This document shows positions 1 to 64,000 of a stretch of 64,000 bases of DNA, one piece after another. Positions within the stretch are counted from its first letter, which is position 1. Each line of letters begins with the position of its first letter. The position numbers and the translations under genes are program-made. The notes under the pieces are model-generated. The model saw only the letters and a list, made by a program, of their open reading frames with translations, had not been told where the DNA came from and made no database searches. Origin of the DNA: Hemileia vastatrix (lineage: Eukaryota > Basidiomycota > Pucciniomycetes > Pucciniales > Zaghouaniaceae). Location: NCBI GenBank assembly GCA_030280995.1, contig JASXTE010000005.1:31199501-31263500 (forward strand), in the 5' to 3' direction.

Positions 1-399
1 TATATATTTATTTTATTTATTCTGCTAGTCTATCAAGACTTAAAACTGAAATTCTTTTCAAGATCATTTATTATTGGTCCTAAACTTCAAGACCGTGGAA
101 AACTGAAGATGTCAATAAAACTAGGAATTATAATGGTCAAGATTTGAGGAGGATTTCTTTTAGTTAGAAGTGTTCATTGGGGAACCTTCTAGATTTCATA
201 TTGGAAAGTTTGGGGGTAATTGATGAGTTGGCAACTCTATACACAATTACCCCACGAAGTTCGTTTATATGCTTTATTGTTTATAGATTGATCTCTAGCA
301 TTGGTTTTGTGATGCAGGTGGAAGTCCTCTAAGACTATAAACTGGTGATTTTTGCACTTGATGACTCAAGAAAATTCAAATGGATGTCATTTTTCGAAA
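1..399. other. AT-rich sequence, no gene seen
   Basis: No reading frame longer than about 60 codons with protein-like composition and no recognisable RNA gene. It leads into the tandem repeats that start near 400. Confidence 0.6.
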
Positions 400-705
400 T
401 TGGAGGACCTTATGGCAATGTCCAGATCATTTCAGTTCTGGCTCAGTAGAGATGAAAGCCCACTCTCTAAATTTTCTTTTCTGTAGTTGGTGATTTTGGA
501 AATTGGAGGACCTCATGGCGATGTCCAGATCATTGCAGTTCTGGCTCAGTGGAGATGAAAGCCCACTCTCTTAATTTTCTTTTTTTTTGTTGGAGGTGAA
601 TGGTAGAGGAGGTTGGAGGACCTCATGGAGTTGTCTAGATCATTGCAGTTCTAGCTCAGTAGGGTTTAAAGCCTACTCTTTCATACTCAGCGGATTGAAG
701 CATCA
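400..705. repeat. Three tandem copies of a ~105-bp unit
   Basis: A unit starting TTGGAGGACCT and running through 'CAGATCATTGCAGTTCT' to 'AAAGCCCACTCTC' occurs at 400, 503 and 613. The spacings are 103 and 110 bp. The third copy is the most diverged. No coding function is apparent, and the unit is not seen elsewhere in the window. Confidence 0.85.
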
Positions 706-937
706 AAAATCAAGTGGAGTCAACTTTAGAAGCAAAATTTTTATTAAAATGATGGTGGAAAAGTTTTTTATGTGATTCAAAATGGAATGGGGACATTCCA
801 TATTGGAGGGAGGATGTGGTATTCCAAATCTGGGTAGGCTACTTAAGTGAAAATTTGATTGGACCTTGGTTGGAAGAAAATCATGGTGTTAGCAGGTGTT
901 AATTTGGTTGAAGGGAGTTAACTGGATTTTTTTGGGT

Positions 938-1003
938 GGGTTTATGGTGATTTTTTTGGAGGATTTATGGTGATTTTTTTTGGAGGATTTATGGTGTTTT
1001 GGA
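938..1003. repeat. Short tandem repeat, 23-24 bp unit
   Basis: The unit TTTATGGTGATTTTTTTGG plus AGGA is repeated about three times head to tail. The length variation sits in the T run, which suggests slippage. Confidence 0.8.
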
Positions 1004-1188
1004 ATGAATATATGTTGGTATTCCTATTGTTATTTGATGGTTTCATGGATTGGGTATTAGTTTTACTGGACTCTCTAGGGCTCTCTTGGTATTTTTGGTG
1101 GATGCAGTGTGCTCATGGAGTAGCCATTTTTTTCCGGTGCGCTCCGGTGCGCTCTGGTTTGCTCTGGTGATTTTCCGGTGCAAAATCA

Positions 1189-1442
1189 AAGTCACTGTGG
1201 CAAAGTTTGGTCATTGGTGCAAAAGGTCTGGGCACTGTGGCAAATTTTGGTCACTGCAGAAAAGTCTGGGCACTGTGTCAAAGTTTGGTCACTGTAGAAA
1301 AGTCTGATCACCAGTGCAAAGTTTGGTCACTGAAGAAAAGTCTGGGCACTGTGGCAAAGTTTGGTCACTGTAGAAAAGTCTGATCACCAGTGCAAATTTT
1401 GGTCACTGTGCCAAAAGTTTGGCTATTGTGGCAAAATTTGGT
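1189..1442. repeat. Minisatellite, 19-20 bp unit
   Basis: About a dozen degenerate copies of GTCACTGTGGCAAAGTTTG alternate with variants such as GTCACTGTAGAAAAGTCTG and ATCACCAGTGCAAAGTTTG. Variants recur in order (…GTGGCAAAG / GTAGAAAAG / CCAGTGCAAAG…), so there is a higher-order repeat of about three units. Small open frames across it are by-products of the repeat. Confidence 0.85.
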
Positions 1443-2170
1443 TAGAAAGCTATTATGCTTACTAGATCAATATTTTATTGTAGATCATATGCATGTAGGG
1501 TATTGTTGGAAAGGTCTGGTGGAGGAGAATCATATAGGGGAGGGGAGAATCTTGGTCTTCTACATTTTTTTTGTCTTTTGTTTTTATAATAAGGGCCTTT
1601 TTTGTTAATTAACAATTTTTAACATATAACAACAATTATAATAAAAAATATCAACATATAGGCTACCATTGGATAGCTCTCATCCTGGGTGACTAAAATT
1701 TATTTCTTTTCTTATAAAATTTATAAAATAAAAATATAATAAAGAACACTCTTTAATTTTGGTGGGAAACTGGGTAAATCTGGGGCAGACCTTTAATAAG
1801 GCACCTTTGAACAGATCATCCCAAGGGTAGTTTCTGGGGTACTTTACTGTACTTTTCAGTCTCTGGGGAATTTTTTGCGGCTTGTTCTAAGTATTTGCTG
1901 TGACTGGTATCAGTGTAATCTGGTATTAGGTATTTGTTTTGGGGGTATAATCATTTATTGCACTTATTTTTTTTCTATATTATAGGTTTCCAACACTTTC
2001 AAAGTCTTTCTCTCAGATTTTCAACTTATCCAACTCTTCAAGCAGATCTTCAAGCTTAGTTAATTGAATCTTATGTTTACTTAGAGGGACAGGGATTTCT
2101 TTTTATTTTTCCAACTCCCTTGTATTCTGCCTGCAGCAAGGTGACTGTAGGAGTCTACTCTACATCGTAC
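1443..2170. other. Non-coding, no gene seen
   Basis: AT-rich sequence between the minisatellite and the first LTR fragment. I see no coding frame, RNA gene or long repeat. It forms the left flank of gypsy element A, whose 5' LTR is truncated here. Confidence 0.5.
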
Positions 2171-2313
2171 AAAGTCCCTAAAATCTACTTGTTGCCTCTC
2201 CTTTAAAATAATTATACTATTTTATTATTTCATTTAATTCCCTTTTATATTACCTTTTCCCTCCTCTCCATTTCCTCTTCTTTTTTCCCCTTCTTCTAGA
2301 CAACCGGCCAATA
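2171..2313 (+). repeat. Truncated 5' LTR of element A
   Basis: It matches 13171-13313 almost base for base (AAAGTCCCTAAAATCTACTT… to …CCAATA). It is followed by ATTGGAGGCCTTTTC, in the position of the primer-binding site; the same slot reads ATTGGGGACCTTTCC in element C and ATTGGGAACCTTTCC in D. The upstream ~1.1 kb of LTR seen at 12038-13170 is missing. Confidence 0.8.
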
Positions 2314-3030
2314 ATTGGAGGCCTTTTCAAACGACGATGACGACTACAAACTTGCGACAAATGACGTAGCGCAGAGACCACCCAGCCAAAAAAGTAAATT
2401 TTTGCCGCAACCGTGTTTCAAACTTGGGTTTGATCATTTAGGTTTATATTAAATTAAATCATATATTATTTTGAAGTGATTTTATGATCACTAAAGTAAG
2501 TTAACCTTTGCACCTCTCACTCATATTATTATATTTTTACTGCAATAACAGTGTTTGTGGCTTAATTGCTGATTCACTGAGTGTAAGTGTTCATTATTTT
2601 TTTTATTTTAGTTTTTTTTTTCCCTAGTTGACCATAATAGAGTAAACTCTTAGTCCTAGAAGACAATTAATATTTAATAAATTATTAAATTTTTTTTTCT
2701 TTTTTTTGTTTATTGGTTGACCATAATAGTACTCAGTACTTAGTCCCAATATTACCATTATATTGATTTTTGGTATTAATTATTTTGGTTGACTTATTAA
2801 AACTTTATTGGTTGGTCCCATTTTAATTACTGTTAATTCTTAATAAATAACTGTAATTACATTTATTTGTATTACATTTTCGTTAATTAATTGATTTTTT
2901 GATAAAAATTTAAAAAAAAAAAATTTTTAATTCAATAAATTTTATTTTGAAATAACAATTTGAATCATTAAATAATTTTGATTCTATTTTAACAGTTTCA
3001 GTTTAAATTTCCAGTAGTTTGGCTAACAGC
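2314..3030 (+). other. Untranslated leader of element A
   Basis: A non-coding stretch between the primer-binding-site position and gag. It contains two copies of TTGACCATAATAG followed by …TTAGTCC (near 2627 and 2716). These are the same motif family that is expanded in the leader of element D. A diverged relative of D's tRNA-like segment lies near 2400-2440. Confidence 0.6.
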
Positions 3031-5690
3031 ATGGATAAATTACATGTGGATGAAATTGAAGTAGATAATGACACTGAATCTGTAGGTTCTTCTAAATTAA
3101 CTTACAAAAATTATTCAGCTGAAAAAAAACCTTCAGGATGTGGAAATGGCAGGAGGAGTGGAAAACCCCCCTCACCAAACACCTCTGAAAGAAGTAAAAC
3201 CTCTAATAAATCAGGACAATCAACTCAAATGTATAAAAATAAAAAAGATACCTCTAACCCAACAAGTAAACAATCTGTCCAGTCACATCAAAGAACTGAA
3301 AGCAGACAGCATGAAGTACAAGGCAAGGGTAGACACACTCTGACAGCAGATTCAGGAATTATTAAATCCCAAACAGGCTCAAACTCCTCATTTCCCAGCC
3401 TCTCAGCCTCAGCCTCAACCTCAGCCCAATCAGGTACCCAGCTCCTTCACACAAAATCCAAGCACTCTGCAAGTGGAACAGTGGAAATGGGATTACTTGA
3501 TGAGCCATTACCAACAGAATGTTCAGCAACCACAAGCTCAACACCCTGGCCCATCCAGGACACAACCTACCATCCATCTTCTCAGTCCCATCCTTATCAT
3601 GGAGGCAGAAGAAAGAAGGCACAGGGAAAGTTTCCTCCCTTACCATGGTGAGTAATTTGTTTGATAAACATGTTGGTATGTATAATAACAAAGCTTCTTC
3701 AGGTAATATTGTGGATCCTGGTGAAAGAACAGTTAAACCCTTAAAAAGACAACTTCCTTTAATGAGTAGCCCCAATGATGTAATTAGCAAATTATAATTT
3801 GATGAACCTTTACATTTGACTTCTACTTCTCCAATTAATCTTTCTCTTGCAATTAAGAATGATTCTGTTTCCCCTGAAGTCTATACTTTAATTGAGAAAA
3901 CTTCTGAAGAAATATTGAAAGATACCCTTGATTTTAATGTTGTAAAAGACAAACATTTAAGAGATGTGTTAATCCATGAAAGTGATAGATTAAATAATTT
4001 GCACTTGCATTGTAAAGTAAGTTCTTCTGTACAAGATACAGCTTATTTTAAAATCAAGGAAACCTTGAATATTGGTCTTAGCCAACAAAAACAAATAAGG
4101 AGTGACCATAGATCTATCTCAGATAAGAATATCAATCTGCATAAAACCTTGAGTGAATTGAAACCCCTTATTGAGGAAACTTATTCATTAAAAAGTGAAA
4201 TTAAATCTCTACAAAATGAGTTTAAAGAGCTAAAAAATGATTTCCATGCACTGAGTGCCAAACACACAGTTTCTGAGGACAGAAATGTTTTATCTCTTGC
4301 AAAAGTAAATGACCAGATGTCTGAAATTCCAAGGATAAGAAACTATGTGTCTGACCTGCAGGAAAAATTTTCAACCTTAACCATCAATAATTATGGTATA
4401 AATGAGAATGCTGCTCATAAGCTGCATAAAAATAAAGAAAAAGAACCTGAACAGAGTTCCTCCTTTCTTCCTCATATTTCAGCCATTAAACAAACTGACA
4501 ATGAGTCTGTAAAATCTTTTGCTACTAGCAAAAAATCTTGTGATGGTCATGTACCAGCTGTTTCTGTAAATAATGAATTTTCTGAACACCTGGCTAAACT
4601 TCAGGAATTATTAATGATGAATAATTCAAACCAAAAAATGGACCATCCCAGTAGTCAGAAAAATTGGCCTAAATTGGACCAATATCCTACCTTTGATGGT
4701 GATTCTTCTTCTGATTGGCAACACTTTATCCAAAGAATTGATAATTTAAAGAGCTCTTATAAACTACCTGATGAGGAAATTGTTTCTAAGCTAATTTCTT
4801 TATTTTCCAATGTAGCCTTGATGTGGTATGAATCTGTTCTTTTAGATAACAATCATTATACATGGAATTATTGGAAATCCTTGATTGAGAATCAGTTTGG
4901 TGGTTCAAAATTCAGGTTGGCTCAGCAAATACTGTATGAGAATACTAGATATGTATCCTCCTCTGTTGAAAAACCCATTGTTTTTCTTATGAAAGTAACA
5001 AAAATCCTGAGAGCAATTGATCCAAAGATGGATTATGATATTTAGAGAGATAAAATCTTGTATAAATTACAAAATTCTCTTAGAGATTTAATTGTAGCTA
5101 AAAATGAGCATGTAAAGGAAAATTCTTCTTTCATTAATATCTGTAATGAGGTACTACTCAACCATAGATATGTACCAAAGAATTACCTTGGTAAATCTTA
5201 TCATGATCAAAATAAACCCTCTACAAAGCCCCCAGAAAAAGCTGGTAAACCCTCTGCCCCAGTTGCACCTAAAAAATATGCGACAAATACTTGTTATAAA
5301 TGTAACAAACCATGGCAAAAGGGTCATGTTTGTGACAAGAAAATTCATCTTGTTGAACAAAATGAAGACACTGATGAGGCTGAAATTGATGTCAATAATT
5401 CTTCTAGTGACTGTGAAAGTAATATCTCCTATCACAATGACTCTGTTAAAGATGTTTTAATGTTGGAACAGGGTTTCCATTATTTAGATAATATATCTGA
5501 AGAATGTTTATTGGATTTATCTTCAGTGGAAAATTCTGAAATAATTAAAGATATTACTAAAAATTCTATAGCCATATCCACTTTGAAAGCACCTGTTATC
5601 ATTAATGGTAAAAATGTTGATGTAGTTCTTGACTCTGGTGCTGGAGGAAGTGTAGTGTCTGAAAGAGCTTTAGCTTAAGTAGATAAAGAT
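3031..5690 (+). pseudogene. gag region of element A (broken)
   Basis: It encodes the structural polyprotein of a Ty3/gypsy element: a basic, low-complexity N-terminal part, a coiled-coil stretch (about 4050-4350), a capsid-like domain beginning near 'NWPKLDQYPTFDGD' (about 4660-5050), and a zinc knuckle CYKCNKPWQKGHVC (about 5290-5335). The frame is interrupted near 3650-3800 and by a TAG at 5043-5045. The protease-like DSGAGGSVVSERAL follows at about 5630, then a stop at 5676. The same domain order in D' is one uninterrupted frame, so these breaks are decay rather than normal gag/pol separation. Confidence 0.85.
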
Positions 5691-7196
5691 TATTTGAGTA
5701 AATTTTTACCTATAAATTCTGAAAAATGAAGAGGGTATAGTTCTACCTTAATTCCTATTGGAAAATACAAAACCTCTGAATTCTTCAAATATAATGGTGG
5801 TTTTCTCAGAGCTATTTGTGAATTTGTTTTCATGAAAAATGATAATTTAAGCAATTGGTTTATTATGGGTAATGATATTTTAACCATGTTTGGTGTGAAA
5901 TTGGACCCAGAAAATAATTGCTTCACCTTGTGATTTAATGGCAAAAGGAGATTCAAAATTTCCTCATCTAGAAAACCTTCTGGGCATCTGTTAAATTCTT
6001 GTAACTCACTGATCAAGTGTAAAGGCAGACCAAGAATTGAAATGGATGATTTATTAAATGAAATAAATACTTCTTCTTTTGGTGATCAGTTAACTAGTGA
6101 ACAAAAGGATTCTATAATTGCCTCAATTACCTCTTTCCCTATGGCTTTTTCTCATGGTTCTCATGTCTTAGGAAGTGTTCAGGAAGAAATGAAAAATTAA
6201 CTTATCCTGTAACTTGAGTGATATTACTCCTAGTCTTAAGAAAAAACTATATCCTGCTTCTCCAACAAAAAGAAAGGATATTGAAGATAATATTGCCACA
6301 TTATTAAAAATGAATATCATTGAGAAATTGGATTTCACCCCCAAATATTGTGTCATCTCCCCAGTCTTAATTTCTTATGAAAAAGATAAGGCTAGATTAT
6401 GTGGAGATTACAGAGCATTAAACACTTATACTGTTGATGATATTTATCCTTTACCCAGTATTAATTCAATACATGCTACCTTGCAAGGTGCAAAATTTAT
6501 TAGTTGTCTGGATGGAAATAAAGGGTATCATCAAGTTCGTGTTGAGAAAAATTCTCAAACTTTTTTTGCTTATTGCTACTCATATGGGAATATATAAGTA
6601 TGTTAGAATGCCATTTGGCCCTAAAAATGCCCCTTCAGTTTTTCAAAAAGTCATGGATAACACTTTCCATCAGGAAATAATTGAGGGATAGCTCATGGTG
6701 TATATTGATGATATCATAGTTTTTTCTAAAACTTTTGATGAACATATGGTTCAGTTAAATAGGGCTTTCCAAAAAATGGATGAAATCAATATGACCTTGT
6801 CCTTGAAAAAGTGTAAATTTGGTTTTCAATCTTTGAAAGTCCTTGGCCATGTTGTGTCAGGCCTAAAAATTTGTGTAGACCACAACAAAGTTGCTGAAAT
6901 TCAAAATGTGAAGGCACCAACTTCTGTAAGAGAAATTCAAGGTTTTTTGGATATGTGTGGCTATTATAGACAATATATTAAAAATTTTCAGGTCATAGCC
7001 TTTCCTCTTACCAAACTAACTAGGAAAGATGTTGCATTCATCTGGAATGTTGACTGTCAAAAAGCTTTTGATACATCAAAATTTTGCTTAATGACAGCCC
7101 CTATCTTAACTCTTCCAGATTTTAACAAACCATTTGTCCTGTATACAGATGCTAGCTTTGTTGGTCTGGGTGCTGCCCTCCACCAGAAACAAATTA
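5691..7196 (+). pseudogene. pol 5' part of element A: protease tail, reverse transcriptase, start of RNase H
   Basis: Fragments encode the end of the protease region and the reverse transcriptase fingers/palm. 'CLDGNKGYHQV' lies near 6500 and the catalytic YIDD near 6705; the RNase H start 'VLYTDASFVGLGAAL' is near 7140. Stops and frame changes occur at about 5730, 5930, 6197, 6595 and 6690. The frame is cut at 7197 by Harbinger copy H1 and resumes at 10056 with the next codons of the same protein (…HQKQI / INDK…). Confidence 0.85.
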
Positions 7197-7566
7197 GGGG
7201 GTGTCAGTTCTGGCAAATCCGCACTTAAATTAAGTGCGGATTTCAAACCAAATCAGCACTTACAAATCAGCACTTAAATTTTGCAAAAAAGTCACTTATT
7301 TCAAAAAAGGGTGTCAGTTATGACCTCAAATCAGCACTTTTTTCCCGTTTTTTTTCACAACCACATTTTGGCCACAAAACATCCCTTCCTTTCTTACCCC
7401 ATCCCTGTCACATGTGACACACTGACCTTCCTCGCTACCTACCCATCAATCCTCGGCACACACCCCTTCCTGACATTTTCAATATTTTGACCAGGCATGT
7501 TTACATTCTTTTTTACTTATTTCTTCTACTTTTTAATCTTTTTTCTTGTTATGTGCCAGTTTCATA

Positions 7567-7640
7567 ATGCCTCCCAGACATTCCAAATCTCAAAAGGTAA
7601 CTCAAAAATCTGCTTCGTCACAAAAGTCTCCTCGTAAAGC
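7567..7640 (+). pseudogene. 5' remnant of the SANT/Myb-like gene in H1
   Basis: The first ~25 codons match the H2 SANT/Myb-like gene (MPPRHSKSQK… to …SSQKSP). The sequence then changes abruptly to unrelated DNA near 7645. It is a stub with no DNA-binding domain left. Confidence 0.8.
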
Positions 7641-8197
7641 AAGGATTACATATAAAAAAAATCAGTGACTTTTTCTATTACTTACAACTGTTTTTACAGA
7701 ATTGAAAACTATGTTTCAGCTAATATTTTATGGAAGTGAACTCTGTTCTTCGCCCGAAGAACAGAGTTCATCCTCCTATTTTCACACTCTGTTTGCACCA
7801 ATCTCCATCCCTTTCAATTCTATCAACACATGCTTGTCTTCCCTCCCCATGCCTTTCGCTATCCTCCCAGCCCCATTGTATGCCATCCTCTTTTAAAGGT
7901 AACTCAAAAATCTGCTTCGTCACAAAAGTCTCCTCGTAAAGCAAGGATTACATATAAAAAAAAATCAGTGACTTTTTCTATTACTTACAACTGTTTTTAC
8001 AGAATTGAAAACTATGTTTCAGCTAATATTTTATGGAAGTGAACTCTGTTCTTCGCCCGAAGAACAGAGTTCATCCTCCTATTTTCACACTCTGTTTGCA
8101 CCAATCTCCATCCCTTTCAATTCTATCAACACATGCTTGTCTTCCCTCCCCATGCCTTTTGCTATCCTCCCAGCCCCATTGTATGCCATCCTCTTTT
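7595..8197. repeat. 303-bp tandem duplication with perfect palindromes
   Basis: 7595-7897 is repeated at 7898-8197 with few differences; equivalent positions such as 7702 and 8005 are 303 bp apart. Each copy contains a perfect hairpin, GAACTCTGTTCTTCG – CC – its complement (7738-7769 and 8041-8072). The duplication begins inside the SANT gene stub, so it arose within the element. Confidence 0.9.
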
Positions 8198-8486
8198 GAT
8201 CCCCATTTCACCCCTCTCAACCTCTCCCAGACCCTTTTCTTCATTTAAAATGCCTCGGAACCCTTAATCTTCCCTTCCAACTCTTTCCCAACCTTTGAGT
8301 GACTGAAAAAATATGCGTTTGCTGAAAATATGCGATTTCATGTTGAGTTGATGAAAGAAAACACAGAGAGAAAAAAAAATAAGACTTTAACAGCAAATTC
8401 AAAAACCAAAAAAATATGCAAAAAAATTTACCATTCTCAGTGAATAATACATGCAAATTGATAATTTGAAGAGAAAGAGAAAAAAA

Positions 8487-9704
8487 TTAAAATTGCGTTG
8501 AAAAATGTTGGAGTGTTATTGGAAGGATTTTCGCCCTTATACTAGTTGATTGAGAAATAGAAGTGTTGGATATAGTCGGAGGTGAATCAACTTGTTCATC
8601 TTCATACAGCTCTAACCATTGATCTTTGAGGTCAGCAAGTAGGTTATGAAGTATAGTGCAACACAGAATCCATTTGATCACCGCCTCCATTTCAGATTTA
8701 TTTCTAAGAGGACTTCTTAATTCCCTTAAACTAGAAAAACGGCCTTTCAAGATTCCAATAGAATGTTCAATACGGACTCTTGACTTTACCAAATGATTGT
8801 TGAATTTGGCATTTTGACTGTCTTCTGAAGCTGCTCCCCGAAAAGCAGGAAGTACATACTTTCCATTCACATAAGCAGAATCTGCAAGAAGATACTGATT
8901 TTCATCAAAGAATTTTTCAGGTTCATTTGAAATATGCATTCTTTGGAAGACGTAGGAGTCATGACATGAGCCAGGATAGCCAGCAAAGAATGATATAAAT
9001 TTTTTGTTTACGTCACATATAAGCTGAACGTTAATTGAATATCTATAAAGAAGATATATTTGTTTGTGTTAGTTTCAAGGAGGATGAAAGGAGTTAAAAA
9101 TAATCTACCTCTTTTTACGGTCAAAGTAATTGTTTCCACCTTGACCAGGTTTCTGGCTCAAAGGAATAGTAGTACCATCAACAAAACCAATACATCCTGG
9201 AAAGCCCTCTGCTTGCATAACCTGAGATGATTCAAGTCGCTCTTCTTTTGTTGGCCAGGTGAGAAGTTGAGATTCCAAGGAGTTGATGGCAGTGATACAT
9301 CGTTTGGTATAAGTGTTAACTGAACCATACCCTAAATCAAAGACATTTTCTAAACGTTTCAAAGCGGCTCCATTACCATTTGAACCCAAACGACATAGTG
9401 TGATGGCCAATTGAATTGAAGGATGTCGTTTTTCTTTTTGAGAATTATTGTGAAATATGGGATGATCCTGAATAAGCTCAAGCAATTTAAGGAAACATTC
9501 CTGAGAAGTCCTGAACAGCTGTCTAAAACTGGGTGTAGATAGGTTAAGAAGTGTTTGGATGGTGTACTTGGGGGTATGAAGTACTTGAGGCTTTCTGGGA
9601 AGAAGGTAACGTTTCCTGGCCATTTTTGATAAAATGACAAAATCTTCTTCTAGATCAGAATCGGAATCAGAGTCCAAGAGCAGTTCAAGCGCCATGAAAG
9701 TCAT
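8487..9704 (-). CDS. PIF/Harbinger transposase (DDE_Tnp_4/HARBI1-like), H1 copy
   Basis: This is the DDE-type nuclease that excises and inserts the element. Two exons: 9704-9109 and 9042-8487, with donor GTAGAT and acceptor TATAG. They give 383 residues from the ATG used here. The homologous upstream start (ATG at 20527 in H2) is ATT in this copy, so 14 N-terminal residues are lost unless another start is used. The catalytic triad is intact: D in GFVDGTTIPLS, D in GSCHDSYVFQ, and E in SRVRIEHSIGILKG. A helix-turn-helix-like segment (ENVFDLGYGSVNTYTKR) precedes the core. Both exons are free of stops, unlike H2 and H3. It may therefore be able to act in trans if it is transcribed, which I cannot judge. 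Confidence 0.85.
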
Positions 9705-10058
9705 TGCTTTATGTAATTTATCACGATTTGAAAGTGAGGAAGGAATGACTCTTATATGATATGATATGAAGATGTAAGTGATGTACGATGTTTTGAGTTA
9801 TGAAGTGTTATTCTGCGGAGTGCTGCGTATGAATGGGATGATGCTGACAGATCAGTGAAATGGGACTTGATGGTGAAATCAGCACTTTTGGTTGAGAAAG
9901 TGCGGATTTGAGTGAAATAAGTGACTTATTTCATTTTGAAATCCACCAGTATTGGGGCTAGTGTGTTTTGGAAATCCGCACTTATTTAAGTGCGGATTTG
10001 GTCAAATTTAAGTGCGGATTTGTAAGTGCGGATTTGCCAGAACTGACACCCCCTATTA

Positions 10059-12003
10059 TTAATGATAAATCCTCAGGAGTTGTAATTTGTTATATTTCAA
10101 GAACCTTGAGTAATAGTGAATTGAAATTTGGTGCCACTCAATTAGAGTGCTTAGCAGTTGTTTGGGCTCTTGAGAAGCTTCATTACTAACTAGATGGCCA
10201 AAAGTTTGAATTGGTAACTGAATGTAGTGCTGCGAAGTCCCTTTTAAGCCTGAAAACACCTAATAGACATATGTTCAGGTGGAAACTTGCTGTTCAAGAA
10301 TACAGAGGACGGATGACAATTATCCATAGTGCTGGAAATGTTCACTCCAATGCTGATATGCTCTCCAGATTGCCTCTTCCAAATAATGACTCCAATCCTG
10401 CTTATGTACCTGAAGATGATACTGTTCATATCTATAGTATATTTATAGTTGATATGGAAGAAGAGTTATTGCAATTAATACTGGATTCATATGATAAGGA
10501 TTCTGATTTAAATAAATTAGTTACTATCTTAAATTATCCTAAGAATGCTTCAATTCAAACATTGATTAAAACTCTTCCTGCAAAGTATCAAAATGCTTTG
10601 ATTAAAGGAAAGTTTTCTATTGAAGATGGCTATATATATTATAAAAGAAAGCTTACTAATGTAATTGTAATTCCTCCTTCTATGAAAGAAACTATCTTCA
10701 AACTTTGTCATGATGAAATATTGGCTGGTCATTTTGATCTTGAAAAAACATTGATTAGAATCAAAAACACTGCTTGGTGGGCTAATATGTCTGAAGATAC
10801 AAAATTATATGTTGAATCTTGTGATTCCTGCCAAAAATCTAAAAGGTTGACAGGTAAAATAGCAGGTTTACTACAACATATTGAAGCACCTGATGCTCCT
10901 TGGCAAATAATTAACATGGATTCTGTCACTGGTCCTCCTGTTGCAGGTAAAGACAGCTATAACTCTTGTTGGGTAATAGTAGATAGATTCATAAAAATGT
11001 GCAAATTAATTCCCACCCACAAAGATGTATCTACCAAAGAATTAGTTTCTTATGGTGTTCTTACATGTTTAATATTATTGGTTTTCAAAAAGCCATTATC
11101 TCTGATAGAGATCCAAAATTTACTTCTGATTTGTCGACCTCTTTGATGGATATTTGTGGCTGTGAGTTAAATTTGTGTACAGCTCACCATCCTCAGACTG
11201 ATGGTCTAGCTGAGAGAATGATTCAAACTCTGGAAGATATGATTAGAAGGTATTGTGCCTTTGGATTAGAATATAAAGACAATGACAGATTTACTCATGA
11301 TTGGGTCACTCTATTGCCTGGTCTTGAATTTGCATATAATAGCACTGTTCATTCTGTCACTGAGAAAAAGCCTTTTGAGCTTTGGTTAGGTTATGTCCCA
11401 AACACTCCTGCTCAGATTCTCAATAATAAATTACCTAAGTTGGAACTACACCCTGGTGTAAAATCATTTATGCAAATGCAACAGCTATGCAGAAAACATG
11501 CTCAAAGCTGTATCAATAAAGCATTTGAATATGAAAAGAAAAGATGGGATAAATCCCATAAAGAATACACATTTAACAAGGGTGATGAAGTGTTGATATC
11601 TACTGTCCATTTTAATTTATAAGGAAACAACAAATTAAAAGATCCTTTTGTAGGACCATTTGTTGTTAAAAGAATGGTTGGAGATAATGCAGTAGAGGTT
11701 GTATTGTATTCTCCATATGATAGGAAACATCCTGTTTTTCCAATCTCTTTGCTTAAGCCTTATACTTCCAACAGTGACTTATTTCCCAAAAGAAGGGGAA
11801 GACAAAAGAAAAACCCTCAGGAAGTCACAGAAACTGCAGAAATTGATAAATTTCTCAATGATAGAATTATCACTTCTGAAAGAGGTACTGAATATTTATT
11901 GAGATATAAGAACAAATCATCTGAACATGATGCATGGATACCTGGCAAGGAGATTTCAAATCTTCCTACTCTGTTAAAAAAGTACAAAAAGAAAAAATCT
12001 TAG
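10059..12003 (+). pseudogene. pol 3' part of element A: RNase H, integrase, chromodomain-like tail
   Basis: It continues the pol frame after H1. It encodes the rest of RNase H, then the integrase zinc-binding HHCC region (CHDEILAGHF … CDSCQKSKRLTG, about 10710-10850). The integrase core follows, with ISDRDPKFTSD and HHPQTDGLAERM (about 11095-11220). The C-terminal segment 'GTEYLLRYKNKSSEHDAWIPG' (about 11885-11945) resembles a chromodomain. Breaks are a TAA at about 10187, a frameshift near 11050-11100 and a TAA at about 11620. The final stop is at 12001-12003, just before the polypurine-like GAGGGAG that abuts the 3' LTR. Confidence 0.85.
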
Positions 12004-12037
12004 CATTTTTTTTTATTTTTTTTTTAGAGTGAGGGAG

Positions 12038-13313
12038 TGTCAGCCAGGCTATACCAGGAGCCCAGTAAATGATATGTTAATTTATTGGACCTGAAAGAGG
12101 GTTTAAGAATTGTATTTTATGTATATAAATTAATATTTTATTGCATAATAAAATTATATAAGTATCTTATTAAATATAAGTGTAATATTAATTTTATTGT
12201 TATATAAATTTTTATACATTTAAATTAAGCATAATATATTTTATATTCTACAAATAATGGCACATTTTTATGTATTTAATAATTATAAATTAATAATTAA
12301 TTAATTAAAAACATATATTATAATTATATATGTAAAATTGACTTATAATGTAATTAAATTAATTATTTAAATTTATATATTAAATAAAACTTCATATATT
12401 ATTAAACAATAATATTGGGAGCTTCTTTTGACGCTTAATTGTGTCAGGAAAAATTATTAAATAAATTATAACTCTTATTTAATAACATAGTATTAAAATA
12501 CCCACTTTAAAATTACAAATATCATTAAATTAATTATATGTTTCATTTAAACTAATTATTGAATTAATTACATAGTTAAAACGATTAATTAAAATTGCTT
12601 TAAACTGGATTGAATTTATTATATGAATTTTTGACGTGAAAATAATTTTATTTGTTTTACTTAAAATCTTTACATGTCACTATAATGTCTGGTTTGGATT
12701 ATTTTACTCATTGTTCTCATGTTTCAGACTTACTTGGTTACTAATTATTTTAATTAATTGTTTTGGGAAGTCATGGTGAAAAAATGGTTAATTGCTCACG
12801 GTTTTTAGTTAATTGTTTCATATTTTTCTCTTAATATCCATTTTTCATTTCTACTCTTTTATATTTTTGTTTTAGCTTATTAATATTTTTTATTTACTGA
12901 TTTGTGGCGCTTCAGAGGTCCCTTGGTCTATAAAAGGGCCTTGAGTAATCCCCTTTAACCCATCACTTACTTGAAACTCAACTTGAACATACTTTTAATA
13001 TATACACGTTTATTATCATTTTTATTAGTATTATAAATCTAATTTGAATTTTATATAAATAACTACAGGTTGCAATAGGTCTAATAATAATTAATAGTGT
13101 CTGACGCGCATTGGAAATAACTGATTATTAAATAATTATATTAAAATTTATTAAAACCTCACTGTCGTAAAAAGTCCCTAAAATCTACTTGTTGCCTCTC
13201 CTTTAAAATAATTATACTATTTTATTATTTCATTTAATTACCTTTTATATTACCTTTTCCCTCCTCTCCGTTTCCTCTTCTTTTTTCCCCTTCTTCTGGA
13301 CAACCAGCCAATA
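12038..13313 (+). repeat. 3' LTR of element A
   Basis: It starts TGTCAGCCAGGC after the purine-rich AGAGTGAGGGAG and ends …CCAATA, about 1276 bp. A TATA box (CTATAAAAGGG) lies at about 12928-12938 and would drive the element's own transcript. It is very AT-rich. Only the last 143 bp have a counterpart at the 5' end. Confidence 0.8.
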
Positions 13314-14197
13314 ATTTTTATCATTGGAGGACTATCAGCAGATTAAAGTGTCAGAATGCTTGGAATTCATAACACAAATTGGATTTTGGAGAAACAAGAG
13401 TAAGAAAACATATAAAATTTGAAGAAATAATTTTGAAAAATAATTTGGAAAAATCTTAATCATTTTATTTTTGCTATCCTACAGCCACTTATAGACTCAA
13501 CCGGCCCTTTGCCACTAAATTTTAACACTCCTAGTCCTGATAAAATTGCTAAAGTTGTTTCATTAGATTTTCTTAATCATTGGAATATTGTTCAGCCATC
13601 TTCACTTTTTTTTCTGTAAGTAAAGAAATTAACACATAAAATAGTTGTATTTAGGTATTTGTAAAATTATATTTTTGCCTTTTTTTTGAGTGCAATGAAA
13701 TTTTTTTAAAAGTGATTCCTTCCCATTCATTAAAAAGGATTCCCTGAGTATCTCTACATTCTATCATTGATATTTATGAGACATCTTTGCTATGTGGTAA
13801 AAAATCTTACAAATATTACAAAGTCATAATTTTATTGAAAATAAATTTTAAAAAAGTCTTTATAAGATATTTTTTGCAAAAATATACAGGTTTTTTTAAT
13901 AATAATAAAAACGCATCCTCTCCTATGTCTCCAATTATTGAAAATGTATTATAAGAAAATATCTAATATCCTCTGTCACTACTGTTTGGGTGCTACTTGA
14001 AAAACAGAAATATTAAGTAAAAAAATAATTTAATAAAACTATATTAAAGGTGACCCCTGTATATATTTTTTCTTTTTCAGATTTATATAACCTCTAGGGG
14101 TACAGATTTTTTTAATCTACTAACTATTCTTTAATATAAATCCATTCAAAATCCTTTAATATTTTTTTTTAAATTGCAACTTGATGCACATACAATA
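13314..14197 (+). pseudogene. Possible decayed host gene fragments
   Basis: Three open segments have plausible splice signals. (1) 13324-13399, reading LEDYQQIKVSECLEF…, with a GTAAGA donor. (2) About 13485-13616 after a CTACAG acceptor, reading PLIDSTGPLPLNFNTPSPD…, with donor GTAAGT. (3) About 13712-13798 reading 'IPSHSLKRIP' and, after an in-frame TGA, 'VSLHSIIDIYETSLLCG', with a GTAAAA donor. I do not recognise the family, and the phase between exons 1 and 2 does not join cleanly. It is cut at 14198 by Harbinger H2. It could equally be chance open sequence. Confidence 0.3.
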
Positions 14198-14567
14198 GGG
14201 GGTGTCAGTTCTGGCAAATCCGCACTTAACTTAAGTGCGGATTTCAAACCAAATCAGCACTTACAAATCAGCACTTAAATTTTGCAAAAAAGTCACTTAT
14301 TTCAAAAAAGGGTGTCAGTTATGACCTCAAATCAGCACTTTTTTCCCGTTTTTTTTCACAACCACATTTTGGCCACAAAACATCCCTTCCTTTCTTACCC
14401 CATCCCTGTCACATGTGACACACTGACCTTCCTCGCTACCTACCCATCAATCCTCGGCACACACCCCTTCCTGACATTTTCAATATTTTGACCAGGCATG
14501 TTTACATTCTTTTTTACTTATTTCTTCTACTTTTTAATCTTTTTTCTTGTTATGTGCCAGTTTCATA

Positions 14568-15882
14568 ATGCCTCCCAGACATTCCAAATCTCAAAAGGTA
14601 ACTCAAAAATCTGCTTCGTCACAAAAGTCTCCTTGTAAAGCAAGCCCTACACCTGAAAAATCAAAGGCAGGTTCAGGTCAGCTTAAAAAGGATGATTATC
14701 TCATCATAATCAACTTCCTTAAAATAAAATCAAATTTTGAAGCATGTTTTGGATGTGAAAAGTCCACTCGTATTGGACGTCCACCTTCTTCAAAGGTTAA
14801 TGGCTACTTGTTGATGGCCAATGAAGTAAGGAAGAAAACAAGGGGGAGAATCGATATCAATCCTAAACAAATGAAGGAGAGATTTAAGAGTTACCATTCA
14901 AAATATAAAAAGACTCATCATGCTGTAAATGAAACTGGCTTTGGTATTGACGATGATGATTTGGAGATTGGAATTACTACTGTTTCCGAAAAGCTCAATG
15001 TCATGTGTCCTTTCTATGAGGAAATGGATAATCTTTTTGGCACCCGAGTTGATGTAAACCCTTGGTTTCTACACGATACTACTAAGCATATACCTTCTGG
15101 ATCCAAACCTTCCTATAATCCTCCCAACACACCTTTACTTGAAGAAGATCAATCCCCTCCACCTTCTAACCATAGTTCAGCTGAAGATGATCCCAACTAT
15201 CAAGCAGAACAATTATATCACAGAAGATCTGAATCCTCAGAGGCCCAAAATTTAAATGTATGTTCACTTTTTGTTTTTTCTTCAATTCTTCTCTGAATTT
15301 CTCTTTCTTTCTAGTCTCCTCCTACTCAAACTCAATCTGCATTAAATAATCTCAATTCTGGAAATGTGAATACCACTTTAGAAGCTGCTTTAGAAGAACT
15401 TCCTGAAGCCTCTTGTTCAAACTCCAAACTAAAGCGTCGAGCCTCAACTTCAATGAACTTGAACCATCTATTAAAACGTGGTAATACTTCAACAAGCTCA
15501 TTTGGCTCCCTTGAGGATTATTTTGAAAAAAAAGATATAAGTAAGTTTTGTTTACTATATATCTTAATCATTAACTCATTTATTTATTTATTTCAATTTA
15601 ATTTTCTCAGCGAAATCAACTATTGCAAATAATGCCCTTGACTTTGAGAAGATGAATTTTGATCATATGCTAAGGAAAGATCAGCAAGCCTTAGATTTGG
15701 AAGAAAAAAAATTTGAGGTAGAGCAGATGGAAAGAGTAAATGACCGTCAATTTCAAAGAGAAATGGCTACTTGTGAATTGGAAAAACAAGAGAGTTTTAA
15801 AAAAAAAGATTTCATTATGGAATGTGTTAAAAATGGCCAATCTTATGAGGACATTAAAAAATTACTTGACCTTTTCAATTGA
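14568..15882 (+). CDS. SANT/Myb-like DNA-binding protein of the Harbinger element
   Basis: Three exons, 14568-15257, 15315-15540 and 15611-15882. The introns are GTATGT…CTAG and GTAAGT…TCAG. They encode 395 residues. A charged Ser/Lys-rich N-terminus is followed by a Myb/SANT-like helical region: LKKDDYLIIINFL (39-51), IGRPPSSKVNGYLLMANEV (69-87), and KERFKSYHSKYKKTHHAVN (103-121) with GFG after it. The middle is acidic and Pro/Ser-rich. The C-terminal ~85 residues form a coiled coil (LEEKKFEVEQMERVNDRQF) with a short end motif (EDIKKLL). The layout resembles plant and fungal 'Myb/SANT-like plus NAM-associated C-terminal' proteins of PIF/Harbinger elements, which bind the element ends and recruit the nuclease. 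I start at 14568 (MPPRHSK), not at the upstream ATG 14547, because H1 and HB copies match from there. Confidence 0.82.
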
Positions 15883-16051
15883 TAATTTGTTTTTCTAGTT
15901 AATTTAATTTTGTTTGATTTCTTTTTGGTAATATTTTCTTATATGCTGACTTATAAAAGGAAAAGAATATAGTACGTTATTTTTGACAAAAATTTGAATG
16001 TATAATAAAAATTTTCTATCTTTACTTTCTAGTCAATAAGTTTGCTTATCT

Positions 16052-16330
16052 AAATTTTTCTAAGTCATCAATTTCACATGTCAGATTTAAAAAATTGGCA
16101 ATGCCCTCCCCTGCATTTTATTGAAACAAGGGGTGGGTACCACCAAATTTTTCTAAGTCATCAATTTCACATGTCAGATTTAAAAAATTGGCAATACCCT
16201 CCCCTGCATTTTATTGAAACAAGGGGTGGGTACCACCAAATTTTTCTAAGTCATCAATTTCACATGTCAGATTTAAAAAATTGGCAATACCCTCCCCTGC
16301 ATTTTATTGAAGTAAAGGGTGAAAGTCATC
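16052..16330. repeat. 93-bp tandem repeat array (3 units) in H2
   Basis: Units begin AATTTTTCTAAGTCATCAAT, with equivalent ATGs at 16078, 16171 and 16264, exactly 93 bp apart. They contain CCCTCCCCTGCATTTTATTG and GGGGTGGGTACC. Because 93 is divisible by three, a repetitive 88-codon frame (16078-16344) stays open; I treat it as a by-product. The array lies between the 3' ends of the SANT and oxygenase genes. Related arrays occupy the same place in HB (27118-27545) and H3 (32713-32915). Confidence 0.9.
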
Positions 16331-16393
16331 AAAATTTAATATAATTACATAAATTAATTAATATATAAATAAGATATGTCAAGTATACTACTT

Positions 16394-16551
16394 TTAAAGT
16401 AATGACAATTCCTTAAGCCAAAATGCAGATCAAGTCTAGAAACTAGGTTTGGGACTTTCCACAGGTATAGGCTAGAGGAACCCCATGAAACAAATTAATG
16501 TTATCATGATTACCATTTATACAACACAAGGTCGTGGGCCCATTACTTTAA
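16394..16551 (-). other. Conserved 155-nt non-coding block bounded by inverted AAAGTAATG
   Basis: Bounded by AAAGTAATG (16396-16404) and CATTACTTT (16541-16549). It lies just downstream of the oxygenase stop codon. Near-identical blocks of the same length occur at 26890-27044 (HB) and 32494-32648 (H3). All share GGGGTTCCTCTAGCCTATAC and CTGCATTTTGGCTT, although the surrounding non-coding DNA of H2 and HB is much more diverged. There is no conserved open frame. It could be a structured 3' RNA element, a small non-coding RNA, a protein-binding site, or an old miniature insertion. Confidence 0.65.
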
Positions 16552-16622
16552 TTTCATAAATTGAAATATCATATTTATTTATTAAAAATTTATGGAAGAA
16601 TATTAAATATTTGGTGACTCTA

Positions 16623-17792
16623 CTAATCCCCATACTTTTTAGATCTACCTAAAGAATGTTTAAATTTATTACCTTTTTCTTCTTTTTTTAACTTGTTTAT
16701 TCGTTGGATTAACTTTTGACTGATCTGGAAAGAGCAACCAAAATGTGTGAAGTCTTGACAAGATTCCAAACCTGGAGGAGCCTTTGTGGTTTGGTGATTA
16801 TCGTAAGAAGAATTCCAAACTGTTTCGATGATTCCATTTCCTAATCCAAAATCGATTATACATCTATGATCCGGGAAATATAATCCATGTCCTTTAATTT
16901 TAGCAGGTGATGGAATAGGTTGTCCAGTGATAGGATGAATATATGTGAAAATTCCATAAGTGAGGTAATTGGCATCATTTGAGTCAGTGTGAATTCGATT
17001 ATGAAATCCAGAATGAGTGATTATAACATTTGAAAACATTAGATAATCACTGCTAATATCTTCCCATTCAGAGTCGCACCAGTTTGGTATTCCAAATCTC
17101 GTAGCAACTTCATGATTTTTTTCAAAAGCTTTATTGAAGAGTTTTTTAAGTCGAAGAGCAATAAATGAATTAAATGAAGGTAAAGTATTCCATTTTTGAA
17201 AATCATTATCTAATTCAGCTTTAGATAAAGATCTGAGTAAAGAATATATGCCTATTTGAATTAAATTCAGTAAAATGATATTAAAAAATCCAGAAAAATC
17301 TTTAAACATACCAAGAGAAAAACCTTTAACAAATCCTGGTCTCCATCCAATTCCAATCATGATTCCACCCAACAAATTCTTATTCCTTAAAGATAAGCGA
17401 AGCAAAGCCATTTGATAGAGTGTTATGATGAGATCGCAGAGTTGATTAAATGAATCATCTTTTAAACCATTAAAAGAATGGTTTTCGTAAATAAATTGAG
17501 GTTTGAAAGTATTATTAATAACAGCTTTAACTTCATCACCTCCAGTTTCAGTTAAATAATGTATATTTTCAGGTAACGTTTTCGAATATTTTTTTTTTCT
17601 TTCAACTTTAGTTTTATAGTACTTGATTTTTGAAATATGGCCAAATAATTGATCCAAGTGAATTTTTATTTTATAATTTCTTTTATTTCGATACTGTTCA
17701 TTTTTTGACAATGTTTTAGATGATGATTGAAAAGAAGCTGAATTTAAAGATGATGAGAGTGAGGTAAGTGGGGAATCTGAAGTTAAAGTCAT
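16623..17792 (-). CDS. Tet/JBP-like 2OG-Fe(II) oxygenase carried by the transposon
   Basis: A 389-codon frame. Tet/JBP enzymes oxidise 5-methylcytosine or thymine in DNA using iron and 2-oxoglutarate. Seen here: a Ser-rich basic N-terminus (1-70), then an α/β region ending in the double-stranded β-helix signature. The iron ligands are HTD (H268, D270, in FHNRIHTDSND) and the distal H333 (SYDNHQTT). They are followed by 'DFTHFGCSFQIS' (347-358), the spot where this family normally reads F-T-R-F-G-x-S-x-Q-I; here the residue is H350. A 60-nt segment (17311-17252) starts GTATGT, has TACTGAAT and ends AAATAG. It is in frame without stops, and the HB copy has the same boundaries with an in-frame stop inside, so it is probably an intron and the mature protein would be 369 residues. 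The family call rests on the motif pattern, not a database search. Confidence 0.75.
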   Translation of the reverse strand: MTLTSDSPLTSLSSSLNSASFQSSSKTLSKNEQYRNKRNYKIKIHLDQLFGHISKIKYYKTKVERKKKYSKTLPENIHYLTETGGDEVKAVINNTFKPQFIYENHSFNGLKDDSFNQLCDLIITLYQMALLRLSLRNKNLLGGIMIGIGWRPGFVKGFSLGMFKDFSGFFNIILLNLIQIGIYSLLRSLSKAELDNDFQKWNTLPSFNSFIALRLKKLFNKAFEKNHEVATRFGIPNWCDSEWEDISSDYLMFSNVIITHSGFHNRIHTDSNDANYLTYGIFTYIHPITGQPIPSPAKIKGHGLYFPDHRCIIDFGLGNGIIETVWNSSYDNHQTTKAPPGLESCQDFTHFGCSFQISQKLIQRINKLKKEEKGNKFKHSLGRSKKYGD

Positions 17793-17800
17793 GTATTTTT

Positions 17801-18981
17801 CTACTTAAAAATTTGTTACTTTTCAAACACCCAAAATTATACATTAAAAAAAACTCACTTAATTTAAATTAAAAAATAAAAATTCCTCAAAGACTAATGA
17901 GAATTTTTTTTTATTTCACTTGAACTTAATGAATATTTTTCTCTAAAATTAAAAAAAAAAATCAAAAAACAAAAAAAAAAATCAATAAACTGTTAAATTT
18001 TTTATAACACTTCCCCATTCCCCTAAATTCCCCTCTCCAAAGCCCTCTCCCACCTCCCAAAAACCCTAGGAAAACCCCCCCTCCACCCCCCACCAAATCC
18101 CCCAAATCCCCCCTCCAAATCCCCCAAATCCCCCCTTCAAAACCACCTCCAAATCCCCTCCAAACCCCCCTCCAAATCCCCCTCCAAACCCCCCTGCAAA
18201 TCACCCTCCAAACCCCCTGCAACCCCCCCAAACACCCCCTTCAATCCACCTCCTTTCACCCCCTCCAAACCCCCTCTAACCCCCCTCCAAATCCCCCTTG
18301 AAACCCCCCCAATACGTCCCTCTAAACCCCCCTAACCTCTCCTCCAACTTACTTAACGATTCGTTAGCAAATCGTTAAGTTAATGAACGATATCTGCTAA
18401 TCATTCATTAGCGAATCGTTAAGTTAATGAACGATTGGGTGCAATCGTTCAATAACTTAACGATTCGTTAACGAATCGTTAAGTGAAGGTTAAGGGGGGG
18501 TAGGAGGGATATGAGGGAGGATTTGGGGGAGTTTTGAGGGGGATAGGAGGGGGGTTTGGAGGGGGGGTTAGAGGCGGGTTTGGTGGGGATTTGGAGGGAG
18601 GATTTGGGGGATTTGGTGGGGGGTGGAGTGGAATGAGGGGAAGATATGAGGAGACCAAGAAGGGGGAGAAAGGGAGAGATGAGACCAAAGAGGGAGAAAA
18701 GAAAGGTTAGAGTGAGCCAAGGAGGGGGGAATAAGGCAGCCAAAGGGGGGAAAAGGGGGATGTATCCATTCCAAGGAGAGGGTAAAGGTGGGAAAAAGAC
18801 CAGGCCAAGGGGGGATAAAGAGAGAAAAGAGGGAGAGAAAGAGAGAGAAAAAAAAAGGGTTAATTTTACCTATAAATTTAAAAACAACCACTTACAAAAA
18901 AAAAACAAAAAAAAAAACCAAAAAACCAAAAAAAAAAAAAAAATTAGCAAAAAATTAAGTAAAAAGAATAAAATGACTTAC
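17801..18981 (-). promoter_or_regulatory. Inferred 1.18-kb 5'UTR intron of the oxygenase gene
   Basis: A strong donor, CTCTCCAG|GTAAGTC, lies at 18981/18980 on the minus strand. The nearest acceptor before the start codon is AAGTAG at 17801. The same donor context occurs in HB (24254/24255) and H3 (30867/30868). In HB an acceptor TTTTTTTCAG lies at 25451, ten bases before that copy's ATG, giving 1197 nt against 1181 nt here. A CT-rich stretch upstream of the donor fits a fungal promoter. Confidence 0.55.
18005..18850. repeat. C-rich / AACGATTCGTTA palindromes / G-rich inverted structure
   Basis: 18005-18345 is dominated by CCCCTCCAAA-type repeats. 18350-18482 holds several overlapping palindromes built from CTTAACGATTCGTTA and AACGATTGGGTGCAATCGTT. 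18486-18850 is the reverse pattern, GGGGTTTGGAGGGG and similar. The two flanks can pair as a long imperfect hairpin, and the G-rich arm has G-quadruplex potential. It lies inside the inferred 5'UTR intron of the oxygenase gene. Open frames here are low-complexity artefacts. Confidence 0.85.
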
Positions 18982-19267
18982 CTGGAGAGATGAGTTGAGA
19001 AAAAAGAAATATAAGTGAAATTGATTGAGTGATGTAGGAAGAGAGGAGAAAACGGATATGAGTGAAGAAAAAAAAGAGAGTGACTGAAAAAATATGCGTT
19101 TGCTGAAAATATGCGATTTCATGTTGAGTTGATGAAAGAAAACACAGAGAGAAAAAAAAATAAGACTTTAACAGCAAATTCAAAAACCAAAAAAATATGC
19201 AAAAAAATTTACCATTCTCAGTGAATAATACATGCAAATTGATAATTTGAAGAGAAAGAGAAAAAAA

Positions 19268-20527
19268 TTAAAATTGCGTTGAAAAATGTTGGAGTGTTAT
19301 TGGAAGGATTTTCGCCCTTATACTAGTTGATTGAGAAATAGAAGTGTTGGATATAGTCGGAGGTGAATCAGCTTGTTCATCTTCATACAGCTCTAACCAT
19401 TGATCTTTGAGGTCAGCAAGTAGGTTATGAAGTATAGTGCAACACAGAATCCAGTTGATCACCGCCTCCATTTCAGATTTATTTCTAAGAGGACTTCTTA
19501 ATTCCCTTAAACTAGAAAAACGGCCTTTCAAGATTCCAATAGAATGTTCAATACGGACTCTTGACTTTGCCAAATGATTGTTGAATTTGGCATTTTGACT
19601 GTCTTCTGAAGCTGCTCCCCGAAAAGCAGGAAGTACATACTTTCCATTCACATAAGCAGAATCTGCAAGAAGATACTAATCTTCATCAAAGAATTTTTCA
19701 GGTTCATTTGAAATATGCATTCTTTGGAAGACGTAGGAGTCATGACATGAGCCAGGATAGCCAGCGAAGAATGATATAAATTTTTTGTTTACGTCACATA
19801 TAAGCTGAACGTTAATTGAATATCTATAAAGAAGATATATTTTTTTGTGTTAGTTTCAAGGAGGATGAAAGGAGTTAAAAATAATCTACCTCTTTTTACG
19901 GTCAAAGTAATTGTTTCCACCTTGAGCAGGTTTCTGGCTCAAAGGAATAGTAGTACCATCAACAAAACCAATACATCCTGGAAAGCCCTCTGCTTGCATA
20001 ACCTGAGATGATTCAAGTCGCTCTTCTTTTGTTGGCCAGGTGAGAAGTTGAGATTCCAAGGAGTTGATGGCAGTGATACATCGTTTGGTATAAGTGTTAA
20101 CTGAACCATACCCTAAATCAAAGACATTTTCTAAACGTTTCAAAGCGGCTCCATTACCATTTGAACCCAAACGACATAGTGTGATGGCCAATTGAATTGA
20201 AGGATGTCGTTGTTCTTTTTGAGAATTATTGTGAAATATGGGATGATCCTGAATAAGCTCAAGCAATTTAAGGAAACATTCCTGAGAAGTCCTGAACAGC
20301 TGTCTAAAACTGGGTGTAGATAGGTTAAGAAGTGTTTGGATGGTGTACTTGGGGGTATGAAGTACTTGAGGCTTTCTGGGAAGAAGGTAACGTTTCCTGG
20401 CCATTTTTGATAAAACGACAAAATCTTCTTCTAGATCAGAATCGGAATCAGAGTCCAAGAGCAGTTCAAGCGCCATGAAAGTCATTGCTTTATGTAATTT
20501 ATCATGATTTGAAAGTGAGGAAGGCAT
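19268..20527 (-). pseudogene. PIF/Harbinger transposase, H2 copy, one nonsense codon
   Basis: Exons 20527-19890 and 19823-19268 (donor GTAGAT, acceptor TATAG) would give 397 residues. The DDE triad is D190 (GFVDGTTIPLS), D241 (GSCHDS) and E305 (RIEHSIGILKG); a helix-turn-helix-like region is at about 131-149. The original start MPSSLSNHDK is present here but lost in H1. At codon 262 the H1 copy has CAG and this copy TAG (19678-19676). The protein would therefore be cut before the third catalytic residue. Otherwise it is nearly identical to H1, so this is a recent lesion. Confidence 0.9.
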
Positions 20528-20839
20528 GACTCTTATATGATATGATATGAAGATGTAAGTGATGTACGATGTTTTGAGTTATGAAGTGTTATGCTGCGGA
20601 GTGCTGCGTCTGAATGGGATGATGCTGACAAATCAGTGAAATGGGACTTGATGGTGAAATCAGCACTTTTGGTTGAGAAAGTGCGGATTTGAGTGAAATA
20701 AGTGACTTATTTCATTTTGAAATCCACCAGTATTGGGGCTAGTGTGTTTTGGAAATCCGCACTTATTTAAGTGCAGATTTGGTCAAATTTAAGTGCGGAT
20801 TTGTAAGTGCGGATTTGCCAGAACTGACACCCCCTAATA

Positions 20840-22324
20840 TAGGGTCAAAAAATACTCAGGAATTAAATTAGGGAAAATACATCAAATGAGTATTACATTC
20901 TATGAATGTGACTGAGAAAAATTATTTAATTTTAAAATTTTCTTTGATAAGAAAGAACAAAATTTTTTTAAAGCTACTGTGCTTCACAATTCAGATACCT
21001 ATCATTTTTCTAGCTTGAAAGTCAGAACATTTATTGAATGTCTTTTATCTTCTCATTTAATCATGTACAATAAATATTAAAAAATGTTTAGTATTTTAAT
21101 AGAAATTTTCTTTAATTCACTAAAATAAAGCAATTGAATACAAGTCAGAAACTAATATGCCTCTGATTTAGCATGATTTAAATTTTTGTTCAATAAATAG
21201 TGACACAAATCACTTTCAGATAAAAGTAAATTGTTTAACCAGACAAGTCAATTGAAATTTAATGAAATCTTATTCTTGTTTAAAAATTTCATTTAAATCA
21301 ATTTATGGCATCAGAAAACAGAAAAGATCAAACTTAAAAAAAATTATTTATAATCTTTGAATAGGGTTCAATAATTCTATTATTTTACAAAAATCTAAAT
21401 ATATATCTGTAACTCTTAAAATTAATTCTTTAGGTTATCAACAAGACACTTCAAAGTATCTTTCAATAAATTGGATGCAATAATTTGTCTACATACTGAA
21501 TTTTAGCCACTCATATAATGTATGATTAGTTTAATAAAACTTTATATGTTAATATTATCATGTAAAATATGATTCTTAAGAATAATGCAGCCCTTCTTAT
21601 TCTTCAAAAATGGATTTTTAGGCATTAAATTTATTTTACATAAATTCAAATTTTAGGAAGAATCATTATGTAATCCAGCTTCTCGTAAAATATTTATCTC
21701 AAATAACTACCTTTATTGATATAGAGTGGCTAATGTTAAATCAAACTTTCTCATTGATTTTCAAACTTATAAGACATGTAGTTTCTTCATATGTAAATTC
21801 TTACAAAAGGATAACGGACACTTTTTAGGGTTCTAAATAAAATTAAGCTTCAACATACCCAATCTAACACAGTTTCTTTTAATTTATTTGAAAATAACAT
21901 TATAAATGAAGAAGAATTGGTGTTAAGTAAAAAATAAGAAAATACTGTCAAAAACTGTGAATTATATTGAAATTTATAGTGAGAATAAAATTTATTTCAT
22001 TGTATAATCATTTAAAACAATTTCTAATAATAATTTTTAAAAAAAAATTAAAAGGTGAAACTAGTGAAATAAAGAGAAAATTCAAACATTTTATATAAAG
22101 AAGTGAAAAAATTGATGTAAATTATTTGTGATTTGATGAATTGATTTGTAATTTTTAATAAAAAAGTTCTCTTTAATATTAATTAAATATATATTAAATT
22201 TTAAGCTTAAAGACAAAGATTTTTTCTCAAGCATTAAATATATAAGCCTACTAAAAAAAATATCATGCAACCCATTTCATAAAAAAATGGACTTAATGTG
22301 TTGAAAAAGAACATTATTTGTACA
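20840..22324. other. AT-rich interval without a gene
   Basis: It separates H2 from HB. I see no coding frame, LTR or tandem repeat. It should be the continuation of the sequence left of H2 (13314-14197), but I find no exon-like segments in it. Confidence 0.5.
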
Positions 22325-22708
22325 ATAGGGGGTATCAATGTTCAGGGATCCGCAATTAGGGATCAGGAATTTTTTTTCCTGGGATCAGAAATTATTAAGT
22401 GCAGAAGATTCTTATCCACTAGCCCTGGGGCTAGTGGATAAGGAATCCACAATAATGCATTATCTCGCCTCTTATACCCCAATTTCCATTTCAAATTCCT
22501 GATCCCAAACTCATCTCATCCATGATGGATTTGCAGGAAAGTCACACGACTCATAATTGCTGATGCCATCCTTAAGTCTTTCCTCACTCTATGCTACTTA
22601 ATTTTGGTGGAAACACTTAAGTTTTTTTTCTATCTACACACCCCAACTGCACATTTGGCAGTGAATTCTCACTTCCTTCATCACATAACCCTTCCACCTG
22701 CAACAATG

Positions 22709-23966
22709 AAACACCTCTCTACTAAGAAGCTACTTCACTCAACAATGAATGCTATTACTTTTCTTTTAGTTCTTTACTATAAATCTGACTCTTATTTGGA
22801 AGATGCTTTAGCTTATATGTGTTTTCTTTCCAAAAAGTGTTACATCATCACCAGGGGGCCAAATCTTTATCACAATCCCTGATATGATCTGGCCTCCATT
22901 CTCAACATTCCTCATTTAACCTTCACCCAACGTTTTAGAACTTCTCCCAATTCTTTCTTCAAACTTTATCAAATCATCTCCAATCATCCTATCTTTCATA
23001 AAAATTCCCATAACAAACAGCGTAATCCTGCCATCCAACTTGCTGTTGCACTATGTCGCTTTGGCTCAAATGGAAACGGTGCTTCTGTAAGACGTTTGGA
23101 TAGTCTCTTTAACATAGGTTATGGTACCGTGATATTATACACTAAGCCCTGTATGATTGCTATCCTTTCCCTCAAGTCTCAAACACTTGCTTGGCCAACT
23201 CCAGAACAGCAACTTGAATTCTCTCAAGTAATGCAAGCTGAAGGTTTCCCTGGCTGTGTAGGATTTGTTGATGGCACAACTATACCTTTGAGTCAAAAGC
23301 CTGCTCATGATGGCAACCATTATTTTGATTTCAAAAAAAGGTTTCTTCAAAATCTTCTCCAATTTCTCATCCTTCATAAACTAGCTTTTTATCTTCTTTC
23401 TAGATACTCTATTGGCGTTCAACTTGTATGCAATGTCAATAAAAAATTTATTGCTTTTCATAGTGGCTGCCTTGGCTCATGTCATGACTCTTCCGTCTTC
23501 CAAAGAATGAGAATTTCTGAAACCCCTGACTCAAACTTTGACGAATCTCAGTACCCCCTTTCAGACCCAGCATATGCAAGTGGAAAGTACATCATACCTG
23601 CTTTCCATGGTGCAAGTTTAGAAAGTGACGCCAAAACTGCCTTTAATTATCACCTTGCCCAATCAAGAGTACGAATTGAACATGCTATAGGTATTTTAAA
23701 GGGACAATTTTCTAGTCTTCTGGTTGAGAATCCAATTTCAAAAAAAATTGGAGATCAAAACTGCAAATCATTGGATAATGACTTGCATAATACTCCACAA
23801 TATCCTAGCTGATTTAAAGGATGAGTGGAATGATCTTTATGAAGAGGAGGATCCTGAACCAGCACTGGCTCTCCCCTCCCTTGAATCACAAAACATTCAT
23901 TCAACCAGCATACGCTCTATCATTATGCCTATTACTCTCCAACATTTCTCTTCACCACCCTTTTAA
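22709..23966 (+). pseudogene. HB transposase (DDE_Tnp_4), broken
   Basis: It aligns throughout with the H1/H2 transposases. The first exon runs from about 22709 (MKHLSTKK…) to 23340, with QVMQAEGFPGCVGFVDGTTI holding the first catalytic D. An intron ends TTTCTAG at about 23403. The second exon has GSCHDSSVFQ and SRVRIEHAIGILKG, the other two catalytic residues. Lesions: TGA at about 22880 where H2 has a lysine codon, and a frameshift near 23725. The remainder (HWIMTCIILHNILADLKDEW… to …QHFSS) lies in another frame, ending at 23966. Confidence 0.85.
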
Positions 23967-24399
23967 ATTATTTTTTGTACTCTCCAAATTTCCTCTTTGT
24001 GTACTCTATTCACTTGGTTTGGTATTTTGGTTTGTTGCATATTCATTTTTTTTTAGAATTTACGATGAATATCTTTTTTTTGGATGGCTCATTGGTTTTC
24101 TTTCACCAGCTCAACATGAAATCACATATTTTCTGAAATCGCATATTTTGTCAGTGAATTTTTTTTTCATTCATCACTCATATTCTTTTCAGCCTCTTCT
24201 CAAACATCACTCAAATATTTTTGTTACTTTTATTTTCTCAACTCATCTCACCAGGTAAGTCTTTTTTTTCTTTTTTTCTTGTTTTTTATTTGCTAATCAT
24301 GAATTATTTTTTTTTGCTTTTTTTTGTTTTTTTTTGTTTTTTTTAAAAGTCCTTTTTTTTTATTTTTAAGGTTAGACTAATTTTTTTTTCTCTTTTTTT

Positions 24400-24990
24400 T
24401 TCTTTTTTTTTCTCTCCTTCACCCTCTTTAGCTGCCTCATTTCCCCCCTTTTCCTTCTCTTTACCTGCCTCAAGTCTCTCCTTCTCCCCTCTCTTTACCT
24501 TCCTCAAGTCCCCCTTATTTCACCCTCCTTACCTGTCCCGAATCCCCCCTTTCCCCCCTCTTTAGGTTCCTCATGACCCCCTTCCCTTCTCTTTAGGCGC
24601 CTCATGACCCCTCCTTCCCCCCTTTTAGGTCCCCTCCCCCCCTTCCACTCCCCTTTAGCCACCTCTACCCCCCCTCCTTCTTAACAAACGATTGCTAACA
24701 ATTGTTTGTTAAGAAGGAGGAGGGGCTAGTAGAGGCTTAAGGGGAGTGGAAGGGGGGTGTTTGAAGCGGCTAAAGAGGGGGGAAAGGTGGGGGTTGGAAC
24801 ATCTAAAGAGGGGTGAAGGGGGGGATTTTGGGCGGTTATGTGGTAATTAAGGAGGGGGTTTCAGGGGGATTTTGAGACAGGCAAGTAGGGGATTTCAGGG
24901 TGGTTTTGAGACAAGGAGGGAGGTATTTTATAGGGGATTTCAGGGAAATAAAGGGGGGGGAAAGGGGACTTTTATGGGAGTTAAAGAGGG
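24400..24990. repeat. Pyrimidine arm / palindrome / purine arm in HB
   Basis: 24400-24683 is C/T-rich, 24711-24985 is G/A-rich, and the centre (24675-24720) is the palindrome CTTCTTAACAAACGATTG – CTAA – CAATTGTTTGTTAAGAAG. Pairing extends outward to about 24636-24755 with few mismatches. It has the same position and organisation as 18005-18850 of H2, with unrelated detailed sequence. Confidence 0.85.
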
Positions 24991-25460
24991 GTTACCTATT
25001 TTTTTATAAAACATACTAAAATGTAATTTATTTATTTTTTTGGCAGAATATTAGAAAAAAAATCTTTTACTTTCTGTTAAGGTCTTTCACTGTAAATTAC
25101 AAAACAAAAAAGTTTTAGATTTTAATTTTTAATTTTTCTTCCAAATAATTTTACTGAATTTAAATTTTTTTTAATTTATTTGTTTTGATTTATCTTTTAC
25201 TGATTTTTTTTTAATTATTTTGACAGGATTTTCTGTGAAGGTTTTTTATAACCAAACTTCAGGTTCTCTTTTGTATTTTTTTTTTTGAAATAATTTTTAC
25301 TGAATATTATTATTTTTCTTTATGTTTTAAAAAAAAATTAATTTTTTTAAAAGGATTTTGCTTTAAATTTTATTTTAAAAGATATTATTACGTGAGTTTT
25401 TTTTTAAAAAATATGTGTTGAATTTTTTTTTGACATTTAAATTTTTTTCAGATCAAAAAA

Positions 25461-26817
25461 ATGTCTTCTTCTTCAGATTCACCCCTTACTTCTCTATCAT
25501 CTTCATCTTTATCCTCTTTATCATCTTCATCTTTATCATCTCTATCATCTACTTCAAAACCAACTTCAATACAATCATCTTCTAAATCATCAAAAATAAT
25601 TAATTATAATCAGTTTCATCAGAATAAAAGATATCTGAAAAAAAAAATTCTTCTTCTAAATCATCAAAAAAAATTAAAGATAATCAGTCTCATCAGAAGA
25701 AAATATATCTGAAAAAAAAACCATCATCTAAATCATCAAAAAAAATTAAAGATAATCAGTCTCATCAGAAGAAAAGATATCTGAAAAAAAAAATTCTCTG
25801 TGAAATTTTTTTTTGTCATATCCCAAACATTTCTTTTCATAGAACTAAAGTAGATAAAAGAAATCAATATCCAAAAACATTACCAGAAGATATCAAATAT
25901 CTAACCAAATTTGGAGATGATCAAGTTGTTGCAGTTATCAGTTATACTTATAAGTCTCAATTCATTTTGGAAGTTCATTCATTTGATTGTGTAAAAGATA
26001 AATCTTTTTATCAACTCTTGTATCTTATCATAACTCTTTATCAAATGGCTTTGGTTTGGTTACCTATAAGTAATACAAATTTGTTGAGTGGTATCATGAT
26101 TTGATTTGGTTGGAGACCTGGTTTTGTTAAAAGATATTCTCTTGGTATGTCTAATAATTTTTTTTCCATTCTTAATATCATTTCACTTATTTCATTTATA
26201 TAGGCATATATTAATTGCTCAAGAGTATCACAAAAGCTCAAAAAGATGAAGATTTTCGCTTATGGGGCACTCTACCTTCCTTTACTTCTTTTCTTGCTCT
26301 TTGACTCAAAAAGCTCTGTAAAAAGCATTTGAAAAAAATCATGAACTTGCAACCAAATTGATGTGACTCCAAATGGGAAGATATCACCCACAAATATCTT
26401 TTATTATCTAATGTTATCATCACTCATTCTGGATTTCACAATAGGATTCATATTGATAGGAATGACACCAATTTTCTAACGTTTGGTATATTCTCATATA
26501 TCAATCCAACAACTGGCCAACCAATACCATCTCCAGCTAAAATTAAAGGAAATGGTTTATATTTTCTAGACCACCGGTGCATCATTGATTTTGGTTTGGG
26601 AAATGTTATCATCAAAACTATTTGGAATTCTTATAAGGATAATCATCAAACAACCAAAGCTCCTCCTGGTTTGGAATCCTGTCAAGATTTCACACATTTT
26701 GGTTGCTCATTTCAAATCAGTCATAAGTTGATTCAAAGAATCAACAAGGTAAATAAAGAAGGTAAAGTTAATTGATTTAAAAAAACTTTATCTAGATCCA
26801 AAAAGTATGGGCATTAG
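25461..26817 (+). pseudogene. HB Tet/JBP-like oxygenase, broken
   Basis: It starts MSSSSDSPLTSLSSS, matching the Ser-rich start of the H2 gene, with expanded Ser/Leu repeats and a duplicated KSSKK(N/I)-type segment. Collinear blocks follow: KTLPEDIKYLT, LIITLYQMAL, GWRPGFVK, TLPSF(T)SFLAL, SGFHNRIH, DNHQTTKAPPGLESC, DFTHFGCSFQIS and SKKYG. The HTD-equivalent reads HIDRNDTN, so H and D are kept. The 60-nt intron of H2 has a counterpart at about 26145-26204 (GTATGT…TATATAG). Frameshifts near 25690, an in-frame TGA at about 26103, further breaks around 26300-26360 and a terminal change make it non-functional. Confidence 0.82.
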
Positions 26818-26889
26818 AGTTATCATCAAAAATTTTAGATTTTTTCATAAATTTTTAATAAATATTTTTATATATCAATTTGCTCAAGT

Positions 26890-27044
26890 AAAGTGATGAG
26901 CCAAAAACCTTTGGTTTTATAACAGGTAATCATGATAACATTTATTTGTTTCATGGGGTTCCTCTAGCCTATACCTGTGGAAATTCCCACACTTTTGTTT
27001 CTAGATTTGATCTGCATTTTGGCTTGAGGAATTGTCATTACTTT
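26890..27044 (+). other. Conserved 155-nt block, HB copy
   Basis: It is bounded by AAAGTGATG and CATTACTTT and lies downstream of the oxygenase pseudogene in the same relative orientation as in H2. It shares GTTTCATGGGGTTCCTCTAG and the CATTTTGGCTTGAGGAATTG core with the H2 and H3 blocks. Confidence 0.65.
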
Positions 27045-27117
27045 TAACTAGGGAAATTGATATATATTAGATATTTATTTAATAATTTATGTAATTATAT
27101 TAAATTTAGATGACTTC

Positions 27118-27545
27118 CACCCCTTACTTCAATAAAATTCAGGGGGGGTATTGCCAAATTTTCAAATCTGACATGTGAAATTGATGACTTAAAAAAATTT
27201 TGGTAATACCCACCCCTTGCTTCAACAAAATGCAGGGGAGAGTATTGCCAATTTTTTAAAACAGATATAGAATTTTTTTGAGTTGTAAATATTTTGGTGA
27301 AAAATTTTTGGTGATACCCTTCCCTTACTTCAATAAAATCCAGGGGGGGGTTTTCAGAAATTTCTTATAAGACTTGTGAAATTCTTGACATGTAGGAATT
27401 TTGGGGATACCAGTAAAATGCAGGGGGTAGTAAAGCCAAAGTTTCATATAAGACTTTCAAGATTCATGACATGAAAGAATTTTGGTGATACCCACCCCTT
27501 ACTTCAAAAAAATCCAGGGGTGGGGGATTGTCAAATTTTCAAAGG
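27118..27545. repeat. Degenerate 93-bp tandem repeat array in HB
   Basis: About five units start CACCCCTTACTTCAATAAAA (27118, 27211, ~27319, ~27405, 27493). It is the reverse complement of the H2 array, as expected from the mirrored gene order. The first two are exactly 93 bp apart; later ones are indel-rich. Confidence 0.85.
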
Positions 27546-27697
27546 AGACATGAAAATTTTTTTTTAAAAAAGAATATTTAACATTAAAATACAAAAATTC
27601 AAGTAATGATTGATAGAGTAATGAAATACAGGAAATTATTGTAAATTTTATGTACAAATAAATATGAACAGTTGAAGTGTGAGAGAAATAAAACAAA

Positions 27698-29155
27698 CTA
27701 GTCATCCAAAAATTTCTTTAAATGTTCAATTTCCTCAACAGATTTATTAGATTTAACGCATTCTATCAAGTAATCTTTCTTTTTATAATTTTCTTCATGA
27801 TCAAACTTATATTTCATCTGCTCTAATAGGTTTTGATTTTCAAGTGTTTTCTCCTCTTTTTGTAAATTTTCAATACTTAGAGTTAACTCAAACTTCTTCT
27901 CCTCTTAATCTTCGGCCCAAACATCCTTCCATAAAGAAAGCTCGTACTTCCTCTCCTCCAAATCTTGGGCCCGATCATCCTTCCGTAAAGAGAGCTCGTA
28001 CTTCCTCTCCTCCAAATCTTGGTCCCAATCATCCTTCCACAAAGAGAGCTTGTACTTCCTCTCTTCCAAATCTTGTAGCTTATCATCCCTCCTTAAAGAG
28101 AGCTTGTATTTCTTCTTTTCAAATCTTAGAGTCTCTTTAGCAATTTTCACTTGTTCTAGAGTGATAATAAAAATAAATATAAAGTAGAAGAAAAGCAGAG
28201 TAAAGTAATAAGAGGTATGGTATCTCTTACCAGCATCAAATTTCTCTAAAAATTGTTCCATAGACAAAAATCGGGTTTTTGATGAAGTATCACTTTTTCT
28301 TCTTCTTTGGGAGTGGAAATTTAGACTACTTGAAGCCGTACGCTTCTTGTTCAAGGTCATATTTTCCTCCTCATCATTGTCACTACCTTCAGACTCAGTT
28401 GATTGAGGATCCTGGGTTTGTTTGTCAGCCTTTTAAGAAATAAGAAGAAGATAAGTAAATAAAAAATAGAATTGATAAGATAAAAGAAAAAAGAAACAGA
28501 CCTGAGTTAGATTTGGTTGGGTTAAATTTCCAATAGGATCTACAGAAATGCTATCTAGATTTGTCTCATTCAAATGAGGGGAGGCTTGAGTGGAGGAAGA
28601 GTATGGGAAAAGATTTGCTTCAACATCATGTTTGGAGATAGGATCTTCTCCATCCAACATGTTTACAGGATTAACATCAGCTCACTCTCAAAAAATTGCA
28701 TCCATCTCTTTAAAGTAAGGACATAAAGATTCAAGTATATTGTCTATGGATTTGATAACCTTAGTTATATTGATGTCGGTAACCCCAAAACCAGTGGAAG
28801 ATGAAAGAGCCTTTGCCTTCTTGTATTTGGCTTGGTAATGCTTGAAGCATTCAGAAATCTGTTTAGGCAAAACATCAATGCTTCCCTTGGTCTTATTCCG
28901 TAATTTATTTGCCATTAGAAGATAGCCATTAACTTTTGATGCTGGGGGCCGTCCTACTTTAGTTGCATACTCAGTACCAAAACAAGAATCATAGTTAGAT
29001 TTGGTTTTCAGCAAGTTGATAAGAATGAGATGATCATCTTTTTTTAATTTAACAGTCTTAGATTTCTCGGCTGAGCGGGGGAAAGAGGGAGTAGTGGGAG
29101 TTGAAGAACAACTGGGGGATGGCTGCCTTTGAGAAGATTTAGGATGACGAGGCAT
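27698..29155 (-). pseudogene. HB SANT/Myb-like gene, broken, with expanded coiled-coil repeats
   Basis: It starts MPRHPKSSQRQPSPS and matches the H2 gene through KKDDHLILINLLKTKSN, VGRPPASKVNGYLLMANKL and FKHYQAKYKKAKALSSSTGFG. Two TGA codons (about 28680-28690) interrupt it where H2 reads FGTRVDVNP. Exon boundaries parallel H2: donor at about 28502, acceptor AAAAG near 28434, next donor GTAAGA near 28230, acceptor CTCTAG near 28155. The C-terminal coiled coil contains four to five 18-residue repeats (DLEERKYELSLRKDDRAQ), interrupted by a TAA at about 27907. The end motif EEIEHLKKFLDD parallels EDIKKLLDLFN. Confidence 0.8.
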
Positions 29156-29602
29156 GTTAAAATATAAATGAAGATGAAAAGGAGAAGAAACAAGCAGATG
29201 AGATAGAGAGATGAAAAGGAGCAGAAACAAGCGTATGAGATAGCGAGATGAAAAGGAGCAGAAACAATCAGATGAGATGGTGAGCAGTTCTGAGTGGATA
29301 GAATGAACAGGATGGGATGAGAATGGGAGTGCGCAGAAAGGTAGAAGGCATATCCAGAGAGTAGTCCAAGTTGTGGTTATGGCAGAATGTAGGTCGAGAT
29401 GTGGTTATGAAAGAAAGTTGTCCAAGATGTGGTTATAAAAAAATTTAGTAAAAAAATGTGGGATAAGAGGTGAACATTGACACATAAAGTGTCTAATAAC
29501 CCAATTATTAGCAAAAATACTTGCGGAAGATAATTGGGGTATGCAGATTATTTTCCTGAATTAATTTAATTTCAGATCAGTCAACATTGATACCCCTTAA
29601 TA

Positions 29603-30397
29603 TTAGTATTTAATATGTTAGGTTAACCTTAAGAACTTAAATATAAGGCTACATAATTTTTAAGTAGACTTAAAGCTGTTGTTTTCATTATTTTATGTGA
29701 AAAACAAGAAATGTGCTTTAAATCACTTTAAAGTTGACTATATGCGCTGTAAATTTAATAATATTAAAAATGTGCTTTGACAGATCTATTTTTCTTAATT
29801 TGAGCTATTTATTTGGCTACTCAAATGAATAAAAATAACACTTTTCAAATTTGGTGTTTTTTATGCCAGAAATGGCTTCTGTGTACTAGCCACTTACTGC
29901 CTGCATTTTTCCCCTGTGAATAGCTTCATTTTAAGCAAAGTTAGCTTTTTAACACTATAATTACCCCACATTCTACGCCCACCTTGGGGAAACAAACTAA
30001 AATAGGCAACAGGCGCTTATTTAGTGTCCTAGCCTAATTATAATTGCATTGACCCTCTTTATATGCACTAACTTCATTTATAACCTCAATCCTGGCGCTT
30101 TAATTCACTACCCCGCTTAAATTTTCCTAAATTAGTCAAGGATTTACCCATGAAAGTGCCTTCCAAGGACTGCATGTAGTTACCCCACATCTCATGCCCT
30201 TTTTTGGGTTTTAAGTGGTTTCTCAGTCAACTTTGGTTATTTTTGAATGGGGATTTCACGTAGTATAATGTCATGATAAGACCCAAAATTTCTACTTTTA
30301 ATCCCCCTTATTATTGACTTATAATTAGTCTTAATTTTCTCTTTTTAGTCTTTGATTTTAATGTATAACACGCATATACTCTCTTTTTTGCTTATTA
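29603..30397 (+). repeat. 5' LTR of element C, first segment
   Basis: It matches 41150-42075 of the 3' LTR (for example AAGGCTACATAATTTTTAAG) except that it lacks the 111-bp insert present there. The first ~190 bp of the LTR (TGTCAGCC… onward) is not found; the segment instead abuts HB. Confidence 0.85.
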
Positions 30398-31391
30398 GGG
30401 GGTGTCAGTTCTGGCAAATCTGCACTTAACTTAAGTGCGGATTTCAAACCAAATCAGCACTTACAAATCAGAACTTAAATTTTGCAAAAAAGTCACTTAT
30501 TTCAAAAATGGGTGTCAGTTCTGACCTCAAATCAGCACTTTTTTCATGATTTTTTTTTCAAACCCATATGTTGGCCACATCATCCCTTTCTTTCCCATAC
30601 CATTTTCTACTCTCCAAATGTCCTCTTTGTGTACTTCATTCACTTGGGTTGGTATTTTGGTTTGTTGCATATTCATTTTTTTTGGAATTTACGGTGAAAT
30701 TTTTTTTTTTTGGATGGCTATTTGGTTTTCTTTCACCAGCTCAACATGAAATCGCATATTTTGTCAGTGATTTTTTTTTTCATTCATCCCTCATATCCTT
30801 TTCCTATTCTCCTCCAACATCCCTCAAACAATTTGGTTTCATTCATTTTGTCATCTCATCTCTCCAGGTAAGTCACTTTATTCTTTTTTTTGATTTTTTG
30901 ATTACTAATTATATTTTTTTTTGTTTTTTTCTGTTTATTTTATTTTTTTTGTAAGTGGTTATTTTGGATTTCAATGGTATAATTAACCTTTTTTTCTCTC
31001 CCTCTTTACTTTCTTTTTTAGCTCCATCACCCTACTCTTCATCCCTCCTTGGCATGGTCATTATCCCCCCTTTCCCTTATTTCACTTTTTTTGGCTCCAT
31101 TTCATTGAAACACATACATTGCACATTCTTTATGCATTTCACTTACTCCATATTCAATTTTCCCACAATTCCAACATCAATCTTTCTCACTCTATTTTTC
31201 CTACTTTTCAATCAAGGTAAGTTTCATCTCCTTTTTTCATGCCTATATTATATCTCATTCCTTTTATGAAAAGTTCATACTTAAATAAATGTATGACTCT
31301 TATCTGGATAACAGTGAACTTATAAAACTCCTTTTGATCTCATCTTCATTACCACTTTTCAAGTTTTTGTAAAATTTTGAAAATCAGACTC

Positions 31392-31710
31392 GGAATTAGG
31401 GTTAGGTTTATTCAAATCTAATGTTCTTTTTACTGAAGATTCTCCTGAAGGCTACCTTTCATTTCCCACAAACAGATTTGAATTTGATTCAGTGGTTGCT
31501 GAGATATTGATCATTAAAGTTTAGCCTTTTTTTTCCCAATTTAAATTTTTATTTCATTTTTTTATGTAACAAATAAGGGTTAGGTTTATTTAAATCACAT
31601 GTCCTTTAACTGAAGATTCTACTTAAGCATATCTTTCATTTCCCTCAAACAGGTTTGAATAAGGTTCAGTGGTTTCTGAGATTTTGACCTTTGAAGTTGA
31701 GCCTTTTTTC
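31392..31710. repeat. Diverged direct duplication of ~150 bp in H3
   Basis: Two copies (about 31392-31530 and 31570-31710) share GGGTTAGGTTTATT, CTGAAGATTCT and TTCAGTGGTT. They are not seen in H2 or HB. The TTAGGGTTAGG string is part of this repeat. Confidence 0.7.
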
Positions 31711-31793
31711 CAAATTTCACTTGTCTTATTTCACATTTTTATATTGCATATTTAGAGGATAAGGATTCTGAAACTCTTATATGATTATTATCT

Positions 31794-32420
31794 AGGCATT
31801 TCAATTATATAGGCATATATTGGTTGCTCAAGAATATCACTAAAGCTCAAAAAGATGAAGATTTTTGCTTATGGGACACTCTACCTTCCTTTAACTCTTT
31901 TCTTGCTCTTCGACTCAAAAAGCACTGTAATAAAGCATTTGAAAAAAATCATGAACTTGCAACCAAAGTTGGAATACCAAATTGGTGTGACTCCGAATGG
32001 GAAGATATCAGCCACAAATATCTTTTATTTTCTAATGTTATTATCACTCATTCTGGATTTCACAATAAAATTCACACCAATACCAATGACACCAATTTTC
32101 TTACTTTTGGTATATTCTCATATATCAAACCCATTACTGGCCAACCAATACCATCTCCTGCTAAAATCAAATGACATGGTTTATATTTTTTAGACCAGCG
32201 GTGCATCATTGATTTTGGTTTGGGAAATGGTATCATCGAAACTATTTGAAATTCTTCTAAGGATAATCATCAAACGACCAAAGCTCCTCCTGGTTTGGAA
32301 TCCTGTCAAGATTTAACACATTTTCGTTGCTCATTTCAAAGAATCAATAAGGTAATGAAAGAAGGTAAAGTTAATTGATTTAAAAAAACTTTATTTAGAT
32401 CCAAAAAGTATGGGGATTAG
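31794..32420 (+). pseudogene. Tet/JBP-like oxygenase 3' fragment in H3
   Basis: It begins at the acceptor of the 60-nt intron (…AATTATATAG then GCATATATTGG) and continues through TLPSFNSFLALRLKKHCN, VGIPNWCDSEWEDIS, GFHNKIHTNTNDTN and DNHQTTKAPPGLESC to SKKYGD. It lacks the N-terminal half and has in-frame stops at about 32172 and 32247. The HxD iron motif reads HTN. It is closer to HB than to H2. Confidence 0.85.
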
Positions 32421-32493
32421 AGTTGTCATCGAAAATTTTATGTTTTTTCATAAATTTTTAATGAATATTTTTTATGTATCAATTTCCTCAACA

Positions 32494-32648
32494 AAAGTAA
32501 TGGGCCAACGACCTTGTGTTGTATAAATGGTAATCATGATAGCATTTATTTGTTTCATGGGGTTCCTCTAGCCTATACCTGTGGAAAGTCCCAAACTTTT
32601 GTTTCTAGACTTGGTCTGCATTTTGGCTTGAGGAATTGTCATTACTTT
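32494..32648 (+). other. Conserved 155-nt block, H3 copy
   Basis: Bounded by AAAGTAATG and CATTACTTT. It is almost identical to the H2 block over most of its length, and the flanking ~60 bp match HB. Confidence 0.65.
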
Positions 32649-32712
32649 AAACTAGGGAAATTGATATATATTAGATATTTATTTAATAATTTACGTAATT
32701 ATATTAAATTTA

Positions 32713-32915
32713 GATGACTTCCACCACTTACTTCAATAAAATGCAGGGGGGGGGGTATTGCCAAATTTTCAAATCTGACATGTGAAATTGATGACTTAGA
32801 AAAATTTTGGTGATATCCACCCCTTGCTTCAATAAAATGCAGGGGAGAGTATTGCCAATTTTTTAAAACAGATATAGAATTTTTTTGACGTGTAAATATT
32901 TTGGTGAAAATTTTT
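32713..32915. repeat. 93-bp repeat array remnant in H3 (two units)
   Basis: Two units of the CACCCCTTGCTTCAATAAAA type, in HB orientation, are cut near 32925 where H2-like transposase sequence begins. Confidence 0.8.
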
Positions 32916-32925
32916 GATGAGAATG

Positions 32926-33557
32926 TGAAAGTAATTGTTTCCACCTTGAGCAGGTTTCTGGCTCAAAGGAATAGCAGTACCATCAACAAAACCAATACAT
33001 CCTGGGAAGCCCTCTGCTTGCATAACCTGAGATGATTCAAGTCGCTCTTCTTTTGTTGGCCAGGTGAGAAGTTGAGATTACAAGGAGTTGATGGCAGTGA
33101 TACATTGTTTGGTATAAGTGTTAACTGAACCATACCCTAAATCAAAGACATTTTCTAAACATTTCAAAGTGGCTCCATTACCATTTGAACCCAAAAGACA
33201 TAGTGTGATGGCCAATTGAATTGAAGGATGCTGTTGTTCTTTTTGAGAATTATTGTGAAATATGGGATGATCCTGAATAAGCTCAAGCAATTTAAGGAAA
33301 CATTCCTGAGAAGTCCTGAACAGCTGTCTAAAACTGGGTGTAGATAGTTTAAGAATTGTTTGGATGGTGTACTTGGGGGCATGAAGTACTTGAGGCTTTC
33401 TGGGAAGAAGGTAACGTTTCGTGGCCATTTTTGATAAAAAGACAAAATCTTCTTCTAGATCACAATCAGAATCACAATCAGAGTCCAAGAGCAGTTCAAG
33501 AGCCATGAAAGTCATTGCTTTATGTAATTTATCACAATTTGAAAGTGAGGAAGGCAT
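32926..33557 (-). pseudogene. Transposase 5' fragment in H3
   Basis: It matches exon 1 of the H2 transposase from MPSSLSNCDKLHK to GGNNYF and is then cut; exon 2, with two of the three catalytic residues, is absent. There is a nonsense change at about 33078, where GAA became TAA. The acidic D/S stretch is slightly expanded. Confidence 0.88.
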
Positions 33558-33830
33558 AACTCTTATATGATATGATATGAAGATGTAAGTGATGTACGAT
33601 ATTTTGAGTTATGAAGTGTTATGCTGCGGAGTGCTGCGTATGAATGGGATGATGCTGACAAATCAGTGAAATGGGACTTGATGGTGAAATCAGCACTTTT
33701 GGTTGAGAAAGTGCAGATTTGAGTGAAATAAGTGACTTATTTCATTTTGAAATCCACCAGTATTGGGGCTAGTGTGTTTTGGAAATCCGCACTTATTTAA
33801 GTGCGGATTTGCCAGAACTGACACCCCCTA

Positions 33831-34329
33831 TTATTTATTTTTGATGGATTATCCCTATTACTACAGGATTTCGGCAGGTGATATAATTCTAATTATGTTA
33901 CTGGAAACTCTTATTTTGATGGACAGGTCTATTAGCTGGAATGAGGTTTCATTAACTGTGTATAGAGCTGGTAAATCAAGGGGTTCATTGGGGAAGTTAT
34001 TGTGTATAAAAGGAGGGGGTTTTGGTCTTGCTTTCTACACTCTTTATCATTACAATTCAAATATATAAACAATACAATTACAATACATATCAATAGCACT
34101 TATAAAGTCTTTGAATAGTATCTGAATTATTACATCTATTTTTCTACCAACTATAAGATTTTAACCCATTTATATTTAATGAAATTAAAATTACTGGGAC
34201 CCTTATATTGAGTTATACTTTAATACTTATTAGATTAGTACTACAATATTCATATAGGACCATTAAAATCTTCTAGACAGCTGACCATTTAAGCTAGTTT
34301 ATGTCTCTGTACTTGACCTCAGCCTGACA
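33831..34329 (+). repeat. 5' LTR of element C, second segment
   Basis: It continues the LTR after H3 and includes TATAAAAGGAGGGGG (about 34005), a likely TATA box for the element's transcript. It ends CAGCCTGACA at 34329. It matches 42070-42245 plus 59141-59475. Confidence 0.85.
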
Positions 34330-34928
34330 ATTGGGGACCTTTCCTAAAGAATTCTGTTGGTTATCTTCCAGTAAGTAAAAATTAAAAAAGAGGCTACAAG
34401 TAAATAAAATATTTATAGAAACATTTGGATCATTACAACAGTTTTGGGTCACTTATATAAAGATTTCAGAAAAAGAAGCCCTGTTATATAATAAAATTGT
34501 GATATTGAATTAACAATTTGACCACTAATTTAACATAAAAATTGTTATTAGTGGGAGTCTGTCAATAGACCAATTAATTTTGTGATCTTTGCAGATAATA
34601 AACCAGTTAATAAAAACTGATTAATTGTTTTCTTTTAACAAGACTATTAATCCCTTTTTATTGGTTTTCAAAATTCATTTAATATTTAGAAAGAATCTTA
34701 CTGACAGATTTTCTTTTTTAAATATAAAAACACAGCTACATATTTTAGACCAGTGAAACCAGGTGACCACATAAAAGCATATTTGACTTTTGGAACTTAT
34801 AAATCCACTTAATACCTACAAAATAAGCAATAAAATTGTCTTCAGTGGTATTGATTAATACTGATAAAACTCCTTTTGAAATTTTAATATCTCAAATTTC
34901 AATTCTTTGATTTAAATTTCACGTAAAA
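34330..34928 (+). other. Leader of element C
   Basis: It begins at the primer-binding-site position (ATTGGGGACCTTTCC) and is non-coding up to the gag start near 34929. It contains GTAAGTAAAA soon after the start and lacks the long TTGAC/GTCC repeat array of element D. Confidence 0.6.
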
Positions 34929-37649
34929 ATGTGTGACAACAATGATATTGTGAGTAATATGCAAAACCTTATAAATTATGACTTAGAGCTGAAAGACCTT
35001 TTACTGGAAATTTAAATGGAGGGCCAGGATTCTCCCACAAACAGAAACACTCCTCAGATGTCCCTGGAGGAAATAGAAAAACTTTTAAAACAAGTATCAA
35101 TAAGGAAAACAAGAAATACTTTACAAGTTAAAATTCACTCCCTATGCACTCTACTAAATATCCTAACAATAAGAGTCAACAACATTGTAGACCAGATAAG
35201 CAATCTGGAGAAAAGAGAAGCTCAGGGTTTTGTAGAAGTCAATCAAGCTCTAGTGGAAATAAAGTCTCAACCAACAACATTTGCACCCAACAATTTCACA
35301 GCCACACCTCCATCCCAAGAGGACCAAAATATTACTGTAAGCAAATGGAAATGGGACTGTTATGCCCAAAACTACAACAACCCTCCTCAACAGTGGGGCT
35401 CCAGCAGTCACCCTTACGGGGGAAAGCCAAGGAGGAGCAGGGAAAATGGATTAAGGCCTTGGTAAGTCATCCATCTTCTCAGGACCAATTATATAATCCT
35501 AAGAATGAATTACTTATAAGTAATGAGATTGATAGAGATTTACTGGATATAATTGATTAAGATTTAAAAAATTATTCATTTGAAAATAACATGTTAAACA
35601 TGTCTTTAAATGATGACAATGTACATAGTTTTATTAATCACCAAGATAATACTATTGATATTAAAATGGAACCAAATGAAGGAAATCTTGAGCCTGATGA
35701 TGAGTCTTTCAGAATTTTACACAGAGAAAATTGAATATTTTTTAAAGAAAAATTCAATGGAATCAAAAATCATTAGCAAATTATTATTAAGAATTTAAAA
35801 ATTAGAAGAATTCTCTAGAGAGTCAAACAATAATACAGAAAGTGTATTATTAAACCTCACACAATCATTGAGTACAACAGCCAATAGGTTAAAAATTATT
35901 GAGAATTTAAATAATGAATTAATCAATGAAAACAAAAGATTAAACACTGAGATTAAAAATTTAGAAAATAAATTAGAACATTCTCAGAATATTATGGCTA
36001 CCATAGAGAGACGTGTAAAATTGTCTTTTTCAAATGTAAATGATACCTTGACTCATGTACCTGTAATAAAAGATAGGTTACAAAAAGTAGAACTTGAAGT
36101 AGCTAACATTTTGAAAAATACTGAAAAAATAAAAGATAATACCTCTTATGTAGAAAGAGTACCAGTTTTCATGAAACACTCTGATGATAAACCAATGATT
36201 GAACATGAGCATAGTGTCATGGGCTCTGAGAATATAAAATCAGTAAAAGATGAAACAAATGATCATATTTCTAGAGTAAGTGAATTACTCAATATTCCTC
36301 AGGTTAAGGAAACAAAAACTAACCAAAAGAACTGGCCTAAGTTAGATCAGTACCCTTCTTTTGACGGGGATTCAAAATCTGATTGGAAACAATTCATACA
36401 AAGAATTGATAACTTAAAATTTTCATATAAATTACCTGATGAAGAAATTACTTCAAAGTTAATATCTTTATTTACAGATGTGGCCTTATTATGGTTTGAA
36501 TCTGTATTGAGTGAGGGAATTAATTACTCCTGGAATGAATGGAAGGCACTAATTGAAAGGCAATTTGGTGGCCTAAAATTTAGAATCACTCAACAAAGAT
36601 TGTATGAGAAATGCAGATATAATCCAAATGCTGGAGATAAACCCATGGTATTTTTAATGAATTTAATAAAAATCATGAAAGACATGGATCCAAAAATGGA
36701 TTATGAAGAGTGGAAAGAAAAGATAATATACAAGTTACCTATATCAGTTAGAGACATTATTGTAGCTAGAACTGAAACCATCAGAGATACCTCTGGGTTC
36801 ATTAATATATGTAATGAAATATTATTAAACCACAAATATGAAACCAAGTATATTAATTACAGACAAAGTGTTGACGTGGTAAAACCTACTACAAGTAAAT
36901 TACCAGTGGAGAAGAAAAAACCTTCAGCTCCCCTTGTCCCTAAAAGACAGGAGAATAACACTTGTTATAAATGTAATGAACCTTGGGTTAAAGGTCACAC
37001 GTGTAAGAAAATAATAAATGTTATTGAAACCTCCCAGAATTCTGAACCAAGTAATCATGAAGATGAAAATATGGAATCCAGTGAGGATTGTAAAAGTAAC
37101 ATATCTTACAGTGATGATGAAAATGAGATATTTGTATTAGAACAGAATATAATGTTCCTGAATGATGCTATACCTTATACAGATACATCTTTAACTTCCA
37201 TTGAAGAAGCTGAAATAATTAAAGATGTATCTCATGATACTTACAAAATAACACCTATTAGAGCTCCTGTTATTATATGTGGAAAAGAAATGAATTCCAT
37301 TCTTGACACTGGGGCTGCAGGTAGTGTAGTTTCTATTAACACATTAATGAAACTTGATCTTAAGTATCAAGAAAAACTTGAACCTGTTCAGACAAAGAAC
37401 TGGAGGGGTTTTGGTTCAGTATTAAATCCAATTGGCAAATACAAAACTGCTGTATTCTTTAAATATAATAATGGATATGTAAGAGCAGTTTGTGAATTTG
37501 TAGTAATGGATAATAATAATTTTAGTGATTGGTTTATTATTGGCAATGATTTATCGACAAAATTTGGCATTAAACTAGATCCTGCAAATAGTTGTTTCAC
37601 CATAGGAGTGAATGGTAAGAGAAAATTAAGTGTATGCCATTTCTCCTAG
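34929..37649 (+). pseudogene. gag-protease region of element C
   Basis: The gag start MCDNNDIV (34929) is followed after 28 codons by a TAA, then MEGQDSPTNR at 35016. Breaks occur at about 35465 and 35560-35870. From 35868 to 37649 a 593-codon frame is intact: coiled coil, capsid-like NWPKLDQYPSFDGDSKSDW, zinc knuckle CYKCNEPWVKGHTC, and protease ILDTGAAGSVVS. It is homologous to A and D gag but clearly diverged. Confidence 0.85.
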
Positions 37650-40600
37650 AGAAGAACAACTGCAAGGTGGAAGAGCCACCTCTGAAGTGGTAGAATTAGA
37701 AAATGAAATCAAAATACCTCTTTCAGTCCTTAACTCTCAAAAATTGAAGAAAAAATATTTTGAGATTGATTAAATCATATCCTATGGCATTCTCTCATGG
37801 TTCAAATGAACTAGGATTAGTCAAAGACCATGAGATAAAAATCTCTTTAAGTTGTGATTTGAGTAATATTCCTGGAAGCTTGAAAAAGAAACCTTTCCCA
37901 GCTTCTCCTGCAAAAAGGAAAGACATTGAAGACAACATTAAAATGTTGTTAGAAATGGGTATTGTTGAAAAAGTGGACACAACACCTAAGTATTGTATTA
38001 TTTCACCAGTTTTGATCTCTTATGAAAAAGATAAGGCAAGATTGTGTGGTAATTACAGAGCTCTGAATACATTCACTGTAGATGATATTTACCCTCTACC
38101 AAGGATAGCTTCTATCCATGCTACCTTACAAGGAGAGAAATATATTTCCTGTCTGGATGGAAACAAAGGTTACCACCAGATTCCTGTGGAATGAATTATT
38201 AGAATTACTTACTTATAACCACACACATGGGACTATCTAAATATGTGAGAATGCCTTTTTTCCCAAAGAATGCACCTCCAGTCTTCCGAAAATTGATGGG
38301 TAGTGTTTTTCATCAGAAAATGGTTGAAGGATGGCTGTTAGCTTATATTGATGACATCAAAATGTTTTCAAAAACATATGATGAGCATTTAAATCACCTG
38401 AAGAGAGCCTTTCAAAAGATGGATGAAATTATTATTACAATTGCATTAAATAAATGTAAGTTTGGGTTTCAATCCTTGAAAGTACTTGGACATTTTGTAT
38501 CTGGATTACAAATTTGTGTTGACCAGAACAAAATGGCAGCAATAATAAATATTAGTATACCTGAGAATTTGAAAGATGTTCAAAGTTTTTTAGGTATGTG
38601 TGGATATTATAGGCATTATATAAAAAACTACCAATCCATTGCAGCCCCTTCAACAACATTAATCAGGAAAAATGAGGCTTTCATTTGGAATAATGAAAGA
38701 CAACACAACTTTGATAAATTGAAGTAATTTTTAATGTCAGCTCCAATATTGGGACTTCCAGATTTTAACCTCCCTTTTATCTTGTATACTGATGCAAGCT
38801 TCACAGGGTTAGGTGTTTCTTTACAGCAGAAACAGATAATAAATGGGAAATTATCTGAAGTAGTTATCTGTTATATATTCAGAACCTTAAGAAAGACAGA
38901 ATTAAGGTATGGTACAACCCAACTTGAATGTTTAGCCATTGTGTAGGCCTTGGAGAAACTTCATTACTATCTGGAAGACCAGAAGTTTGAATTAGTAACA
39001 GATTGCAGTGCAGTAAAATTATTACTAAACATGAAAACACCTAATAGGCGCATGTTTAGATGGCAACTAGCTGTACAAGAGTACAGAGGAAAAATGACAA
39101 AAACTCATAGAGCAGGAACATTGCATTCAAATGTGGATTTATTATCCAGAAGCCCTTTTCCAAATGATACTGACAACCCAGCTTATGTACCTGAAAATGA
39201 GGTTATATATATATTTGGGATTTATATAGTGGATTTAGAGGAAGAATTTATGCAAACTATATTAGAAAATTATTCATCTGATAAAGATTTGTCTAAATTA
39301 TCTACCATTTTAAATGATATAACTAATGCCTCTATGAGTGCATTAATTAAAATCTTGCCTCAAAAGTATAAAAATGTGTTGGAAAAAGGTAAAATATCAA
39401 TTGAAGATGGATATATATATTACAGGAAAAATCTAAGTAATGTAATAGTAATACCACTTTCTATGAAAGAGTTAATGTTGAGTACTTGTCATGATGATAT
39501 CTTAGCTGGTCATTTTGATTTTAACAAAACATTAACCAGAGTTAAAAATATAGCCTGGTGGATAAACATGAAAGAAGATGTACAAAAATACATTGAAACA
39601 TGTGATTCTTGTCAGAAATCTAAAAGATTAACTGGGAAGAGAGCTGGGTTGTTCCAACAAATAGAGCATCCAAAAGCTCCATGGGAAATTATAAACATGG
39701 ATATTTTCACTGGCTTTCCATTAGCAGGAAAAGAAAGTTTCAATTTTTGCTGGGTAATTGTAGATAGATTAACAAAAATGTGTAAATTTATCCCTAACCA
39801 TAAAGAGGTATCTGAAAAATACTTGGCATTACTATGGTGGACTCAAATGATGAATACTGCTGGGTTTCCCAAAGCCATAGTTTCTGAAAGAGACCCTAAT
39901 TTTACTTCAGAGTTCTGGACATCTTTGATGGAAGTATCAGGTTGTCAATTGAAATTGTCTACAGCACACCATCCACAAACTGATGGGCTGGCTGAAAGAA
40001 TTATACAGACTCTTGAAGACATGATCAGAAGATATTGTGTCTTTGGATTGGAATACAAAGACAATGAGAAATTTGAACATGACTGGGTAACATTAATTCC
40101 TGGCCTTGAATTTGTTTATAATAGCACAACTCATTCTGTAACAGAGAAAAAACCATTTGAACTCTGGCTGGGATATGTACTAAATACCCCAGTAAATCAT
40201 TTAAATAAATTACCAAGGTTAGATATACACCCTGGCACTAAATCCTTTCTTCATTTGCAATAAATGTGTAGAAAGAATGCAGAAGAATGCATCCAAAAAT
40301 TATTTGAATATGAAAAGAAAAGGTGGGATAAATCTCATAAAGAATTTAAATTCAAAAAAGGAGATGAAGTCCTAATTTCAACACTACATTTTAACTTACA
40401 AGGTAATGTTTAATTGAAGGATCCCTTTTTAGGACCTTTTTTAGTAAGCAAAATGTTTGGTAATAATTCTGTGGAAGTCATATTATATTCCCTATAAGAT
40501 AGAAAACATCTGGCTTTCCCTATCTCATTATTAAAACCTTACCATGCAAATGATCCTGACTTATTTCCAAAAAGAAGGGGAAGGCCTAAAAAGCAACCTG

Positions 40601-40779
40601 AAGAAATTGTGGAAAAAGCAGAGATTGAAAAAATACTCAAGAAAAGAATCCTTACTAAATAAAAAGGAACTGAGTATTTATTAATATTTAAGGGTAAATC
40701 AAATGAATTTGATAAATGGATACCTGAAAAAGAAATTTCAAATCTATCCTCCCTTCTTAAAAAAATTAAACAGAAATAA
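37650..40779 (+). pseudogene. pol region of element C
   Basis: It encodes RT (SCLDGNKGYHQ near 38150, YIDD near 38345), RNase H (LYTDASFTGLGVSL), integrase (CHDDILAGHF…CDSCQKSKRLTG; core NMDIFTG, SERDPNFTSEF, HHPQTDGLAERI) and a chromodomain-like tail (GTEYLLIFKGKSNEFDKWIP). Breaks: frameshift near 37650-37760, stops near 38192, 38726, 38944 and 40261, and several more in the tail. The integrase D in SERDP is kept. Non-functional as it stands. Confidence 0.85.
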
Positions 40780-40959
40780 ATTTCTGTTCAACCAGCTGAG
40801 GGGTTAAAAAACCAGTACTCATAATATTTTATTATGTTTCATTTCTTTAAAGAATTAATCTTTAATGCTTCAGAATTTTCTGAATACCTGAAAAATAACA
40901 TAAAATAAAAAAAAGTGTATAACTTATCATTTTTTTATTGTTTTTTTTGGGTGGGAAAG

Positions 40960-42245
40960 TGTCAGCCTGAATATCTTCAGGACTGAGTAAAAATTACTAA
41001 TAAGTTATGTTAAATACATGGACTATACATGGGAGCAATAAAATAGAGTACACAAATAGTATACATGAGTAAATTTATGATAATATACAAAATATGCCAT
41101 TATAACACCTTATATACACGCATATATCCACCTTTTATAACTCTTATGTACCTAATATTAAGTTTTAATATGTTAGGGTAGCCTTAAGTACCTTAAATAT
41201 AAGGCTACATAATTTTTAAGTAGACTTAAAGCTGTTGTTTTCATTATTTTATGTGTAAAGCAAGAAATGCGCTTTAAATCACTTAAAAGTTGACTATATG
41301 CGCTGTAAATTTAATAATATTAAAAATGTGCTTTGACAGATCAATTTGTCTTAATTAGAGCTATTGATTTGGCTACTCAAATGCATAAAAATAACATTTT
41401 TTAAATTTGGTGTTTTTTTATGCCAGAAATGGCTTCTGTGTACTGGCCAATTACTGCCTGCATTTTTCCCATGTGAATAGCTTCATTTTTAGTAAAGTTA
41501 AATTTTTCACACTATAATTACCCCACATTCTATGCACACTGTGGGGAAACACACTAAAATAGGCAACAGGCGCTTATTTATGTTATGGTGTTACCATACT
41601 ATGTACTTAGCTAGTCTCTCATCAGTATATAGTGTAGCCTCCGAATACATCGGAGACCTTTCCCTGGTTCTGCAAGGCATCATTCTCTACAATTTAGTGT
41701 CCTAGCTTAATTATAAATGCATTGACCCTCTTTATATGCACTAATTTCATTAATAACCTCAATCTTGGAGCTTTAATTCACTACCACGCTTAAATTCGCC
41801 TAAAATTAGTCAAGGATTTTCCCATGCAAGCGCCTGCCAAGGACTGCATGTAGTTACCCCACATCTCACACCCTTTTTTGGGTTTTTTTTGGTGGTTTCT
41901 CAGTCAATTTTTGTTATTTTTGAATGAGGATTTCACATAGTATGATGTCATGATTAGCCTCAACATTTCTACTGTTAATCCCCCTTATTATTGAGTAATA
42001 ATTAATCTTAATTTTCCCTTTTTTGAATCTTTATTTTAATATATAATACGCATATACTCTCTTTTTTGCTTATTCTTTATTTTTGATGGATTATCCCTAT
42101 TACTACAGGATTTCAGTGGGTGATATCATTCTAATTATGTTACTGGACACTCTTTATGTTGCTGGACACGTCTATTAGCTGGAATGAGGTGACATTAACT
42201 GTGTATAGAGAGCTGGTAAATCAAGGGGTTCATTGGGGAAGTTAT
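40960..42245 (+). repeat. 3' LTR of element C, first segment
   Basis: It starts TGTCAGCCTGAATATC after the purine-rich GGGTGGGAAAG (polypurine-tract position). It is interrupted by a 111-bp insert (41581-41691) and ends at 42245, where gypsy D inserted. The rest of the LTR is at 59141-59475. Confidence 0.87.
41581..41691. mobile_element. 111-bp TG…CA insertion with 5-bp target duplication (small solo-LTR-like)
   Basis: The insert starts TGTTATGGTGTTACC, ends CATTCTCTACA, and is flanked by ATTTA on both sides (41576-41580 and 41692-41696). The uninterrupted sequence is present in the 5' LTR of C (…GCGCTTATTTAGTGTCC… near 30020). TG…CA ends, a 5-bp duplication and ~110 bp length fit a solo LTR of a very small LTR element (TRIM/SMART-like). 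It has no coding capacity. Confidence 0.8.
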
Positions 42246-43069
42246 TGTCAGCCAGGCTACTAGACTTACCCAGTGAAATAAGTAATTATTTACTGGATGA
42301 AGCCGCACCTTATCATCTTTAATTATTATTTAATTATCATTTAGTTACATTAAAATTAGTTATAAATTAACTAGTTACAGAATGTTAAAATTAAATTAAT
42401 TAATTAAATAAATAAGTAAAATTAAAATTATAATTTTGTCCCTTATATTTTTCTCTAACACCGTGCTCAATTGACAGGTTGGGAAAAATAAAACTTTATA
42501 TTTAAAAAAATAAAATACAAAGATAAAATAAGATTTAAATATTCAAATAATATTAAATATATACAAAAAAATCAAATTTCTTATTTGGGATTGACATTTA
42601 CAGTAAATATTAAAAATATTGATGTATTTCTGACATACTCTGTAAATACATCTTTTTGACGCCTTCTTTTTGGAATAACTTTATTATTTGAAATACTCTT
42701 TCTGGAATGTTCTTTTTCTCTCTCTTTTCCTACTGTTTTTAGAATTTGATTTCCGTGCTTTGTCTCTCCTTTGCCTATAAAAGGCCTCTCTTTTTGTTGT
42801 CTTTTGATCATTCTATCTTACCAAACCATTTTATTACAACTATTAATCAAATAAACACTTATTCTTATATTCTATATCATTAGTATTTACAATAGCGTAA
42901 TTCTAATTTATAATTTATATTAATATTTTAATCCTACCTCTTTTATTGAGTAAAAACATTCATCTTTGAATTAAGAAATACGTACAAAATTGTTGAGAAT
43001 CCATTTAAGCCTTTTAAATCCTCGTAGAACTACGTACAAAATCTTCTAGACTAAAAGTATACCTTGACA
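42246..43069 (+). repeat. 5' LTR of element D
   Basis: It starts TGTCAGCCAGGCTACTAG and ends ACCTTGACA. TATA box CTATAAAAGGCC is at about 42775-42786, and AATAAACAC (about 42850) is a candidate polyadenylation signal. It is followed by ATTGGGAACCTTTCC, the primer-binding-site position. Confidence 0.9.
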
Positions 43070-44128
43070 ATTGGGAACCTTTCCGAAATACTGACGGTGC
43101 AACGTTACTTGAGGCGTAATCGAGAGGACCATCGGCGTAGAAGCACCTGTAAAGGACAAGTGGAGGCAAGAAAACGACGAACGTCATACGTCACGTGATA
43201 AAAGTTTTTGCTGCGAACGGGAATCGAACCGCGCTCCAAAACTTAAGTTCATATACTGACTAAAGATCGTATATATCGTGGTAATTATTGTGATTACTAT
43301 TTGTGGGTTACTCTTCACTCTTCATTTGCTACGTATTTCCTTTTACTCAGCACTCTGTAAGTGGCATTAATTTGCTCATTTTGCAGGGGGAGGTGTCTGG
43401 TAATTGGAATTTAATTTTATTATTATATTTTTTTTTTATTTTTCCTGGTTGACCATAATAGAGCAATAACTGTTCTTAGTCCCAGAGGTAATAAAATAAT
43501 TATATATTAATACTAATTATTATCATTTTTCAGTTGACAATTGTCCTGATTAATTTGAATTTTAATTGTTCCAGTTGACAAACTGTCCTGACAATAAAAT
43601 ATTTTATTAAATAAAATAATTATTATAATTTTTCAGTTGACATTTGTCCTGATTAATTAATTGTTCCAGTTGACAAATTGTCCTGACAATTATATTTTTT
43701 TTTAATAAATAATTAACATTTCATTACTTCAGTTGACTTTGAGTCCTGGTAATCCAATAAATCTTTTTAAGTAATAAAATTCATATTTAAATTACTTCAG
43801 TTGACATTAAGTCCTGGTAGTTAATTAATCAGTTAAAATAATTTTTATTAATAAAGATTCATATTTGATTATTTCAGTTGACAATAAATCCTGGTAATAA
43901 ATTAGTTGATTTAAATCCTGAAAATAAAAATTAATAGATCTTCTAATTTATTTCTACAGTTGATTGCATTATCCTGGTTTTAAATTTTTTTTTATTAATT
44001 TTATTTAAGTTGATTTTTATCCTAATAAGATTTTTTTTTTATTTTTATTTTATTTCTGTTAAATAAAAATTAAAAATAAAAGACTAATTAATTTTGTCTC
44101 TTTTCCTTCATTTCAGTAGAATCTTAAA
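43070..44128 (+). other. Leader of element D with tRNA-like segment and TTGAC repeat array
   Basis: Non-coding. On the minus strand 43206-43275 contains GGTTCGATTCC (43230-43220), a perfect RNA polymerase III B-box match, followed by …CGTTCGCAGCA. From 43531 to about 44020 there are nine or so copies of a motif: pyrimidines, CAG, TTGACA, a few bases, GTCCTG(G). The copies start at 43531, 43572, 43634, 43667, 43730, 43798, 43875 and 43957, with a weaker one near 44010. The leader ends TTTCAGTAGAATC just before the gag ATG. Confidence 0.75.
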
Positions 44129-46807
44129 ATGACTGATCAAAGTGGTTTTACTGCACGTGAAGAAGAACTAGACTTAATTGATTATGATGAGCCTACTTCT
44201 GTAAGTTCTCCTTTAACAAGAAGAATTTCTCAAATTAATAAATCCTTGCCCCAAACAGGATGTGGAAATGGAAGAAGTAGAAATCCTAGTGGACAATACT
44301 CAGGATCAGAAACCCAGGACAAACCCACCAGAAGAGCTTCCAAGAGGCTTCAAAATAAAAAAGATGCCGTTGTCCCAGCAGATAAAGAATCTGTCAACCC
44401 ACATAAAGGAGTTAAAGACAGACAGCTTAAATCTAAAGGTAAGGGTAGATGCCTTGGAAGAATGGGAGAAAAGAAAAAATACTTCTCTCCAAGAGAAAAG
44501 GAAACCTCTTCCTCCCAGGGATCAACAACAATTGGCTCCCCAATCCCAAGAGATGGTAGAAGTGTCCAAGTGGCAGTAGGACTGGCTCAACACACAGTGG
44601 GACTACTTAGCTCAAAATCAGCATCAATTACCTCAGGTAGGTCCATCAAGGCCCACCCAGGCCAACCCCACTCCTCCCCACCCTTATCAAGGAGGCAAAT
44701 GAAGAAGGAAGCCCAACATGGTGATACCCAGCAAACCCTGGTACGTCCCTCTATTGATTCTCAAGTGCCTTTTCTTGTGGCTGACTCTGTTCCTTCAGGT
44801 AAATCTGGAAGGCAAGATGAAACCTTGAGACCTATAGAGGCTGGGAATAGTAGACAGTTATCTCATGTATCCAATCCATTACTTTTAATTGCTACCTCAA
44901 TGATTAATCCTGATATGGCTGTGATTGATGAAACTCTTGACCCTGAGTTCTATGAGAGTCTGGAAAGTTACTCAGTTTCCTTATTGAGAAACACTCCGGA
45001 TGTAGCAAGAATTAATGATGAGCACTTGAGAGATATTATTGCCAAGCAAAATCATATAATGAACAATATGCAATTGACTCAGAGATATAATAGTTTGTTA
45101 ACTGATCAGGGTTATCAAGCATTAAAAAGTGAAGCACAGAGAGTCTCTGATGAATTGTCTCATTACAAAGCAACCCATGAAAAGAAAATTGCTTTATGGC
45201 AAAATATAAAAAATGATTTGTCTAAACTAAAAGATACTGTATCTGCCTGTTGCCAGGAGGTAGAGATAGATAAGATAAATCTGAAAAGATTGAGTGACCA
45301 GTTGTCATCTTTTCAACATAAAAATCAATTATCTTTTGCAACTGTCAATGAAAGTTTATCTAGTCTTCCAAGAATGAAAACAAGACTAACAACCATTGAA
45401 GAAACATTGAACTCATTGTTAAATGACCAAAAATATTCTGAAAATTCTGTGAAGGAACATATAGTGCAGGATTCTCAACCAGTACCTGTGGCTAGTTCAT
45501 CTAAAATAAAAATTGATCCAGAAATACCTGTTGATAACACTGAGTTTCCATCAAAAACTGATGATGCACCAGGATCTGCAACAGAAGGATTAAACAATGA
45601 GATTTCAGCACAATTAGAGAAATTACAGCTGCTTCTTACTCAGAAACAAGCTAGTACTAAGGAGACTCCTTCAAATCAAAAGAATTGGCCAAAACTTGAC
45701 CAGTACCCAACATTTGATGGTGATTCTTCATCTGATTGGCAACAATTTATTTGCAGAATTGATAATTTAAAAAATTCTTACAAACTCCCAGATGAGGAAA
45801 TTGTGTCCAAATTAATTTCTTTGTTCACTAATGTTGCCCTGATGTGGTATGAATCTGTTCTCCTGGATGGGAATGACTATTCATGGGAGGATTGGAAGAA
45901 ATTAATTAAAGCACAATTTGGTGGCTCCAAGTTCAGAATGGCTCAACAAAGGCAGTATGAGGAAACTAGATATAGCTCTTCTACTGATAAACCTATTGAG
46001 TTTTTAATGAAACTTGTAAAAATCTTAAGGGCAATGGACCCAAATATGGAGTTTGATTTATGGAAGGACAGGATCCTCTATAAATTACCAATGTCTCTGA
46101 GAGACTTGATTGTGGCTAGGACTGAGTTCTCCAAAGAACCCTCTTCTTTCATTAATACTTGCAATGAGATACTTCTAAACAATAAGTATGATGCAAGAAG
46201 ATTCATTCCTAGGACCCCTTTGGAGAAACCCTCCACTTACCAACAAAAACCTCTGGAAAAGGTTGGTTAACCTTCTGCCCCTGTTGCACCAAAGAAGTAT
46301 GCAACAAACACTTGCTTCAAGTGCAACAAGCCTTGGCAGAAAGGCCATGTTTGTGACAAGAAGATAAATCTTGTGGAACAAACAGAGGAGCATGCTGATG
46401 ACACAGTGGCACTGGATGATACATCAAGTGATTGTGCCAGCAATATTTCATATGAATCTCAACAAGAAATCTTGATGCTGGAAGAAGATATTCATTATTT
46501 AAATACTATTGACATTGATAATAATGATTTATCTACAGTTGAGGATGCTGAGATCATAAAGAACATTGAGGATAACTCAATTGTTATTGCCCCTCTTAAG
46601 GCACCAGTCTTGATTAATGGAACCAGCATTGAAGTTGTTCTGGATTCTGGAGCTGGAGGAAGTGTGGTATCTGAAAGAGCACTTGCCTCAGTAGATCAAG
46701 ACTATAAATCTAAACTGTTGCCTATCATTTCTGAAAATTGGAGAGGGTATGGCTCTGTTTTGTCCCCCATTGGTAAATACAAAGCCACAGTGTTTTTTAA
46801 ATATAAC
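44129..46807 (+). pseudogene. gag and protease 5' part of element D
   Basis: It starts MTDQSGFTAREEELD. It is collinear and nearly identical with D': basic N-terminus, coiled coil, capsid-like NWPKLDQYPTFDGD, then a TAA at 46268-46270 where D' has a lysine codon (AAA). After it come the zinc knuckle CFKCNKPWQKGHVC and protease DSGAGGSVVSERAL. It ends at 46807 where D' inserted (target ATAAC) and continues at 55567. Confidence 0.9.
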
Positions 46808-47625
46808 TGTCAAGGTATACTTTTAGTCTAGAAGATTTGGTACGTAGTTCTACGAGGATTTAAAAGGCTTAAATGGATTATCAACAATTTTGTACGTATT
46901 TCTTAATTCAAAGGTGAATGTTTTTACTCAATAAAAGAGGTAGGATTAAAATATTAATATAAATTATAAATTAGAATTACGCTATTGTAAATACTAATGA
47001 TATAGAATATAAGAATAAGTGTTTATTTGATTAATAGTTGTAATAAAATGGTTTGGTAAGATAGAATAATCAAAAGACAACAAAAAGAGAGGCCTTTTAT
47101 AGGCAAAGGAGAGACAAAGCACGGAAAACAAATTCTAAAAACAGCAGGAAAAGAGAGAGAAAAAGAACATTCCAGAAAAGTATTTCAAATAATAAAGTTA
47201 TTCTAAAAAGAAGGCGTCAAAAAAGATGTATTTACAGAGTATGTCAGAAATACATCAATATTTTTAATATTTACTGTAAAAGTCAATCCTAAATAAGAAA
47301 TTTGGTTTTTTTGTATATATTTAATATTATTTGAATATTTAAATCTTATTTTATCTTTGTATTTATTTTTTAATATAAAATTTTCCCAACCTGTCAAATG
47401 AGCACGGTGTTAGAGAAAAATATAAGGGACAAAATTATAATTTTAATTTTAATTATTTATTTAATTAATTAATTTAATTTTAACATTTTGTAATTAGTTA
47501 ATTTATTATAACTAATTTTAATGTAACTAAATGATAATTAAATGATAATTAAAAATGATAGGGTGCGGCTTCATCCAGTAAATAATTAATTATTTCACTG
47601 GGTAAGTCTAGTAGCCTGGCTGACA
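46808..47625 (-). repeat. 3' LTR of D'
   Basis: On the minus strand it runs from TGTCAGCCAGGC (47625) to ACCTTGACA (46808). It is preceded by AGAGTGAGGGAG, the polypurine-tract position. It is 818 bp, six shorter than the D LTRs through small indels. Confidence 0.92.
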
Positions 47626-47659
47626 CTCCCTCACTCTAAAAAAAACAATAAAAAAAATG

Positions 47660-50600
47660 CTATGATTTTTTCTTTTTATACTTTTTTAGTAGAGTAGGAA
47701 GATTAGATATCTCCTTCCCAGGTATCCAAGAATCATATTCAGATGATTTATTCTTGAATCTCAATAAGTATTCTGTACCTTTCTCAGCAGTGACTATTCT
47801 GTCATTTAAAATTTTTTCAATTTCTGCTGTCTCAGTGATTTCATTTGGGGTTTTCTTTGGTCTACCCCTCCTTCTTGGAAATAAATCACTATTGGATGTG
47901 TAAGGTTTCAAAAGAGATATTGGAAAAACAGGATGTTTTCTGTCATATGGGGAATACAGAATAACTTCAACTGCATTATCTCCAATCATTCTTCTTACAA
48001 CAAAAGGACCAACAAATGGATCTTTTAATTTGTTATTACCTTGTAAGTTGAAGTGGACTGTAGAAATCAACACTTCATCACCCTTTTTAAAAGTGTATTC
48101 TTTATGGGATTTGTCCCATCTTTTCTTCTCATATTCAAATGATTTTTCAATACATTTTTGAGCATGATTTCTGCATAGTTGTTGCATTTGAAGAAAAGAT
48201 TTTACACCAGGATGTATATCCAATTTAGGTATTTTGTTATTGAGAATTTGGGCAGGAGTATTAGGAACATATCCAAGCCAGAGCTCAAAAGGCTTCCTTT
48301 GAGTAACAGAATGAACAGTGCTATTATAAGCAAATTCTAACCCAGGAAGTAAGGTAACCCAATCATGAGTGAATCTGTCATTATCTTTATACTCAAGGCC
48401 AAAGGCACAATATCTTCTTATCATGTCCTCTAAAGTCTGAATCATTCTTTCAGCTAAACCATCAGTCTGAGGGTGATGGGCAGTAGAAAGTTTCAGATCA
48501 CAACCACAAACATCCATCAGAGACATCCAAAATTCAGAAGTAAATTTAGGGTCTCTGTCAGAGATTATGGCTTTAGGAAAACCAGCAGTATTAAACATAT
48601 GAGACCACCATAAGAAAAGCTAATTCTTTAGTGGAAACATCCTTGTGGGTAGGGATAAATTTACACATTTTTGTGAATCTGTCCACAATAACCCAACAAG
48701 AGTTATAACTGTCTTTACCAGCAATAGGTAATCCTGTTACAAAATCCATGTTTATTATTTGCCATGGGGCATCAGGAGGTTCAATATGTTGCATTAATCC
48801 TGCTCTTTTACCAGTTAATCTTTTTGATTTTTGGCATGAATCACAGGATTCAACATATAATTTTGTGTCTTCAGACATATTAGCCCACCAAGCAGTGTTC
48901 TTAATTCTGATCATTGTTTTGTCAAGATCAAAATGTCCAGCTAATATGTCATCATGACAAATTTTCAAGATGATTTCTTTCATAGAAGGAGGAATAACAA
49001 TAACATTACTCAACTTTCTTCTATAATATAGATATCCTTCATCAATTGAAAATTTTCCTTTTTCCAAACCTTTTTGGTACTTTGGTGGAAGGGTTTTAAT
49101 TAATGCTTGTATTGAAGCATTCTTTGGATCATTTAATATGGTGCATAACTTTTTCAAGTCAGTGTCCTTATCATATGATTCCAGAATAAGCTGTAATAGC
49201 TCTTCCTCCATATCAACCACATATATCCCATGGATATGGATAATTTCATCCTCAGGATCATATGCAGGATTTGAGTCATCATTTGGTAAGGGTAACCTTG
49301 ATAACATATCCACATTTGAGTGACCAATACCAGCTCTGTGAATAATTGTCATTCTCCCTCTGTACTCTTGAACAGCCAGCTGCCATCTAAACATATGTCT
49401 ATTAGGTGTTTTCAAGTTTAAAAGGGATTTAACTGCACTGCAGTCAGTGACAAGTTCAAATTTCTGGTCATCTAGGTAATAATGAAGCTTTTCTAGAGCC
49501 CATACTACAGCTAAACACTCTAATTGAGTAGCACCATATTTCAATTCACTATTTCTCAAAGTTCTTGAAATATAACAAATTACTACTTCTGAAACTTTAT
49601 CATTTATCACTTGTTTTTGATGTAGGGCAGCACCAAGACCAATGAAACTGGCATCAGTGTACAAAACAAATGGTTGATCAAAGTCAGGTAAAGCAAGAAT
49701 TGGTGCTGACATCAAACAGTGTTTCATAGTGTCAAAGGCTCTTTGTCTTTCACTATTCCAGACAAAAGCAACATCCTTTCTAGTTAATTGGGTAAGGGGT
49801 AAAGCTATGACTTGGTAATTTTTAATATACTGTCTATAGTATCCACACATTCCCAAAAAACTTTGGAGCTCTCTTACTGTTGTAGGAGCTTTCACCTGTT
49901 GTATGGCTGCCACTTTGTTCTGGTCAACACATATCTGTAAGCCTGAAACAACATGGCCAAGAACTTTTAAAGAATGGAAACCAAATTTACATTTCTTCAA
50001 AGCAAGTGTCATATTTATTTCGTCCATTTTCTGGAATACTTTACACAGGTGTTTAAGATGGTCCTCAAATGTTTTTGAGAATATAATGATATCATCAATA
50101 TAAACCATCAGCCAACCTTCAATTATCTCTTGATGGAATGTGTTATCCCTTACTTTTTGGAAAACAGAAGGGGCATTTTTAGGGCCAAATGGCATCCTAA
50201 TATACTTATAAATACCCATATGAGTGGCAATCATCAGAAAGTTCTGAGAGTTCTTCTCAACAGGCACCTGGTGATATCCCTTATTACCATCCAAACAGCT
50301 GATATATTTAGCACCCTGTAAAGTAGCATGTATAGAGCTGATTCTAGGTAAAGGATAGATATCATCAACAGTATAAGTATTTAGTGCTCTATAATCACCA
50401 CATAACCTGGCTTTATCTTTCTCATAAGAAATTAGGACAGGTGAGATAACACAATATTTAGGTGTTTCAACTACCTTTTCAATAATATTCATTTTTAAAA
50501 GGGTAGAGATATTATCCTCAATATCTTTTCTCTTTGTGGGAGAAGCAGGATAAGGCTTCTTCTTTAAACTAGGTGGTATATCAGTTAATGGGCAAGACAA

Positions 50601-53600
50601 TGAAAGTTTCATTTCCTCTTTAACTAATCCCAGTTCATGTGACCCATGAGCAAAGGCCATAGGAAAAGATTTTATCAAGTTAATGATGGAATCTTTATCC
50701 TCACCAGAAAGTTGTTCTCCAAAAGAGGCATTGTCAATTTCAGACATAAGGGCATGCATTTCCTTTGTAGATCTTCCTTTATATTGAACCACAGAATTAC
50801 ATGTGTTCAATTCTGGTTTTAATAATTTTTTAGGGGAGGAAATTTTAAATTTTCTCTTCCCATTCAACCCCATTGTGAAACATTGGTTTGAAGGATCCAA
50901 TTTTATGCCATACTTGGTTAAAATATCATTCCCTACAATAAACCAATTGCTCAAGTTATCATTTTTCATGACAACAAAATCACAAATAGCTCTTACAAAA
51001 CCATGGTTATATTTAAAAAACACTGTGGCTTTGTATTTACCAATGGGGGACAAAACAGAGCCATACCCTCTCCAATTTTCAGAAATGATAGGCAACAGTT
51101 TAGATTTATAGTCTTGATCTACTGAGGCAAGTGCTCTTTCAGATACCACACTTCCTCCAGCTCCAGAATCCAGAACAACTTCAATGCTGGTTCCATTAAT
51201 CAAGACTGGTGCCTTAAGAGGGGCAATAACAATTGAGTTATCCTCAATGTTCTTTATGATCTCAGCATCCTCAACTGTAGATAAATCATTATTATCAATG
51301 TCAATAGTATTTAAATAATGAATATCTTCTTCCAGCATCAAGATTTCTTGTTGAGATTCATATGAAATATTGCTGGCACAATCACTTGATGTATCATCCA
51401 GTGCCACTGTGTCATCAGCATGCTCCTCTGTTTGTTCCACAAGATTTATCTTCTTGTCACAAACATGGCCTTTCTGCCAAGGCTTGTTGCACTTGAAGCA
51501 AGTGTTTGTTGCATACTTCTTTGGTGCAACAGGGGCAGAAGGTTTACCAACCTTTTCCAGAGGTTTTTGTTGGTAAGTGGAGGGTTTCTCCAAAGGGGTC
51601 CTAGGAATGAATCTTCTTGCATCATACTTATTGTTTAGAAGTATCTCATTGCAAGTATTAATGAAAGAAGAGGGTTCTTTGGAGAACTCAGTCCTAGCCA
51701 CAATCAAGTCTCTCAGAGACATTGGTAATTTATAGAGGATCCTGTCCTTCCATAAATCAAACTCCATATTTGGGTCCATTGCCCTTAAGATTTTTACAAG
51801 TTTCATTAAAAACTCAATAGGTTTATCAGTAGAAGAGCTATATCTAGTTTCCTCATACTGCCTTTGTTGAGCCATTCTGAACTTGGAGCCACCAAATTGT
51901 GCTTTAATTAATTTCTTCCAATCCTCCCATGAATAGTCATTCCCATCCAGGAGAACAGATTCATACCACATCAGGGCAACATTAGTGAACAAAGAAATTA
52001 ATTTGGACACAATTTCCTCATCTGGGAGTTTGTAAGAATTTTTTAAATTATCAATTCTGCAAATAAATTGTTGCCAATCAGATGAAGAATCACCATCAAA
52101 TGTTGGGTACTGGTCAAGTTTTGGCCAATTCTTTTGATTTGAAGGAGTCTCCTTAGTACTAGCTTGTTTCTGAGTAAGAAGCAGCTGTAATTTCTCTAAT
52201 TGTGCTGAAATCTCATTGTTTAATCCTTCTGTTGCAGATCCTGGTGCATCATCAGTTTTTGATGGAAACTCAGTGTTATCAACAGGTATTTCTGGATCAA
52301 TTTTTATTTTAGATGAACTAGCCACAGGTACTGGTTGAGAATCCTGCACTATATGTTCCTTCACAGAATTGTCAGAATATTTTTGGTCATTTAACAATGA
52401 GTTCAATGTTTCTTCAATGGTTGTTAGTCTTGTTTTCATTCTTGGAAGACTAGATAAACTTTCATTGACAGTTGCAAAAGATAATTGATTTTTATGTTGA
52501 AAAGATGACAACTGGTCACTCAATCTTTTCAGATTTATCTTATCTATCTCTACCTCCTGGCAACAGGCAGATACAGTATCTTTTAGTTTAGACAAATCAT
52601 TTTTTATATTTTGCCATAAAGCAATTTTCTTTTCATGGGTTGCTTTGTAATGAGACAATTCATCAGAGACTCTCTGTGCTTCACTTTTTAATGCTTGATA
52701 ACCCTGATCAGTTAACAAACTATTATATCTCTGAGTCAATTGCATATTGTTCATTATATGATTTTGCTTGGCAATAATATCTCTCAAGTGCTCATCATTA
52801 ATTCTTGCTACATCCGGAGTGTTTCTCAATAAGGAAACTGAGTAACTTTCCAGACTCTCATAGAACTCAGGGTCAAGAGTTTCATCAATCACAGCCATAT
52901 CAGGATTAATCATTGAGGTAGCAATTAAAAGTAATGGATTGGATACATGAGATAACTGTCTACTATTCCCAGCCTCTATAGGTCTCAAGGTTTCATCTTG
53001 CCTTCCAGATTTACCTGAAGGAACAGAGTCAGCCACAAGAAAAGGCACTTGAGAATCAATAGAGGGACGTACCAGGGTTTGCTGGGTATCACCATATTGG
53101 GCTTCCTTCTTCTTTTGCCTCCTTGATAAGGGTGGGGAGGAGTGGGATTGGTCTGGGTGGGCCTTGATGGACCTACCTGAGGTAACTGATGCTGGTTTTG
53201 AGCCAAGTAGTCCCACTGAGTGTTGAGCCAGTCCCACTGCCACTTGGACACTTCTACCATCTCTTGGGATTGGGGAGCCAATTGTTGTTGATCCCTGGGA
53301 GGAAGAGGTTTCCTTTTCTCTTGGAGAGAAGTATTTTTTCTTTTCTCCCATTCTTCCAAGGCATCTACCCTTACCTTTAGTTTTAAGCTGTCTGTCTTCA
53401 ACTCCTTTATGTGGGTTGACAGATTCTTTATCTGCTGGGACAACGGCATCTTTTTTATTTTGAAGCCTCTTGGAAGCTCTTCTGGTGGGTTTGTCCTGGG
53501 TTTCTGATCCTGAGTATTGTCCACTAGGATTTCTACTTCTTCCATTTCCACATCCTGTTTGGGGCAAGGATTTATTAGTTTGAGAAATTCTTCTTGTTAA

Positions 53601-53684
53601 AGGAGAACTTACAGAAGTAGGCTCATCATAATCAATTAAGTCTAGTTCTTCTTCACGTGCAGTAAAGCCACTTTGATCAGTCAT
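47660..53684 (-). CDS. Gag-pol polyprotein of D' (one frameshift in integrase)
   Basis: The frame from 53684 runs 1697 codons to 48591; the last 312 codons (48598-47660) are in another frame. It is a Ty3/gypsy polyprotein with gag and pol in one frame. Approximate residues: basic/disordered 1-290; coiled coil 300-450; capsid-like from about 514; zinc knuckle CFKCNKPWQKGHVC about 729-742; protease DSGAGGS about 838; RT with SCLDGNKGYHQ about 1130 and YIDD about 1194; RNase H YTDASFIGLG about 1340; integrase HHCC about 1576-1621, with core D in NMDFVTG about 1645. The rest of the core (SDRDPKF, HHPQTDGLAERM) and a chromodomain-like tail (TEYLLRFKNKSSEYDSWIPG) are in the second frame. The break is a TTTT run near 48612 where D has TTT, so it is a one-base insertion; D shows the family normally has no frameshift there. 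Confidence 0.92.
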
Positions 53685-54743
53685 TTTAAAATTCTACTGA
53701 AATGAAGGAAAAGAGACAAAATTAATTAGTCTTTTATTTTTAATTTTTATTTAACAGAAATAAAATAAAAATAAATCAAAAAAAATCTTTTTAGGATAAA
53801 AATCAACTTAAATAAAATTAATAAAAAAAATTTAAAACCAGGATAATGCAATCAACTGTAGAAATAAATTAGAATATCTATTAATTTTTATTTTCAGGAT
53901 TTAAATCAACTAATTTATTACCAGGATTTATTGTCAACTGAAATAATCAAATATGAATCTTTATTAATAAAAATTATTTTAACTGATTAATTAACTACCA
54001 GGACTTAATGTCAACTGAAGTAATTTAAATATGAATTTTATTACTTAAAAAGATTTATTGGATTACCAGGACTCAAAGTCAACTGAAGTAATGAAATGTT
54101 AATTATTTATTAAAAAAATATAATTGTCAGGACAATTTGTCAACTGGAACAATTAATTAATCAGGACAAATGTCAACTGAAAAATTATAATAATTATTTT
54201 ATTTAATAAAATATTTTATTGTCAGGACAGTTTGTCAACTGGAACAATTTAAATTCAAATTAATCAGGACAATTTTCAACTGAAAAATGATAATAATTAA
54301 TATTAATATATAATTATTTTATTACCTCTGGGACTAAGAACAGTTATTGCTCTATTATGGTCAACCAGGAAAAATAAAAAAAAAATATAATAATAAAATT
54401 AAATTCCAATTACCAGACACCTCCCCCTGCAAAATGAGCAAATTAATGCCACTTACAGAGTGCTGAGTAAAAGGAAATACGTAGCAAATGAAGAGTGAAG
54501 AGTAACCCACAAATAGTAATCACAATAATTACCACGATATATACGATCTTTAGTCAGTATATGAACTTAAGTTTTGGAGCGCGGTTCGATTCCCGTTCGC
54601 AGCAAAAACTTTTATCACGTGACGTATGACGTTCGTCGTTTTCTTGCCTCCACTCGTCCTTTACAGGTGCTTCTACGCCGATGGTCCTCTCGATTACGCC
54701 TCAAGTAACGTTGCGCCGTCAATATTTCGGAAAGGTTCCCAAT
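53685..54743 (-). other. Leader of D'
   Basis: Same organisation as 43070-44128 on the opposite strand. The TTGAC…GTCCTG array lies at about 53830-54330 (plus strand reads CAGGAC…GTCAACTG). The tRNA-like segment has GGTTCGATTCC at 54583-54593. GGTTCCCAAT abuts the LTR, in the primer-binding-site position. Confidence 0.8.
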
Positions 54744-55561
54744 TGTCAAGGTATACTTTTAGTCTAGAAGATTTGGTACGTAGTTCTACGAGGATTTAAA
54801 AGGCTTAAATGGATTATCAACAATTTTGTACGTATTTCTTAATTCAAAGGTGAATGTTTTTACTCAATAAAAGAGGTAGGATTAAAATATTAATATAAAT
54901 TATAAATTAGAATTACGCTATTGTAAATACTAATGATATAGAATATAAGAATAAGTGTTTATTTGATTAATAGTTGTAATAAAATGGTTTGGTAAGATAG
55001 AATAATCAAAAGACAACAAAAAGAGAGGCCTTTTATAGGCAAAGGAGAGACAAAGCACGGAAAACAAATTCTAAAAACAGTAGGAAAAGAGAGAGAAAAA
55101 GAACATTCCAGAAAAGTATTTCAAATAATAAAGTTATTCTAAAAAGAAGGCGTCAAAAAAGATGTATTTACAGAGTATGTCAGAAATACATCAATATTTT
55201 TAATATTTACTGTAAAAGTCAATCCTAAATAAGAAATTTGGTTTTTTTGTATATATTTAATATTATTTGAATATTTAAATCTTATTTTATCTTTGTATTT
55301 ATTTTTTAATATAAAATTTTCCCAACCTGTCAAATGAGCACGGTGTTAGAGAAAAATATAAGGGACAAAATTATAATTTTAATTTTAATTATTTATTTAA
55401 TTAATTAATTTAATTTTAACATTTTGTAATTAGTTAATTTATTATAACTAATTTTAATGTAACTAAATGATAATTAAATGATAATTAAAAATGATAGGGT
55501 GCGGCTTCATCCAGTAAATAATTAATTATTTCACTGGGTAAGTCTAGTAGCCTGGCTGACA
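54744..55561 (-). repeat. 5' LTR of D'
   Basis: On the minus strand it runs from TGTCAGCC (55561) to CCTTGACA (54744). The TATA box GCCTATAAAAGGCC is near 55025-55040 and would start the D' transcript. Confidence 0.92.
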
Positions 55562-58280
55562 ATAACCATGGTTTTGTAAGAGCTATTTGTGATTTTGTTG
55601 TCATGAAAAATGATAACTTGAGCAATTGGTTTATTTTAGGGAATGATATTTTAACCAAGTATGGCATAAAATTGGATCCTTCAAACCAATGTTTCACAAT
55701 GGGGTTGAATGGGAAGAGAAAATTTAAAATTTCCTCCCCTAAAAAATTATTAAAACCAGAATTGAACACATGTAATTCTGTGGTTCAATATAAAGGAAGA
55801 TCTACAAAGGAAATGCATGCCCTTATGTCTGAAATTGACAATATTGATGATATCATTATATTCTCAAAAACATTTGAGGACCATCTTAAACACCTGTGTA
55901 AAGTATTCCAGAAAATGGATGAAATAAATATGACACTTGCTTTGAAGAAATGTAAATTTGGTTTCCATTCTTTAAAAGTTCTTGGTCATGTTGTTTCAGG
56001 CTTACAGATATGTGTTGACCAGAACAAAGTGGCAGCCATACAACAGGTGAAAGCTCCTACAACAGTAAGAGAGCTCCAAAGTTTTTTGGGAATGTGTGGA
56101 TACTATAGGCAGTATATTAAAAATTACCAAGTCATAGCTTTACCCCTTACACAATTAACTAGAAAGGATGTTGCTTTTGTCTGGAATAGTGAAAGACAAA
56201 GAGCCTTTGACACTATGAAACACTGTTTGATGTCAGCACCAATTCTTGCTTTACCTGACTTTGATCAACCATTTGTTTTGTACACTGATGCCAGTTTCAT
56301 TGGTCTTGGTGCTGCCCTCCATCAAAAACAAGTGATAAATGATAAAGTTTCAGAAGTAGTAATTTGTTATATTTCAAGAACCTTGAGAAATAGTGAATTG
56401 AAATATGGTGCTACTCAATTAGAGTGTTTAGCTGTAGTATGGGCTCTAGAAAAGCTTCATTATTACCTAGATGACCAGAAATTTGAACTTGTCACTGACT
56501 GCAGTGCAGTTAAATCGCTTTTAAACTTGAAAACACCTAATAGACATATGTTTAGATGGCAGCTGGCTGTTCAAGAGTACAGAGGGAGAATGACAATTGT
56601 TCACAGAGCTGGTATTGGTCACTCAAATGTGGATATGTTATCAAGGTTACCCTTACCAAATGATGACTCAAATCCTGCATATGATCCTGAGGATGAAATT
56701 ATCCATATCCATGGGATATATGTGGTTGATATGGAGGAAGAGCTATTACAGCTTATTCTGGAATCATATGATAAGGACACTGACTTGAAAAAGTTATGCA
56801 CCATATTAAATGATCCAAAGAATGCTTCAATACAAGCATTAATTAAAACCCTTCCACCAAAGTACCAAAAAGGTTTGGAAAAAGGAAAATTTTCAATTGA
56901 TGAAGGATATCTATATTATAGAAGAAAGTTGAGTAATGTTATTGTTATTCCTCCTTCTATGAAAGAAATCATCTTGAAAATTTGTCATGATGACATATTA
57001 GCTGGACATTTTGATCTTGACAAAACAATGATCAGAATTAAGAACACTGCTTGGTGGGCTAATATGTCTGAAGACACAAAATTATATGTTGAATCCTGTG
57101 ATTCATGCCAAAAATCAAAAAGATTAACTGGTAAAAGAGCAGGATTAATGCAACATATTGAACCTCCTGATGCCCCATGGCAAATAATAAACATGGATTT
57201 TGTAACAGGATTACCTATTGCTGGTAAAGACAGTTATAACTCTTGTTGGGTTATTGTGGACAGATTCACAAAAATGTGTAAATTTATCCCTACCCACAAG
57301 GATGTTTCCACTAAAGAATTAGCTTTCTTATGGTGGTCTCATATGTTTAATACTGCTGGTTTTCCTAAAGCCATAATCTCTGACAGAGACCCTAAATTTA
57401 CTTCTGAATTTTGGATGTCTCTGATGGATGTTTGTGGTTGTGATCTGAAACTTTCTACTGCCCATCACCCTCAGACTGATGGTTTAGCTGAAAGAATGAT
57501 TCAGACTTTAGAGGACATGATAAGAAGATATTGTGCCTTTGGCCTTGAGTATAAAGATAATGACAGATTCACTCATGATTGGGTTACCTTACTTCCTGGG
57601 TTAGAATTTGCTTATAATAGCACTGTTCATTCTGTTACTCAAAGGAAGCCTTTTGAGCTCTGGCTTGGATATGTTCCTAATACTCCTGCCCAAATTCTCA
57701 ATAACAAAATACCTAAATTGGATATACATCCTGGTGTAAAATCTTTTCTTCAAATGCAACAACTATGCAGAAATCATGCTCACAAATGTATTGAAAAATC
57801 ATTTGAATATGAGAAGAAAAGATGGGACAAATCCCATAAAGAATACACTTTTAAAAAGGGTGATGAAGTGTTGATTTCTACAGTCCACTTCAACTTACAA
57901 GGTAATAACAAATTAAAAGATCCATTTGTTGGTCCTTTTGTTGTCAGAAGAATGATTGGAGATAATGCAGTTGAAGTTATTCTGTATTCCCCATATGACA
58001 GAAAACATCCTGTTTTTCCAATATCTCTTTTGAAACCTTACACATCCAATAGTGATTTATTTCCAAGAAGGAGGGGTAGACCAAAGAAAACCCCAAATTA
58101 AATCACTGAGACAGCAGAAATTGAAAAAATATTAAATGACAGAATAGTCACTGCTGAGAAAGGTACAGAATACTTATTGAGATTCAAGAATAAATCATCT
58201 GAATATGATTCTTGGATACCTGGGAAGGAGATATCTAATCTTCCTACTCTACTAAAAAAGTATAAGAAGAAAAAATCATA
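55562..58280 (+). pseudogene. pol region of element D (after D')
   Basis: It resumes in the protease region (NHGFVRAICDFVVM…). At about 55842 the sequence jumps from MSEIDN to IDDIIIFSK, an in-frame loss of about 630 nt (210 codons) that removes most of the RT fingers/palm, including the first residue of YIDD. RNase H, the integrase HHCC region and the core are then intact and in one frame, without the frameshift of D'. TAA at 58099-58101 replaces a glutamate codon; the chromodomain-like tail follows to a TAG at about 58280. Confidence 0.92.
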
Positions 58281-58316
58281 GCATTTTTTTTTATTATTTT
58301 TTTTAGAGTAAGGGAG

Positions 58317-59140
58317 TGTCAGCCAGGCTACTAGACTTACCCAGTGAAATAAGTAATTATTTACTGGATGAAGCCGCACCTTATCATCTTTAATTATTAT
58401 TTAATTATCATTTAGTTACATTAAAATTAGTTATAAATTAACTAGTTACAGAATGGTAAAATTAAATTAATTAATTAAATAAATAAGTAAAATTAAAATT
58501 ATAATTTTGTCCCTTATATTTTTCTCTAACACCGTGCTCAATTGACAGGTTGGGAAAAATAAAACTTTATATTTAAAAAAATAAAATACAAAGATAAAAT
58601 AAGATTTAAATATTCAAATAATATTAAATATATACAAAAAAATCAAATTTCTTATTTGGGATTGACATTTACAGTAAATATTAAAAATATTGATGTATTT
58701 CTGACATACTCTGTAAATACATCTTTTTGACGCCTTCTTTTTGGAATAACTTTATTATTTGAAATACTCTTTCTGGAATGTTCTTTTTCTCTCTCTTTTC
58801 CTACTGTTTTTAGAATTTGATTTCCGTGCTTTGTCTCTCCTTTGCCTATAAAAGGCCTCTCTTTTTGTTGTCTTTTGATCATTCTATCTTACCAAACCAT
58901 TTTATTACAACTATTAATCAAATAAACACTTATTCTTATATTCTATATCATTAGTATTTACAATAGCGTAATTCTAATTTATAATTTATATTAATATTTT
59001 AATCCTACCTCTTTTATTGAGTAAAAACATTCATCTTTGAATTAAGAAATACGTACAAAATTGTTGAGAATCCATTTAAGCCTTTTAAATCCTCGTAGAA
59101 CTACGTACAAAATCTTCTAGACTAAAAGTATACCTTGACA
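58317..59140 (+). repeat. 3' LTR of element D
   Basis: 824 bp, starting TGTCAGCCAGGC and ending CCTTGACA. It matches 42246-43069 with about one difference (T/G near 42379/58450). Confidence 0.92.
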
Positions 59141-59475
59141 TTTATTGTGTATAAAAGGAGGGGGTTTTTGGTCTTGTTTTCTACATTCTTTATCATTACA
59201 ATTCAAATATATAACCAATACAATTACAATACATATCAATAGCACTTATAAAGTCTTTGAATAGTATCTGAATTATTACATCTATTTTTCTACCAACTAT
59301 AAGATTTTAACCCATTTATATTTAATGAAATTAAAATTACTGAGACCCTTATATTGAGTTAAATTTTAATACTTATTGGATTTGTACTACAATATTCATA
59401 TAGGACCATTAAAATCTTCTAGACAACTGACCATTCAAGCTAGTTCACATCTCTATACTTGACCTCAGCCTGACA
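59141..59475 (+). repeat. 3' LTR of element C, second segment
   Basis: It starts in TTTATTGTGTATAAAAGG, continuing the LTR sequence interrupted at 42245, and ends CAGCCTGACA, as the 5' LTR does at 34329. It contains the LTR TATA box. Confidence 0.87.
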
Positions 59476-61158
59476 CATTTGATCATGCTCTTACTCAATC
59501 ATTACGCAACTGTTAAGTTACCGTTACGCATCTTGTTACGTCACACAGCATAACCAAAAATAGGTGGAAGTGATAAAAGTGTCATCCGTCGCGCGAGTTC
59601 AGCAAGAGGAGTGAGTGAGTGGGTTGATGAAAAAATGGCGCGTGGGTTAATGAATTACTTATCAATTTCGGCAAAGTTGCTGAAACAATTGATGAATTAC
59701 TTATTCGCCGAATGAGTTGGTTAGTTAATGAGAACGGTGGTGGAGAAAGACGCGTTTTTCGGTAAAGTATGCATACCGAAGGGGTTTACCGAAACGGGAG
59801 TAGATGCCCTTAGTTCACATACCTCTCCCCTCCCTCCCCTCTCACCCAATCTTCAAACCCACCCACTTCATTCATTCATACACCCATCCATCAATTTTCC
59901 CCCCTGATTCATTCATTCAAATATACATATAAAAAAGGACCCACACCAAAAAATAAAATAATATTTTTCTTTCTTCAATCTTTCAATTAAAACATCCTCA
60001 TCATACAGCATAAATGTAATGAAATAAACAAAAAATAAATTAAATTATAAGGCTGAAGAAGACAAATTTAATGAATAAGCTAGCTAGATAGGCGGGTAGA
60101 TAGTAGATAGAGAGATAGATAAATAGAAACAAGAGACAAATATATATATCTAATAAACAATAGACAAAGAAGAAAATTCTTAAGTTAAAAAAAATACCAT
60201 CGTGCATTGTAAAAAAAGAGCTTTGCACTTTAGTTGGGGAGAAAGGCGTAAGGCATAAAAATAGTGAATGTTTTGATGTAACTCAGGCGTTAGACAAAGG
60301 GGGTTGGGTTAGTGCTAAATCAATAAAACAAAACAAAACAAAACAAAAACAACAAAAAACCCATGAGCTATATGAACAAGGATGAATGTAACTTGGCCAG
60401 CCTAGGTCTCACTTCATGTGCTCTAGCACGATACACAAGACACAAAGTTTACTGGAAAGCCAAAACGTCAATACGATAGAAAATAGAAAGTTTAAAGACA
60501 TATTTTCAATACATTCGGTACCATAAACATTTACGTTCATTTGACCAACCCCCTTTGACAAAAGTGGGATAAAGAAACACATGAACAAGGGTACAGAATC
60601 ATCTTTCTGCAAAAGGTACGTGTAAAGGTGATGATAAAAGAGACAATTTTCCAGAGAGAATGCCTGAGTGATTCAGATTAAGAGTGCAATAGATTCTCTT
60701 GAGCAAGCGTGAGAAAGGGAAGAGCTAGAAAGCCAATGAGTGCAAGTCGAAAAATCCGAAGTCGACTCAGAATATAAGTAGAATGAAGGCACAATTAAAA
60801 AATAAAAAAAATAAAAAATAAAAAAAAGAGGGGGGGGAGGGGGGGAAGGTTGGAAATGGAGGGAAGGAGATTTTGTAGATTGTAGATGATAAGGAAATGG
60901 GTAAAAGGAGGTCACCATAAGGAAAATTTGAAAAGAAATCATGTGAAAACACGGAAAACAACGCAAAACGGGGCGACAATAGGATGATCGACACCAAACA
61001 GAGTGAGTAGACAGGAAACAAAAGGAGCAAATGATGGAGAATGAAAAGGTGAATTATAGGTGTGTAAAAACATAACTTTGAGGGTCGTTTCAAGATGAGT
61101 GATAACGAAGAGAAGGTGAGAGTAGAGGTGAATGGTGACAGTGACGATAATGATTTCT
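59476..61158. other. Host intergenic / CDC42 3' region, no other gene seen
   Basis: Composition changes at 59476 to more mixed sequence. It includes TTACGTCACAC (about 59537) and an inverted pair TTTTCGGTAAA / TTTACCGAAAC (59756-59766 and 59784-59794). CT-rich tracts lie at 59820-59950. 60700-61158 is probably the 3'UTR and downstream region of CDC42 (minus strand). I see no convincing coding frame. Confidence 0.5.
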
Positions 61159-62211
61159 TTAAATGAGCTATTATCGAAAATACGAATAGATTCATTCAGA
61201 AACATGACATTTTTTTGTTCGGACACTGGAGATATAGAGGGCTAAATGATTCAATACTGACCAGACACCTTCGTCTTGATTTTGTCACTGGAGGTTCCAG
61301 AGCGGCCACAATTGCTATAAAAAAAAAGAAGAAAACAAAACAATCCAGGAGATAATGGCGTGTACAGATTAGTAAGAAACAAAAAAGCAAGAGGGAGATG
61401 AGAGAATAACGCGAACCCTCATCAAAAACGTTTTTTAGACCTTTCTGAGTCAAAGCACTACACTCGACATACTTAACAGCTCCCAACTCACGAGCCAGTC
61501 TTTCTCCCGAGTCGGGTTGAACAGGATGTTGTTTTTGTCGAGCAAGCTTTTCAATCACAGCAGCATCATCTCTAAGATCGATTTGAGTTCCAACAATGAG
61601 GCAAGGGACACCAGGGCAATGGTGATGGACCTTTCGATGCGGGTCAATCGATTGATTAGGGATTCATCTCTATTGAGTCAAAGGATAGAAGAAGGGAAAA
61701 AAGAATCAAGCTATGAAATTATAGCTGACTTACTTCGGGAAACCATTTTTCCTTGACGTTTTCAAAACTAGCGGGACTAGTGACGGAGAAACAAACCAAA
61801 AAGACATCTGTTTGAGGATAACTCAAAGGTCTTAACCGATCATAATCTTCTTGACCTGCCGTGTCAAAGAGACCAAGGGTGTACGGATCGTCTCCAATCA
61901 TGACCGTGACGGCATAGTTATCGAATACAGTAGGAACATACTCAGAAGGAAATTTATTTGTAGTGTACCTGAGATTTCAAAAGAAACAGGAACAGATAAG
62001 TCAAGCAAGCAAAAGAGAGAGAGAAGGGAGAAAGAGAACTGACGATATAAGAAGACAAGTCTATGGAGAAGAAAGCAAAAGATGAAGGTGAGTAAAAAGA
62101 AAGATTTTAAGCAGAAGAAAGGAGAGAACAAAGGGAGGTTAGGAGAGAGAAAGAGGAACACGCCTTTCCCACTGCTCCATCACCGACAACGACACACTTG
62201 ATAGTTTGCAT
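61159..62211 (-). CDS. CDC42: CDC42-type Rho GTPase
   Basis: A small GTPase that controls polarity and actin at the plasma membrane. Six exons: 62211-62164, 62060-62044, 61968-61734, 61630-61417, 61314-61262 and 61167-61159. They total 576 nt, i.e. 191 residues, the usual Cdc42 length. Motifs: P-loop GDGAVGK then T17; effector loop [40 protein letters not shown]; and the Cdc42-typical AIVAALEPP near the end. The Rho insert ([15 protein letters not shown]) is present. Intron 1 begins GC, not GT. Exon 2 is 17 nt and encodes TCLLI plus two bases of S22. The last exon (CTC ATT TAA) is inferred from a GTCAGT donor and an AATAG acceptor; it gives a C-terminal CaaX box CLLI, suited to geranylgeranylation. 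Exons 1-5 are firm; the last exon is inferred. Confidence 0.93.
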
Positions 62212-62334
62212 GATTGGAAGGGCTGGAAAGAGACCAGAGAGAAGGACGGGTAGATGATTGAGAGGAAGATGGAAGTAGATTTGAATGGATGGATGTTGAA
62301 GAAGTGTTGAGAGATGGTGAAGACGAGAGAGCTG

Positions 62335-62431
62335 AGAAAGAAGAAGAGGATGAAGAGGATGAAGAGGATGAAGAGGATGAAGAGGATGAAGAGAAGGAAA
62401 GAAAGAAAGAAAGAAAGAAAGAAAGAAGGGA
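62335..62431. repeat. Simple repeats upstream of CDC42
   Basis: A GATGAAGAG(GATGAAGAG)n tract at about 62339-62395 is followed by (GAAA)n at 62398-62430. Both lie in the probable 5'UTR/promoter of CDC42; on the gene's strand they read as CT-rich tracts, common around fungal transcription starts. Confidence 0.85.
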
Positions 62432-62451
62432 CCAACAGAAGACTTAGCGTG

Positions 62452-62512
62452 CACCCCTAGCCTAGGCGCTTTGCTTAGGGTACCCTAGGCAAGCCTAGCC
62501 CAGACCCTTTAC
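62452..62512. repeat. Overlapping palindromic CCTAGG/AGGGTACCCT cluster
   Basis: CCTAGCCTAGGCG, TTAGGGTACCCTAGG and CAAGCCTAGC lie within 60 bp between the upstream gene's stop and the CDC42 5' region. They can fold into alternative hairpins. It may be a terminator/processing region or protein-binding site; the function is unknown. Confidence 0.55.
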
Positions 62513-62645
62513 GTCTTACCCCTCTCACCCACAGCCTTCACGACTGCCAAGGTTCCTGCTATCCACATGCCATACAGCCTAATCAATTTCTTCAACAACC
62601 AGCCCTCCACTCCAACACACACATACCAGCTGCTATGTACCCTAG

Positions 62646-64000
62646 TTACCCCCTAGCCATCCTTTCCCTTAGCACTCGTCCCATCCCATACGCCATCACT
62701 CCACTCCCTGCACGCACACTCATCGCTCCTCCTTGCTCCCCAATTCGGTCCGTCCACTCCACCTCAACAATCCCACTCCGAACCATCTTTTCTATTCCTT
62801 CCACCCCCATCCTGCGGCACAACTCAAAATATCCTACTCTCCCTTCTCCATCACTCACTCTCTTCATCACCTCATACATTTCATTGGCTGTCAATCTTCC
62901 CTCCCTCCCTCTCCCTTTGACTCTCCTTCTTCTTTTCCTTTTCTGCTCCATCTCCTCCCCTCCTTCCTCTGCACTCATCAAGTGCTCTTGTAATATTCCA
63001 TATGCGTTTAGAAATTGCGTCGATTCTTCTACTCTAAGTCTTCCCCCTCTACTCACTGCCAAGTTCATTCACACATGTCAGCCTTCTTGGTTCTCCATCT
63101 ATATCCTCTTGGTTATCTTTCATATGTAACCACAAAATAAATAAATAAATAAAAAAAGAAAGAGAAAAAAAAAGCTGCCACCTCTACGGTAGTTAAATTA
63201 GGAAGAGACATGCTACCAAGTGTCAGCTTTTTTTTTCTTCTTTTCCTTTGTTTCCTGCTGTGTGGTGTATATATCCTTTAAAAATTCTATAAAATAAATC
63301 TTTTGAAATGACACCTACCATAATCATTAACAAAGCCTTGTAAATGTGCTAACTTGCCACCAAACACTTCGTACAATCTTTCAAATTCTACTTCCTCCCA
63401 ACATGCCTTGTCTGGATGTGATGCTCCAACTTCATCACTCGATTTCTCGTTAAGCTTGAATTTAGCTTGTTCAATCTTGTCCAATAAACATTCTTCATAA
63501 AATCGTCGAGCATCTTCTTTTCTTGGATCTCCAATCGTCAGAATCGTACAGTGCGCTAAAACGTTCATATCTCGAAGCCAGTACATGTAGAATGGGTCTG
63601 AAGTCGCGTGAATCACGTGACACAGCCGATCTATGAATCAACAGCATGAATCCAAATCATCATAATATTCTTATGTGTATATCAAAGTTATCAGTGTATC
63701 AATGCTCATGACATGTTACAGCTATTTAAAAATGGCTTGCGAGTTTTTTTTTCCTGCACCCAACACAATAAATTTGACAACCAAATGGCTGGTATGCATG
63801 TCAAAATGAATGGCATACCTGCCATTCGGCCCCCAATTTTGCTTTGTTTCCGTGCAACAAACCCACAAGCATTTTTAGAATAGCGGTATGTACATCAGCT
63901 TGGTTATTTTTCTCTTCTTTTTTTTTTTTTTTCCTTTTTTTGGGGACATTAAAAAATATAATCAATATATGTATATACAATACCATACCTTGTTTGGTAA
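62646..64000 (-). CDS. Putative P-loop/AAA-type ATPase, C-terminal part (runs off the right edge)
   Basis: Two exons are well supported. 63630-63319 (after a CATAG acceptor) encodes DRLCHVIHATSDPFYMYWL, then MNVLAHCTILTIGDPRKEDAR. 63055-62646 (after a GGCAG acceptor) encodes the C-terminus, SRGGRLRVEESTQFLNAYG to a TAA. The phases fit (donor GTAGGT). An upstream exon ends at 63819 (GCAG|GTATGC), and only the frame reading SKIGGRMA joins in phase; that frame meets a TGA near 63900, so the exon's start is unclear. The HVIHATSD…W pattern followed by a GDP(R/K)…A…Y region resembles the post-Walker B part of AAA/STAND-like ATPases in fungi. Walker A would lie beyond 64000. The name is tentative. 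Confidence 0.5.

What the first reader, a model, noticed from the sequence alone, without database searches (positions are those of the whole stretch)
14198..20836. A PIF/Harbinger transposon that carries a Tet/JBP-like DNA oxygenase gene
Seen: one TIR/TSD-bounded 6.64-kb unit holds a DDE_Tnp_4 transposase, a SANT/Myb-like protein and an intact frame with the HxD…H pattern and terminal FG(C/T)SxQI motif of Tet/JBP-like 2OG-Fe(II) oxygenases. Known: fungal Tet/JBP expansions have been linked to KDZ-type DNA transposons in mushrooms, and PIF/Harbinger elements usually carry only nuclease plus Myb/SANT. Inference: this element may modify DNA methylation at its own ends or target, or escape methylation-based silencing. 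I do not know of this combination being described.
Basis: partly seen in the sequence, partly recalled or inferred. Interest (0 to 1): 0.88.

Follow-up and report, generated by a model that had tools for sequence, protein, structure and literature searches.

The report
Rust-fungus Harbinger transposon carrying TET-like gene
A cut-and-paste transposon in the coffee leaf rust genome carries, besides its transposase, a gene for a TET-like DNA-oxidising enzyme; transposons of this kind were described in related rusts in December 2025, so this is a further and slightly different case rather than a new kind of element.

Summary
Window 14197-20835 is a 6,639-bp element with terminal inverted repeats, a 3-bp AAT duplication, a Myb/SANT-like gene, an intact 389-aa Tet-like oxygenase (PF20515, E=1.8e-31) and a DDE_Tnp_4 transposase cut by a stop codon in this copy. 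The host is very probably Hemileia vastatrix. Of 20 more loci fetched by their TET gene, 19 are two-ended elements with the same three genes. The combination is not new: Kojima (2025) described fifteen TET-bearing Harbinger families in Puccinia and Austropuccinia ('PHISTA'). Differences here: a 3-bp AWT duplication rather than TA, a weakly Myb/SANT-like third protein, and a genus absent from that main text. The window also holds a diverged second three-gene family and a chimera of both families. TET is under purifying selection between families (dN/dS 0.24), but copies with and without TET show equal CpG decay, so no protection in cis is visible. Of 150 scored transposase matches (capped), 139 have no listed TET within 10 kb; the four of these that were fetched lack TET and most of the Myb gene. 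Relief of methylation-based silencing in trans is the likeliest function, unproven.

The parts
14194..14196 (.). left target-site duplication AAT
   Evidence: three bases outside A..T termini agree on both sides in 19 of 20 two-ended copies directly and in the twentieth (L023) after a one-base shift at a changed terminus
14197..14228 (+). left terminal inverted repeat (AGGGGGTGTCAGTTCTGGCAAATCCGCACTTA)
14568..15882 (+). Myb/SANT-like gene, three exons (14568-15257, 15315-15540, 15611-15882), 395 aa, intact here
   Evidence: gene model read from splice sites, open in 9 of 20 copies; PF13837 E=0.002, below cut-off
16052..16330 (.). about 2.8 copies of a 93-bp tandem repeat downstream of the TET gene
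   Evidence: copy number varies among elements
16623..17792 (-). TET-like 2OG-Fe(II) oxygenase gene, intronless, 389 aa, intact here
   Evidence: PF20515 E=1.8e-31; at least 106 genomic matches (capped); H268xD270 and H333 invariant in 4 of 4
18213..18622 (.). long imperfect inverted repeat of CCCCTCCAAA-type units between the TET and transposase genes
   Evidence: (arms of 198 nt, 71% complementary)
19268..20527 (-). DDE_Tnp_4 (HARBI1-like) transposase gene, exons 20527-19890 and 19823-19268, 397 aa in unbroken copies
   Evidence: PF13359 E=6.4e-13; open in 11 of 20 copies
19676..19678 (-). premature TAG (codon 262) in the transposase of this copy; copy L012 has a stop at the same codon
   Evidence: the TET- copy L029 is open there
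20804..20835 (-). right terminal inverted repeat
20836..20838 (.). right target-site duplication AAT
7196..10054 (+). element E1: deletion derivative of the same family without TET and without most of the Myb gene, transposase frame present but its start codon reads Ile; ATT duplication
   Evidence: 98-99% identical to the focal ends, interior missing
22327..29598 (-). element E2: second, diverged family with the same three genes in the same order, degraded; AAT duplication (assumes one changed terminal base)
22706..23965 (+). E2 transposase (53% identical to focal over the main stretch; limits read by eye)
   Evidence: PF13359 E=1.7e-18
25461..26817 (+). E2 TET-like gene (72% identical over residues 178-388, 55% over 24-175; stops inside; limits read by eye)
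27704..29155 (-). E2 Myb/SANT-like gene (about 32-34% identical overall; 54% in the aligned domain region; stops inside; limits read by eye)
   Evidence: PF13837 E=0.013
30397..33829 (+). element E4: chimera, focal-family ends and transposase exon 1 around an inverted E2-like interior with a truncated TET gene; ATT duplication

Best explanation
This is one copy of a multi-copy, three-gene PIF/Harbinger-superfamily DNA transposon of the coffee leaf rust Hemileia vastatrix. The DDE nuclease and the Myb/SANT-like protein are the expected transposition pair; the third gene is a transposon-borne TET-like 2OG-Fe(II) oxygenase. Shown here: the element structure, a 3-bp AWT target duplication, the family assignments of nuclease and oxygenase, co-residence of the three genes in two diverged families, purifying selection on TET between families, and heavy CpG-to-TpG decay of the copies. 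Inferred: the enzyme oxidises 5-methylcytosine on transposon DNA and so loosens CpG-methylation silencing, working in trans for all copies, including transposase-only derivatives that have lost TET and most of the Myb gene.
For: PF20515 E=1.8e-31 and PF13359 E=6.4e-13; iron-binding H268xD270 and H333 invariant with three Austropuccinia psidii proteins and kept in E2. 19 of 20 other fetched loci are two-ended elements with the three genes; 1 of the 20 two-ended copies (L010) has all three frames open. Same gene order in E2, whose transposase is about as far from the focal one as Puccinia transposases are. TET dN/dS between focal family and E2 is 0.24 (bootstrap 0.17-0.33) and 0.12 against the E4 part. 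Rare C-to-T changes at 80 of 142 CpG bases against 63 of 1,688 other C/G bases point to CpG methylation of the element. In the stem rust Puccinia graminis, CG methylation was measured and is concentrated on young transposons (PMC8444563, passages read).
Against: No activity, expression or methylation data were available here. CpG decay is equal in TET+ (n=20, 25.7-fold over other C-to-T) and TET- copies (n=5, 27.2-fold; Fisher p=0.42), so protection in cis is not seen. Within the family TET dN/dS is only mildly below neutral (median 0.675 over 107 pairs), and of 20 copies 11 have a broken TET frame and one more (L019) has lost its stop codon. Of 150 scored transposase matches, 139 have no listed TET within 10 kb: amplification does not need TET in cis. 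The AlphaFold model of the enzyme failed (pLDDT 31.6) and no solved structure matched by sequence.
Confidence: 0.6

Rival explanations
1. The TET gene is a passively carried passenger: a cassette spread between transposon families by template switching or recombination, with little benefit to this element now.
For: E4 joins focal-family ends to an inverted E2-like interior with TET sequence. TET is less diverged between the families (pS 0.52) than DDE (0.76) or the Myb gene (0.77). Most of the 150 best transposase matches have no listed TET nearby and four of four fetched lack it. Within-family TET dN/dS is near neutral. Kojima also infers passive transfer between transposon lineages.
Against: Purifying selection between families (dN/dS 0.24 and 0.12) and iron-binding residues kept down to 33-37% identity.
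Confidence: 0.25
2. The oxygenase acts on another target: it modifies bases at the cut site or target, or host chromatin, and serves the transposition step itself or target choice rather than escape from silencing.
For: Kojima notes that the function is not validated and that other modifications of cytosine or thymine cannot be excluded for rust (PU-type) enzymes. Equal CpG decay with and without TET is compatible.
Against: Transposase-only copies with the same ends amplify without TET in cis, so TET is not needed in cis for the reaction; no direct evidence.
Confidence: 0.1
3. The oxygenase gene merely lies next to or was inserted into a single Harbinger copy (unrelated neighbour).
Against: 19 of 20 further loci have the gene at the same place between the same ends; a diverged second family has it too.
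Confidence: 0.01

Closest known systems
TET+ Harbinger families, lineage 'PHISTA' (Kojima 2025, PMC12730594)
   Same: Rust host; Harbinger-superfamily DDE transposase; TET/JBP-like dioxygenase gene plus a third protein in one element; here the transposase is closest to Puccinia proteins (54-55% identity); termini flanked by TA on both sides.
   Different: Here the base next to TA is duplicated as well in every two-ended copy, so the duplication is 3-bp AWT, not TA; the third protein is weakly Myb/SANT-like, where Kojima reports no Myb/SANT domain in the third proteins of TET+ Harbinger families; Hemileia has 0 occurrences in that main text (its Table S1 and Figure 1 were not seen).
Canonical PIF/Harbinger (including the Nuwa lineage as summarised by Kojima)
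   Same: DDE nuclease plus Myb/SANT-type second protein; 3-bp duplication.
   Different: Adds a TET gene; duplication AWT rather than the TWA that I recall for canonical elements.
Kyakuja/Dileera/Zisupton elements with TET/JBP genes (Iyer et al. 2014, recalled; summarised in Kojima 2025)
   Same: Transposon-borne TET/JBP genes in basidiomycetes.
   Different: Unrelated transposase superfamily; the mushroom enzymes of Kyakuja are of Kojima's AG type.
CcTET of Coprinopsis cinerea (as described in Kojima 2025)
   Same: Fungal TET-like enzyme related to transposon-borne copies; reported to oxidise 5mC (and 6mA).
   Different: Close to the AG type; activity of rust enzymes not validated according to Kojima.

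Membership tests
PIF/Harbinger superfamily | DDE_Tnp_4 / HARBI1-like transposase | tested here: met
   PF13359 E=6.4e-13; homologs at 54-55% in Puccinia annotated DDE Tnp4, and HARBI1 names among hits
PIF/Harbinger superfamily | Terminal inverted repeats | tested here: met
   both termini in the window copy and in 19 of 20 fetched loci
PIF/Harbinger superfamily | 3-bp target-site duplication (canonical) | tested here: met
   20 of 20 two-ended TET+ copies including the window (L023 after a one-base shift); by eye: 4 of 4 TET- loci and E1, E2, E4 (E2 assumes one terminal base change). The triplet is AWT, not the TWA that I recall as usual
PIF/Harbinger superfamily | Accessory Myb/SANT-like protein | tested here: inconclusive
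   PF13837 below cut-off in two diverged families, E=0.0012-0.002 and 0.013; low-confidence model has helices at 8-27, 41-58 and 66-90, pLDDT 46; no protein homologs at E<=1e-3; no relevant PDB match
PHISTA (Kojima 2025) | TA dinucleotide duplication | tested here: not met
   TA does flank both ends, but the next base agrees too in every copy; the parse is AWT
PHISTA (Kojima 2025) | Third protein without Myb/SANT domain | tested here: inconclusive
   weak Myb/SANT match in both families; PHISTA third proteins were not available for comparison
PHISTA (Kojima 2025) | Place in the transposase tree with TET+ Puccinia families | tested here: inconclusive
   focal and E2 transposases join four Puccinia proteins at 100/99, but which of these are PHISTA is not known here
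Tet-like 2OG-Fe(II) oxygenase (PF20515) | Profile match over curated cut-off | tested here: met
   110 bits against 27
Tet-like 2OG-Fe(II) oxygenase (PF20515) | HxD...H iron-binding triad | tested here: met
   H268, D270, H333 invariant in 4 of 4; kept in E2
Tet-like 2OG-Fe(II) oxygenase (PF20515) | Oxidation of 5-methylcytosine in DNA | not testable with these tools
   needs an enzyme assay or methylome

The most novel reading that the evidence does not exclude
The TET gene is a public good among Harbinger transposons of one genome: full elements supply transposase, DNA-binding protein and a silencing-relief enzyme in trans; transposase-only cheaters that shed TET and most of the Myb gene make up the bulk of the best-conserved transposase copies; and TET cassettes are swapped between Harbinger families by recombination, as caught in element E4, whose ends belong to one family and whose TET belongs to another. 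In addition, the 'TA' duplications that define PHISTA may be a mis-parse of a 3-bp AWT duplication.
Probability: 0.3. Interest if true: 0.65.

Novelty: new member of a known kind. Interest (0 to 1): 0.42.

Why it matters
It extends TET-bearing Harbinger elements to Hemileia, with a chromosome-scale assembly and near-identical TET+ and TET- copies side by side. That gives a natural experiment for the open question of whether transposon-borne TET enzymes relieve methylation of their own copies, of all copies in trans, or of nothing. The first look here, CpG decay, finds no difference between TET+ and TET- copies. The E4 chimera is a concrete trace of how TET sequence can pass between families.

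Tried and rejected
Rejected: 'TET gene as lone neighbour or single insertion'. Rejected: 'TA duplication' for this family, because the base next to TA agrees on both sides in every copy. Rejected: 'novel combination', because Kojima 2025 describes it. Not supported: cis-protection of TET+ copies from CpG decay.

Led nowhere: AlphaFold2 of TET with a four-sequence alignment (pLDDT 31.6) and of the Myb-like region with two sequences (pLDDT 46); neither model was used for fold searches. No PDB sequence match for TET at E<=1; one irrelevant PDB match at E=0.33 for the Myb-like alignment. No homologs of the Myb-like protein at E<=1e-3. No Rfam match in the window at gathering scores. Genome-wide counts of the terminal repeat and of the Myb gene could not be had because the genome search did not complete. 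A first dN/dS run of E2 on the wrong strand gave meaningless values for TET and DDE and was redone. The first CpG count used sites of the whole element but events outside 18000-19110; one search recounts on the same stretch and is the one cited. Two paper searches found no paper and two gave listings of which I read none.
Full report
What was claimed and what is there. The sequence, the open frames and the inverted repeats bear this out. Comparison of copies puts the element at 14197-20835, beginning AGGGGG and ending CCCCCT, with AAT on both sides. The oxygenase frame, 17792-16623 on the minus strand, matches Pfam PF20515 'Tet-like 2OG-Fe(II) oxygenase superfamily' with E=1.8e-31, and the transposase's second exon matches PF13359 with E=6.4e-13. 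The Myb/SANT label is weaker: PF13837, E=0.002, below that family's cut-off.

Gene models. Reading splice sites and comparing copies gives a three-exon Myb-like gene (395 aa), an intronless TET gene (389 aa) and a two-exon transposase (397 aa in unbroken copies). In the window copy the transposase carries a TAG at codon 262, just before the stretch LLADSAY that holds what I take, from recalled knowledge of the family, to be the second catalytic aspartate; copy L012 has a stop at the same codon, while the TET- copy L029 is open there.

The host. The window lies in a genome of 747,610,610 bases in 791 contigs. PMC10652848 (main text read to the first reference lines) reports an assembly of Hemileia vastatrix Race I of 747.98 Mb in 794 scaffolds with a largest scaffold of 71,415,227 bases, exactly the length of contig C26 here. 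I take the host to be that assembly.

Is the TET gene part of the element? A search of the host genome with the TET protein scored 106 matches at 85-100% identity, a lower bound set by the tool. I fetched 20 loci other than the window, the best-scoring ones. Of these 20, 19 have both termini; L013 has only the left one. With the window that makes 20 two-ended elements of 6.5-7.5 kb, differing from the window copy by 0.5-1.9% and by repeat-number changes and insertions, none of which removes a gene. Of these 20, 8 have an intact TET frame (11 are broken and L019 has lost its stop codon), 11 an intact transposase, 9 an intact Myb-like gene, and one, L010, all three. The choice of loci by TET score favours intact TET.

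Target duplication. In 19 of 20 two-ended copies the three bases outside A...T agree on both sides (ATT or AAT); in L023 they agree after a one-base shift, because its right terminus is changed. Four TET- loci and three more elements in the window, read by eye, agree as well; E2 needs one changed terminal base. The copies also read TA next to the G and C runs (again L023 and E2 with their changed termini apart), so a TA duplication could be called by mistake; but the base next to TA is the same on both sides each time, which a 2-bp duplication does not explain. L021 and L022 have nearly the same flanks and may not be independent.

Other elements in the window. The window holds three more. E1 (7196-10054) is a derivative of the focal family with ends at 98-99% identity and only the transposase gene, whose start codon reads Ile. 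E2 (22327-29598, reversed) is a second family with the same three genes in the same order: transposase 53% identical over its main stretch, TET 72% over residues 178-388 and 55% over 24-175, Myb-like protein about 32% overall, with stops inside the genes, and 54% in the aligned domain region. E4 (30397-33829) is a chimera: its ends match the focal family at 92% and 96.5%, while its interior, inverted, matches E2 at 79-89% and includes a truncated TET gene. In numbers, the E4 transposase part is close to the focal family (dS 0.075) but its TET part is far from it (dS 1.03).

Selection and exchange. Between the focal family and E2, TET has dN/dS 0.24 (bootstrap 0.17-0.33) at dS 0.88; for transposase and Myb-like gene the synonymous sites are saturated (pS 0.76 and 0.77 against 0.52 for TET). 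TET therefore shares a younger ancestor between these families than its partners do, or was exchanged. A transposase tree of 28 rows puts focal, E2 and four Puccinia proteins together at 100/99 without resolving them, so the two transposase lineages are about as old as the split from their Puccinia relatives. Within the focal family and its subfamilies (window and 16 loci), TET dN/dS has a median of 0.675, range 0.44-1.24, over 107 pairs with dS above 0.05: most copies decay nearly neutrally after insertion, as transposon copies do.

TET-less derivatives. Of these 150, 11 have a TET match within 10 kb; none has one of the 114 further PF20515 matches that near. Both TET lists are capped, so 139 is an upper figure for TET-less copies among the 150, and no total for either kind is known. 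Four of the 139 were fetched: all four are 2.9-3.6 kb elements with both termini and transposase, lacking roughly window positions 14660-19078, that is, most of the Myb-like gene and all of TET, and carrying repeated copies of the region at the start of the Myb-like gene. That remnant suggests that they arose from three-gene elements by deletion. Six contigs that hold TET matches have none of the 150 transposase matches; since ties were listed contig by contig, this looks like the effect of the cap.

Methylation trace. Across the 20 copies, outside the repeat-rich stretch 18000-19110, rare C-to-T changes (1-3 copies) fall on 80 of 142 CpG bases and on 63 of 1,688 other C/G bases; TCG is mildly favoured (35 of 50, against 21 of 42 for ACG, 13 of 26 for GCG and 11 of 24 for CCG). 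In the shared transposase region the CpG excess is 25.7-fold in the 20 TET+ copies and 27.2-fold in five TET- copies (Fisher p=0.42). CpG methylation of the family is thus likely, and no protection in cis by TET is visible; the test has only five TET- copies and would not see protection in trans or protection limited to the time of transposition. CG methylation of young transposons was measured in the stem rust (PMC8444563, passages).

What is known. Kojima 2025 (PMC12730594; abstract, results parts 1-2 of 3, discussion part 1 of 2 and legends read) describes fifteen TET+ Harbinger families in five Puccinia species and Austropuccinia psidii, names the lineage from Puccinia PHISTA for its TA duplications, states that the third proteins of TET+ Harbinger families have no Myb/SANT domain, infers passive TET transfer between transposon lineages and proposes escape from methylation-based silencing. 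Iyer et al. 2014 is not held and is cited from recall. The finding is therefore a further TET+ Harbinger element in a genus with no mention in Kojima's main text (0 occurrences of Hemileia). I do not file it as PHISTA, because the defining TA duplication was tested and not met; whether PHISTA itself has been mis-parsed is open.

Most likely mechanism. Transposase and Myb-like protein act on the ends (inferred from the superfamily). The TET-like enzyme, conserved in its iron site and under purifying selection between families, probably oxidises methylcytosine and relieves silencing for all copies in trans (inferred). The abundance of TET-less derivatives with well-conserved transposase fits a trans-acting product, or a dispensable one. 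Activity, substrate and expression were not tested.

Noticed in passing
window 30397-33829 (E4): Chimeric element: ends of the focal family around an inverted, E2-like interior with truncated TET; the whole is bounded by an ATT duplication.
   Followed up: partly
window 18213-18622 and 24422-24838: Both three-gene families have a long, C-rich/G-rich imperfect inverted repeat between TET and transposase genes; its role is unknown and its length varies among focal-family copies.
   Followed up: no
   Followed up: no
genome G000, e.g. C121:25675392-25676378: A set of TET copies matches only from about residue 61 to 389 at 95-98% with a frame of about 325 aa: perhaps a subfamily with a different or lost N-terminus.
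   Followed up: no
L029-L032: TET- derivatives carry one to three extra copies of the region at the start of the Myb-like gene (window 14474-14660), at 335-bp spacing where there are several.
   Followed up: partly
window 44120-58098: Long frames, two beginning almost alike on opposite strands (44120 + and 53693 -), look like LTR-retrotransposon polyproteins by eye; not analysed.
   Followed up: no
window 61199-61663: Match to PF00071 Ras, E=1.2e-09: probably a host GTPase gene near the right end of the window.
   Followed up: no
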